Positions 1 through 64,000 of a stretch of DNA of 64,000 nt are shown piece by piece. Numbering within the stretch: the stretch's first letter is position 1; each line of letters opens with the position of its first letter. The stretch is from NCBI RefSeq assembly GCF_040436345.1, contig NC_133221.1, positions 33,080,589 to 33,144,588 of the forward strand, in the 5' to 3' direction. Source of the stretch: Pagrus major (taxonomy: Eukaryota; Chordata; Actinopteri; Spariformes; Sparidae). Position numbers and translations under genes: made by a program. The notes under the pieces were generated by a model that did not search any database, was not told the origin of the DNA, and was given only the letters and a program-made list of their open reading frames with translations.

Positions 1-17
1 ACACACACACACACACT
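1..17. repeat. (AC)n microsatellite, cut by window edge
   Basis: Pure AC dinucleotide run at the left edge. Its full length lies outside the window. Confidence 0.9.
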
Positions 18-339
18 GCTCAAATGCAGATCCACACAATGCTGAACCAGAACCAAACACACTATTAACATGCCAAAGAGGAAGGCAAATGTGTTACCAT
101 ACATGCTAGTCTGGACCTGTACCTGACCCAATAATCTATAGACTCAGTCCACTAATTTCCACTAATTCAGAAGTGATAAACATATGGATCCTGTAGAATA
201 AGGATTTATTTTTCTATTAGACTATTTTCAAGGTCAGAAAACAGCTCACAAAAAGTTTGATTTTGATGTGGTCTATGCCTTTAAGTAGTAGTTAGGTTAA
301 TGTTTCAGTTTTCAAGGTACCCTACTGCAAAAGATTCTA
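18..339. other. No recognisable gene
   Basis: I see no domain, repeat or splice-supported reading frame here. It follows the stop of the broken minus-strand gene at 340-1104 and may hold its degraded continuation. Confidence 0.5.
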
Positions 340-1104
340 TCAGATGTGTTTGTAAAGTTTCTTTGCCAGTGTCTTTTTACAGCTGCTGCTCACTAATCCC
401 TTGACCCACTCATTAGAAAAGTGGATTCCAGGTCTTTTGTCAGACAGTAGCAAAGTCTTTACATCTCTGCATGACCTGCATCCCAATTTACCATCTTTTT
501 ATGAACAGCCAACGGTTCCTGTCTGTCCAGCCATGCCATTGCTCTCTCGTCCAACAATCAGGTTTTTGTTGTCCTGCCTTCTCTGGTGGTGATGATGATG
601 CTGTATCATTTGGTGGTTGTTGATCTCCAGCTCCTCTGGCCTTTAGAAAGATGTTGATATTCTTTCAGTGGCCAACACTTTAATATAAGTCCTAGCTTAT
701 TAGTTGAGAACAATAGGGTGTGGTAGTCGTGCATTTTATCAGTTTCTAAAATTAGTATTTGCCTGAATATCTGATATGATGGCAATACATCTTTGTAGTC
801 TCCTTTCCAACTCACCTTGTTACTACTTGATTCTGCCTGCTCACTCTCATCCTGTCCTCCTTCTGCCTTCTCTCTGTCCTCCTGTCCTCCTTCTGCCTGC
901 TCACTCACAATACCTCCCCTCTGTCTCCTTAATACAACAGCACATACATGTAAAATTCACCATTATTCATGCTATAATGCTCAGTATTATGCCTACATAA
1001 CAACCACAGAAAATACAGGCTTCATTATTAAGTCCTAAGTTTCAACTTACTCTTTTTTTGGCACCAAAATAGTGCCAGATATCTCCTCCTTTCCTCTTGC
1101 TCAT
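340..1104 (-). pseudogene. N-terminal fragment of a ZNF862/KIAA1586-like hAT-type protein (three exons, broken)
   Basis: Reading the minus strand, three exons can be pieced together. Exon 1 (1104-1051) encodes a short start, MSKRKGGDIWHYFGAKKR, and ends at a GTAAGT donor. Exon 2 (920-816) is Gln/Glu/Gly-rich and ends at a GTGAGT donor. Exon 3 (640-340) carries a zinc-binding segment with the pattern W-T-x-E-Q ... K-x-G-K-L-G-C-x-x-C, followed by S-N-E-W and a Lys-rich stretch. That pattern is typical of the TTF/BED-like N-termini of ZNF862-, C17orf113- and KIAA1586-like proteins, which derive from hAT transposases. Exons 1 and 2 join in phase 0. Exon 3 has one extra A in an A5 run just before the G-K-L-G-C motif, which shifts the frame, and a stop follows the Lys-rich part. 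No hAT catalytic region follows to the left. Gene family and exon structure are inferred by eye; the breaks make a pseudogene most likely. Confidence 0.6.
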
Positions 1105-2155
1105 TTTGGCTCTGTAAATGAAATCTAATCTGAGGTCAATAAAGTAGTCATACATTTGAACTAATACAACTACTACAATTAATCAGCTTTCAGTACACAT
1201 GGATTTTAATTGTTCAACAACCCAAATAGATTAAACTCCTGCATACCTGAGTGAAAACCACTGCAAGGGGTTGCCTATTTTAAAAGCTAATATCAAAAAG
1301 GCAAAAGCCTATCTAAAACACCACTCAAAAGACTTTTAAAATGAAACAATATTATACAATAGTTTAATATAATATGATGTGCTATGCTAATACACAAATA
1401 CACAAATAACACTACAAACACGCAAACATCTGTATTATATTTCTCCTGTCAATTCAAATCAATATTGTTTCCAAAAGGGGGCAACTGTCAAACCTGGCAA
1501 CGCAGCACGCTTTAGGCATCATTTACAACTTGACCGCAGTGCACGCCTGCAGGTTACTACAGCTCCGCTTACCAGTGACATGCACAGGGCACAAAGTTAA
1601 CATTTTATAACATGTAAGCTAACATTCACATAATGACTTTACATTTAAATGGAAAGCCATAGACGCACATTAGCATTCGTCTGTAGGCACCTGACACAAT
1701 ATAATTCTGAAACTCTGAAAGTGAGAAACTTAAGTGTAATAAACTAGTTAGATAGCTACTTACATTCATCTACAACACTCGCTGAAACGGCGCAAAGTTG
1801 TTTTTTTTTCGTGCAAGTGTTGACTTGGATGTGAGCCAGTGACAGGCAGACAGACAATGAAATAGTATAGTCCGCTTAAGGGGTGTCTGACATTTTACTA
1901 CAAGCATCTTCCTGGCATGAATATGGAATATACTGCGTATTGTAATATTTATGATTACGGATAAGAAAGATAAATGTTTCAACCCCCCAAATCTGTCATT
2001 TGTACCTCTTTTAGGGGGGGATGAAGTCGAGTAGCCTCGTTGTAAACATTTTTACTTTGACTTTGTTAGCGTTCACTAACATTACCACCCTGCTCCTGAT
2101 ATTGTAGACATCCAAAACAACATGGTAAGTTGAGTGAAATTCATGGACATTTCAG
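1105..2155. other. Non-coding stretch, nothing recognised
   Basis: AT-rich sequence upstream of the broken minus-strand gene. It would contain that gene's promoter if one existed, but I see no clear TATA box, repeat or protein-like frame. Confidence 0.5.
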
Positions 2156-2390
2156 TGTGGCGTGCGAGGGAGAGACCTCAAATAATTTATAATTTCACTT
2201 AAATCAAAAACTAACTAAAGCAACAACGCCACCCCAGGGTTTAACCCGGGGAAAAAAAGAAAGAAAACAAAAAAAAGTAAATAATGTGAGTAAAGCAACT
2301 AACTAACTAAATATTCTAAAGCAAGGACAACACAAGTTCGTTTATACTAATAGAGGCAGGAGACGTGTTTCCAAACAAAATATTCAACAA

Positions 2391-2396
2391 TTTATT
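2391..2396 (-). promoter_or_regulatory. AATAAA polyadenylation signal in LTR-like element
   Basis: The minus strand reads AATAAA. It lies downstream of the minus-strand TATA box in the same LTR-like unit. Confidence 0.4.
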
Positions 2397-2952
2397 TCAT
2401 AAATATTAAAACAATTGGAATTTATCTAAAAGTCAACTTTACTTAACAGAAAAGAAAAAAAGGGCTTCTTCCAGGACTGGGACCCCTATGGTCAAGGTAC
2501 ATGGGGGTTTTGTAAGACACCACACAAAACACACACACAAGGGGTAAAGCCAAAAAAAAGTGAAGTGGGGACACTACACACAATAGGACACCATCCCATC
2601 ACCAAACAGGGAGGGGCAGGTCACCAGTGAGGCTCTCAGCACCTGGAAGTAAACAAACAAGAACAGTTAATGAGGGCAAAACCATATATTCTAACAAGAC
2701 CAAACAATATTCCAACAAAAATACTCAAAAATATAACAATATCAAAATGATATTATTCAAAATTAAATCAGGAAACTAACCTCAAATAGAAAAATAATCA
2801 ACATAACCCCAAAATAATTAAACAAAGACAAAACCAACGATTAAACAAATGCAAATAAATCAGGACTTTGTAATAAATCAAGCTTTAAATTCCAACTCAT
2901 AAACAAAACCAATTTATCTAAGGCTCCAGGCAGCAGCACGTTTAAGCTTTCT

Positions 2953-3075
2953 TGAAGCAGCAGCACTTTTAGGCCTCCATAAAGCAGCAGCACAGGTAAG
3001 CCTCTATAAAGCAGCAGCACTTTTAGGCCTCCATAAAGCAGCAGCACAGGTAAGCCTCCATAAAGCAGCAGCGGC
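2953..3075. repeat. 54-bp tandem repeat rich in GCAGCAGCAC
   Basis: A unit containing AAAGCAGCAGCAC, then TTTTAGGCCTCC or AGGTAAGCCTCC, recurs a little over twice with only single-base changes. It is internal to the LTR-like element and contains short CAG runs. Confidence 0.75.
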
Positions 3076-3408
3076 CCCGGGTGGAGAGTGGCATGGCTCC
3101 TGCGGGCTAAGTGCTGAGACCTCAGCCTGTCTGTAAAATGACCACAGTAACATTAGGGACTGGATGGCTGGGCTGATAAAAGTCGGGACAAACATTTGCA
3201 TACCCGTCAGCTTGGGTTGGTTCAAGCACCGGGAGGAGAGGACGAGGAGAAAGCCAACGCACACTCTGAATATTGCGCTGTCGGACATCAATGCGCAACA
3301 GCGCGGAGGGGAGAGGAATGCAGAGTCTGCCACACCTGAACCTAGGTAACCCGGAAAGGGAAGTGCGCACCAGCTGCCAGAGAAAGGCAGATCTAAGGAT
3401 CCCTCCCT

Positions 3409-3418
3409 CTTATATACC
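3409..3418 (-). promoter_or_regulatory. TATA box of LTR-like element
   Basis: The minus strand reads GTATATAAGAG close to the proposed U3 end. It would drive minus-strand transcription toward the AATAAA at 2391-2396. Confidence 0.4.
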
Positions 3419-3488
3419 CTGCTTAATTAAAGGAACAACCACGCCAATGAGCAACACACAAGGGAAAGTGCTCATCCCGCTACATCAG

Positions 3489-4070
3489 CAAGTGTTTTTC
3501 TGATTTGTGATGCAATGAAAGACAAAGCGATTTTTCAATGAAATTACATTTTATTGCAATTGTGCCAGGAGAACTTACAAACAATACGGCATCTACATTG
3601 ATATCGGTTCACTCCGGAGCAGTCTTTTGCCCCCTGGTTGTGCGCGCACCTAGTATTGTTTGTACACAAGAAACCCATCTATGGTTACCCCTCTCTCCAC
3701 AGCGCTGTCTCAGCGTGAGTTACAGTCACTGGCTGGCCTCTCTAAAATACATCTTGCTTCTGCTATGGTTTACAGCGGCACAATGCACTGCTACCTGCCA
3801 ACGCTGCCTCTCCACACAGATGGAGAGCTGATGGTCATCTACTGCGGGTAATACACTGAGTAGGTATAAGTACTTCATTCAACCCCACATCAAAACTACT
3901 ACCCGAACGATCCTTTTAAGGACTCTGAAATCCTTTGACCATTACTAGATGTTATGGTAATTTTGTTTGTAGTCATTAAGTTCATTTTTTATCAGAGTTA
4001 CAAGTTGACAGTTTAGTATCTTTTATCTGAGTGAATTATTGAATTGGCTATCATTTACCGTCTTCAAAGG
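3489..4070. other. Non-coding stretch before the L1 5' end
   Basis: I see only short overlapping frames without recognisable domains or codon bias. This is the flank just outside the L1 target duplication. Confidence 0.5.
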
Positions 4071-4079
4071 TGGTGCTCC
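4071..4079. repeat. Left target site duplication of the L1 (TGGTGCTCC)
   Basis: TGGTGCTCC occurs immediately before the L1 5' UTR and again at 39679-39687 immediately after the L1 poly(A) tail, 35.6 kb away. Position at both ends makes chance unlikely. Confidence 0.75.
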
Positions 4080-4217
4080 CCTTGTGGACTTCCGGTTATG
4101 GCGCGCCGCTGACAGGTCGCATTAAACTTGGCTCCTCGCTAACTTTCTGAAAACTCCTGAAAAAAAACGACCGAAAGTGTATTGATTTGAACAGTTGAAG
4201 AGGTTTTATGGGAATTA

Positions 4218-5082
4218 ATGCCATCTAGAAAATCTAAACGTAGACAACATTCACTGACCACACATGCTAAAGGAGCAGCAGGTGATGCTAGCACTGTTAC
4301 AAATGCTAGTGAAGACAAAGCCGGAGCTGGTGTGCCTATAAACAGCGACATCCTGGGGGCCATTTGTGCACTTATCAACACACAATCTGCCAACATGATG
4401 GAAGCAATAAATGATATTAAGAACGACATATTGTCACACTCCAAACGAATGGGAGAGGCTGAGGAAAGAATAATGCAAACTGAGGAGGATGTGACAGCCC
4501 TGAAACAGAAAGTTGGACAGCTGGAAGATACAGTGGAAATGCTAAAGAACAAAATCAAAGACCAAGAAGACTGAGCAAGACCCTCTAATCTGAGATTGGT
4601 TGGTCTTCCTGAAAAAAACTGAAGGTCTAAATATGTGCAGCTATCTGGAAAATTGGCTACCTAAAGTGCTGGGGGACTCCCTCATTCCTAACCTGGTCAT
4701 CGAAAGGGCGCACAGGGTAAGTCAGGTGAATCCACACTGGCCCTCGTCACCCCGCCCTCGATTGTCATGAAGCTTCTCAATTATCAAGACCGGTAGAAGA
4801 TACTGAGAGCAGCCAGAAACCTGAAAGAAGTGCGGTACAAAAAATCATTGAGTCGGCTTCTATCCTGATTTATCAGCAGAGACCCCCCAGCGCCAGCGTC
4901 TATTTGATGGAGTAAAGGCCCAGTTCCGAGACTTGAACGTCTGCTATGGGATGCTGTACCTGGCACACCTGGTGATCACGCATGATGGACAGCACACAGT
5001 CTTCAGATCCGTCTCAGAGGCAGAGAAATATCTCCACGGTATCCAGTCTGCTTCGCAAGAGTCACCGAGACCCAGCCCCTGA
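4218..5082 (+). pseudogene. L1 ORF1 protein (RNA-binding chaperone), broken
   Basis: L1 ORF1 proteins coat L1 RNA in the cytoplasm. The first 118 codons are open and basic at the N-terminus, then form a heptad-patterned coiled coil ending near the Asp/Glu-rich KIKDQED. The following R-x-x-N-L-R-L-x-G-L-P-E pattern is the hallmark start of the L1 ORF1 RNA-recognition domain (Transposase_22 family). The frame then breaks repeatedly: a stop after KIKDQED, a shift at the A-run after L-P-E-K, and further shifts near 4730 and 4790. C-terminal features such as R-x-A-R-N-L-K and F-F/Y-D-L-S-A-x-x-x-x-x-R can still be followed to a stop at 5080-5082. The start at 4218 fits the short 5' UTR after the target duplication. 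Certainly non-functional. Confidence 0.85.
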
Positions 5083-6152
5083 AGTTGTCTACAGTCAGTG
5101 CCGCCAGTGTGATTAGAAAAAAAAGATCCTGTAAGTCATTATAATGAGATAGTATCTCAAAATATTGACTTAGTATCTCACAATAATGAAATAGTATCTC
5201 AAAATATTGACTTAGTATCTCAAAATAATGAGATAGTATCTCAAAATATTGACTTAGTATCTCAAAATAATGAGATAGTATCTCAAGATAATGAGATAGT
5301 ATATCAAAATATTGACTTAGTATCTCAAAAATAATGGTAGTATCTCACAATACTTACTTAGTATCTCAAAATATTGACTTAGTATCTCAAAATAATGAGA
5401 TAGTATCTCAAAATATTGACTTAGTATTTCAAAATAATGAGATAGTATCTCAAAATATTGACTGACTATCTTAAAATAATGACTTAGTATCTCAAAATAT
5501 TGACTTAGTATTTCAAAATAATGAGATAGTATCTATTGACTTAGTATCTCACAATAAGGAAAATAGTATCTCAAAATATTGACTTAGTATCTCACAATAA
5601 TGAGATAGTATCTCAAAATATTGACTTAGTATCTCAAAATAATGAGATAGTATCTTTTGACTTAGTATCTCAAAATAATGAGATAGTATCTCAAAATATT
5701 GACTTATTATCTAAAAAATAATGATAGTATCTCAAAATAATGAGATAGTATGTATTGACTGAGTATCTCAAAATAATGAGATAGTATCTCAAAATATTGA
5801 CTTATTATCTCAAAAATAATGATAGTATCTCAAAATAATGAGATAGTATCTCAAAATATTGACTGACTATCTCACAATAATTACTTAGTATCTCAAAATA
5901 ATGAGATAGTATCTCAAAATATTGACTTATTATCTCAAAAATAATGATAGTATCTCAAAAATAATGAGATAGTATCTATTGACGTAGTATCTCAAAATAA
6001 CGAGATAGTATCTCAAAATAATGAGATAGTATCTATTGACTTAGTATCTCAAAATAATGAGATAGTATCTCAAAATATTGACTTATTATCTCAAAAATAA
6101 TGATAGTATCTCAAAATAATGAGATAGTATCTCAAAATATTGACTGACTATC

Positions 6153-7139
6153 TTAACCCTCTAGGCGCCAGAGTTTATTTAGGAAAATATTCCGTTTGGA
6201 TTGTAAGTTTTCAAAAGGCTGTAGCTTGGAAGTGGTGAGAGATAAATCCATAGTGTAAATGAGAACAATATTCATAATGACCTAAAGTTTGTGATGGGAG
6301 TAAACTGAATCATCTAATTTGCATATTGTGACGTCACCAGGTGACTGACAGTAACTTTCAGTAAAACTGATTTTTGAACATATTTACACAGAAAAAAATA
6401 TCTATATTGTCATCTCATCCTCAAAATAAAGGAACAGGAGTTTGATTGGATTAAATTTACTAATATAATTTGTATGTCACCAGGTAAAATTCAGTAAAAC
6501 GGAATTCTGAACATATTTACACAGTAGATTTTTTTTCATTTCATTTTTTCATAGATTGTTTTCATCCTCTCATCCTCAGAGTAAATGAACAGGAATCTGA
6601 TAGGAGTAAATTTCCTAATCTAACTTGTAAAAAGAAAAGAAAACTCTCTCCGTGATCAGCGTGTGTTGCTGTGTGACAGTGTGCGCAGCTGCAGCATCGT
6701 CAGTCACTCGTCTCTGATGAGTGATCGTCATCAGAGGGCAAATCGTCCCCTTCTGAATCGCGATCAGCAAAGCTCTGTGCAAGGACCTCATCCGCACTGT
6801 AAAGTCTTTTGGGCATTTTGTTTTTTATTACAAAAATCGCCATCTGTCTTTTTGGTCTGTCCAGCAAACTTCCGCCACCGCTCCGCGGCTCTCTCCTCTC
6901 CCACTCTGCCGTGTAGCCGCTGCCGCTCCGACAGCGAGTGTCGGGTTTCAAACTTCTTTTTCTCAGGTATTTTGCATAGAAACACACCCCCAAATGACGT
7001 CAGGATTGAAGCTGAATCTATTGGCTATCTAGTGGTAGCAAGCAGTAACAGCACAAGGCAGTAGATTTAAAGATATGGGCTGTTTTAATGAGCAATGTTG
7101 CCTGTCGCAATAATGCGACTTTGGCGCCTAGAGGGTTAA
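6153..7139 (-). mobile_element. piggyBac deletion derivative flanked by TTAA
   Basis: Inverted ends CCCTCTAGGCGCCA (6157-6170) and TGGCGCCTAGAGGG (7122-7135) are bordered on each side by TTAA (6153-6156, 7136-7139). TTAA targets and CCC... termini are the piggyBac signature. The 979-bp element keeps only the start of a transposase on the minus strand, so it would have been moved in trans. The satellite array continues on both sides exactly as expected for a clean insertion. Confidence 0.92.
6700..6816 (-). pseudogene. N-terminal piece of piggyBac transposase
   Basis: From the ATG at 6816 the minus strand encodes a Met-Pro-Lys-Arg start, then Y-S-A-D-E-V and an acidic stretch rich in Asp, Ser and Glu. 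This matches the N-terminal acidic segment of PGBD/piggyBac transposases. A stop follows after 38 codons and the catalytic DDD domain is missing, consistent with internal deletion. An open frame continues upstream of this Met to 6993, so the true start is uncertain. Confidence 0.7.
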
Positions 7140-8527
7140 AATAATGACTTAGTATCTCAAAATATTGACTTAGTATCTCAAAATAATGAGATAGTATCTC
7201 AAATAATGAGATAGTATACCAAAATATTGACTTAGTATATCAAAAATAATGATAGTTTCTCACAATACTTAGTATCTCAAAATAATGAGATAGTATCTCA
7301 AAATATTGACTTAGTATCTCAAAAATAATGAGATAGTATCTCAAAATATTGACTTAGTATTTCAAAATAATGAGATAGTATCTCAAAATATTGACTTATT
7401 ATCTCAAAAATAATGATATCTCACAATAATTACTTAGTATCTCAAAATAATGAGATAGTATCTCAAAATATTGACTCAAAATAATTAGATAGTATCTATT
7501 GACTTAGTATCTCAAAATAATGAGATAGTATTTCAAAATATTGACTGACTATCTCAAAATAATGAGGTAGTATCTCAAAATAATGAGAAAGTATCTCAAA
7601 ATATTGACTTAGTATCTCAAAATAATGAGATAGTATCTCAAAATATTGACTATCTCAAAATAATGACTTAGTATCTCAAAATATTGACTTAGCATCTCAA
7701 AATAATGAGATAGTATCTCAAAATATTGACTTAGTATCTCAAAATAATGAGATAGTATCTCAAAATATTGACTCAAAATATTGAGATAGTATCTATTGAC
7801 TTAGTATCTCAAAATAATGATAGTATCTCAAAATATTGACTTAGTATCTCACAATAATGAAATAGTATCTCAAAATAATGAGATAGTATCTCAAAATAAT
7901 GAGATAGTATCTCAAAATATTGACTTATTATCTTAAAATAATGACTTAGTATCTCAAAATATTGACTTAGTATTTCAAAATAATGAGATAGTATCTCAAA
8001 ATATTGACTGACTATCTTAAAATAATGACTTAGTATCTCAAAATATTGACTTAGTATTTCAAAATAATGAGATAGTATCTCAAAATATTGACTTATTATC
8101 TCAAAAATAATGATATCTCACAATAATTACTTAGTATCTCAAAATAATGAGATAGTATCTCAAAATATTGACTCAAAATAATTAGATAGTATCTATTGAC
8201 TTAGTATCTCAAAATAATGAGATAGTATTTCAAAATATTGACTGACTATCTCAAAATAATGAGGTAGTATCTCAAAATAATGAGAAAGTATCTCAAAATA
8301 TTGACTTAGTATCTCAAAATATTGACTTAGTATCTCAAAATAATGAGATAGTATCTCAAAATATTGACTATCTCAAAATAATGACTTAGTATCTCAAAAT
8401 ATTGACTTAGCATCTCAAAATAATTAGATAGTATCTATTGACTTAGTATCTCAAAATAATGAGATAGTATTTCAAAATATTGACTGACTATCTCAAAATA
8501 ATGAGGTAGTATCTCAAAATAATGAGA

Positions 8528-11155
8528 AAGTATCTCAAAATATTGACTTAGTATCTCAAAATAATGAGATAGTATCTCAAAATATTGACTCAAAATATTG
8601 AGATAGTATCTATTGACTTAGTATCTCAAAATAATGATAGTATCTCAAAATATTGACTTAGTATCTCACAATAATGAAATAGTATCTCAAAATAATGAGA
8701 TAGTATCTCAAAATAATGAGATAGTATCTCAAAATATTGACTTATTATCTTAAAATAATGACTTAGTATCTCAAAATATTGACTTAGTATTTCAAAATAA
8801 TGAGATAGTATCTCAAAATATTGACTGACTATCTTAAAATAATGACTTAGTATCTCAAAATATTGACTTAGTATTTCAAAATAATGAGATAGTATCTCAA
8901 AATATTGACTTATTATCTCAAAAATAATGATATCTCACAATAATTACTTAGTATCTCAAAATAATGAGATAGTATCTCAAAATATTGACTCAAAATAATT
9001 AGATAGTATCTATTGACTTAGTATCTCAAAATAATGAGATAGTATTTCAAAATATTGACTGACTATCTCAAAATAATGAGGTAGTATCTCAAAATAATGA
9101 GAAAGTATCTCAAAATATTGACTTAGTATCTCAAAATAATGAGATAGTATCTCAAAATATTGACTATCTCAAAATAATGACTTAGTATCTCAAAATAATG
9201 ACTTAGTATCTCAAAATATTGACTTAGCATCTCAAAATAATGAGATAGTATCTCAAAATATTGACTTAGTATCTCAAAATAATGAGATAGTATCTCAAAA
9301 TATTGACTTAGTATTTCAAAATAATGACTTAGTATCTCAAAATATTGACTTAGTATTTCAAAATAATGAGATAGTATCTCAAAATATTGACTTATTATCT
9401 CAAAAATAATGATATCTCACAATAATTACTTAGTATCTCAAAATAATGAGATAGTATCTCAAAATATTGACTCAAAATAATTAGATAGTATCTATTGACT
9501 TAGTATCTCAAAATAATGAGATAGTATTTCAAAATATTGACTGACTATCTCAAAATAATGAGGTAGTATCTCAAAATAATGAGAAAGTATCTCAAAATAA
9601 TGAGAAAGTATCTCAAAATATTGACTTAGTATCTCAAAATAATGAGATAGTATCTCAAAATATTGACTATCTCAAAATAATGACTTAGTATCTCAAAATA
9701 TTGACTTAGCATCTCAAAATAATGAGATAGTATCTCAAAATATTGACTTAGTATCTCAAAATAATGAGATAGTATCTCAAAATATTGACTTAGTATTTCA
9801 AAATAATGAGATAGTATCTCAAAATATTGACTCAGTATTTCAAAAATATTGAGATAGTATCTCAAAATATTGACTTATTATCTCAAAAATAATGATATCT
9901 CACAATAATTACTTAGTATCTCAAAATAATGAGATAGTATCTCAAAATATTGACTCAAAATAATTAGATAGTATCTATTGACTTAGTATCTCAAAATAAT
10001 GAGATAGTATTTCAAAATATTGACTGACTATCTCAAAATAATGAGGTAGTATCTCAAAATAATGAGAAAGTATCTCAAAATATTGACTTAGTATCTCAAA
10101 ATAATGAGATAGTATCTCAAAATATTGACTATCTCAAAATAATGACTTAGTATCTCAAAATATTGACTTAGCATCTCAAAATAATGAGATAGTATCTCAA
10201 AATATTGACTATCTCAAAATAATGACTTAGTATCTCAAAATATTGACTTAGCATCTCAAAATAATGAGATAGTATCTCGAAATATTGACTTAGTATCTCA
10301 AAATAATGAGATAGTATCTATTGACTTAGTATCTCAAAATCATGAGAAATATTGACTTATTATCTCAAAAATAATGATAGTATCTCACAATAATTACTTA
10401 ATATCTCAAAATAATGAGATAGTATCTCAAAATATTGACTTAGTATCTCAAAATAATGAGATAGTATCTCAAAATACTGACTCATTATCTCAAAAATAAT
10501 TATAGTATCTCACAATAATTACTTAGTATCTCAAAATAATGAGATAGTATCTCAAAATATTGACTTAGTATCTCAAAATAATGAGAAATATTGACTTATT
10601 ATCTCAAAAATAATTATAGTATCTCAAAATAATGAGATAGTATCTCAAAATACTGACTCATTATCTCAAAAATAATTATAGTATCTCACAATAATTACTT
10701 AGTATCTCAAAATAATGAGATAGTATCTCAAAATATTGACTCAAAATAATGAGATAGTATCTATTGACTTAGTATCTCAAAATAATGAGATAGTATCTCA
10801 AAATATTGACTTAGTATCTCACAATAATGAAATAGTATCTCAAAATATTGACTTAGTATCTCAAAATAATGAGATAGTATCTCAAAATATTGACTTATTA
10901 TCTTAAAATAATGACTTAGTATCTCAAAATATTGACTTAGTATTTCAAAATAATGAGATAGTATCTCAAAATATTGACTGACTATCTTAAAATAATGACT
11001 TAGTATCTCAAAATATTGACTTAGTATTTCAAAATAATGAGATAGTATCTATTGACTTAGTATCTCAAAATAATGAGATAGTATCTCAAAATATTGACTT
11101 AGTATCTCACAATAATGAAATAGTATCTCAAAATATTGACTTAGTATCTCAAAAT
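8528..11155 (+). repeat. Higher-order repeat copy 1 of the satellite array
   Basis: This ~2.63-kb block recurs at 11306-13933 with a constant offset of 2,778 bp. Rare markers such as TCTCAAAATCATGAG (10329 and 13107) and a distinctive minus-strand open segment (9626-9865 and 12404-12643) match exactly. The copies diverge at about 8527/11305 on the left and 11156/13934 on the right. Confidence 0.85.
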
Positions 11156-11305
11156 ATTGACTTAGCATCTCAAAATAATGAGATAGTATCTCGAAATATT
11201 GACTTAGTATCTCAAAATAATGAGATAGTATCTCAAAATATTGACTATCTCAAAATAATGACTTAGTATCTCAAAATATTGACTTAGCATCTCAAAATAA
11301 TGAGA

Positions 11306-13933
11306 TAGTATCTCAAAATATTGACTTAGTATCTCAAAATAATGAGATAGTATCTCAAAATATTGACTCAAAATATTGAGATAGTATCTATTGACTTAGT
11401 ATCTCAAAATAATGATAGTATCTCAAAATATTGACTTAGTATCTCACAATAATGAAATAGTATCTCAAAATAATGAGATAGTATCTCAAAATAATGAGAT
11501 AGTATCTCAAAATATTGACTTATTATCTTAAAATAATGACTTAGTATCTCAAAATATTGACTTAGTATTTCAAAATAATGAGATAGTATCTCAAAATATT
11601 GACTGACTATCTTAAAATAATGACTTAGTATCTCAAAATATTGACTTAGTATTTCAAAATAATGAGATAGTATCTCAAAATATTGACTTATTATCTCAAA
11701 AATAATGATATCTCACAATAATTACTTAGTATCTCAAAATAATGAGATAGTATCTCAAAATATTGACTCAAAATAATTAGATAGTATCTATTGACTTAGT
11801 ATCTCAAAATAATGAGATAGTATTTCAAAATATTGACTGACTATCTCAAAATAATGAGGTAGTATCTCAAAATAATGAGAAAGTATCTCAAAATATTGAC
11901 TTAGTATCTCAAAATAATGAGATAGTATCTCAAAATATTGACTATCTCAAAATAATGACTTAGTATCTCAAAATAATGACTTAGTATCTCAAAATATTGA
12001 CTTAGCATCTCAAAATAATGAGATAGTATCTCAAAATATTGACTTAGTATCTCAAAATAATGAGATAGTATCTCAAAATATTGACTTAGTATTTCAAAAT
12101 AATGACTTAGTATCTCAAAATATTGACTTAGTATTTCAAAATAATGAGATAGTATCTCAAAATATTGACTTATTATCTCAAAAATAATGATATCTCACAA
12201 TAATTACTTAGTATCTCAAAATAATGAGATAGTATCTCAAAATATTGACTCAAAATAATTAGATAGTATCTATTGACTTAGTATCTCAAAATAATGAGAT
12301 AGTATTTCAAAATATTGACTGACTATCTCAAAATAATGAGGTAGTATCTCAAAATAATGAGAAAGTATCTCAAAATAATGAGAAAGTATCTCAAAATATT
12401 GACTTAGTATCTCAAAATAATGAGATAGTATCTCAAAATATTGACTATCTCAAAATAATGACTTAGTATCTCAAAATATTGACTTAGCATCTCAAAATAA
12501 TGAGATAGTATCTCAAAATATTGACTTAGTATCTCAAAATAATGAGATAGTATCTCAAAATATTGACTTAGTATTTCAAAATAATGAGATAGTATCTCAA
12601 AATATTGACTCAGTATTTCAAAAATATTGAGATAGTATCTCAAAATATTGACTTATTATCTCAAAAATAATGATATCTCACAATAATTACTTAGTATCTC
12701 AAAATAATGAGATAGTATCTCAAAATATTGACTCAAAATAATTAGATAGTATCTATTGACTTAGTATCTCAAAATAATGAGATAGTATTTCAAAATATTG
12801 ACTGACTATCTCAAAATAATGAGGTAGTATCTCAAAATAATGAGAAAGTATCTCAAAATATTGACTTAGTATCTCAAAATAATGAGATAGTATCTCAAAA
12901 TATTGACTATCTCAAAATAATGACTTAGTATCTCAAAATATTGACTTAGCATCTCAAAATAATGAGATAGTATCTCAAAATATTGACTATCTCAAAATAA
13001 TGACTTAGTATCTCAAAATATTGACTTAGCATCTCAAAATAATGAGATAGTATCTCGAAATATTGACTTAGTATCTCAAAATAATGAGATAGTATCTATT
13101 GACTTAGTATCTCAAAATCATGAGAAATATTGACTTATTATCTCAAAAATAATGATAGTATCTCACAATAATTACTTAATATCTCAAAATAATGAGATAG
13201 TATCTCAAAATATTGACTTAGTATCTCAAAATAATGAGATAGTATCTCAAAATACTGACTCATTATCTCAAAAATAATTATAGTATCTCACAATAATTAC
13301 TTAGTATCTCAAAATAATGAGATAGTATCTCAAAATATTGACTTAGTATCTCAAAATAATGAGAAATATTGACTTATTATCTCAAAAATAATTATAGTAT
13401 CTCAAAATAATGAGATAGTATCTCAAAATACTGACTCATTATCTCAAAAATAATTATAGTATCTCACAATAATTACTTAGTATCTCAAAATAATGAGATA
13501 GTATCTCAAAATATTGACTCAAAATAATGAGATAGTATCTATTGACTTAGTATCTCAAAATAATGAGATAGTATCTCAAAATATTGACTTAGTATCTCAC
13601 AATAATGAAATAGTATCTCAAAATATTGACTTAGTATCTCAAAATAATGAGATAGTATCTCAAAATATTGACTTATTATCTTAAAATAATGACTTAGTAT
13701 CTCAAAATATTGACTTAGTATTTCAAAATAATGAGATAGTATCTCAAAATATTGACTGACTATCTTAAAATAATGACTTAGTATCTCAAAATATTGACTT
13801 AGTATTTCAAAATAATGAGATAGTATCTATTGACTTAGTATCTCAAAATAATGAGATAGTATCTCAAAATATTGACTTAGTATCTCACAATAATGAAATA
13901 GTATCTCAAAATATTGACTTAGTATCTCAAAAT
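11306..13933 (+). repeat. Higher-order repeat copy 2 of the satellite array
   Basis: Second copy of the 2.6-kb block beginning near 8528. The near identity of long irregular stretches shows a recent segmental duplication inside the array, not independent monomer drift. Confidence 0.85.
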
Positions 13934-14484
13934 AATGAGATAGCATCTCAAAATATTGACTGACTATCTCAAAATAATGACTTAGTATCTCAAAGTAATG
14001 ACTTAGTATCTCTAAATAATGACATAGTATCTCAGAGTAATGACTGAGTATCTCAAAATAATGAGAAAGTATCTCAAAATATTGACTTAGGCCTATGTCA
14101 TGATTCTTCATATGAGTCAAAGCAACAGAAGAAAGTGGGCGAGACAAGGCTTAGCGGACCTAAATGGATACCATCATTGAAGACTACTTTAGACATGGAT
14201 TCACAAATCGTGAAACTTTAGTGCTCTTGGAGGAATCACATAATATCAAACTAAGCCTTCGGACTCTAGAGAGAAAGCTACAAAAGAACCAGCTTTGGCG
14301 GAGACGAAATAAGACAGATGAAGCTGAGGTGGCATCCTTCATTGACCAACAGCTACAAACGTCTGGCAAACAGCACAGATACAGATGGATGCACCAGAAA
14401 TGTTGGCTGGCCGGGATAGTTACCGACAGAGGAACACTGTGCGTCAATTGATGCGACTGATGGACAGAAATGGGGTGGATCTGC

Positions 14485-14492
14485 GTGCACGC
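14485..14492. repeat. 8-bp target duplication of the hAT (GTGCACGC), left copy
   Basis: GTGCACGC flanks the hAT at 14485-14492 and 19215-19222, the 8-bp length typical of hAT elements. Confidence 0.93.
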
Positions 14493-17400
14493 CAGGCCTG
14501 GAATTTCATCATTTTAGGGGCAAGGCCACTTGGCCTTTCGTGTTGTCAATTATTTGAGGGCACAAAGGCCAAAAGCCAGGGCAGCAAGGCCATAAAATAA
14601 AACAATGATTTTAAGTCCACGTCCATAATGAATTTAATTTAAGGACTAAGAATGTATAAATATCTGTGAAATGAATACATAAAACAAGCTCAGGCGAGAA
14701 CTTTCAACTTTCAACTATTTATTAATTCATAAATGCATTTATTTTTATTTTACATTTATTTTCAACATATACTACAAAGTGACTAGCATTAATGCCTGGT
14801 TGTGTGATTAATCAGTCACTATCTTCTGAAGATGGGGATGGAGAGTCAGGGGGAGTTTCATCGTGTGTTTTAGGGTTCCTTGGACCATATGGATGAATGT
14901 TTGGCCTCTTCTTGTTGATGCCAGCTGCCCACCATCTTGCCACAGATTCTTGGCTTTGGAAATCTGTAGGAGCACAACCCTGTGACTTGTTGAGGAGGAG
15001 GTCTTCAATGGTGGATGTATGCAGGCTTAAACGCCAGTCTCCCTGCATTCTCTTCATGATGGAGAACTGCCGCTCTACCTGAGAGGTAGAGACAGGGAAC
15101 ACTAAGATGATTCTTACCAGGTGTAGCAGGTTAGGGTACATGTTTCCCTTCTCCATCAGAAACCTTGATCATAGTGGGAGGAAGGTTTGGTCCTTATGGT
15201 GGTGCACTATGTCAGCTTTCGCTCTAAACCACTCCCTGTCTATCTCAGCCACATTGCATCCGTTTTTGGTCAGAAGAGGCTCAAAGTGCTTGCACAGGTG
15301 ATGCAATTCTTCCTCACCAAACTCTTCTTCTCTTCTGTTGGGAAATTCACTGGATCAAACATCTCTGCAGCCAGGAGCACAGGATCAGTGGAGAAAGTAG
15401 AAAATCTCTTGCCAATGCATGCAATGATGTTATCCACTGTGTCTTTCCTATGGCGACAGAAGGCTTCTGCATGTTAGAGTTTCTGATATTTACTCCATTA
15501 TATTGAAATCCCTCAGTGGTGGTGGTGAAGGATTCAAGGACTTGGCGGAGATAGGGACCTGGCTTCTGAGTTTGCTTACGTAACGCAGCCTGGGCAGCCA
15601 GGATCCTACTACGCACACACGACAGGGGCAATTGATCTCCTTGGAAATTAAGTGACAGTTCAGCCAGGTCAGATAAAAGATCCTGATACAGTGCCATATT
15701 GAGAACAAACTTTGGCGAGGTTAACTGTCGTAACATTGCCCTGATCTTCTCCTTCTCTGGTGTGGCCTCATCCTGTCTTTCCTGGAGGTGGGCGACAATG
15801 CTCCCATAGTTTGTATTGGCAAGACAGGAAACAGCCCTCCTCCTGTGTTCTATCCACCTTGTCCCCTGGGAGCGAGCTGGTTTCACGACGTGTTCCCCAA
15901 GTTCCTCTCCGATGGCCTTCAGCTCTCTCCATTTTTGGGGGAACGATGATAAAGAGAGTACAGTTTCATCAGGAGGTCATCAATCTTGGTCAAGGAAAAA
16001 CAGAAAATAAGGCATTTGTGAGACATTTTATTACACATTCTATTATGGGAGAACTAGCCTGAGCCCTCTGCAACAGTTGCTTGTGAATAGAATTATCGCT
16101 GAAGGCCCAGGAGAGAAAAATCAGAAGAAAACCACATACTGGCATGAGCCTGTCTGTTGAATATTAAGGAAATTGGCTGTATAACAGACTTGGCAACTCC
16201 TCAAATGAAAATGTCAACACATTTTTTTTTTTGCATTTTAGGTAGGAATATTATATGTTATTAAAAAGTTGCTTATATGGGCTGTTATCATGTATGGTTT
16301 CTGTAGGTTAAATGACATTCCAATAAACTTATCCCAACCAAGAACTTTTTACCACCGAACTTGAGACAGGAATGTACAAGGATTTTCTTGTATTTCTCCC
16401 AACAGGTCATTATGATAGGCAAATAAAGTGAGCTCAGTTAATGTAGAATAAGCATCAGAAAGGCATCACAAATGTCCTATGGTGTGCTAAAGGAAAGTTT
16501 ATGAATTAACAAAAAGTAACAAGGTTGATCCTGTTGGGGGCATGATTATGCACACAGAATTTCAGATTTCAAGATAAATTTCCTTTTGGACATGGCAGTC
16601 CCTGCACACTGCCTGCCAACAGAGCAAAACATGAAATGTGTTGCTAAAAAACTTGCATTGAAAGTCTTATTTGCAGAAACAACAGTAAAGTACCTGTTCA
16701 AAGTAAGTGCCCTTGAAGGCATCCTTCAGGCATAATTCCAGTCTGTGGGCGACACAATGCACTTTGAGCATCCATGGCACAGATTCTTCTAGTTTGGTGA
16801 GGACACCATTTGTCTTTCCAAAGTTGACGGCTGCTCCATCAGCTGCTGTTGCAGTCAAGCAGCCACTCAGATCAGGGTAGTTTTCTGCACACTTTTGCAT
16901 TATGGCCTCAAAAACCCCATCAGCATCACATGTTGTTGGCTCTGCAATACTTTAAAAATATGAAACAAAAAGAAAGAAATTTAGAATTAGTTCTTGAAAC
17001 TTTTTATTAACTGGAAGCTTAATTACAGTCACCCCAACCTATGTTGCATCATGACAGCATTTCTCCCAACTTTCCTGCTCTTTTCCACTAAATGTCACAA
17101 TTTCAATAAAGCAAAAATAACCATGAAATTACATGTGGGAAAAAAAACATATTCAACATACAGACTATTAGTCTACATTGTCCTTACCCAAGTAGTCTGA
17201 TTCTTGGGGAGCCATTTTCAATAAGCTTTATGCTTATGACTTCTTTATCTGATGTTCCTTTGTCTGTGCTTCCATCGAACAGTAAGGAGCAGTAGAAAGG
17301 CTCACATTTTGTAAGAGCTTGAAGTTGGTCCCAGCAATATCCTGGATAAATATGCGGCAGGACTTTGAGTTGTGGTAGGTGACCCCTAGCTCCACCCCAT

Positions 17401-19214
17401 GCTTGCGCTCCACAGAGACTAAAGTCTTGTACAGACTAAAAGGCTGCTCAGTGTATGCCACAGTGTATGCAATATCAAATAATTTGCACATCTTTGTTTC
17501 AGTTTTGTCATTAAGTTTCTGGAGCTGTGTAACTGTATTAGAATTAGCCAGAGCCTGGTTTGCTTGCTGGCATGCTGTGATGTGAGCTTTTGAGTCGATA
17601 TGTGTTTTGGCAGTGCATTTTTTAGTATTTGTGCTGCCAGTTATGAATGTATCCGCATTATGTATGTATATGTGTTGTGCAGTGCGCTTTTTATAGTGCT
17701 CCCTGCAGATGCAGCACCACACCTTTGTAACATAGCCTTCCTTGTTCTTCTTAAAGTGCAGCCAGTCATAACCCCAGGACTCAACAGTGGTGGCAGTGGT
17801 TTTTCTTTTCCTGGCTCCATCTACCGCTCGCTCATCCCCTTGTCCCGATCCTTCAATGTCTCCTCCCTGTTCTCTCCTTCTCTCTCCCTTGTTTTTGTAT
17901 CCTGTCTCGTCTGCTCCTGCCTTTTCTTCTCCTCTCTCATCCCTGTTTCTCGGTCCTTCTCCTCCTGTTTTTTCTCCTTCTCTCTCATTATTTGGTCCGT
18001 CATTGTCTGCTCCTCCCTCATGTTTGTGCACTGGACTTTTTCTCTCTGCTCTTGTCAGTTGTCCTTCATGTTCAACTTTCTGTCGTTTGTTTTCTGGCTC
18101 TCCTGTGTCATCTAACTGGTCTACCTTGCTCTGACTGAAAATTATTGACACATAATCAACTGGGGAAAATATTTACATGTATGTATTTCAATTGCATATG
18201 AAATTTCAATTGAGTTGGATTACATTGTTTTAACAAAAACTAATAAACTTAATGTGATACATATTTGAAAAAGGGTTAATGAAAAAAAATGAAAAAAGTA
18301 ATCATGTGATGTATTTAATAGCATTTAAACCCAATGTTAACGCTAACAATAATTTTTGTTTTGTTAGATAGCTAACAAACAAACAAACTACAATAAAGGT
18401 ATATAGTTGCCTCTTTAAACATAATTTACCACTCACCTCTTTAAAAAAACCTCCATGGTTTTGCAGTTTTTAGCTGCATCTGCAAAGCTTTTTTTAAGGC
18501 CCCTCTCCCTCCATTGTTTGCTTGGCATGATGATTCCTGGGAGTAAATGAATAAAAGTAAATATAATGTTGTAATGAAGCCAGCCACCGCTGTTAGCCTA
18601 CCTGGCTACCACCGGTGCTTGACAGCAAGCGTTTGTTGACAAAAATGTTACAGGCTGAGGCTACGGTGGGCATGTTAAACACTGGGTCAACGTTGTAGCA
18701 ATATACTGTACAAGCAACGCGTATTGCGTAAATTTAACGTTAACTTTAGATTGAACATTTTTTCCGCTAATTTATCACACTGTCTTACCTCAGACCCGGC
18801 GACTTTTTCCTCCTCCTCAGACCCAACGTCTCGGTCACGCGGACGTTGGGGGTGCGTTTGATGAAGTCTCCTGGTTAGCCAGTGATAGATTGCTGTCAAA
18901 CTGTCGTTGTAGCCCGCCCGAGCGGTTCATGCCAGGCTCGAATCGAACCTACCACTGGTGATGTATGCATCGTCTCATTTGATGTTGCCAGAATGTCATA
19001 AAAGACGCATTTTTTTTCCGCAAAAGATGCCGGTGTTCAAGGCCATGTTGACAGGGAAGGCAGAGGAGAAAACTGCAAAATCAACTAGGGCAGTGCGGGC
19101 GGGGCATCAAGGCCACTGTGGCCTTAGGGCAGATATTTTTTTCAGGGGCACAAGGCCAAATTGCGAGGGCACGAGGGCCATGCCCCTCGTGGCCCTCGTG
19201 AAATTCCTGCGCTG
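14493..19214 (-). mobile_element. 4.7-kb hAT transposon inserted in the integrase gene
   Basis: The ends CAGGCCTGGAATTTCA and TGAAATTCCTGCGCTG form hAT-style imperfect inverted repeats starting CAG and are bordered by the perfect 8-bp duplication GTGCACGC. Both subterminal regions are crowded with AAGGCC/GGCCTT motifs (about 14517-14592 and 19104-19195), likely transposase-binding sites. Inside lies a four-exon minus-strand transposase gene with frameshifts. It was autonomous by structure but is now inactive. Confidence 0.93.
14812..18528 (-). pseudogene. hAT transposase, four exons with frameshifts
   Basis: Exon 1 (18528-18437) starts MPSKQWRERG and ends at a GTGAGT donor in phase 2. Exon 2 (18134-17188) follows a TTTTCAG acceptor and encodes a very hydrophilic Lys/Glu/Gly-rich segment, then a zinc-binding region (C-C-I-C-R-E-H-Y with a later K-x-H-x-x-S-K-A-H). 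A one-base shift occurs near 17315, just before L-L-F-D-G-S-T-D-K, the hAT region with the first catalytic Asp. Exon 3 (16941-16694) carries T-A-T-A-A-D-G-A-A-V-N-F-G (second Asp) and the C-V-A-H-R-L-E-L motif. Exon 4 (about 15985-14812) ends with the dimerisation domain, including F-P-V-S-T-S-Q-V-E-R-Q-F-S. It has a shift near 15935, another near 15460, another near 15250 and a stop near 15170. Family resembles KIAA1586/ZNF862-type transposases. Confidence 0.82.
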
Positions 19215-19306
19215 GTGCACGCAACCGTTTGAGACAGCGTATGTATGTCAGTCGTGGGCCAAACTATGTATGGCATATAGATGGGTACAATAAATTAAAG
19301 CCATAT

Positions 19307-20516
19307 GGCATATGTATCAGGCCTACTATTGTATATAAATATGCCCTTAATTGTTTATTGTACATGCCATCTGAAATACAGGCACACAGGGTGGATACAT
19401 TAGTGGCACTGTCTTTGAATTATAGGTTGATGTTTTTGTAGCTTCATATTGCCTTAACAACAAAGGTATAAAAGAGCAGCATGTGTAGATTATAATTTTT
19501 ACATTTTCATTTTGAGCAAGCTCACACGCAGGTGTTGCATCTCTTTGAGTGTCATTCTAGTTATTATTAGTTACTCTTACAGTAACTGTTATTATGCTGA
19601 TAAAGCCATTTTGTAATATAGACTGGCGAGCCAGATGCAATAAAACACAACACACAGAGAAGAAAAAAAGTGTCTTAACTTTTTTCCAAACCTGATTTTG
19701 AAATTCTTACAATGCTGGTTGTTAAGAACAAATATCTAGTCAAGTCGGCGAAGGTGGATGCTGTAACTCGTTACATTTAATGAATTTTTAGTAGTGAGAA
19801 GATGTCCTTATCAGTCAAAGGACTGGTTTCAGTGCTCCTAAAATGAAACAAAATGATTAAAATCAAAGTACATCAGTGATTCCATTCTCATTCTTAATTG
19901 ATAGTCTGATATTTTTGGAATAAATGCACTCATCGTGTCTGTGTGCAGGGTGCTGTCTATGGTGCTGAATAATTTCACTTCGCAGGCTCTTCTGAAGTTG
20001 TATTACCTTACCTGTCCTCTGTCCATGGTGTTGCCGATTCCGTAGATAGTGACGGTGCATGGCAATCATTGGCCAACGCTGTTTATCAGTGGAAGTACGC
20101 CTGGCAAGCTTATACATCATGTAATCCTATTATTCATTAGTTAATTTTTTATCTGGTTATTCGCCATCCTTGGGTTGTCAGTTTTAAATCTATGATAGTG
20201 TTAGTAGTATCCTAGTCCTAAATAGGTCACAATAATGTGATGCGTTTCATTATCTTTGTGCTTGGTGATACAATTGCATACATAGAGGCGCACTTTCGTT
20301 ATCTTGGCCTTGATTACCTTTGGCATGCCCTGTATGATGCACCTGTAAAACTGTGCAACATATACACGGTAAAAGTACTTCACAGTACTACATTTTTCAA
20401 AACGTTGTCAATAAAAGAACATGACGACACAGTCCATGGTAACAGTTGTAATGGTAACAAGTACAACAACAACAATCACATGTTAACATGGCAGTTTCAT
20501 GACAAAAAAAAAAAGA
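19307..20516. other. Interior of the giant element without recognisable gene
   Basis: The sequence lies between the truncated integrase and the truncated HECT-like gene. It is AT-rich; short frames such as minus 20120-19863 show no domain I know. The missing halves of both genes should lie here, so a deletion is likely. Confidence 0.45.
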
Positions 20517-22204
20517 TATACAGTCAGGAATTGTGACAGCTACTTTTGCCCATTGTTCGATTACATAGGCAGGCTCCTGGACAAGCATTTTGTGGGCAAG
20601 CTCTTGGATGATTTCACTGGCATTGCTGGCTGTTGGTATCCTTCTGCAGCTGTGGTTATCTAGGATCTCAATTAATTCTTCTTGGTCGACACTGTTAATA
20701 TCGGATCGCCATGATTCAAACACAGTACGCTCAGATTCAGGCATGTATTTGAGGAAATTCTCCACTAGATCGCTCTTTACATATCCCAGGGCAGCTTGCT
20801 CTAATATGACAGGCGCGATTTTCACAGGAAGATATTTCTCCCTCGCCCATCCAAAAGCAATTATTCGGCAAATGCTTTCCCACTGCTGCTGTCCAAAATC
20901 ATGTCTTAGAAAGGGCACTTTAAAAGCATTTCCTGTTGTGCACTGGTCGTAGAATTAATTACAGAATTCAGAGAGACTCACAACTCCTCCATCATCATAC
21001 CCCACCTCAGGTGTTCCATCTGGCAGAACAAGCTTGATTTTGGTGTCAACCTCTTTAAGTCCATCATCACAGAAATGTGCTGTGAGCTCTCGCAGTACCT
21101 GCCCTCTGTGAACAACCAATATTCTCTTTACTCTCACTGGATGGCATGGTTTGTGGTGAAACAGGCAGTGTATCATCCAAATTATGTTGCTCATTCTCAG
21201 AAAAGGGTCCTATAAAAACAATGTTGCTGCTCTCATAATCATCCTCACTTACACTCTGTGGAATATAGTGAAAAGACAAAATTGTCATCACTTGTAGTGC
21301 TTCCAAGAGACAGCCCTTCAGCGCTGACTGTTTCAAATGTAGCAGATGATGCTGTAGCAACACTGACAGAAGAAGTGGAAGACTGATTCTGAGAGCTGTG
21401 TTGTCTCTCCAAAGTTGGAGCCAAACCTGCGCTGTGACTGTGTGGACTGTCAATTGTTTTCTTCTTTGTGGTCAAATAAAATCTAAGAGTGAGTTTTGTG
21501 TCAGTGTACAATTTCCCATAATTTCTGAGATCTAACTCAAAATCTGTTAAGGGACCAAGATTATTTCTCCCATCTGGAAAGAACAGGCCAGCCTGTATCA
21601 AATCTCTTTTCTGAACATCCTTTCAAATGTTGACTTTTCTTGTTGCCCCTTCTCGTTTAGCTCTCACTTGTTTGAAAGCCTCTTTTTCATCATCATAATG
21701 CATCCATCCCATTTCTGTTTTTCTCAGTCTTCAGAGCATTTTTTTCCCGAGTCGGTTGGGAATGCTCCCCTTGGTTTTTGCTGCTGCCTCCTTCATCACA
21801 AGGTTTTCTTTTGGACAATTTTGTTTTAAGGCGCTCAAAAAGTTTTGATTTGCGAGTGTTGTGGCTGTTTTCCTTTCGCCTACAAAATCCCAACACTGCT
21901 AGGTGATCACCATATGATGGCAAATAAGTCTTTAACTGTTCATCTGTCATCAGCTGTATGGTGCTGGCATCAATCTAAAAATGGAAAATGGACTTGTTTT
22001 AAAAAAAAGCAATCCTGATTTGATAAGTCTGGTCAAAACAATAATGCAAGAAAGTTTATGTTTTGAAGAAAAAATCAGAAGCAATAAAAAGTAATACAAA
22101 AAGTACAGTTCTTTGACTGAAATGATCTGCTTTTGCAGTTAGGTACCGTCACATGTTTCCTCAGGAACATTTCTCTCTCTCAAGAAGTCACGTAGGTCAT
22201 CCAT
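20517..22204 (-). pseudogene. HECT-like protein gene (fish multicopy family), broken, inside the giant element
   Basis: The minus strand begins at 22204 with a short first exon starting M-D-D-L-R-D-F-L and containing V-P-E-E. After an intron, an exon from 21974 opens I-D-A-S and continues into a SAM-like segment (L-x-x-Y-L-P-S-Y-G-D-x-L-A-V-L-G-F-C-R), then a basic Lys-rich linker and G-W-M-H-Y-D-D in a shifted frame. A Ser/Thr-rich linker follows to about 21190, with L-D-D-T-L-P-V. The HECT-like part (about 21145-20517) includes V-x-V-K-R-I-L-V-V-H-R-G, G-Y-D-D-G-G-V-V, P-F-L-R-H-D-F-G-Q, I-A-F-G-W and L-P-V-K-I-A-P. A TAA replaces a Glu near 20955, and the end runs into a T-run. HECT domains transfer ubiquitin through a catalytic Cys; that C-terminal lobe is absent. 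A related copy lies at 51494-57291. Confidence 0.65.
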
Positions 22205-23563
22205 CCTGTTAGTATGCATTACAAGGAAAGATATTGTAGGCTATCATCATACATCCATATACACAACATGAGTCTTGGGCTACAGATGAGCTACAATTTT
22301 GCAAGAGAAGTAGCCATTATAAATTTGCATTTGGACTGTAAAACTAATACTCCAGTCAGTCCTAATATGAAATGCTTTAGGTTTTCCAGTGTAGTATGAG
22401 CTACTGAAGTATATGTACTGTACTGTAAGTATAGTTTGGTCAGGATCACCATTATCTCTCAATTTAAAAAATCTTGTTGTTGTTTATTTGTTGTGGTCCC
22501 ATTAATATTTGTTTGTGTACTGAAGTAGCATATCACATGGTAAAGATACATTTCAAACAAGTAATTGAGGAAAGGTGTAATTTAATACAACAATTTATTT
22601 TTATCCAGAACCACCAGAGTCACATTTGCTGACATGTCTGACTTCTTGAGGCACACTGAGGTTACGTTTGTTCATTATAAAACTGGAGCAGTTATGAAGA
22701 AGTCAGATCAGAAGTGGAGTAGGCTATGGCTTATGGATGTGCTAAACAGGACCTTTGCAAGCTTGAACGAGGCTTTCACAGAGGGACTGGTATAACGTTA
22801 GCTTATCAATGCACATTTTATTTTTTAGCTTGCTCGCCACTTAATGCTAGCAAGTTCACATTTAGGCTGACCTGTGTTTTGAGCTGTCATCATTAATCCA
22901 TTATTCTTATGTTAATGGGGGTTAGCTGTGCAGTTTGTTGTTGGAATCTGTCCACAGTCCGACTCCAATAATAATAATACTGGTCCCATTTAAACATATT
23001 ATGCTGGAACACAGCTGTAAAAAGTTGTAAACAGTAGTTTGTGAATGCAGCGTGTCGTTCGTTTTCAGCAAAAGCTTTATGAGTCAGAATGGCACCCGTA
23101 CTTTCAAACTCCGGTCGCGAGAGGAGGAATCACGGCTAAATAAGAAGAATAAATAAAAAGTGCAGTGCCAGAGTACAGTACGCAGTACAGCTGTTCACTG
23201 TGTTTCTTTCATTCATTGCCGCAAAACGACACCAGGCAGACACACGTCAGACTGCTAAATGCTAAAATAGCATTGTTCCGACATAAATATATAAACAGCT
23301 TCACCAAATCAATTCCTTTATATGTATTTGTATGTCTATCGTAATTAAAGTAGGCTATCTACCTGTTGAAAACTCATACTTATAAAATTAATAAATACAA
23401 ATTAATAAACATAAATTAATACACAATACCTTTAGCTTAAATCTACGTTTAGCTTGGTGGGTAGAGCACAATCTACAAGTAGCTTGCTCTACATCGGTGC
23501 TCCAAAACTATGCTTGCCTACCTCTTTTGGTTAGCAATGACAGCTAGCTAGTATACTGGACTT
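22205..23563. other. Interior of the giant element, nothing recognised
   Basis: Upstream region of the HECT-like gene on the minus strand. I see no domain, tandem repeat or transposon end. A promoter for that gene would be expected here but no strong TATA box stands out. Confidence 0.45.
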
Positions 23564-23774
23564 TGTGATGCTAGGCTTAAGTCAAAATATTGCGATACTA
23601 TCTCATTATTTTGAGATACTAAGTCAATATATTGAGATACTAAGTCAATATATTGAGATACTAAGTCAATAACTTGAGATACTTTTTCATTATTTTGAGA
23701 TACTAAGTCAATATTTTGAGATACTAAGTCATTATAATGACTTACAGGATCTTTTTTTTTCATCACACTGGCGG
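23564..23774 (-). repeat. Right TIR of the giant element, short satellite
   Basis: About 0.2 kb of the same 21-bp monomers in inverted orientation relative to the left array, closed by ATAATGACTTACAGGATC, a T-run and ATCACACTGGCGG. The inner edge reads TAGGCTTAAGTC, matching the inner edge of the left array. Confidence 0.8.
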
Positions 23775-24451
23775 AAATGGGCTTTTGGGGGGGATTTTGT
23801 TTTCTCTTAGTAATCCTCATCTCAAATACTAAAAGGTATGTTGAACTATATACAGGTGATTAATAACAATGCTTAATTGGAGGCGGTGCGAGCACTTTTC
23901 TCTTGCTCTCTCTGTCTCCCTTTTATCTTCGCACACTGCACCTGTGGATCTGTGTTAAATTACCAAATGGACAATTTTATGTGAAAATTTGGTTTTCTAC
24001 ACATTCAATACTTGAAGGCACTATCAATATAAGGGACAAGCATTAAGATTTAAATAGGAGTGAACTCATTGCTTTTTTATTTAGTGTATTTTATTTTTTT
24101 ATTTTTTCTCAAATTTCGGTGAGTTGAGCTCACAGTCTTTTTGTTATCTTTTAGCAAGCCTATAAAGAATGTGTAGGTGTTCAGAGTACGTTGCTCTTCT
24201 TAACATGGATCAAGCGTTCTACATAGCAGGAGTCTATTATTTTCTGGGTTTTTACTTGTGCTCCGTTTGGGGGAGTGCATGAGGGAGTTCTTAGGGGAGT
24301 TGGGATCTCAGCATGTTGTTTTTTGTTTTGGGTTACTGGGTTATTTCTTTATGGTCAGGGTCATACTATTCTAAAGCAACCAAAAGAGCACATATCACTA
24401 TTATGTTTGAGATTATCCTGAGCACTGAACTTAAAGTTTTATTATTTTAAC
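23775..24451 (+). other. L1 inter-ORF spacer
   Basis: Non-coding sequence between the giant element and the ORF2 start. It has stop codons in all frames and lies where the L1 spacer should be. Assignment is by position only. Confidence 0.5.
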
Positions 24452-24678
24452 ATGCTTAATGGTTCACAGTTAAGAATCTTTAGCTGGAATACAAGAGGAC
24501 TGAAAAATTTGACAAAACTTAAACAGGTGCTAAATCGAATTAAACAAATGAAATCCAATATAATTTTCATACAAGAAACACACCTACCCAAAGAAGACAT
24601 CAAAAATGTAAATAAAAGGTGGCCAGGAAAATTATATTCAGCTTGCTTTACTTCTCATGCCAAAGGTGTCATGATATT

Positions 24679-26239
24679 TAGGGTTCGTACACATTTTTCA
24701 AGGTCAAATTCAAGCACTTTTCAAGCACTTTTAAGGGTCATTTTCAAAATTTTCCAGCAACTTATCGCTGGGGGAAAATACATATCTACAGGAATATATA
24801 TACTCATTATTATCTTTTTTTCACTTTTTATCACAATTATGTACATTGTATTATGCTGTAAACATCTAAAATTATGTTCCATAATAGCAAAAAGTTTAGA
24901 AATTAAAGGGGAACACAAAGTTTTATCCAAAAAAAGAGAAGCCACTTGGCGTTCTTCAGGCACACTCGCGCCGAGACAAAGAGAGACCTGAGAGCACCCT
25001 GTAATTTTCTTTTTTGACATAAATTTTTATGTTTCAAAATGTGTCACCTATCTGTAAGAAGTCTTGGCTTGCCATCTAATCTGGTAGAGTCAATATTAAA
25101 AATAAATAAATAAATCACATCATACAAAAACTTCACTTTCAATAAATTCTTTTTATTCAAAAATATTTTTGAGGTAAGCAATAAACTGCACAAAACCTGA
25201 GCAACAAGTTAAATAGATCCAGAATAGATTGTTTCCCTTGTCGTTGGCAGCTCTTTGAAAAAACCTGAGCAAAACAAGACAAAAAGGTGTAACAAGTGCA
25301 AATCCAAAAATGAATCCAAAAGTTCTGTATACTGTATACAGTGCAAATCAAAAGAACAGTTGACTGAAGTGTCCTTCTGCTAAAAAAAACAGTGGCATAA
25401 TTAAAACATAAAGACAAAAATTCTCCAAAGGAAAAAAGTTGCATTGTACAAAATGCTACCAGGCTGCATGTGTGACAACACACACACAGGCCATAGACTG
25501 CATACACAGACAGTCAGGCGCTAACTTAACTAGTTAACTAACTTAATGGTGCGTTAATTATTCTTTAGTGTGTTATGGTTTCCATATCAATCACATGCGT
25601 TAACGCGTACATTTTTTCTACAGTCTATGGTTAACACGCTAATTTTGACAACCCTATATTTTATATCCTAATTTAGTCTGTAAAACCGCTAATTTAGCTA
25701 ACGTTAGCAGTTAGCATAAACAAAGTGTGAATGTGCAGCGTTGGCCTAAGTTACTCAAAAAGTCTTAACTTACCTTTCATGTGACTGGAGAGCGCAGACT
25801 CTCCCATTGCACAAATCTGCAAATCTTTTTTGCAGACCTTGCATGACGCCACTCTTTGATTCGGTCCTCCTCTTAACCATTGTTTGTAGTTATCATTTTC
25901 AAGCCAATGCTCCAACGTTAAAACGGCAACCTCCCAGCATTTTGTCATCTCCTGCTGTCTCCCTTCGAAGGGGGCGGGGCAGGGTTACACACAGACTGGC
26001 AGGTCGCAGAGATGAGCAGAGAGGCTCAGCACAGCCCAGGCTAAAAAATCTCCACATACGGTTCTCTTACTGATTTTATTTCTCCTTGTAATAAGCAAAC
26101 TATTTTGTTAAAGACACAGAGTTATGATGTCAAGCACTTTCAAGCACTTAAACTAAAATCCAAGCACTTTTCAGACCTTGAAAACACAACATTGAAATTC
26201 ACGCACTTTCAAGGATTTCAAGCACCCGTACGAACCCTG
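24679..26239. mobile_element. 1.56-kb hAT-like element in the L1 endonuclease
   Basis: The inverted ends TAGGGTTCGTAC and GTACGAACCCTG are bordered by the direct repeat GATATT (24673-24678 and 26240-26245). Both subterminal regions repeat AAGCACTTT(C/T)CAAG motifs. An internal minus-strand exon encodes a BED-like finger, which supports a hAT origin. hAT duplications are normally 8 bp; here only 6 match. Excising the insert and one GATATT rejoins the L1 frame at V-M-I-L-I-H. Confidence 0.8.
25774..25948 (-). pseudogene. BED-finger exon of a hAT transposase, isolated
   Basis: The minus strand encodes W-L-x-G-G-P-N-Q-R-V-A-S-C-K-V-C-K-K-D followed by A-M-G-E-S-A-L-S-S-H-M-K. The C-x-x-C pair and the S-A-L-x-x-H-x-K pattern are BED-like zinc-finger features. 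It ends at a GTAAGT donor. No catalytic exons remain, so the element is non-autonomous. Confidence 0.65.
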
Positions 26240-26634
26240 GATATTGATTCATAAATCAGTTCCTTTTCTGTTAAAAAACAAATACATGGACCCATCTGGA
26301 AGATATATTATACTCAATGGCACCATAGTATCTACACAAATCAATGTACTAAATATGCCCCTAATGTTGAAGAACCCTCCTATATCAAGACCTCTTTCTC
26401 TCCCTATCATCATATCCTGGTCAGTGTATAATCGGTGGTGACTTTAATTGTGTGCTGGACCCGATACAAGATTGCTCTACAGGTACTCTTACTTCTCATC
26501 AACAAACCAGAAAAACAATTAAGAAATATATGTGTGAATTAAACTTAATAGATATTTGGAGGCACCTTAACCCTAATAATAAAGAATAATCTTGCCTCTT
26601 GTGTTCACTGTGTTCACTCTCACTGTGGGCAGCG

Positions 26635-26637
<3 letters not shown>

Positions 26638-26671
<34 letters not shown>

Positions 26672-26680
26672 GCGCGCGCC
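26638..26680. repeat. (AC)n(GC)n alternating purine-pyrimidine run
   Basis: An AC run passes directly into CGCGCGCGCG. Such tracts are prone to left-handed Z-DNA. Confidence 0.9.
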
Positions 26681-26747
26681 ACACGGCTCTTCGACCCGTT
26701 TACGTCAGCGTTAAAGACATCCCATAATTATCCATTCCCTTATCTGT

Positions 26748-27404
26748 GGCTGTGTCCAAATTCAGGGGCTGCATCCTTCAAGGACGCGGCCTTTGCGGCC
26801 CACGAAGGCCAGGTCCTTTGGAGAGACCTTGAAGGCCGCGTCCACCGTTGTTAAATGGGACGGTCCAGCCTTCGGAGTATTTCCTGGTTGCGTCACCAGA
26901 TGTTCATGCATTAACGTATGTTTTGGTTCAAATCTATCAAACGTGTACATTTATTTGTGTGTGTACAATGTGTCAAATCTAAATTGAATTATCAACATTA
27001 CGAAATAAACATAAACCCATTGGTGAATAACAACTATATTTATCATAGTATTACCAGCGTCACGTATTTTAACTGAAAGTTACAATTTGGAGGTTTCATA
27101 GTCCCTTGAAGTTTAACATATCTGGCTCACATTTGAATGTCATGTCTGTGCCACTTGATGTCGCCATTTTCTCTTTCTTTCCCTCTTCTGTTTCGGGACT
27201 GAGTGGCGCGCAAAGGATCTTGGGATATGGGAGGCCGCGAAGGATAGTAGCGGTGCGTCCTCCAAAAAGGGGAAATGAAGGCTGCATTTGTGGGCTGCAT
27301 TTGAAGGAGCCTATGAATTTGGACAGCCTTCACGCAGTGTTGTGATGTAATTGACCTTCAAATGCGCCCTTCGAAGGATGCAGCCCCCGAATTTGCACAC
27401 AGCC
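26748..27404. mobile_element. TIR MITE, copy 1
   Basis: Starts GGCTGTGTCCAAATTCAGGG and ends with its near reverse complement CCCGAATTTGCACACAGCC. A possible 3-bp duplication TGT borders it. Internal GAAGG/CCTTC-rich blocks repeat near each end. A related shorter copy is at 51762-52164. No coding capacity recognised; superfamily uncertain. Confidence 0.75.
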
Positions 27405-28399
27405 TGTATAGTAGCGTGATCAAGGGTGCACACTTGTTAGCTACCATTTCCGGGATACACACATACTCACACAATCAGTACACACTCACAAATGCATGAA
27501 ACGCTTCACGCTTCCTTGTCCTCGGCCATGCAGGCAAAACAGAGGCGAAACCATTTCCGCCCTTAAAAAGAGTGGGACACGCATCTCCAGGGTCAGGTGA
27601 CCATTAATAAAAATGTTGTGGCCAACATAAAAATGTGTGGCCAAATCACTTGTTTTGTTTATGGGGAAATATTTAGATGACAGGGTAAAATGAGTGTGTA
27701 AAACACACTGGGTAGAGTCAGTCTTGCCATGGTGTTCACAGAGAAGGTGACATCTGAGACAGAGAAATTGAACTGTTTTGCTCAACTTTTGTTTTGTTTC
27801 TTTGAAGTTATTGGATTACTGCAGAATTCAAACTTCACCTTATATAGATATTGTACACTTTGTTATTTTCACTTTTGTAAATATTTGCACTGCTGCATTG
27901 TGGAGGTTCGTGAAATTAAAAGGTATTTTCACTTTATAATTTTTCGACTACGCCATCGTTTTCGTTTTTGAGGAGTTTAAAGTAGAACCCTGCTACACCA
28001 CTCAAACACATACAAAACGTAGTCTAGGACTGATTATTTTCTGATTTCTAACTGCCTATTATCAAGTATTGAAAAATGTTGGTACGACAGTATATTGCTT
28101 TCTGATCATGCTCCAATCTCCTTCATACTGCAGGTATCCAATATAGTCACCTCACCACCAAGATTTCGTTTTCAGTCTAGGTGGCTTCAAAACCCTGATT
28201 TTGTGAATTTTCTCGAGGGGAAGATAGATGACTTCTTTACTTTCAACACAAATCAAACCAGTGCATCAATAAACTGGGAAGCATTCAAAGCTTATACACT
28301 GTAAGCCCGGATAAGTTGAATCTACTTGAAAAATTTGAGGAAACCCGTTACGTTAAAATAATTAAGTAATGTGTAATGAAAACTTGAGTGCATTTAACT

Positions 28400-28560
28400 A
28401 AAAATTTTAAGTTTAATACACTAAGTGCCAAGTTGATTTAACTTAAAATCATTTGTAATATCAACTTTTATTCTACTTACTACCCTTAAGTTCAATGCAC
28501 TAAATTCAAAGTTGATTTAACTTAAAATAATTTGTAATATCAATTGTTTTACCCATTTAC
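28400..28560. repeat. EnSpm subterminal repeats
   Basis: AGTTGATTTAACTTAAAAT occurs twice here (around 28432 and 28512), each followed by ATTTGTAATATCAA; related AAGT-rich words occur near the other end around 36330-36480. Such repeats usually bind the CACTA transposase. Confidence 0.65.
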
Positions 28561-29525
28561 CCTACTCAGTATCTTAAGTTAAAGTAAAGCAAAACAGAAG
28601 TATATTCTTTTTCAGTTTTATTTTAGAAACGTTCAACAAATGAGACAATCATACATTACACTGTCTGCAATGCACTTATTTAAAAAAATCAGTTACATAA
28701 ATCTCCACATAATCAAAAAACTAAAAACTAAACTTTGTAAAAAAAAAAATTTAAAAAAAATCTAAAACAAATTACTAATGAAAAATAAATACAGTGCAAA
28801 GGCTCACAGTGTACTCAGCATTTTGTTTTTTTTTCTCAGAGAGAATAACCTTTGTAAATTTCCATTATGAAATGCAAAATACACATTGTTAGTGAACACA
28901 GTAGCACCTAGTAACATCTCTGTTTGGTCCCAATGAACATTTAACAATTACTCACTTGAACACAGAAAAATATTTGAAAATGAGAATTGTCAGGAGACAA
29001 TCGGCAACTAAAAGCATCTGCTTGTTTCTGAGAGACCGAATATGTCTGAATACACAATTAAACAAAGATGGTGTAATGCACACAATAACAATGTTAACTT
29101 TTCCCTGGCCCCAGTGAAGATGGGAAAAACGTTTAGAAATTTTTAAAAGCTGGCCATTGAGAAAATTTAAGTGAACATCTAACTTATGGCAAATACATCA
29201 GAGTTATAACACTTATTCAGACCTTTTCAGCACTTTCCTAAAAGTGTCCTGAAGCAATTTTTGGTATGCTTGCTTGCTGCTTGGATGAATCTGCAGCTGC
29301 GGAGGTCATAAGTACCTCATATAACCCCAAATAAAATAAAAAAAAGAATTATCCCTTTAACCCTATTTGCTGCAAGTCTGTATCAAACAGGGACCTTGTA
29401 AAACAGAACTGTAAAATCAGTGCTAACACCATAAAACATGCACTGCAAACAGCACACCAGTAAACATGTTAGTATACAAGTGTGCTGAATATCTGGAGCA
29501 GTAGTTTACCTATTTGAACCCTGTT

Positions 29526-32190
29526 TTACACTGAGAGCTGATTTTTCAAGGTTTGTATTTTGGGTGCCAGCTCACTTTTACCCAGGTTGAACATTACCTG
29601 CTGAACAAAGTGGAAGGTATTTTTCATACACTTGGGGTAGTCAAGGTGCAGGGCATAAATCAGGCCAAAAAGGACATAGAAGGCCTGAGGCAGGTTTGCC
29701 AGTTCATCCATTACCACAGTCCCCTCCAAGATGATCCCCACTCTGGATGGGTTGAGCTGAGAACTTTCTTGACCAATGCAGAGGATTCCCACTGAAGTCT
29801 GACTGTAGGAGTCTTTGTCAGTTGCATCCTAACAGCAAAAAAATAGATTGACAAGAAGAGAACATCAATTTTTTTTTCAGTTTATGTTGTGTCATACATC
29901 AATGATAGATGTATTCAAAAAATGTTTTTAGTTCAAAATGTGGCTATAAAATTAAGGTTCAAGTCTGTGAGACATTGAATACTGATCAAATGATTCTGGA
30001 AATCAGTAGCAGACAAGTCTTCATTAATGGCTGAAATTGAAAAACAAAATATGCACCTGCAGGATTTACAAAAAAGAAAGCTACTTACGGAGGAGGTCTT
30101 GAAGAAAGCAGATGGATCATCCCCCAAGATGACTGCCAGTCCCCGAAGACAGAGGCACCTGATGTCTGTTGGTTCGGTGGTCTGGAGGATAGTGGGCATA
30201 GAGCACACAGTTTTGCAACATTACATGACAGGAAAGGCAGAGAACAGAAGGGTGAGGGATAGAAGAGGAACAATGAAACAAGGAGAGCAAAGCAGAGAGG
30301 TTGAGAATGGAGAGGAAAGTCAAGGGAAGAGGAGAGCAGAGAAGAGGTGAGAAAAGGGGAGGAGAGTAGAGGCGAGGAGAGTAGTGGCGAGGCGAGGCGA
30401 GGCGAGGACAGGCGAGGAGAGGAGAGGAGAAGAGAGGACAGGCGAGGAGAGGAGAGGAGAGGAGAGGAGAGGAGAGGACAGGCGAGGAGAGGACAGGTGA
30501 GGAGAGGAGAGGACAGGTGAGGAGAGGACAGGCGAGGAGAGGAGAGGAGAGGAGAGGAGAGGAGAGGAGAGGAGAGGAGAGGAGAGGAGAGGACAGGCGA
30601 GGAGAGGAGAGGAGAGGAGAGGACAGGCGAGGAGAGGAGAGGCGAGGAGAGGAGAGGAGAGGAGAGGACAGGCGAGTAGAGGACAGGTGAGGAGAGGAGA
30701 GGACAGGTGAGGAGAGGAGAGGAGAGGAAAGGAGAGGAGAGGAGAGGAAAGGAGAGGACAGGTGAGGAGAGGAGAGGAGAGGACAGGTGAGGAGAGGAGA
30801 GGAAAGGAGAGGAGAGGAGAGGAGGAGAGGAGAGGAGAGTAGAGGCGAGGAGGGGAGGGGAGAGGACAGGCGAGGACAGGCGAGGAGAGGAGAGGAGAGG
30901 AGAGGAGAGGAGAGGAGAGGAGAGGAGAGGAGAGGAGAGGAGAGGAGAGGAGAGGTCAACGCACCTTTGTCTGATGTAAAAGCTCAGCCAAAAGCTGGCC
31001 AGTGAGGCCCTTCTTCTTCCTGAAGAGGTCCATCAGGCTTGGGGAGAGATGGTCAAGTGCATCAAAGAAGTTCTCTCTAAGATTTTTCCCCACCACTCTG
31101 TTGAACTCATAACAAACCTGAAATATAAAGCATAGCAAACAATGTACAATTTTATTCAACATTACATTTATAGAAAGCCATCGTCATTTTTGTCAGTCAC
31201 ACAAACCTGGCTTTCTGTGAATAGAGCTGGCCATCGATGTATTATCTGGCTGATGGCAGGCTTGTCTATGACAACTTCTTTTCTCCGAAGAGCAAACGTC
31301 ACATCCATCTCCTTCTTGATGAGGGGTCCATTTGGCTTTCTCTTCATCATTTCACTGATCATGACCTGGCGAGCTCCTTCCAGGTTGTGGTCATCCATCC
31401 CCTCTGGATATTCGGGTAGGAAATTTATTTCCCCTTTCCTTGCCTTCTTTATGTTTTTGTTGGGAGGCTCACCATCTGTAGTGTACCTTCCACGTTTACC
31501 ACTGTTAACAGTGACATCAACTCGACCCAGCTGGCGCATTTTTGTTCTATAATTACCCATCTTGAACTTCACACTGTTCTTCCATCCATCCCAGCCAGAG
31601 GATGACCCTGATTCTTTAAGACACGGGTGAGTTTGTACTAAGGCTTTTGCAACAGCTTCAAAATGTTCCTTCTCTGGGTATGCTGTAAATGCATACATGG
31701 TCTCAGCCAGTTTCTCGAGGATATCATGTTTCAGTTCTTTTGTCACATTGAGATGGGCTCCATCCCTGAGATACAACAGGTTTCCTTGAGGCAGTCTATA
31801 CTCAACATCAACAGAAAACTTGGGAATGTCGAATACCTCTGGCCACTGCAAACTTCTATCAAATGAGGAGTTGGACAGGATCTCGGTGTCTGCCTGGCTG
31901 TTTGTGTCACTAAATGATTCATTTCCTGCAGTGATTGGTGTAAGCTCAATCATTGGAATGATTTTGATGGTTGGCTTCTCTGGGAGCTCAGTGAGATCTG
32001 TAAGGTTGCACAGCGCGTTGTCAAATTCAGGATCTTCGTATTGTAAGGCGAAGTTGTAGTTTGCTTGGAGTGCACCTTTCAGCCAGCCAATCAAATCTTC
32101 AAGTGTGTCAGGTCGTGTGGTCATTGTCATCTTTCTTATATCTCCCTCAGAGACAATAACCCTCATGGTTAATTTCGGTTGTACAGCCAT
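29526..32190 (-). CDS. EnSpm-encoded PB1-domain protein (SAMD3-like family), four coding exons
   Basis: The start ATG at 32190 lies directly after a splice acceptor (CCTCAG), so the mRNA has an upstream leader exon. Coding exons: 32190-31207, 31117-30965, 30181-30089 and 29828-29526, with acceptors TTTCAG, CTCCAG and TGTTAG and donors GTTTGT, GTGCGT and GTAAGT, all joining in phase 0. The N-terminus (about residues 1-75: L-T-M-R-V-I-V, D-T-L-E-D-L-I, Y-E-D-P-E-F-D) looks like a PB1/CB1 interaction domain. The middle has an acidic Ser-rich linker, then G-W-D-G-W-K-N-S-V-K-F-K-M-G-N-Y-R and a basic patch with K-K-A-R-K-G. The last exon has the Y-P-K-C-M-K-x-T-F-x-F-V-Q pattern seen in fish proteins named SAMD3-like. 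Its role in transposition is unknown; it is a regular partner of this transposase by inference. All four exons are open. Confidence 0.78.
30350..30955. repeat. (GGAGA)n polypurine tract in an EnSpm intron
   Basis: About 600 bp built almost only from GGAGA, GGACA, GGCGA and GGTGA pentamers, all purine-rich on the plus strand. It lies inside the intron between coding exons 2 and 3 of the minus-strand PB1 gene, where the RNA would be a CU-rich tract. Confidence 0.93.
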
Positions 32191-32213
32191 CTGAGGAAAA
32201 AAATAATAGGCAT

Positions 32214-34892
32214 TTAGCAAATAACATATCGCCTCAATGTTACCATAAGTTCTCCTTGCACCCTGTATGCTGATAACGGGAGGACATCATTCAGCTCTGA
32301 CATCTTAAGCACACACATAGAGGGGACATCACTATAGAGAAGTTGGTAAGATCTCAAATGCTCACAATACCATGCTGTCATTTTGTGGCAGACAAATAGA
32401 ATTTCAGTGTTAGCTGCAACAATCTTTTCAATCTGGGCAAATTCAGGGAGACCTGAGCATGAGCCACTGGAGAGTATCATGCTGGGATGGTACTTGATTC
32501 CATCTACACAAACAGTTGATGCCTCAAGAACTGATCCTGCCTTTGAAATGTTTAGAGCGATTGCTCTCTGAACATTCAAAGGGAAAGAGGCAAGCAAAAC
32601 TGGGGTTACTTTTGTCATCTCAACTGATGGTCTGAAAAATGAGCTACAGTCAAGATGGTAACTGGCTGCTTTTTGATGTTTTGTAGCAAGTGTCATGGCA
32701 ACATTTTTGAAATTTTGTGCATTGCGAATTGCCTTTTTAAAGAATTTATGCTTGCCCTCAAAGCGCATTGTCCAAACCTCTGACAGCGGACCAAATTTCC
32801 TTACAAGGTGAGGGTAATGTTCCACATAGTGATGCTTTGGCCTTAAACGAAAATGTGGAAATGTTGACTGCAGCAGCTGTCTGTGCTCTGCTATCTTACA
32901 GTCCAGGAAATGTAGTGTCTCTTCAGTATGCCTTGGTGCCACAGCTAGCTCAACAATGTCTTTGAGAAGCATGAGAATTTCCCACGTGTTGTCACCCTCA
33001 GGGACACAGTGACCAATAAGAAAAGGAAGGAGCCTTATGAGACACCAATTCTCATGGGCATTTCCGCCAATGGTCCCTTTAGTGGAAAATCCCTTTCCAA
33101 TAATCTGAGGTCGGTCTGTTTTGTCTGTGAATGTGTAGTTGAAGTACTTGATGGCCTGATTTAGCATATCTAGTGTGAAAAACTTTTTACCTATCAGGTC
33201 TGTAAGGCACAGGGACAGCTCAGTTGGAACAATTCCTTCCAGGATGTCATGTAAGATGTCCGGAGGGTAACCGGTGACTGCATGAAAGTGTTTGAGATTC
33301 TCAGTTAAAGGACATGCCCTTTTCACACCATAAGTCTTACTCAGTCCTGGGTCCTCTTTCACCTCCTGCACCTGCCGATCATGCAAGTCTCTGTCTCTGA
33401 GCTGAAAGCATCCAGAACGTACCTCTTGTTGCTGAGTGTCCTTACTGCTTGCCAAACAGAATCTGCAGAACTTGTCAACAGTGAAGCTCTCCAGGAATCC
33501 TGCAAGGGAGTGGGCACCAAGGTTATCAGCGGCAACATACAAGACTGTGCCTTTCACACTTGCACCTAGTTGCTCCAGGTAAACACCATTTTGCTCCAAT
33601 AACTTGAGATCATAGATAAGAGGTTGCAGAACCTTTGCATAACCACACTCTTTGACTGTGGAAGTATTGCATAGTAAAGCAAGTTGGATTGAGTTGAGGG
33701 TAGACCTATATTTTGTTGGTATGTTTGCAATGACCCAGTATACTGCACACATTTTATGTTTAAGCTTTGATGTTCCAAGAGGATTGGCTACTTCAAAGTC
33801 ATCAATATAAAGGCCAAGAGCAATCGTGAACTCATCCCTTGCAAGAAGAGAGTTTTCGTTAAAGTACTGCCCATCGACATACGATCTGTATTCCTGCAAG
33901 GCATGAACTTTTTCTGACATGGCTTTGTCTAACACGTCAGGTCTGTTAAGCAACTTCTGGAGCATGAGACCAATGGGGACATATGCAAGTGGTTTTTTAC
34001 CCTTTTCCACAACATATTCTATGGGGTTTACTAGTGGAAACTCTTTGCGTACATATGCTGCTCTTCTTTTAGTAGTTCCTAAGGATCCATCTTTGGCACA
34101 AAATGTCATCATGTTACTTTCCGACATGGCACTGGTAACCTCACTCACAACTGCTTCATCCATGTCAGCATAGTATTTCTTCAGTACGGCCCTCACTCTG
34201 TTATGCAGAAGTGGCTGTGACAGCTTATCAATTTCACAAAGCTGTTGTATTACTTCTTGCACTGTACTCTCTGGTATGTGCAGAACACTTTGCATCTTTA
34301 ATAGAAGGGATGCTAGGTTGTGCTCAAGCTGTTTTTCTAAATCACCAAGATCATTCTCTCCGGCGTCTTCACTCACCTCTTCAAACTCCTCCACATGATC
34401 AACTTGTGACATTTGCTCTTGTGCAGCATCGCAGTCATGGCTTACATAATTACAACCAATGATTTCTAACTTGAACTTCTTCCAGTTCTGTTCCTTGTGT
34501 ACTCTACTCTTGTGAGTTTTGAAAGTGGAGTAGACATTGCTTTCAAAGTTGCAATCTTTATAAGGACACCTGACTTTATGGTTCACTTTAAAGTGTGTAG
34601 TACGTAGGTGAGTTAAGTAGTCAGTCTCAGAACAAGACTGTGCAAACCCACATGACAGACAGCAAAATTTAAGTGGTACATCTGTATTTGGTTGCTGTTC
34701 CGGAGTTTTGGTATGAAGGCGGGACAAGTGTACTTTTAGTGCATTTAGTGATTTAAATGTACACAGGCATTCCTGATGTAAACAGGGAAATGGCTCTGTT
34801 CTTGCATAACTTCCATGTTTTAGTCTATAATGTTTAAATAACTGTGCTCTCTTTTCACAGTTAAAAGGGCAATACTTACACCTCCACAGCAT
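32214..34892 (-). CDS. EnSpm/CACTA transposase-like protein with C2H2 fingers (893 aa, intact)
   Basis: I start at the ATG at 34892 because a clear acceptor (TATTGCAG) lies 14 bp upstream; an in-frame extension to 34922 would cross it. Residues 3-30, 36-60, 77-99 and 108-132 form four C2H2-type fingers (for example C-K-Y-C ... H-Y-R-L-K-H). An acidic linker follows (about 170-200). The catalytic-like half has L-G-L-Y-I-D-D-F-E, later V-A-A-D-N-L-G-A-H and F-C-R-F-C-L-A, then D-I-L-H-D-I-L-E-G-I-V-P, P-K-H-H-Y-V-E-H-Y-P-H and W-T-M-R-F-E-G-K-H-K. The Asp of Y-I-D-D, the Asp of A-A-D-N and the Glu of R-F-E are my candidates for the DDE triad of EnSpm transposases. The single long open frame ends at TAA, 24 bp before the start of the PB1 gene. 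The protein should bind the CACTA ends and cut. Triad assignment is inference. Confidence 0.85.
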   Translation of the reverse strand: MLWRCKYCPFNCEKRAQLFKHYRLKHGSYARTEPFPCLHQECLCTFKSLNALKVHLSRLHTKTPEQQPNTDVPLKFCCLSCGFAQSCSETDYLTHLRTTHFKVNHKVRCPYKDCNFESNVYSTFKTHKSRVHKEQNWKKFKLEIIGCNYVSHDCDAAQEQMSQVDHVEEFEEVSEDAGENDLGDLEKQLEHNLASLLLKMQSVLHIPESTVQEVIQQLCEIDKLSQPLLHNRVRAVLKKYYADMDEAVVSEVTSAMSESNMMTFCAKDGSLGTTKRRAAYVRKEFPLVNPIEYVVEKGKKPLAYVPIGLMLQKLLNRPDVLDKAMSEKVHALQEYRSYVDGQYFNENSLLARDEFTIALGLYIDDFEVANPLGTSKLKHKMCAVYWVIANIPTKYRSTLNSIQLALLCNTSTVKECGYAKVLQPLIYDLKLLEQNGVYLEQLGASVKGTVLYVAADNLGAHSLAGFLESFTVDKFCRFCLASSKDTQQQEVRSGCFQLRDRDLHDRQVQEVKEDPGLSKTYGVKRACPLTENLKHFHAVTGYPPDILHDILEGIVPTELSLCLTDLIGKKFFTLDMLNQAIKYFNYTFTDKTDRPQIIGKGFSTKGTIGGNAHENWCLIRLLPFLIGHCVPEGDNTWEILMLLKDIVELAVAPRHTEETLHFLDCKIAEHRQLLQSTFPHFRLRPKHHYVEHYPHLVRKFGPLSEVWTMRFEGKHKFFKKAIRNAQNFKNVAMTLATKHQKAASYHLDCSSFFRPSVEMTKVTPVLLASFPLNVQRAIALNISKAGSVLEASTVCVDGIKYHPSMILSSGSCSGLPEFAQIEKIVAANTEILFVCHKMTAWYCEHLRSYQLLYSDVPSMCVLKMSELNDVLPLSAYRVQGELMVTLRRYVIC

Positions 34893-35979
34893 CTTTCCCT
34901 GGGACCTGCAATAGAAGAACACATAGACAACGAACTTAGTTAGCTTATTACAACAATGTATCTGTATTTATTAATTAATCTGTAATTGGGACTGTTACTT
35001 CCAACTGAGTTACATTAAGGCCATACACCTGTATGTTTAATTTGTGTTCTCTTCTAAGGGCTCCAGACTGTGACCATTTGTTTAGTTGTACTATAATGAC
35101 GAGACTTTATGATGTGCTGACCAAATACTTTTCACTTAAAAAAACGGTGTCTTGTGTTTGAAAAAATTACAATTTATTTTAATGATTTTTTTCTCTTAAC
35201 ATATCAGCCCACTTTGCTTGTCTCTAAAAGAAACTGTACAATGTTGTTGGTGTATATTGTCTGGTTATTAGCAAAGCATCTATCAACAATACAAATAAGA
35301 TGGAAAAAAAATATGAATGTGTTGCCTTGCCTGTTAATTTATGCTCCTACATTTTGTGCTGGTAACATTACTCCCCAGTAGCAAACACCAGTATATCTGG
35401 TAGAAAAAATAAAAGTCTGGAGCCCTGATTCTATTCAGTTAATTAAGTAATGTTATGATGGTAGCTGATATTGTTGAGTTACCTCCTGGACCTCATGGCT
35501 TTGTCACATGCATAGAAATAGCCGTTTTCCAGCGTTGTTCGATGACTAACCTTAATCTATTTCAATCAGCTGCCTTTTCATTATACAACAAGGACGATAA
35601 CGTTAACTTGTTCACTCACCAGATTCAGTGGAGTGCTGTATCCTTACAGCTAATGTTACTGCTCTCTCTGGGTGCAGGCGTTCACGGTGGGGGGGCTCAA
35701 CTTGGTGCAGTGTCTGCCTCACTGTGGAAGGCGCTGGCAGCCAACAGGTGAAAATGTCATGTTAAACTGCACTAAACAACGTTCATCTCTGCTTAAACAG
35801 CCCCTTGAGTAAGAAACGTAGCTTTTAGCTATCTTAGCAGAGTTAGCTAACCAGCTAAAACGCCCGCCTCATGACTTGACAAAAAAAATCCAATGAAAAG
35901 CAAAACGTGAAAAATTTCAGAACTGGATGAAAACGAACTTTCCCACGTCTCACCAGCAGCACCTTACGTCCAGATTCAG

Positions 35980-36310
35980 CAGACAGCCACCTGTTACCGT
36001 CCTCACTTCCCCACTGGCCCGCGGTGCTGCCTTCGTCTCTTCCCCGCGCGAGTAGTTGCCGACCTCCTCTCTCCTCCGTTGAAGCGCGATACTGTCCTCC
36101 TCTCTCCCCCTATAGTGCAGTGCCGTTTTCCGTGGTACCTTCTGTGCTCACAGCCTCTCGAATGACACAAAATACGACCAAAAGTATATAAAATGTCCGT
36201 CGAATCGGTTCAATACAACTTTTTCACTCTTGCTAGCCGCTCCAGGTAAAGCACAGACATCTGCAACGTCACCGAGCGTCACCTTCAATGCGTTAGCCAA
36301 TCACAAGCCT
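35980..36310 (-). promoter_or_regulatory. GC-rich putative EnSpm promoter region
   Basis: A locally GC- and CpG-richer stretch (including GCGGTGCTGCC, CCCGCGCGAG and GAAGCGCG) just inside the end that lies upstream of both minus-strand genes. Position suggests a TATA-less promoter and leader exon. No start site can be fixed from sequence. Confidence 0.35.
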
Positions 36311-36527
36311 CTGTTGTCTGACACCCAGTAAAACTTACTAATTCTAAGTCATTAAACTTAAAGTTATTTGTACATTCACATATGTCTAGGTATTAAGAGA
36401 ATGTACATTTGATAGTAATACAACAGAATATACTTACATAAGAATAGTAATGCAACCACACTTAAATAATTAAAGTATATTGTAATTACATTGTTTAATT
36501 AGATATGAAGTCCGGGTTTACAGTGTA

Positions 36528-39404
36528 TAAGAAGTGAGATAATAAGCTTTAATAAACATAAATCTAAATCCTATTATACACAATTGAGCATTATGGGAAA
36601 AAAAGTTAAGGAATTAGAACAACAGCTACATCATGGTGTCAATCAAGAAAAGGAGAGGCAACTACTACAATTAAAATGTCAGTACAATGAACTGACTACT
36701 AGTAAAATTGCCTCCAGCTTGATGTGGTTAAATCAGTTATATTACGATCAAGGAGAGAAAGCTGGAAAGCTCCTGGCATGGAGGATTAAAAAGATACAGA
36801 CAGATAGAGCTATTAATTTGATCAAAACTGAAGAAGTGAAAGGATCTAATCGATCCAGTTGAAATAAATACTGCCTTTACAAACTATTATAAAGAGCTAT
36901 ATAAATCTGAATACCCTGGTAATCCAGAAAAACAAAATGACTTTCTTAACCAGCTTAGATTTCCAACCCTGACCGAGGAAGCTAAAACTAATCTTGAAAA
37001 AAAATTGTGCATTGAAGAATTAATAGAAGCTCTGAAGGGCATGAATAGTGGAAAGGCGCCTGGGCACAATGGCTTACCCACAGAAATATATAAGAAGTCT
37101 CAGGAAAGCTGTTGCCACATCTCCTGAATGTGTTTAATGAATCCTATGAAAAAAGGATATTACCTCCATCCTTGAGATCTGCAGTGATTTCTCTTCTGCT
37201 AAAGCCAGGAAAATACCCTTCAGAAAGAATGTCCTACTGTCCAATATCTTTAATGTCATGTGACACCAAAATCCTATGTAGGGCCATGGCTAAAAGGATA
37301 GAAACGATTATTCCCCATTTGATCACCAATGACCAAAATGGGTTTGTACAGGGCAGACAAGGATTTCATAACACATGTAGACTGCTGAATGTGTTATTTC
37401 TCAAACAAAATGCTAAAGGGCATGCAATTCTGTCATTAGATGCTGAAAAGGCATTTGACAGGATCGAATGGGGGTACCTCTTTGAGGTTCTAAGGAGATT
37501 TGGATTTGGGGAAGGATATCTTAGGTGGATCAAATTATTGTACACTGAACCAATTGCTGAAATTATAACAACCAACCAAATTTCACAACCCTTTAAACTC
37601 TGTAGATCCACCTGCCAGGGTTGCCCTATGTCACCTCTTTTATTTTTATTTGCCATTGAACCCTTGGCCATTTGTCAGTCACCTGAAATCACAGGTATAA
37701 CAATAGGAGAGACAGACCATCGTCTAGCCCTTTTCGCAGATGATAATGTTTTGTTTTTGACAAACTAAGTACCTCAATTAAATCACTACATCAACTTCTG
37801 AATACATTCGGACAATTTTCTGGCTATAAAACTAATGACAGAAAAAGTACTTTATTATTACTAAACAATGAAGAAAGAGAGCATCCGACAATTCATACAC
37901 AGTTTGCTTTAACTTCAGATGGATTCACTAATTTAGGAATTCAAATAACCCCTGACATTGAAAATATTATATCAGCCAATTACAATCCCTTGGTGAAAGA
38001 AGTAATAGAAATGTTAGATGGAGCCCTTTGCCTATTTCTATGGTAGGGCGCATCAGTATTATCAAAATGTCAATTTTACCCAAATTTCTATATTTGTTTC
38101 AGTCAATCCCACTTCCCCTGCCAGCGTCCTTTTTCTTTACACCAAGAAAAAGCTTTACTCGCCTTATATGGAACAATAAATGCCCTAGACTTCGTCTCAG
38201 TTTACTTTATTTTCCGTATGATCGGGGAGGGCTTAAACTACCCAATATGAAACTTTATTACTGGGCAGCTCAGCTTCAGGCAGCCATGTTTTATTTTCTC
38301 CCTGAAGAGGTCCCAGCCTGGGTTGAAATAGAGAAACATAAAACACTTCCACTACATTTATATCTCTACTCATCACGAGTAAAGGAACTTAAGAAAAACA
38401 CACTTAACCCTTTTCTTAGAAATAAAATAACTATCTGGTATGAGGCCCATGCCCTGATGAATCAAACTTTTACTTTTTCATATTTTAATCCCATTTGGGG
38501 CAATGCTGATTTCAAAACCAGGGAGGCAGGATATGGGTTTCAAACACTGGATGGATCTTGGGCTCAAAAAAGTAGGAGATTTGTTCAGTGAAGGCACTCT
38601 GATGTCGTTCCAACAACTAATGCAAAAATATAATCTCCCCAGAAAACATTTTTTTAAATACCTACAAATTAGGAGCTTCATATATTCGCAAATTAAAACT
38701 ACTATGCAACTTTCTGACATTGAATAGTATGCAGTAAATCATTTACATGGCAGGAGACAATTGTCCATATTTTATAACATGCTCTTAACAGGTTTAAAAG
38801 AAAACTCAGGCTCTTATTTATCTGCCTGGAAGAATGACCTTCAGTTAGACATCATGGTTTAAGAGTGGGAGAAGGCATGCCTCTTGGCTCAAACTCAAAC
38901 CATAAACACTAGATGCAGATTGTTACAATATAAATGGTTGTTTAGGACATACATTACACCTGTCAAACAGCACCAATCAACCCCAATATTCCCAACAGTT
39001 GTATTAAATGTAGTAACGGAACTGGCACCTTATTTCACTGTATGTGGGAGTGTCAAAAGCTCCAAATATACTGGAGAGAAGTTCTTGACCTGATTTCTAA
39101 ATTGACAGACTTTGCTGTTCCTATAAAGGCTGAACTGTGTCTACTACATATATACCCTGAAGATTGCCACATAAATGCAAAAAAATGCAAACTAATCAAT
39201 TTTTGTCTTTTACAAGTCAAACGAGTAATTGCTTTAAGATTGAAGGATTGTGAGAGACCAATCTCTAAAAAATGGATCAAAGACATGTCCTGCACTCTGG
39301 CTTTAGAAAAACTAACATCCATAGTAAAAGGCAAAGCTGACGAATTCTATGAGATGTGGACACCTTTTCTACAATTTATGAGTACCTTGACTGCAAATTC
39401 ATGA
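36528..39404 (+). pseudogene. L1 ORF2 reverse transcriptase and C-terminal domain
   Basis: After the EnSpm insert the L1 frame resumes with the linker region (K-V-K-E-L-E-Q-Q). The reverse transcriptase shows G-K-A-P-G-H-N-G near 37050, Q-N-G-F-V-Q-G-R-Q near 37340, S-L-D-A-E-K-A-F-D-R-I near 37440, C-Q-G-C-P-M-S-P-L near 37615 and the catalytic F-A-D-D near 37735. The downstream segment contains G-G-L-K-L-P-N-M-K-L-Y-Y-W-A-A-Q-L (about 38228) and the cysteine/tryptophan motif W-E-C-Q-K-L-Q-I-Y-W (about 39043), and ends at a stop at 39404. Frameshifts or stops occur near 36860, 37110, 37768, 38045, 38590 and 38727. The enzyme primed cDNA synthesis at nicked target DNA when intact. Confidence 0.92.
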
Positions 39405-39678
39405 GTTAACAAGACAATGACTCCTGCCACTAATACATCCTATTCAAATAAGTTATGTATTCTTCTTCCTTATCCGGTTATTACAGCTAGAGCGAGTTTC
39501 TTTAATTGGGACTAGAGAATAGGAAGACCCCTTTTATAAAAAAAAAAAAACTGAACTGTGTTACGGTGAGGTTAATTCTAGGACCCAAATGCAGAGAACG
39601 GATATTGTTGGGGGTGATGTTATATGTTGTGTTTGTTTTCAACTTAAAAAATAAATAGAGCATTGAAAAAAAAAAAAA
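39405..39678 (+). other. L1 3' UTR and poly(A) tail
   Basis: Non-coding tail with an internal A-run (39537-39550), an AATAAA (39649-39654) and a terminal A-run ending at 39678, directly followed by the right target duplication TGGTGCTCC (39679-39687). Confidence 0.8.
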
Positions 39679-40069
39679 TGGTGCTCCTGAGGTGATCTAA
39701 TGTTAATTAGATCCTATCATTTATTATAATTAATAATTATCCTTGCTGATCATTAATTGTTATTTATAGCCACAGCCTCAAATTCCCTATCACTGTTGCA
39801 TAAAACCCCAACAAGATACTTTGAGGTGCTTCTCACTCTTCCATCACTCACTATCGTACTCTTTAAACACAAAAATATAGACTATATTTATGCATTGATC
39901 CTTGTTGGGTTAAGAACAGCAGGAGGGAGCATGAGCAGTATGATGATGATGAGGACAAAGAATTAAAGAACAGAGAGTACACACAGTACATCCGATGAAG
40001 AGTGTTTGTGTGGGTGGCATGAGTAACGAATGCTGCTTTTTCAGTAGCATCTTTGGCTGAATTGTATAT

Positions 40070-40103
40070 ATGTGTGTGTGTGTGTGTGTGTGTGAGTGTG
40101 TGT
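40070..40103. repeat. (TG)n microsatellite
   Basis: TG dinucleotide run with one GA interruption. Confidence 0.9.
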
Positions 40104-40675
40104 AAGTAAATCTGTGCAGCTGCCCTTGCACACATTTGTTTTGTTGTGACCTCCTCTGTGTGTTCATGAGTGTACATGTTCAGCAATATGTGCCACAACA
40201 GAGAGACAGTGCACCCCGTAAGCACATTTCCAACAGGCTAATTAAAGCTCCTCTGGAATAAGGCCAGGCTTATTAACATCTCAACACAGCCACTAAAGCC
40301 TGCTCATAACCCAACAAGGATCAATGCTTCATTAGGGCTGGACCCAATACTGATGTCCTGCCAAGCAAAACCTAACCAGCCAAATGCAGACGATGGGGAA
40401 AATGCAGAGCTGGTGAAGATGCAGAGAGAGAGTTTTTGTGACACAGTGTAACTCCCTATTTAATAGCTTTGTAGTGACGAATTGGTCCTTGCATATCAAT
40501 GTGAGGAGATGCAATGATGTGCTAAATATACTATACCTTTAAATTCACCATATACTGCAGCTTTCAGTAAACTATCTGTGCTTATATGCATGTACAATTG
40601 GCATCACAATAACTCAGTTGTAGATTTTGTAGTACTGGGGAACAAGATGTGAAAAGTAAGGGGGTAAAAATTTGG

Positions 40676-41240
40676 GATTTTACAAATAATTTATACTGTA
40701 GTTATTTTTTTAAACTACTGGTTACCTGTTCTATAAATACAAGGTATGTACGACTACAGAGCAATAATCAGAATGTTTGGGATTAATTTAGAAATAATTT
40801 ATGCTGTAGTTATTTTTTACTACTGGGTACCTATTCTATTATTACAGGGTATGTATGTATGACCTATTGAGCAATAATCTAGACGTTCGGGATGAAAACT
40901 CCTGTTGAGCATCATTAATTTCTGGGTCTCATTCCCAACCCATCAAATGCTGATGATTTGGGTTTCCCAACTCATCATTACTAACACTATGGGATTGTAG
41001 GTCGGGTCGGCTGCCATCTGAAAGTTTCAGTATTTGAAGCATTGGGAATGAGATTAAAGTATCAACTATCTTACCAACATGAGCTTTAATTTAGTAAGAA
41101 ATTATTCTGTAGTTATTTTTTAACTACTGGATACCTTCTGCATTATTGCAGGGTATGTATGTCCTACTGAACAAGTATTTGGATAATTGCGATCAATATA
41201 CAGAGAATTTATACTTTAGTTATACCTATTCCATTATCTG
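40676..41240. repeat. Degenerate ~115-bp tandem repeat
   Basis: Units sharing AATTTATACTGTAGTTATTTTTT, ACTACTGGNTACCT, a CAGGGTATGTA-like word and GAGCAATAATC recur around 40690, 40797, 41100 and 41207. A 190-bp unrelated segment separates the second and third units. Confidence 0.7.
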
Positions 41241-42847
41241 GACGTTTCAGGGAAGATAGAGTGATAACTTCTGCATCACTCAGTAGCCTAAGTTGTATGT
41301 GATTGTATGTCAAACAAGCAAACAAAATTAACCTTGGGGTACATAAATTAACTCTGGGATACATCTGTGTATTTACTTCGCAAAAAATGTCCAAGGGACG
41401 CTGTATTGTCACAGATACTGTCAGCATCTTTAGACTGTCTCACCTCAGCAAACTTCATTACTGGACACTAGTTTAAGGCTACCCAGCCTAGATGTCACTT
41501 GTGTTTCAGTGTTACAATATGTTTACCATTCTGAAGTCTTGTGAAAGTCTTCTCCCTGGCAATCATGTTTGATCAGCTCCTCAAGGTGCAGGCTCATCTT
41601 ATTTCAGTTCTGTGTACATCCTCTGTTCATCCCAGGAAGTGAATATACAGCCAAAAACAAAACACTAGTTATGAATCACAACTCTTATGTATGGTGTTAG
41701 ATCCAGAGTTTACCCCTGTTAAGGATGTACCAGCTCTCTGTCTAAAGGGTTACGTCCCTAAACCTACAAGGTGTTGCTTTAATATGGATTTAATTAGGGA
41801 CTGCTTAAACTGGTGGCGAGCAGATTCGCCTAGCTTCTCACTGTGTACGTCCAAATGTCTACCCTGCATCCTCTAGTGTAGCATCTGATGTGAATAGCCC
41901 TTGAGTCAGATACAGTCACCAGCCATGCCTGTTAACGGCAGCTCTCCTCTTAATGGGCACTTGGTATGGTGCTAGGATAGGTTTTAAGGGCTAGGACTAA
42001 GCCCTAAGGTTAATTTAGTTGGCTAGAGTAACCTTTAAGAACCATTAAGATATTTGGAACACTTATCATGTAACTATTTACTTCCATCAAAGAAACATAA
42101 AATCAGTGACCACAACTTCTACTTAAACTACAGTTGAAGGTTTATCACAAAGTTTTAGCAAGGGCAAAGCACACAGCTCACGCTTATCTCAATTACTATC
42201 AATCATTATCAAGAATACCTATTGATAAGAATCACAATTCAGTATATAATAAAGATGAATCTAAAGGAGCTGAGGCTGGTTGAAATACTTAGATGTAGTA
42301 GAGAATGAGATGGTTAGGCCTTCCGGTATGCCTTTCCCTTCCTCCTGAAAGTCCAAGTCTCTGTGGTAACTCACGACCCTGCCCAAGGTCCCCAAGTTCG
42401 CTCATAGACCCAACTCCATGCCAGCAGGGCGAGCAAAAGAGATTTGTAAATCCAAATTATAATCCACAGTTGGTTGGAAAATGGTTACTCCTCCTTATTC
42501 TCTGTTATCCTTGGATCCAACTGCGAGTGTCTTAAAGTCCATTCTGCGATGATAGGCTGCTCACATACTCTGTCTTGTGGGTTAATCTGAGGAAGGAGAG
42601 TGGAGGAAGAGCATTGTCTTCACTGTTGTTAAATTTTTTATACTCTCTATCGGCTGGCCATCTATTGCTTCAGAGGGTGACTTTGCTTACTTCCTGCTTA
42701 GGGGTGTCAGGATCTTGATTGTGAGTTGGATATCGATCGAAATGACGTCACAATCACGACCTTTGAAATAAAAGATGCAATCGAGGATTTAGCCATGCCA
42801 CCAGTATCATGTCCGGCAGGCGTGCCAAGAGGGAAAAAAAACACACA

Positions 42848-43260
42848 GGCTGTGTCCGAAATCACTCACTCATTCCCTACTCCCTAGTCACTACATAGGG
42901 AGTCCAACATAGTGGACTATAAAGGGAGCTCATCAGCACAAAGAAAAAAGCACTTTTGGACACTACTCAGGCACCTTTAATTACATCACTGCTGTTGCAC
43001 AGTTAAAACGTCATACATCAACGCCGGTTGTGGACTAGTGTTCGTCCACCATTTTTCTCTCAGCGCAATGCATGATGGTAAATATTGCTTGGTTAGTGAC
43101 CATCGGTTGTACACTACTTTTCGCGATGCATTGTGGGATACTTTGAGTCCACTATATAGGGTATAATAATTCCCACTAGACATTCGGACAGCACTACAAA
43201 ATGGCGTACTCACTATGTAGTGCACTATATACGTAGTAGTGAGTGATTTCGGACACAGCC
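42848..43260. mobile_element. 413-bp hAT-like MITE
   Basis: Perfect inverted ends GGCTGTGTCCGAAATCACT... and ...AGTGATTTCGGACACAGCC. ACACACA borders both ends, compatible with a target duplication though it could also be simple repeat. Internal CACTA(C/T)-TAGGGAGT and CACTATGTAGTG words are palindromic. No coding capacity. Confidence 0.85.
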
Positions 43261-43910
43261 ACACACAGCATGTTGGAGTGCGGCGAGTTAATGTTACTTC
43301 CTCTAACCTGAAGCTGCAGCCAATTAAAAGACACCATGGCAACTGCTGATATAAGAGACACATAAACTGAACTTGAACCCCCTCCTGCCTCTCTGAAATC
43401 ACCGGTATAGAAATATTTATAGTATAGTTCCCGTTGAGTTATATCAACAACATTTGCATTGTTGACAAGAAAACCACAGATTGTAAGCAATGCTACGTGC
43501 ATGTAGCATACGCATCCACAGGCAACACGACAAATATGGCAGGACATCTCCGCAGGCATCATAAAGAAGTAGACTTAACTGAGAAAACTACACTGTTAAC
43601 ACAGGCAACTCTTCTGTCCTCATTACAGTTTTTGCCTAATGCTTAAACACTAAAAGTGGTTGCTATGCCCAAAGCATCACAACCTCTAACTTTGGTGACC
43701 ATCGTGACTTGAGAGAGCAGATCATCGCAGATGATCAAATGAATCAAATAACCTTCACTGACATCAACACTGTCAGCATATCTACACTCTCCCGCATCCT
43801 TAAAAAGCACAACATTTCACTGAAGCAGCTGTATAGAGTTCCATTCGAGAGGAACAGTGCGAGAGTCAAAGACCTCCGTCATGACTATGTGCAAGTAACC
43901 CCCCCCCCAC

Positions 43911-43937
43911 CACACACAAACACACACACACACACAC
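43911..43937. repeat. (AC)n run in transposase intron
   Basis: AC dinucleotide run following a C-tract in the intron of the IS630-like gene. Confidence 0.85.
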
Positions 43938-44254
43938 TCATTACAGTATTGTTTGTAAATGTATATGTGATAGTCCTGTGTTTTCAATTACACTATATTC
44001 ACTGTACATTATCTGCATTTTATTGTTTTAGAGATTCCTGGAACTTGATGCTGGTCTACAGCAACACGAGTTCATTTTCGTGGATGAGGCTGGGTTCAAC
44101 TTGGCAAAAACCAGATGTCGGGGCCGAAACATTATTGGGCAAAGGGCCATAGTACATGTCCCTGGTCAGCACGGGGGAAATATCACCTTGTGTGCCGCCA
44201 TCAGTGTACAGGGAGTCCTGCATCACCACTCCATCCTCGGTCCCTACAACACAG

Positions 44255-44502
44255 TAGTGATGGGTCTGACAAATGTGCTTGAAAACAGCCCTTCGAGTGG
44301 CACTGGAAACTGTCAACAACAAATTAAAATATTAATAAAAATAAATATATATACGTATAAAAATAAACAATAAATAAATCAAATCCTGAATGACCCGCCC
44401 CACCCGCCCCGCCAATAAAGTGAACATTTCTTGACCCGACCCAACCCGACCCGCAGGTAACCCGCGAGACCTGCGGGTTACGGGTCGGCCAGCGCATCAC
44501 TA
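44255..44502. mobile_element. 248-bp non-autonomous hAT with perfect 8-bp duplication
   Basis: Ends TAGTGATGGG and GCGCATCACTA form short inverted repeats, and CAACACAG flanks both sides (44247-44254, 44503-44510). The right half has repeated GACCCG(A/C) words and a palindromic ACCCGC...GCGGGT block. The gene around it lines up on removal of the insert and one duplication. Confidence 0.93.
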
Positions 44503-46090
44503 CAACACAGTCCTCATTATTCGCTTTATGGACAAACTTCATGACACAGTAGTCCAGGACAGGCCAGAGCAGCCCCAGTTTGTTGTCATCTGGGATAATG
44601 CCAGTTTATCGGGCGGCTCTGGTCTGGGACTGGTTCACCAACCATAATAGATTTATTGCACTCAACTTGCCACCATACACCCCATTTTTTAATCCAATTG
44701 AGGAGTTCTTTTCAGCATGGCGCTGGAAAGTTTATGACCGTCCGCATGCCCACATGCCTCTTCTACAAGCCATGGAAGAGGCATGCGGCGACATTGAGGT
44801 GAGGCCCATACAGGGTTGGATATGGCATGCAAGGCAATATTTCCCCCGTTGCTTGGCAAGGAAGGACATTGCCTGTGATGTGGATGAGGTGATGTGGCCA
44901 AATTCCAACAGGAGACAGGATCCATAGCCTAAATGTCTTCCAATCATTCCCTTACAACACTATGTTTTGTAGAACATTCTAGTTGTACCATGTCTTTGTG
45001 TTTGTTTGTTTTTTACTTTTGCAAAAACCTGAAAAACAAAAAAAAAATTCTGAAGCATTTCCATTTTGTTTTCATGTGTCTAGATCAACTGTAGTGGATC
45101 AATCTTTCACAAAAGATTCTTTTGAGATTCTTTGTATGAGTCTTTTAAAGTCAAAAACCATCCAAAGTACTGAATACAGCTGTGTTTTGCATAAAGCACA
45201 TCTGTGTGTTGTTGCTGCTAGGAAAGAGTAATTCAAAGGTGCATGTGTTTAATGTTTTGATGCTAAAAACAGTTTTGAAATGGGATTGTTAGGTTTTGTT
45301 TCAGGGGTTTCATTTTGCCGTATAAATTAGGAGTTTATCTTCATGTGCTGTGTCTTACTTGGCCTGTCTGTTAAGTTATGACACAGTGAGCCAAAGTCTG
45401 CAACATGTGTGTAAGCATTCGGCAAAATTCAACTCACACTTAAGCAATAACTAGCGCTATAGAGGTAATTGTAGCATCAGACATGCAACCTTATTAGGTG
45501 GTGGAATCACGTTACGAAATGCCAAGCAGGTTGCATCTTACCACAAAGGTGTTGCCCTCCATGTATGATAATGTGAAGGAAAAAGTTATTGGCTGTCTGA
45601 GCAGTGCAGATTTAGTGGCTTTAATGACAAATTGCTGGACCTCCAAAGCAACACAGAGCTACATGACCATCACAACACACTACATTAACTTTGCACTCTT
45701 TACATCTGCAGTTACAAAATGAGTCACTAGATGGCAGGTACCCTCTATGACTTCTCTTCTTTTGTTTACGGTTGGTTTCCAATTGACTTGTGAAACAAGT
45801 TACTGTTACATTTATATTGTTAATAAATTATTTAAATTTGACAATAAGGCCTTAGTGTGGTACATTGCAAACAAATAATGGAGATTATATCACTCACTAC
45901 ACCATATAGACAATATTTTGAAATAAGAATAAAAAAAATGAAATGAGTTATCATGGCATAAAACCTAAAAATGGCATAGCCTTCTGTGTTAAAAGAAAAA
46001 AAAACAAAAAAAAGTATTGAATCGTGACCTTAAAATCAAAAATCAAATTGAATCGAGGATTTGGAGAATCATGACACCCCTATTCCTAAT

Positions 46091-47170
46091 AAGGCCATGC
46101 AACCACTTCCGGTAGCACGATGACATAATGGTCAACTGTTGTTCCTTTGTTTTTTACAAACTCATTCTGACATCTCAACTTTTACCACACTTCAGCTTGT
46201 ATATTACTTTTGTCTGATTAATCTCTTCTTTGAATTTTTAACTGTTTTTCATTTTTATAACTTCATTATAACTTCAATTAAACATTTGATTATTAGTACA
46301 ATATAAATGGCAGAGTTCTTATGGATTTCTTAATCACTGTTAGGACCTAGGTATAATGTCCTTTTACTTGCCGATGGTGTATGGCAGGTGTGTTTGGATC
46401 TCAACAGTTTTCACATTGGTAATATACTACCCTGACAGCAAACTGTGCGGTTAATTTAGTTTGTTCTTCCATGTCCAAGTAAAATCAAAACAAACTCTAC
46501 TCATATTGTTCTCTGTAGTTAGAGCAAGAGCAAGCAAGTAAATGTAGTACTACCGGAGCATACCAGAGCTTCTCCAAGGGAGGGAATAAAATGTTCAGTC
46601 TGCATAATGTTAAAATATTAAAGTGATGAATTGCTTAAACTACTTGGTTTTATGACATGTTTTGAACAAAGGTTGGCATCTTCTCCTCGGTAAAGCTGAA
46701 CACGTCTGCAACTCATTATATAATGTGACGTATATGTAACGAGCACGTACAGTATTGTCCTGTCATTTGGTCTGTGTGCGAGGGTCATGGGGCTCCATTT
46801 CACCTGACCTACACTCTCAAAACAAGTAAAGAGTTACAGCACAGGAACAGAAGTAGTAACTGTGTTTAGTATGTGAGCCCACAAACTTTTAACCTATATT
46901 AATTTAATATGTGACTGTGACATGTCCAGGCTTTGCGCACAATGTCAATTCGGAATTTCTTTTTCAGTGGCAAAAATATTCATATTCAGAAAAACATTCT
47001 GACAAAAGTTACAGTGCGCAGCAGCAGCTTTGAATTAACAATCAGCCTACTTTGTTGCAGTCGCACTGTTCATTGTCACCTAGGTTCATGATGATACTTA
47101 TGGAAGCCCATTTCAGCAAGTTAAAGAAAAGGATACAATGAAAACTAAGCTTGATGAAAGAATATTCCCA
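46091..47170. other. Non-coding stretch, nothing recognised
   Basis: AT-rich sequence between the BED hAT and the minus-strand L1 fragment. No domain, repeat or splice-supported frame seen. Confidence 0.5.
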
Positions 47171-47173
47171 TGG

Positions 47174-47225
47174 TAAGTCATAATAATGAGAGAAAAGCCA
47201 TAATAGTGAGATAAAAAGTCATACT
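47174..47225. repeat. Short relic of ATAATGAG-type repeats
   Basis: Three tandem words of the form AGTCATAATAATGAGA, AGCCATAATAGTGAGA and AAGTCATA resemble the satellite of the giant element but have different spacing. Relationship uncertain. Confidence 0.5.
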
Positions 47226-47279
47226 AACATTACTGTTTATCTCGCATTTTTGATCGGTCATATACATTTTCAGGGATAC

Positions 47280-48480
47280 ATGAAAATAAAACAAATCAAT
47301 ACTGTGATTCGAATAGAAAGACAGAAGAACAAAGATGAATAAAAAAATGAAAATGAATAAAACAAACAAACAAAAAAACAAAAAAGGGGTTGGCACTGTG
47401 GATACTCGTTACATCAAGAAAAGTAGAAATAGTAACTATTTTACCAGAATAATAGGTAAATTATCCGGTCTGCCATATAAAGTCTGATCCAATAGGCGAT
47501 ACGTATCTGATCCACTTTTTCCCATAATCTATTAAATTTGTCACATTCCAATCTGGCAAGAAAGTAAACTTTTCCATAACATATATATTATGCATTACTT
47601 CAACCCAGTCCTTAACCTTACCCGTCCTCAATCTGTCTCCAGTGCTCGTCAGTCTCATGTTTCCCCAAGTATACAGAAACACCTCAAATGTGAGTGGGAG
47701 TTTAGTCCCCATTATTTTCTCTATACTTTTCTTTAGCTCCTGCCAATAAAAGCTTATAGAGGGGCAGCCCCAGAATACCTGGAAGTGATTGGCCTTATTT
47801 GCTCCACATAATCTCCAACACCTGGTATCTTGTTTTTTTTTCTGCTGTTGCTCGTTAATCTCTTCCCATTCCTCCACTGTTAGTATAATATTTGCCTCTT
47901 TCTCCCACTTCTCTTTTATATATAGTGGGCTGTTTGTTTTTAAATTTTCAGGTCCCATTATAATTTTGAGATTAGCTTCTTACCTGATTCTGATTCATAA
48001 ACTGAGGTAAACATTTTGATAATTCCGAAATCCAGTCTCTCTAAGTGTTCTATTCTTATTGTTTTCTCCAAATAATTCCTCAATTGCAGACATCTACTCT
48101 GACTGAGTAAACCACAGAGGTTTTTTAATTCTTGAAAGCTTTTGATGTCCTTCTTCTTTAAGCGCTCCCAGTATATTGTGGGGCCTCTGTCCCATGCTCT
48201 AAACCTTGTATCTGTGTGTTTAGTATGAATTCTGAGTCATATGCATGTAATGTCTTACTATGCATTCCCAAGCTATTCTTTGCATTTTTTTAAAAACAAA
48301 TCTCAAGGGATAAGCTCAACCATGGATTCATGTCATCTCTAAGGTGTGCTCTTACGTGGTTATCACCTATTAAAGCTTGAATAGGAAAACCATCATGTAA
48401 AACTTCACTCAAAACTAAGTAAAACTTAATTTCTTAACTAACCATAACCCAATTTCTTTCCACCAAGCTGAGTATGATGG
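47280..48480 (-). pseudogene. 3' fragment of another L1 (ORF2 C-terminus), minus strand
   Basis: The open segment 47958-47461 encodes L-Y-I-K-E-K-W-E-K-E-A-N-I, the zinc-knuckle-like C-W-R-L-C-G-A-N-K-A-N-H-F-x-V-F-W-G-C-P and I-G-S-D-F-I-W. These are the C-terminal hallmarks of fish L1 ORF2. Upstream to about 48200, related sequence continues in other frames (R-L-D-F-G-I-I-K-M-F). The fragment is 5' truncated, as is usual for L1. It is of a different subfamily from the large L1. Confidence 0.75.
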
Positions 48481-48589
48481 ATTGCACAGGTTCAACAATA
48501 TTTTTATTTGTGCAGCTTAATAGTAGCTCTCAAAACAAGAGAGCTATCCCTCCTTTAGTTTTTGGTAACTGCACACAATCACACACAAA

Positions 48590-48915
48590 TCGCTGTGAAA
48601 TACACAGTAAATAACTGTGTGCACAGTAAATTACTGTATACTATTCCATAGAAGAATACTGTGTATTCAGTCCAAATTTACAGTAGTCAAAAAGTAACTG
48701 AGGAAATCACAGTAATCAAGCTACGACTGTAAAGAACCACAGTAGATAAATGTCCTGTATGAGATTACAGTAAACAACATTGTACTGTAAATAATTACTG
48801 TAACCAACTATGTACTGTATAAATTTACAGTAACCAACAATGTACTATATAAAATTACAATAACAAGCAATGTACTCTAAATATTACAGTAACCAACAAT
48901 GTACTGTAAATTCTA
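48590..48915. repeat. ~33-bp tandem repeat of ACTGTAAAT/ACAGTAACCAAC words
   Basis: Units containing TGTACTGTAAATAATTACAGTAACCAACAA repeat with decreasing order toward the left. ACTGTA and TACAGT make the array locally palindromic. Confidence 0.8.
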
Positions 48916-49054
48916 ATTGCTATATCATAGGTAACTGGACTAACCGACTCACCCATCGGTCGTTAGTCGCACACGAATGTCGTCAACGTCATTAACGTCT
49001 TCAAGAAACTGAAACATATCAGGTTGCCTAAGATTTAGCACTTATGATTACCAT

Positions 49055-49520
49055 TAGTGGTGGGAATCAGGGTACCTCATGATATGATATGATACGCGAT
49101 ACATGGCCCACGATACTGATAATATCACGATACAGCATTTCTGTGATAATCCATATATTGCAAGACAATCATATAATGATACATCATGATATCTGTCTAA
49201 CTGTAGAATACAAAAGGCCCGTAAAATGCCTGATTTCTCTATTTATTCACTGCAATTTGGTGTCAGTTTCACAGAATTTGACACAAACTGAGATGAGCGC
49301 AAAGTGCATTAAGTATTAGCATAGTGCCTCTTTTACAAACACACTCACTGTAACTTGTCAATGTCCAAATGTGCGGTCACATAAACTGGCAAAAGTCCAA
49401 ACTGTTAGAAAACAGCAAAGATCTGCAGCAGAACAAGTTCTTCAATATGTCAATTAAATTACCAAACTATAAAACAACCATGAAAACAAATTAATGTAAA
49501 AAAAAAAATTCACACTTTAT
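49055..49520. mobile_element. Terminal fragment of a hAT element
   Basis: TAGTGGTGGGAATC followed by repeated GATA(T/C)GATA words is a start known from fish hAT families. The matching other end is not visible, so only one end remains. The right limit is a guess. Confidence 0.45.
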
Positions 49521-49901
49521 AAAAGGCACATATAAAAATACAGATTTTAGTGCTTTGCAAGCATAACCATCGATGTATGTAAAACTGTAGATATAAACAG
49601 ATAGCTAGGACTAGACTCTAGGTTCGGAAGAGCAGTTTCAAGACTAGTACTCAAGAATGACAGACCACAGACCATGAGGTAAGTTTGAACTGCCAGCGTA
49701 TATACAGACAGAGGAATCTTGTACTCAAATCCCTTAAACAACAAAAATTAAACCCAAATTTCAAGAAAATATTATTTCTCCCTATTTGTCTCTTTGAGTT
49801 TATCCTAACCCTATTTGAGTTAAGAGATCATGTTTCAACTTGGGATCCTTTAGGTTGTTACCTAAATTCTAATTTCTCGTTTCTTTGAGTTGACTCAGTT
49901 C

Positions 49902-50713
49902 TGTCACGGTTTTTAACGGGATAATTATTAAAGGAGAGGACCCAGATGCAGACACACACAGGAGGCAGTATAGGGGAAACAAAAAGCGAGCTTCTTTAAT
50001 AAATAAGCTGCATGCAAAAAACCAACAGAGAAAAACACGGGGAACTCACTAGACAAAACAAAAAGGCTAAGCAAAGTTTAACAAAAGCAAAGTACAAAAT
50101 CAATAGAGAAACCAAACTACAAAACATACCAAGACTGGAAACATGAGGACCTGGAGACACGAGGAGACACAGAGGACCAAGTTGGGAGTCAAACACGGGG
50201 GAAGACAGACCAAGACGGAGGGTGACGAACGAAGACGGACACAAGCTAACACAAGCTACAAACAAACACGAAGGCTAACATAACGAAGGCACGGGAACAG
50301 GAGCGGGAGCGGGACATCTATGAACACGACATGGAGCACATGGACTATGGAAGAAACGAAAACGATCAGACAAAGACATGAGGGTGAACAAAGGCTATAT
50401 ACACAGACACTAATGACGAGACGAGGTACAGGTGGAGTCAGCACGGACACGGACAGGTGAGGGAATCAGTGGGAAAAACACAGGAGGAAGTGACAAGTAG
50501 ACTGTGACACACAAGGGAACAATTTCAAAATAAAACAGGAACTAAACCAAACAGACACAGAATCATGACAATAACAAAACACTGAATCATGACAGTAATA
50601 AATCAAAACAGACAGCGAATCATGACAATAAACAAAACACTGAATCATGACAATAATAAACCAAAGCACTGAATCATGACCATAATAAAACCAAAACAGA
50701 CAGAGTCATGACA
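49902..50713 (-). mobile_element. Solo Gypsy-type LTR
   Basis: On the minus strand it begins TGTCATGACTC and ends AAAAACCGTGACA, with AGTTC duplicated outside (49897-49901, 50714-50718). It contains GTGTATATAGCC as TATA box (about 50393-50404), AATAAAGAAG as polyadenylation signal (about 49996-50005) and a 5' part of short repeats based on TCATGATTC. At 812 bp with no internal region, it is a product of LTR-LTR recombination. Confidence 0.9.
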
Positions 50714-50718
50714 AGTTC

Positions 50719-51493
50719 TAGGTTCTCATTTTTTCTCAGATAAGCCTATTTTAATTTTTCTACCATCTCGGTAGTTAATTTCAACCAATACATTAGTCCT
50801 TTTACAAACACAACAGTTTGCATTACCAATTTGGCACAAAATAGATGAAAACATAAATTAAAACCTAACACAAGATCAAAACACAATTTTCACAGATCAA
50901 TATCAATCAATATACTCAAATTTCCACAACTCAGTGTGTATAATCAGTCCTTTTGTTAGGTCCTTAAAAAGAAAGAAAAGTCCAAATGAATCCACTGCCT
51001 GTTGCAGCACTCTACTACAGAGCGCTGTAGGTGACATGGATGTGTTTTTTTAACTGCGCACAAGATCGCACAGCCAGAGCGCGAGGTAGCAATTCGCGCT
51101 CTGGCTCGAAGGAGGAAATGCCATTGTGAAAGCCAAGACAAAGTAAACTTAAGGTATTCTAGTAAATGTAGGATTTCTGTCACAACTTTCACATGGATAT
51201 GATACTATATGCACTTGCATCCATTGTTAATTGTTTGTCCTGATTGGCAGTAGTCACTGCTGCAGCATTATTTCATACATTAATTATAAACCTAACTACT
51301 CTTACCATGACAACTCGTCCATCATCATGGCTAGCATAATAGCTAATACAACCTACACCTGGACACTCAGCGTGGATCATCATCAAAATACCTATTACAT
51401 GTACCTAATACCATTACACAATAATAATACACTTTATTAACTTCTGTTGAACACTTCAATGGAGTGATTATTAATATATTGTTCTCCCAAAAG
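50719..51493. other. Non-coding stretch with one perfect hairpin
   Basis: No coding potential recognised. It holds the hairpin listed at 51072-51106 and would be the promoter side of the second HECT-like copy. Confidence 0.45.
51072..51106. repeat. Perfect 13-bp-stem hairpin
   Basis: AGCCAGAGCGCGA, a 9-nt spacer and its exact reverse complement TCGCGCTCTGGCT. GC-rich in an AT-rich setting. Confidence 0.9.
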
Positions 51494-51642
51494 ATGGATG
51501 ATGACTTCCAGACTTTCCTGCAGCAACGCCTGGTTGCAGAGGAAACCATTGAGAAGATGGAGAAAGATGAGGTAAATTGAAATTTGTGTTTTAATTAATT
51601 CGATCATTCAAACAAACAAGTTCTACAGGAGCATATACCGTC

Positions 51643-51758
51643 GTTTCACACACAGCTAGCTCGTGGTAAGTTTACCTAGGATGGTTACGATATTAATATG
51701 GCTAATAATGTCGTAACCATCCAAGGTAAACTTACCACGAGCTAGCTGTGTGTGAAAC
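51643..51758. mobile_element. Hairpin MITE with 52-bp arms
   Basis: The arms 51643-51694 and 51707-51758 are reverse complements with only two non-pairing positions and a 12-nt loop. They start GTTTCACACACAGCTAGCTC. It abuts a TIR MITE three bases away and lies in intron 1 of the HECT-like copy. No target duplication is clear. Confidence 0.88.
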
Positions 51759-51761
51759 AGA

Positions 51762-52164
51762 GGATGTGTCCAAATTCAGGGACTGCATCCTCCGGTCTAG
51801 CCTTCGGAGTATTTCCTGGTTGCGTCACCAGATGTATCTGGCGTTGGATGTTCAAATGAGTAAAAACCGAGTATAAACCCAATACTTACATTTAAATGTC
51901 AGATCTGCACCACTTGATGTCGCCATTTTCTTTATTTATTTCTTCTTTTTCGGGACTGAGCAGCAGCACGCAAAGAATCTTGGGATATGAGAGGCTGCGA
52001 AGGATAGTAGCAGTGCATCCTCCAAAAAGAGGGAAAAGAAGGCTGCATTTGTGGGCTGCATTTGAAGGAGCCTTCGAATTGGGACAGCCTTCACGCGGCG
52101 TTGTGACGTAATTGGCCTTCAAATGCGTCCTTCGAAGGATGCAGCCCCTGAATTGGGACACAGC
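51762..52164. mobile_element. TIR MITE, copy 2
   Basis: Starts GGATGTGTCCAAATTCAGGG and ends CCTGAATTGGGACACAGC, the same family as 26748-27404 but internally shorter. Shared internal words include GCCTTCGGAGTATTTCCTGG and CACTTGATGTCGCCATTTTC. Confidence 0.8.
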
Positions 52165-52222
52165 TGCAATCTCATTTTTGCTGCACTACTTTTGTAGGTG
52201 CAGCTAAATGACAATATAGCTT

Positions 52223-52243
52223 TGATTGATTGATTGATTGATA
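52223..52243. repeat. (TTGA)n short tandem repeat
   Basis: Five to six TTGA units. Confidence 0.85.
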
Positions 52244-52461
52244 ATCAAATCCTTTATGGAGAAAAAGAACGGGATTTTCACTTCCAGAACCTCACTGTTG
52301 AGCTCTGTTATGCACGTAGCTTTTTTGTGTTTTCAGATATCTTGAAAGAATGAGGCATGCACTAATATGCTGTTGACCAATAAATTATGTATTTATCTGG
52401 GCAGGTTTGCTGAGCACGTAGCTCTTTTTCAGCAATGCCCTGCTAAACAATCACACAGTTA

Positions 52462-54070
52462 CACCAGGGGCAGAGCTTCGGGAGGGGCTGGGAGGGCGGC
52501 ACGCCCCCGGCCTGGGTCAGAGCGGGGACTTAGGGGAGTCGGGGGAGCCGGGCCCCTCCCCCAGCTCCGGGCTGGGGAGGGCGGGCCTCTTTCATGGCTT
52601 GGGCCCGGAGAAGCTCAGATATGGCAAACAGTTTTTTTCTAATCACCACTATCAAGAGAGCTGTACGTATGTGGGCTTATATAGGTTGCCCCAGTCAGGA
52701 TGAGTCATGGTTGCTAAAAACTTTACAAGACTGACTTTAGTGATGTAGTAGGTGTAAAATATTGTGCTGTATGACTGGCTTTATTTTCACTCTCACATTT
52801 CACTTTACGACGTGCAAATTTACAAGTGGATTGCCGATATTGTCTCCAGGTGTATTTTGGGTAAAATCGTCATCAACCGTCCACCAACGTCATCAGTCAC
52901 TTGTCAACAGAGTACAAGCTAGGTGGAGCATTTTTACTACGAAGTTAACATAAGTGGCAGTTCATGTAAACATAAAAGTGGAGCTACAAAGCGCAAAGAA
53001 AAGGAAAAAAGAGAGCAAAGAAAAGCCAAATTACAAAAACTGGATACATATTTTGTTCGTTCTCCTGGAGATGAACTCGACATTGTTGTTGGCAGCGATT
53101 CAGGCCCGCCAATACTGCCAGCACAGTCAGGGAGCCAGATTTACAGGTAGCAATTCTAACAATCACTACACTATACACAATGTGTGAGTTAGTTGTAAAC
53201 TGTTGATGGTTGTTATTGTAGTAGCCCAGCCTCCTAGCTTAAATCCCCTTCTTTCTCTCTCGGCTGTATAGCGGTGATGTTAGGGACTCAGCAGTTGCTA
53301 GCTGCTCCAGGGTAGAGCCAGACCTGGTGCCTGACCAGCAGCCCCCCTCCTCACCCGCACTGGACACTGGAAATGAAAGCAGCAGGTCTCCTCACGTTAC
53401 AGGTGACACGCAGACCGTGGATGATGAAAACCCTCCTCTGGAGTGTTTTCCAACTGATCGGGCCAATTTTGCTGAAAACATCCAGGACACCAACATTAAA
53501 AGATATATCCTTAAGATGGGCCCATGCAGACCCAAAGGTCCATTTCCCACTGATAACGACAATCGGTGTTTTTCGGAAAGTTATTACACCTCTACCACTA
53601 AAGTTGGGATGAAACTTCCCCGCAGCTGGATGTGCTATTCCCCCAAATTAGACTGCTGCTGCAAGCAGGAGATGAGGAGTTACACAAGCTGCCCGGCGGC
53701 TTAGCGTCGGCCCCAGCTTCCCTGGCCAGCTGCTTTGTTTTAGAACCTCTTTCAGGGACCAGATACCAAAGCAAAAGTCTGTTGCGGATCTGGCAAAAAT
53801 GCTCCTTGTCAACCACCCAGCAGTAACTTCTACATTCAGTGAGGTTTGCACCGCCCTCCTTTTATTTTTGACTCTTCCCGTCACCGTTGCAGCCTCTGAG
53901 CGCTCATTCTCCAAGTTAAAACTCATTAAAAACCACTTGAGGAGCACAGTGGGACAGGAGAGACTGAGTGGACTTGCCATGTTGTCCATGAGAGATCAAA
54001 GAAAATGGACATACAGAGCATCATGGACGAGTTCGAGGAGCGCAAGGCTCATCATATGCCCTTCCAATAG
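52462..54070 (+). mobile_element. ZMYM1-like hAT, internally deleted
   Basis: The left side begins CAGGGGCAGAGCTTCGGGAG and is very GC-rich with GGCACGCCCCC, like the termini of hAT elements encoding ZMYM1-type proteins. The transposase N- and C-termini are present but the catalytic middle is deleted. The right terminal repeat is not visible, so the right border is set at the transposase stop. Confidence 0.6.
52923..54070 (+). pseudogene. ZMYM1-like hAT transposase, N- and C-termini only
   Basis: The N-terminal part encodes a Lys/Arg/Glu-rich helix followed by K-L-D-T-Y-F, and after an intron-like gap (about 53148-53271) an acidic Pro/Ser segment. It then shows C-F-S-E-S-Y-Y and K-L-P-R-S-W-M-C-Y-S, a TTF-type segment. 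At about 53640 the sequence jumps to the C-terminus, with L-P-V-T-V-A-A-S-E-R-S-F-S-K-L-K-L-I-K-N, the hAT dimerisation domain. A one-base shift near 54003 precedes a last stretch ending at TAG 54068-54070. The catalytic region is gone. Confidence 0.75.
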
Positions 54071-54872
54071 TGGTGAGTAGGCCTATAGTACTTCATATTG
54101 AAATTGTGTTTGTACGTGAACATGTGGGCCGCTGAGCCAGTTTACTAAACTTTATAGCCATTGATATAGGCTAGTAGCCTACTGTGCTCTCATTAGTTGA
54201 AATACTTAAAGTGGGTGTCAAAATGATGTGGTCGCTATCCGTGGTGCTGAACTGCTTTGAATTTGTGTTGTTTTATTATTAGGGGCCATGTAGCCTAATG
54301 TTTTTGTTGTTCTCTTGGTTTGTTATACTTCATGTCCGTTTGATGGACTTCAAAATGACATAGTTGCTCTCCGTGGTGCCGAAGCTTGTAAGCCCCGCTG
54401 TTGCGGGCATGTGTATGTTGTAAAATGATGTTATGATGAGCTTTATTATTTGGGTTTAAAGGGCCCGGTCATGAGCAGCTCAACTGGAGCAGCTAGGAGT
54501 TAAGTACCTTGCTCAAGGGAACTTCAACAGTGGGTGTCAAGGGTGGTCGAAAGAGTTACTCATTCTCTTCACCAGCCCTGAATTTTTCCTGCCGGCCCAC
54601 GGGAGCGAACCTGTGAACCTGTTGCATAGGCATACTTTCTCAATGTATAAGATTCAAACTATGTACATGTGTAAACGTGTAGTTGTGTACACTTTCACAT
54701 ACCTACTTTTGTACTCCTTCTCTTTCAACTTATTTTTTGACATTTATGAATGGTTTTGATTTGATATGATGTGATATAGAACTGCTGTGATATAGACCAA
54801 CACAGCAATCCTGGGAAAATAATCCCTTTTCACTATTCTTATAGCTATCTAATTTTTTTTTTTTTTTTGCAG
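54071..54872. other. Intron-like stretch with a conserved-looking repeat relic
   Basis: No gene. A segment near 54480-54620 (TTAAGTACCTTGCTCAAGGG, then CTTCAACAGTGG) resembles a word set widespread in teleost repeats; I cannot assign a family. It ends in a T-run acceptor for the HECT-like exon 2. Confidence 0.4.
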
Positions 54873-55481
54873 ATTGATGCCTCAGTCATTCCTCTTATGG
54901 GGGAAAGTGATCTTGCACAGTACCTCCTCAGTTATGGGGATAGGGTTGCTGTGATAGCCTTCTGCCGAAAAGGGGATAAAGACCCAAAAAAGGAAGCAAT
55001 CATTGACAGAATTAAAGGGAGGTTTTTGGGAGAAGCTCAGGGTACTCGGGGAGCAGCATCATCAACATCCACACCTTTTAGGGTAGCTCTGAGGCTTGGT
55101 AACAAAAATGGAGAAAAAAAACAGAGGCGGTTAGAATTAGGGTGGATGGATTACGATTCAGCAGAGCGGTGATTTAAGCAAGTATGAGCTGTTAGAGGAG
55201 GAGGTACAAGATCCTTGACAATTGAGAAAACTGTTGATGAAATCAGAGTAATAGCAGAAGCCATTCATTTCCCCAATGGACATTCTAAAAGAAAGAAGCT
55301 CTCTGACTATCAGACAGAACTCAGAGACTTTGCACTGTGTCAGCTAGACTCTTCCAGCACATTAGAGGACCTTTATGGTCATACTGAAGTTCATCTACTT
55401 AGATTATATCTTTGCACAAAACTCACCAAAGACCCAGACCAGTCCTCAAACTCTTCTACCTCCCAGTTCCCTGCTTCTTAG

Positions 55482-55980
55482 CACGTAAAAGTACTCATTA
55501 TGCAAAATGGACGATTTCACATTCAGTATTGTTGGATTGTAATTAGTAATGCATTAATGTATTCATCACTTTAATGTTGCAGCTGGTAAAGGAGGGGCTG
55601 ATTTGAATTACTTTATGTGCTGCTGGGTAACCTAAACTGTAATAATACAGCATCATTTATCAGTCAATATATATTTTATTTTTTATTATTAATCCAAATC
55701 TGCAAAGTAACTTGTAACTAAAGCTGTCAAATAATTGTAGTGGAGTAAAACATACAATATTTTCCTCTGAGATCTTGTAGATTTGAAGAATAATGTATCA
55801 AAAAATGGAAATACGTAAAGTATAAGTAAAGTAAAAGTACCTTAAAATTGTACTTGAGTAGGTGCACTTAGTTACTTTCCACTACTGCTTAATAGAGTGA
55901 TTTCTCTTGCAAAACAGCCCCAGAGATGAAAAACATTCTTGATGAAACGTTATGCAAATACAGTAGTCTGTTCCCAATGT
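55482..55980. other. Intron-like stretch of the second HECT-like copy
   Basis: AT-rich and non-coding. It includes runs of GTAAAAGTA-like words around 55815-55860. No element end seen. Confidence 0.4.
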
Positions 55981-57291
55981 AATTTTATGAACATGCTCCA
56001 TACAGTACTGAGCTGGAGAACAATTTGGATGACACGCTGCCTGTTATTCCTCAATGTAGTAGTCCAACTACACCACAGCATGCAAGTACATCTTGTATTG
56101 TACGTTTTCTTTGGCAAATTAATAGTATGGAACTACTGTATTGTATATTTACAGCACTCAGTCATTAATGTCTTGGAACCCTAAATATATAGGGTTAGTG
56201 AAATAAATAGGTCAATAGGTGTTTAAGACTTTAGATGAGTGTTTTAATCACTGTTGGTGACACAGACCCACTTACTGTATATCAGCAGGCTAAAGAGCAG
56301 AGAGCAGACACAGCAGGAGACAGACCAGAAGATGGCCCGACCTACACATCACTGAGGTATACTATCTACACTGAGTATCAATTATAACTAAGCAAAAAAT
56401 ATTCCTGCTTATTTTGTTCTTATTGACTTCACTGACTCATTTTTATTTGCCTTTCACTCTTAACTTGTTTTGGTAGTAACATTTTAGAAGACAGCGATCC
56501 TGAGAAAGAAATTGAAATGCTGTCATCTCCTCGTCTGGACAGTCCAGTTAGTGTGAGTAATGACCATCTAAATTAATAGTAGCACGTGTTTCTGTTTGCG
56601 TTCAACTTGTCGGGGGGATGACCGGAGCAGTTAGAATTTTCATAGGGAGTGATGCTGTAATTTTAAGACAGGGAATGTTTGAATGTTTCCGGTGTCTTGA
56701 CTTTGCAATGTAAAATAATAGTGGCTTCAAATAAAAACCAATTTTACTGCTGCGTCTTGTATGAATTGTATGTTCATAATCACCTAATAACTAGTGGTTG
56801 GATAATTCAGAGAAAGTAATTATCTTTTTTATAACCCCTTACCTAAAGGCTCTTGATGACCTTTGTGAAATTTTGAAGGACTTCAGACAAGAGAACACCT
56901 TTGAATACTCTACTTTGACAGTGGTGGTCAGAAGATGCTTCAAAATGCCATTACTGCACTAGGTAATGTTCTTATAATTATTTCCAGTTTAGGTATGGAG
57001 TTTCCCATTGATGCGTTCAGGACCAGGTTAAAATCCCCTTTACCTATAGATTGGCCCTCAATGGCAGCAAGCCAAATTGATAAAGAATATAGGGTCATCA
57101 TATTTGGGGCCATATGTATTTATGATTGCTACCTTATTCAGATTGATTACGCAGTCACTATGAGTAAGAATCCACCAGCATTGTCTTTTTTCATGGAAAG
57201 GTTACTTTGATTTGCACAAGCGCCCGAAAATTGGGTTTGTGGGTGAACAGGAAGAGGACCATGTGGTCCCAAAAGATAATTTTTCAGGTAT

Positions 57292-58053
57292 GACATTGAT
57301 TCTAATTTATTTTATACACATACACACTCTTCCAAAAACGTAACTCAAATATAAGAAGAAAATGTTTTAACAAAGATTTCCTACAAAAGCAAAAATTGAC
57401 AACTTCAGGCACAAACAGTCTCACTTCAACCAGTATCTTACTTTTCAAACATCCCAACTATTTCACAAATCTTGGTTAATAATATCACTCCCTGAAATGC
57501 ATTAACCTCTCACATAAAGTGACTAGAATCCTTCACTGACTAAAGTTGTACCTAATGCAGTAACTCAGCTTAGTGCATAAATGATTTTACATGTATGAGA
57601 ATACATGACTGAAATTACATGACTGAAAATACACATGAACAGAGAATACATGAACAACTGTAGCGGTAACTCTTCTGTTAAACAGAATAAAAGAAAATAA
57701 ACACAACCCACATACAGTTAATTTCAACAGAACATGAAACATTGGGTACATTAATATCAAATTAAATTATACAGTATGTCAATATACTTACTACGTTTTA
57801 TCTCTGTGCTAGCTCAGCTGCACATTATGTGGTGACAGGCCATCGACCCCATGCAGCACCACTCGAAAAACAGCAAACGTCCTGCAGGCAAACAGGTGAG
57901 TCTCTCAAACAGACACAGCTCTCCACTTCCTGTTTTTTGTCCGCAATTCTCGCTTTCCCTCAAGTGATCTCCTCTAGAACACCTCACAGTCTGGGGTACA
58001 GTGCCATCTAGTGGCTTTAGTGTGACCTTTCCAACTGGCTACACAAAGTTGGC
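57292..58053. other. Non-coding stretch
   Basis: No gene recognised. It contains a CTCF-like word listed separately. Confidence 0.45.
58000..58014 (-). promoter_or_regulatory. CTCF-like motif
   Basis: The minus strand reads GCCACTAGATGGCACT, close to the CTCF core CCACTAGAKGGCRC. Sequence match only; such words also spread in repeats. Confidence 0.3.
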
Positions 58054-58520
58054 AGACGTGAGCGTTGGACTTCACAGGACAACATTCACAACTTGGATTA
58101 ATTTGATGAAAACCTCTTATTTTGATCTTATAGACTATATAGTATCAAGGAATTTATTATAATCAATGAGGAAACTAAGCAATAAATAGCAAAATGAGGT
58201 GTGTATGTCAGTGGCATCAGTGGTGTAAATATGGATGTGTCGAGAGATGGTGTGGTGTAGGTGTTGGTGGAGCAAAACAATAGTTTAAACAAAACCAAAA
58301 AGGTTCAGGTGATGAGAGGAGAGCAAGAGCGAAGAGCGCCGGACTTTTATATCTTCCAGAGCACTGAGACCAGTGAACCTACTCTATTATAGGCGAAGTG
58401 TGTGTTATGTGTAATTATGACCCTTATTGGTGCCCCTGGCTTGCTGCTTCTCCCCACCCATCCTCAACAGCCCCGGTACCTGAGAAGCAGATTAATAAGA
58501 GTAGGCAAGGAAAAAAAAAC
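58054..58520 (-). mobile_element. Probable Gypsy LTR (3' LTR), limits approximate
   Basis: On the minus strand a TATA box (GATATAAAAG, 58345-58354) is followed downstream by AATAAA (about 58152-58157) and then about 100 bp to a TGTAGCC-containing edge. It lies just downstream of Gypsy pol fragments in the same orientation. Terminal TG/CA borders and a duplication were not identified. Confidence 0.45.
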
Positions 58521-58569
58521 AGGACAGGGCAACATAAAATGCATACATTGGTCAATCAGCAAACGCTCA

Positions 58570-58909
58570 ACGGAGCACATGACAACGCATCAGCGATGAC
58601 GTTGACTGTTCCGTTACTGTGCCCAATGTCAAGGTCATGGCCTTACAAAAACTACAACCACCTAATTAGTCATTGGTTTGTACACCTGAGAGACTGCAAA
58701 AACAGCAGTGGGCCATGGTTGATACAACACACTAGCGACGCACCTCCAACACAAACCTTAAACTGCTGCAAAGCCCAAATTAGCGCCAATGCTCCTTTCT
58801 CCATGACAGAGTAATTAGCCTTGTAATGGTCGAAATCCTCTGAAAATAAGCTCACCGGATTTACCATACCCTGGTTATCCCCCTTCAGCAAGATGGCAAC
58901 TGCTCCCAC
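58570..58909 (-). pseudogene. Gypsy RNase H fragment
   Basis: The minus strand encodes M-G-A-V-A-I-L-L-K, P-V-S-L-F-S-E-D-F, Y-S-V-M-E-K-G-A-L-A-L-I-W-A-L and, after stops, N-V-I-A-D-A-L-S. This is the chromovirus/Gypsy RNase H run from its catalytic start to the A-D-A-L-S end. Several substitutions to stop are present. It sits downstream of an integrase piece, the reverse of the normal RNase H-integrase order. Confidence 0.8.
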
Positions 58910-58952
58910 CTGGCTGGCGTCTACCTGGAGCTAAAATGGCACCCCATCCCCT

Positions 58953-59333
58953 TCATGCGTCACAAACACTGAACTGACGGTGAGCACCGGACCACACATT
59001 GCTGTCTACACTGAGATGCTCAAATGGCACGCTAACAGCCGGAATAGGCTGCAGCAGAGAAGGCTTAATACCCTGATTGGGCTTCTGGCACACATGACAC
59101 GTTTCTATGTACGCGACAACATCTATTTTTACGAGCAGCCAGACAAAGTGTTTCTGAAGGTCAAGATATGTTTTTCTCACACCAAAGGGTCCACTTTCAT
59201 CATGAGCAACTTTTAGGACAAGGGGACAAAATTTAGCTGGTACAACCAACTGGAACATAGCCTCCCCCCCAAAATCATTACTCAGAGCAACCCACTTTCT
59301 GGACAACAAATCATTTTGTAAAAAGTACAGCAC
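58953..59333 (-). pseudogene. Gypsy integrase N-terminal fragment
   Basis: The minus strand encodes an H-x-x-x-G-P-F-G-V-R-K-T-Y segment and C-H-V-C-Q-K-P-N, the H2C2 zinc-binding module (one His position changed), then L-Q-P-I-P-A-V-S-V-P-F-E-H-L at the start of the rve core. It ends abruptly near 58953 before the catalytic Asp run completes. Confidence 0.78.
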
Positions 59334-61220
59334 AGCACAGTGGGCTGCAGTTGTATGACGTCAGTACAACATCAGAGACTCCATCACTGACAGAGAGCTG
59401 TCGGTGTGTCTGGAGTGGTAATACTTTTGATAATATTCACACACAGTATGTGATGCTTCAAAACTACTCCTGCTTTCTGACCTAATATTCAAGTTATTTG
59501 TGAGCACCGAGTGCCATGCGTTTAACTAGTCATGCTTATTGGTGTTACCCGATGAAAAGAGACAAAAAAGTAGAGACGAAATTATACACATGAAAAAGAC
59601 AAACTGCTTTTGTACATGTGGACATGGCTGATATGTTTTAACCACAGGTGGTTAACCGTCAGGTCTAAGTAAAGAAACACACCTGTACTTAATATACAAT
59701 GATGAAACATCAAAGGCCTGGCATTATCTCATAATTCACCTAAATACATAAATCATTGAACCTCTAAGGTAGTCTTACTGTCTTCATGTGATTGGACAGA
59801 CCTTGATATGAGGGGCTCACACCTGATTGTGATGGGAAGTAAGACATCTGTACTGGAATGACTGAACCTTAGGGACACTGTAACATGCCGACACTCTTTA
59901 TATTTACTTTTTTATCATAACAGACATGGTTTAACGTTTGTAGTAAGGAACAGGTAGACCCAAAAGTGAAAAAAGTGCACCTGATAACTATAGACACTAG
60001 GTGGCAGCAGAGTGCTTGGATGCTGATGATGACAGTAAAATCCTAATGACAAGATTTTACTTTATACCCCGTTTGACCGCAATGCGCAGAGTGGCACCGT
60101 CCTTATTTGGGCTGGTTGACTCCACAGGAAGCAGATGTATGTAGTCTAATGCTATGTTAATATGACTGCTTCGGCTGATATTTATATTTAACAGCTCTTC
60201 TGTGAATTAAGTTAAATAAACTAAAGATGTGTAACTACATATTTTTCAGTCGCCATTGTGTATACCCACTTCTAAATCCCCTCTGATGCGCATCTTAGTT
60301 ACACTGAGGGAACTATAGGTAACTGAAAACCTTACTAATGCTAATGTAGCTCCTCAGGGATTTAAGCTGTTATTTTTCTAATTTTGACAATCTACCCCGT
60401 TAGATGTTAGCCATAGCAAGGGCAAACATCACGTAACATGAGCTGATGGAATGTTAATACTGTAGAGTACAGAATCAGGCTGCATTGTAAATACAGAGAA
60501 GATCCCTTGTATTCAGTACAGTATGCATGATTTTAGTAGTCAGTAAACCTGTAAGAAAGAATACCTTTTGATGTATTAGAATGAATAATTCTTTGGGATA
60601 ATTTGGGATACTGTGATTTTGATACTTACTACATTTCACAAGCTCAAACAATTCTTAGTTTTAGTCTCATTTGTGTATTATGTCTTTCATTCTTATTACA
60701 TTTTTAGATGTTGTTGAGCAATAATGGACATTGAAATCTTGAAACAGTTTGTAAGAAATGCTCTATTTTAATGGCGGAGGAGCGCTGTGGTGCTTCTCTG
60801 TGTGCGTAATGTGGTGCACGGATCTCAGTCCTCTGATTGGACAGGACAGGTCATAAGAACTATCATTCAGGTTAATAGAGGATGGGGTGTGGGTGGATTA
60901 AATAATTCATCTTTGATGAGGAACATATTAATAACATAACCTGTAATGGACTCCAGCAGCAGAAACCCCCTTAAGAGAGATGATGTGAGACAGAGTTTAA
61001 CTTCACTGATTATTGAAATCTCCCGATTCCTGAGCTACATCACTGCTGTTTCCTCTGGAGAGTATCCCCTGTACTACCCTGTTTATAACTACAGATTTTT
61101 AGTTTTGCTGCTTCAATGAGCCATGATGTTTGCTACAGTAACATTACTACATGCATGGAAAGGAAACCTTTTAATGACTGAAAGCAGCCTCTCTAAACAT
61201 TATAAGCAGATAAGCACAGT
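59334..61220. other. Non-coding stretch, no gene recognised
   Basis: Nearly 1.9 kb without domain-bearing frames. One CTCF-like word is listed separately. I see no transposon ends. Confidence 0.5.
59994..60010 (+). promoter_or_regulatory. CTCF-like motif
   Basis: ACACTAGGTGGCAGCAG resembles the CTCF core. Sequence match only. Confidence 0.3.
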
Positions 61221-61554
61221 TAGGGTTGCCACCTATCCCGTAAAATACGGAATCGTCCTTTATTTGGCAATTAAATGTTGCGTCCGGTACAGGACGCGAT
61301 TTGTTCCGTATTTCCATAAATGTCCAATACACATGTCTGTCACACACACATCAACACTAAATCTAACAATAATGATCAAAATAAAACACAGGGAATACTA
61401 AGGCCAGCAAAATTGTCGTGGCGGGATCTACGCAGGATCCCCCCGCCCCGGCTCCAGTCCTCTGTGTGTCTGCGCATGCGTGTGGTGCTGTCACGGTTGC
61501 CTAGCGACAGACACCACACACCGGCGCTGCTCACAAAACCCGCGCCTTTTAAAA

Positions 61555-63726
61555 ATGTCCACTACACCCGATACTCCACCACGTCCTCAAAAGCGAAAAC
61601 GCTTGCAAAAGTACAGACGTGAGTGGGAAGAGGAACATCCTTGGCTGGACAGCGTCAGTGGAGATGTTTACAAGGCAAATTGTAAAATGTGTTGGCGAGG
61701 GTTTTCTGTGGCGCACGGTGGGCTGTCTGACATCAGCCACAGGAGAGCAACACTGCAGACACGAAAGAACACAGAAGACCCAAGCGTCAGTGTCACAGTT
61801 CTTCATACCCCAATCATCTCCTGAGACTGACGGTATGGGACATTATGTTATGATTGATTTCCTATCTGGTTGTGCTTTTGCCAGAAGATGTCAGTGCATG
61901 GGCATAGCCTATTTTAGTAAACTATTGTGGTTTGGTTGATTGTTTAGGATGTTGAGTTTTAAAAGTCGAATGAACGATCACTTATTTAATATACAGTAGT
62001 ATTAGCCAATATAAATATTATATATGGCCATTTAAAGAACAAATCATACTAATGGATAAACAGTTAATAAATAAATAAATACATTTGTTAAGAGAAAACA
62101 TGTATTTTTTAATATATATACATTTCCTAGATTAAAAATGTTTGTAGAGCTTTCTGAGTATTCTGTCTCAAAATGTTTATATTTTTGAGGAATACAGTGT
62201 TCAGTGATCATTACATAAATTCTATTATTAGTGTGGTTTAACTGTTTGGATGACCTGACTTCCTTTCAAGTCATAAGACAGGCAGCAGACAAATACTGTT
62301 CAATTTAATTAACTATTTGTCATCCCACTCCTCCCCTCTAGGTTACCGCAGCTGAGCTGACACAGGTGTACCACACAGTCAGACACAACCTCAGCTACAA
62401 CAGTGCTGACTGTGCACATAAACTGAATCAAAAGATTCTACCAGATTCAAAAATTGTAAAAAAATAAATAAATAAGGTGGTTAAAGATGTCCTTGCTCCA
62501 AAGGCAGTGGGTGATGTTCTCAAGGCCCTAACATCAGATAAACCCCTCCCATTTTCTATTCAGACAGATGCATCAAATAAAGGCAACAGGAAGATGTTCC
62601 CCCTTGCTGTTCAATACTTCAGTCCAGAATGCGGGGTCACCAACAAAATGCTGGATTTCATGGAAAATGCAGATGAGTCCGCTGCTGGGATTGTAGCTCT
62701 CATAGAGCAGTCGCTTGACAAATTTGGCTTATTATTTGATCAAGTGAAGCATTTAGTGCAGACAATACAAATGTGAATTACGGAATTCACAACTCTGTCT
62801 TCACCAACTTGAAGAAGAAACAAAAAGATTTGCTGCAAGGAAACTGCCATGCCCGCATTGTGCACAACACAGTGAAGCATGCTTTTGACCAGCTCACTGT
62901 AGATGTGGAAAATGTTGTGCTAAAGGTCTATGGCTTCTTTTCCACATCTGCCAAACGAAGAGAATCACTCAAAGAGTTTTGTAGGTTTTGTGATGTTGAG
63001 TTCCAGGAAATTCTACGACATGTCATAACCAGGTGGCTCTCCCTTAATCCAGCCATCACCCGGCTAATGCAAACCTGGATTGCACTGAAATCTTACTTCA
63101 TCAGCCTGGGGGAGGAGTGTCCCAAACAACTTCGAGCTTTGTTAAAGCTCAGTGAGGACTCAACTGAGGAAGATGGAGACATTGTGGAGGTTTACCTTCT
63201 CTTCTGCAATAATATCCTCTCTCTCTTTGAGGAAGTTGTAAAGAAGTTGGAGAGTGATGAAACCACCTGTGTTGAGTTATATTCCATCATGGATAACTTC
63301 AAGCAAAAGCTCACACAGAGACGAGATGACCAGTTCTATGGCTACTTAACTAAAGTGAAGCTGCAGCGTCTCCGTCCACGTGATGCAGACATGGCAAGGG
63401 CAGATTTTACTGCATTTCTCAACACAGCACTCTCATATGTTGAGAAATGGTTAAACTTTTCAGAAGACAACTGGCTGTTCTCACTGCAACCTTTCTCTCT
63501 GCACCATGGCACCTTGACCTTTAGTGACATTGAGAGGGTGACCACCAAGCTCAACAAATGGAGTGACTGCAGGAACAGGTGCTCCACAGAGCTCATGAGA
63601 AGTGAGCTCCTGATCACTCTCAACTTTGAGCAGTCCTGTTCAGAGTTTTACAACAGCACTTTGAAAGACAACGAGTTACACAGTGCTGCAAGGAGTAACA
63701 AGAAGTACACCTGGGAAAAGAAGTAA
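61555..63726 (+). pseudogene. KIAA1586-like hAT transposase, nearly complete
   Basis: Exon 1 (61555 to about 61831) starts M-S-T-T-P-D-T-P-P-R-P with a basic patch and a zinc-binding C-K-M-C-W-R-G-F-S segment. A one-base shift lies near 61735, and V-S-Q-F-F-I-P is then read before a GTATGG donor. The next exon begins after CCCTCTAG at 62340 and shows a short AATAAATAAATAA insertion with stops (62461-62474). It continues with F-S-I-Q-T-D-A-S-N-K-G (first catalytic Asp), shifts frame near 62750, then has A-D-N-T-N-V-N-Y-G (second Asp), H-N-T-V-K-H-A-F and V-I-T-R-W-L-S-L. It ends at a stop at 63726 with no dimerisation domain recognised by me. Three lesions only, so decay is modest. Known human relative by family: KIAA1586. 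Confidence 0.75.
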
Positions 63727-64000
63727 CAGTTTTGAGGGAAGGAGTAATGTTGAGGGAAGGAGTAATGTTTTGCACTTTTTTTTCTTATTGAATAAGCAGA
63801 TAAGTTTATAAGCGTTTTTGTTGTTTTTTTTGTTCTGTTTTTTTTTCTTTAAGAAAACATGTTCAAAGAGAGTCCCTATAGTTATGCACTTAAAAAGTTA
63901 CATTAAGTTCTCAGTTTATTTAGTTTATATTTTAAAAGTTCATTGTTGCACACTCCACACAAACAGATTTCATTCAAGATTTAATTAACTGCACTTTATA
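63727..64000. other. 3' flank of the KIAA1586-like transposase
   Basis: T-rich non-coding tail with several poly(T) runs, still within the presumed element. Confidence 0.5.

Follow-up and report, generated by a model that had tools for sequence, protein, structure and literature searches.

An IS3EU-like transposon of Pagrus major with one terminal arm extended by a satellite-like 21-bp repeat array

Introduction

Arguments on how satellite DNA is born usually start from completed arrays of genome-wide extent, and the locus described here raises the question of whether such an array can arise within one terminal arm of one transposon. The window, namely the whole 64,000-nucleotide stretch analysed (Pagrus major contig NC_133221.1, positions 33,080,589 to 33,144,588), had been read in an initial annotation as a giant IS3EU-like element with one terminal inverted repeat (TIR) exploded into a 9-kb satellite, and from this it was proposed that satellite DNA can be born by repeat expansion in a single TIR.

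Results

The region 5101-23784 is a single DNA transposon lying within one L1 copy. Its outer ends match each other in inverted orientation, as had been noted (5101-5140 against 23774-23736, 95% over 40 bp), and the alignment continues into the arrays. Each strand of the window carries the 13-mer CCGCCAGTGTGAT once; on its own it is weak, because shuffled controls gave a mean of 0.63 occurrences at up to two mismatches and reached two in 12 of 100 cases, and the real evidence is the 40-bp end match. The transposase-side arm (5101..14095, plus strand) consists of an outer TIR remnant followed by the 21-bp repeat array, and closes with the inner border GACTTAGGCCTA at 14084-14095 on the plus strand. 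The opposite arm (23572..23784, minus strand) carries the outer TIR AAGCCCATTTCCGCCAGTGTGAT, ~7.5 repeats and the mirrored inner border GACTTAAGCCTA (23583-23572). Specifically, TRF placed the 21-bp array at 5141-6153 (49.8 copies), 7138-14090 (330.7 copies) and 23578-23735 (7.5 copies). The long arm is thus a long tandem array, as in satellite DNA (330.7 and 49.8 copies), and the arms of the family are long, internally repetitive TIRs of the foldback type. The mirrored repeats and borders previously described are borne out, while the right end, placed earlier at 23774, reaches ~10 bp further, to ~23784.

Within the long arm lies a nested non-autonomous piggyBac-like insert of 979 bp (6157..7135, no strand assigned), with the TIR CCCTCTAGGCGCCA and TTAA at 6153-6156 and 7136-7139; we take it to belong to the piggyBac superfamily from its TTAA and the type of its ends, and no transposase was found in it. 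Once this insert is removed the arm measures ~8,013 bp, with 373 anchors counted, so that the reported asymmetry of ~9 against ~0.2 kb stands with a long arm of 8 kb.

The interior is degraded. The 5' part of a transposase frame (14164..14492, plus strand), also found in the relatives L031, L034, L061 and L090, is frameshifted and cut by a nested hAT element of 4.7 kb (14493..19214, minus strand), which has degraded minus-strand frames with a Dimer_Tnp_hAT match (1.7e-8) and is flanked by the 8-bp duplication GTGCACGC at 14485-14492 and 19215-19222; L031 represents the empty site for this hAT. The transposase continues with GPNYVWHIDGYNKLKPYGICI (19215..19320, plus strand), after which, at ~19320, a deletion has removed the next ~850 bp of the core that L031 and L061 retain. 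A composite of the core, built mainly from L031, matched Pfam PF24764 rva_4 (Integrase core domain, 2.8e-22), and a PDB search with the transposase core returned nothing meaningful. The catalytic D, D and E were assigned by eye, and the window copy retains the first D only. The core is shared with relatives at ~89-97%, in stretches within 14097-14492 and 19215-19919. In addition, a degraded second gene (20400..21974, minus strand), with a second example in the copy C2:35933981-35946884, is presumably HECT/G2E3-like; searches with it gave no Pfam match even at an E-value of 5 and no meaningful PDB match. The window copy is dead: its transposase gene is interrupted by the hAT, the core lacks 0.85 kb and the extreme ends are gone. 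As for the term giant, much of the size is made up of the nested 4.7-kb hAT and 1-kb piggyBac-like insertions.

The flanks confirm that L1 adjoins both arms. On the left (4191..5100, plus strand, ORF1 side), other L1 copies align over 4941-5100, and an open frame at 4191-4571, which gave weak coiled-coil matches only, is taken by us to be L1 ORF1. On the right (23785..24988, plus strand) the same copy resumes with the intergenic region and the start of ORF2, which begins at ~24432 (Exo_endo_phos E 0.001, below cut-off); an RVT_1 match lies at 37094-37765 (6e-24). L1 sequence between the arms was found neither in the frames scanned there nor in a search with the L1 flank sequences. Two L1 copies elsewhere pass from flank to flank with ~30-35 bp between. 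No target duplication was found around the window copy. The junctions of this copy are not clean, since the first 15 bp of the family (TATGGAAGCCCATTT) are absent from its transposase-side end, the outermost ~5 bp (TATGG) are absent from its right end, and ~30 bp of L1 present in the two other L1 copies are lost or replaced.

Relatives in the same genome, whose full terminus is TATGGAAGCCCATTTCCGCCAGTGTGAT, were collected with two markers: the longer terminus, with 28 exact places (control 0), and a subterminal word, with 33 places in 786 Mb at up to two mismatches (control 0). The 13-mer CCGCCAGTGTGAT was rejected as a stand-alone marker; only 13 of its 36 genome places (pattern control 4) are family, corresponding to 10 loci including the two ends in the window, and the others comprise 16 places of one unrelated repeat and 7 other sites. 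A comparison of sequence words from the element with the literature matched 14 papers, all through this 13-mer, one of them on piggyBac by its title. Ten subfamily copies were examined for target duplications. L049 lacks a right end; the other nine, with two recognisable ends, all have 6-bp duplications around them that match at 4 to 6 bases: 6/6 in four copies (TTACTC, TTGATG, CAATCA, TAAATC), 5/6 in three and 4/6 in two. Control offsets of 14 pairs reached at least 4 matches in 7 of 98 cases, 5 in one and 6 in none. TA..TA ends (TATG..CATA) are present in L034, L031, L061, C18:9332464, L048 and L047; C2:35933981-35946884 has CATGG at one end, and the window copy itself has no TA ends, its last 5-15 bp having been lost. 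According to the available part of PMC10045372, IS3EU/GingerRoot elements have TA..TA ends, usually 6-bp target duplications and an integrase-type core. The relatives' ends and duplications, together with the rva_4 core, therefore fit the description in that source and support the assignment of the family, in sequence terms, to the IS3EU type, as initially labelled. The same available text mentions neither 21-bp arm arrays nor such a second gene, and the window copy differs from it in having lost its TA ends.

These copies also bear on the suggestion that two unrelated short array elements face each other here by chance around unrelated sequence. Some short members consist of array without a core and have two ends of their own (L047, 239 bp; L087, 246 bp; L072, 1.1 kb), and a chance pair would fit a window copy that has no target duplication; in L031, L034, L061, C18:9332464 and C2:35933981, however, the arms enclose the same core, each time within one 6-bp duplication (4-6 bases matching). 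We consider such a pairing highly improbable. Of the two results that the initial annotation had named as refuting a single element, each array as a separate short element and L1 between the arrays, neither emerged from the copies and frames examined, and the short members do not occur as a pair here.

The array itself is homogenised in its centre, where 78 of 86 150-bp windows in 7360-13735 match perfectly elsewhere in the array, and divergent at its outer edge, where only 1 of 15 in 5101-6151 does so; the former figure leans on an exact duplication, and the cut points were picked after the data had been seen. This duplication is a block of 2,628 bp (8529..11156, plus strand) that recurs at 11307-13934 without a mismatch, at an offset of 2,778 bp. 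As it is known from the assembly alone, it could be partly an assembly artefact, and a perfect 2,628-bp repeat within a repeat array is just where assemblers fail. That the length of the array is in part such an artefact is nevertheless unlikely: the window contains no N, the arm would still measure ~5.2 kb after removal of one 2.8-kb block, and a second long arm of different structure exists in another copy, C4, in the stretch C4:2640548-2647415.

Arm lengths (transposase side/other side) in the copies with both arms comparable are 8.0/0.2, 4.6/0.1, 1.0/0.3, 0.9/0.3, 0.5/0.3 and 0.4/0.2 kb. The transposase-side arm is the longer one in all six, which are not six independent events because the copies share ancestry. 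This count leaves aside L048, in which the transposase-side inner sequence GTCTTGTTTCCTCATATG is found, inverted, at both arms; L049, with one end; L047, L072 and L087, which have no core and are not orientable; L088 and L090, each retrieved with a single arm (0.4 and 0.3 kb); and the remaining unfetched places of the subterminal word. The copy C2:35933981 lacks its transposase-side inner border. The explosion of one arm is supported by the arms of the window copy and has a second case in C4 (4.6 against 0.1 kb), which is flanked by the intact duplication TTACTC.

The C4 array has a 561-bp period and a longest exact internal repeat of 939 bp, while the two long arrays match each other exactly over at most 65 bp, compared to 2,628 bp within the window array. 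The commonest units are identical in both, and TAGTATTTCA is common to them (28 in the window, 6 in C4). The window array has 20 occurrences of the 15-bp unit TAGTATCTATTGACT, which is in none of seven other arms (those of six relatives and the element's own short arm), and TACTATCTCAAAATATTGACT occurs 9 times in C4 and in none of five other arms; TAGTATGTCAAAATAATGAGA, with 19 occurrences in C4, is present in two further copies too. An exact 53-bp array word has 11 places in 786 Mb, 10 of them within the window element. The differing higher-order duplications and some private units make the expansion look local, independent and recent, against which stand the units that the two arrays share.

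An alternative is that the arm had already expanded in a parental element, so that what inserted here was a transposon with a long arm. C4 lends this some support, since a 4.6-kb arm within an intact 6-bp duplication means either that an element with a long arm transposed or that the arm grew later. On the other hand, no fetched copy shares the higher-order structure of the window array, the two long arms share at best those 65 bp, and the one place of the 53-bp word outside the window is in a short-armed copy. We give this alternative little credence.

Discussion

Taken together, the data very probably describe a dead IS3EU-type copy in L1 whose transposase-side repeat run grew in place to 8 kb. 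The starting state would be a cut-and-paste family of the IS3EU type with a short 21-bp repeat run native to its arms, one member of which would have inserted into an L1 copy, in the stretch that separates ORF1 from ORF2. Growth would have followed the insertion rather than preceded it, presumably by repeated unequal exchange or by replication slippage, in jumps of 21 bp to 2.8 kb, with the opposite arm remaining short. As a guess, the bias towards the transposase side may reflect a longer initial array there, with which the threshold for misaligned exchange would be crossed more often.

It is possible, though we propose it only tentatively, that this subfamily has a hotspot of repeat expansion in its transposase-side TIR, with at least two runaways that have their own higher-order structure while the mirror arm stays short. 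If so, the paired arms would provide a built-in control for the causes of minisatellite expansion, the candidates being orientation to replication, transcription of the transposase gene and starting length.

The locus offers a satellite-like array caught forming inside a single transposon, in a small subfamily with graded arms from 0.1 to 8 kb and two apparent runaways. With graded arms, and with the unexpanded mirror arm as a control, early array growth becomes measurable by long reads among individuals of one species.

The growth of a satellite from transposon-arm repeats is not a new idea, since Tetris has been published, and of the initial proposal it is the growth of the arm that our data support. 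In this foldback transposon of Drosophila virilis, according to the available part of PMC4079207, TIR tandem repeats expanded inside the element to satellite-like arrays of at most 66 copies of ~220 bp. Tetris, a different transposon with a different repeat, seems not to be autonomous and may have been disrupted by its large arrays; unlike Tetris as presented there, the element described here kept both ends and expanded a single arm, and a second case is known. In Galileo subfamily F of Drosophila mojavensis the TIRs of a single copy differ in their number of tandem repeats, and the arms evolve independently, but this subfamily reaches at most 3 repeats of ~210 bp and 1.26-kb arms in the available text of PMC3573991, versus ~370 repeats and 8 kb in the window. 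Satellites resembling IS3EU are reported as well, namely the oyster CgiSat35 and CgiSat47 (PMC8268682) and half of Tribolium TCAST10 (PMC5844308); their monomers measure 690, 129 and several hundred bp, and a one-arm placement is not given in the available parts of these sources. In the Xenopus MITE-satellite model of Scalvenzi and Pollet, as cited in the available text of PMC12628747, repeat copy number changes inside the transposon and satellite arrays follow; there the repeats lie within a MITE, whereas here the array occupies one terminal arm of an element that carries genes. In the open-licence PMC literature, judged by title and start of abstract, no IS3EU element with such a one-arm runaway was found. 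With arm-repeat growth (Tetris, Galileo) and IS3EU-like satellites already on record, what is new is the scale, the one-sidedness and the recurrence.

Beyond the fish genome, the viral contigs scanned gave no element end, no array and one unconfirmed HECT-like frame, and occurrences of the 19-bp terminus in viral (1) and bacterial (18) contigs were dismissed as unrelated, judged by their flanks. Within the genome, the terminus with 3 mismatches has 703 ends (control 1). Twenty of 21 further exact-terminus places were sampled (C22:19212914 was omitted), and this wider family was kept out of the arm statistics because only L072 and L077 clearly carry the subfamily subterminal sequence. The five end pairs of the wider family matched at 6, 5, 4, 4 and 2 of 6 bases.

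Organisation of the element and of its insertion site

One composite IS3EU-type element spans window positions 5101 to ~23784. The initial annotation had already read here a single transposon with one exploded arm, and this main point is correct: the element is real and it is one; what had been left unseparated within it were two nested inserts, one piggyBac-like and one hAT. Specifically, the left arm starts with CCGCCAGTGTGATTAGAAAAAAAAGATCCTGTAAGTCATTATAATGA and continues with 21-bp repeats, which fall into two main types, up to the inner border GACTTAGGCCTA (14084-14095). Of the 373 tokens counted, 81 and 78 are exact copies of the two most frequent units. The right arm, only 0.2 kb long, is the mirror image of the left one, with inner border GACTTAAGCCTA. 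The piggyBac-like insert (979 bp) lies inside the 21-bp array, between TTAA at 6153-6156 and TTAA at 7136-7139. The 4.7-kb hAT, with its hAT dimerisation domain and 8-bp duplication GTGCACGC, lies inside the transposase gene, at a site that is uninterrupted in L031, a relative from the same genome. Without both inserts the element measures ~13 kb, 8 kb of which are array.

No target duplication was found around the window copy, which, compared to the family, has lost the outermost 15 bp of its left end and the outermost 5 bp of its right end. Two element-free L1 copies, C2:33167963 and C2:34621939 (L085, where another insert lies in the intergenic part of the L1, slightly downstream of the element's site), both show ...GTTGTCTACA, ~30-35 bp, and then ATTTT..CTTAGTAAT or ATTTTTCTAAGTAAT; these intervening ~30-35 bp are missing or replaced in the window. 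Because the element-free copies read across the site, while the window has lost the intervening stretch and the outer ends, we conclude that the element entered a single L1 once, between its ORF1 and its ORF2, and that the junctions were resected. In addition, L1 ORF2 is split again at 24988-37094 by ~12 kb containing two long frames on the minus strand, at 31171-32286 and at 32217-34967 (this second one with a weak tnp2-like match, E 0.015), and a 628-bp AGAGG pentamer array (30328-30955).

Family termini and target duplications

Searches of the genome (785.9 Mb, 25 contigs; the window is C7:33080589-33144588) gave, from the relatives, the true terminus TATGGAAGCCCATTTCCGCCAGTGTGAT. The exact 21-bp terminus occurs at 28 places (control 0), a number that rises to 703 when as many as 3 mismatches are allowed (control 1); the subfamily's subterminal word, at up to 2 mismatches, occurs at 33 (control 0), two of which are 42 bp apart and form one locus. 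Two ends were present in 9 of the 10 subfamily copies examined, and their 6-bp flanks agree at 6/6 positions in four copies, 5/6 in three and 4/6 in two; among control offsets, 7 of 98 reach 4 or more and none reaches 6. The family shows the TA..TA ends and the 6-bp duplications, the latter described as usual, that PMC10045372 gives for IS3EU.

At 47099-47225, TATGGAAGCCCATTTC followed by GTAAGTCATAATAATGAG repeats represents a sister-subfamily terminus with the same general end, a clue to the true terminus. L048 (C16:13250362-13251652) is a fold-back derivative with a perfect 6-bp duplication, CAATCA, and with transposase-side sequence inward of both arms; one arm seems to have been copied onto the other side. 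L072 (C15:17774159) is a 1.1-kb member, nearly all array, inside which the repeat orientation switches.

Recurrent expansion of one arm

The longer arm is on the transposase side in all six copies compared. Transposase-side and opposite arms measure 8.0 and 0.2 kb in the window copy, 4.6 and 0.1 kb at C4:2640548, 1.0 and 0.3 kb at C2:31250442, 0.9 and 0.3 kb at C18:2357720, 0.5 and 0.3 kb at C18:9332464, and 0.4 and 0.2 kb at C2:35933981, where the transposase-side inner border is absent. A two-sided sign test gives 0.03 assuming independent copies, which shared ancestry makes doubtful.

The two long arrays have different internal structures. The longest exact repeat of the window array measures 2,628 bp (offset 2,778), and further ones, each with a different offset, measure 723, 610 and 361 bp; the C4 array has a dominant period of 561 bp and contains an exact repeat of 939 bp. 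The longest exact match between the two long arms is 65 bp. Window units TAGTATCTATTGACT (20 copies) and GACTGACTATCT (18) were found in none of seven other arms (six from relatives plus the window's own right arm), and TACTATCTCAAAATATTGACT occurs 9 times in C4 and is absent from five other arms. The commonest units and some variants are shared by both long arrays, which counts against full separation. A 53-bp array word has 11 exact occurrences in the genome, 10 of them in the window array. These data indicate that array growth was local and that single-arm expansion happened more than once.

Perfect matches elsewhere in the array were found for 79 of 105 150-bp windows, with 78 of 86 in the centre and 1 of 15 at the outer edge. 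A homogenised centre with an unhomogenised outer edge is as unequal exchange predicts, although part of this pattern comes from the exact 2,628-bp duplication, which could itself be partly an assembly product. Since core stretches differ by ~3-11% between copies while long array blocks are identical, the latest duplications seem far more recent than the family itself. Most probably, though short of proof, the array grew once the element had inserted.

Comparison with known systems

Tetris (PMC4079207) is the direct precedent, with satellite arrays growing out of repeats inside TIRs, and in Galileo F (PMC3573991) repeat numbers differ between the two TIRs of one copy. A review (PMC12628747) lists array expansion within transposons as one route to satellites, and IS3EU-similar satellites are recorded in oyster (PMC8268682) and Tribolium (PMC5844308). 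A one-arm runaway this large, its recurrence and its constant side were not found in open-licence PMC titles and abstract beginnings. The principle is already known; the variant is new and instructive.

Coding sequences

The degraded transposase starts left of centre, at 14164-14492, and resumes after the hAT at 19215 with GPNYVWHIDGY. Where the window passes from 19319 to 19320, relatives L031 and L061 hold 849 and 845 more bases, which encode the remainder of the integrase core; a core composite, mainly L031-derived, matches Pfam rva_4 (2.8e-22). Because the rest of the core is absent at 19319/19320, the window copy is without a complete catalytic core.

A second, broken gene lies at 20400-21974 on the minus strand; searches of Pfam and PDB with it gave no match, and we presume a resemblance to HECT/G2E3-type proteins. 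On the plus strand, 54780-55169 and ~55980-56100 (IDASVIPLMGESDLAQYLLSYGDRVAVIAFC; NNLDDTLPVIPQ) were judged, by eye only, to be a relative of this gene. The gene is also present (87-92% by piece) in the 12.9-kb, short-armed relative C2:35933981-35946884 (L033+L060), which carries a 7.1-kb insert at the position equivalent to window 20541.
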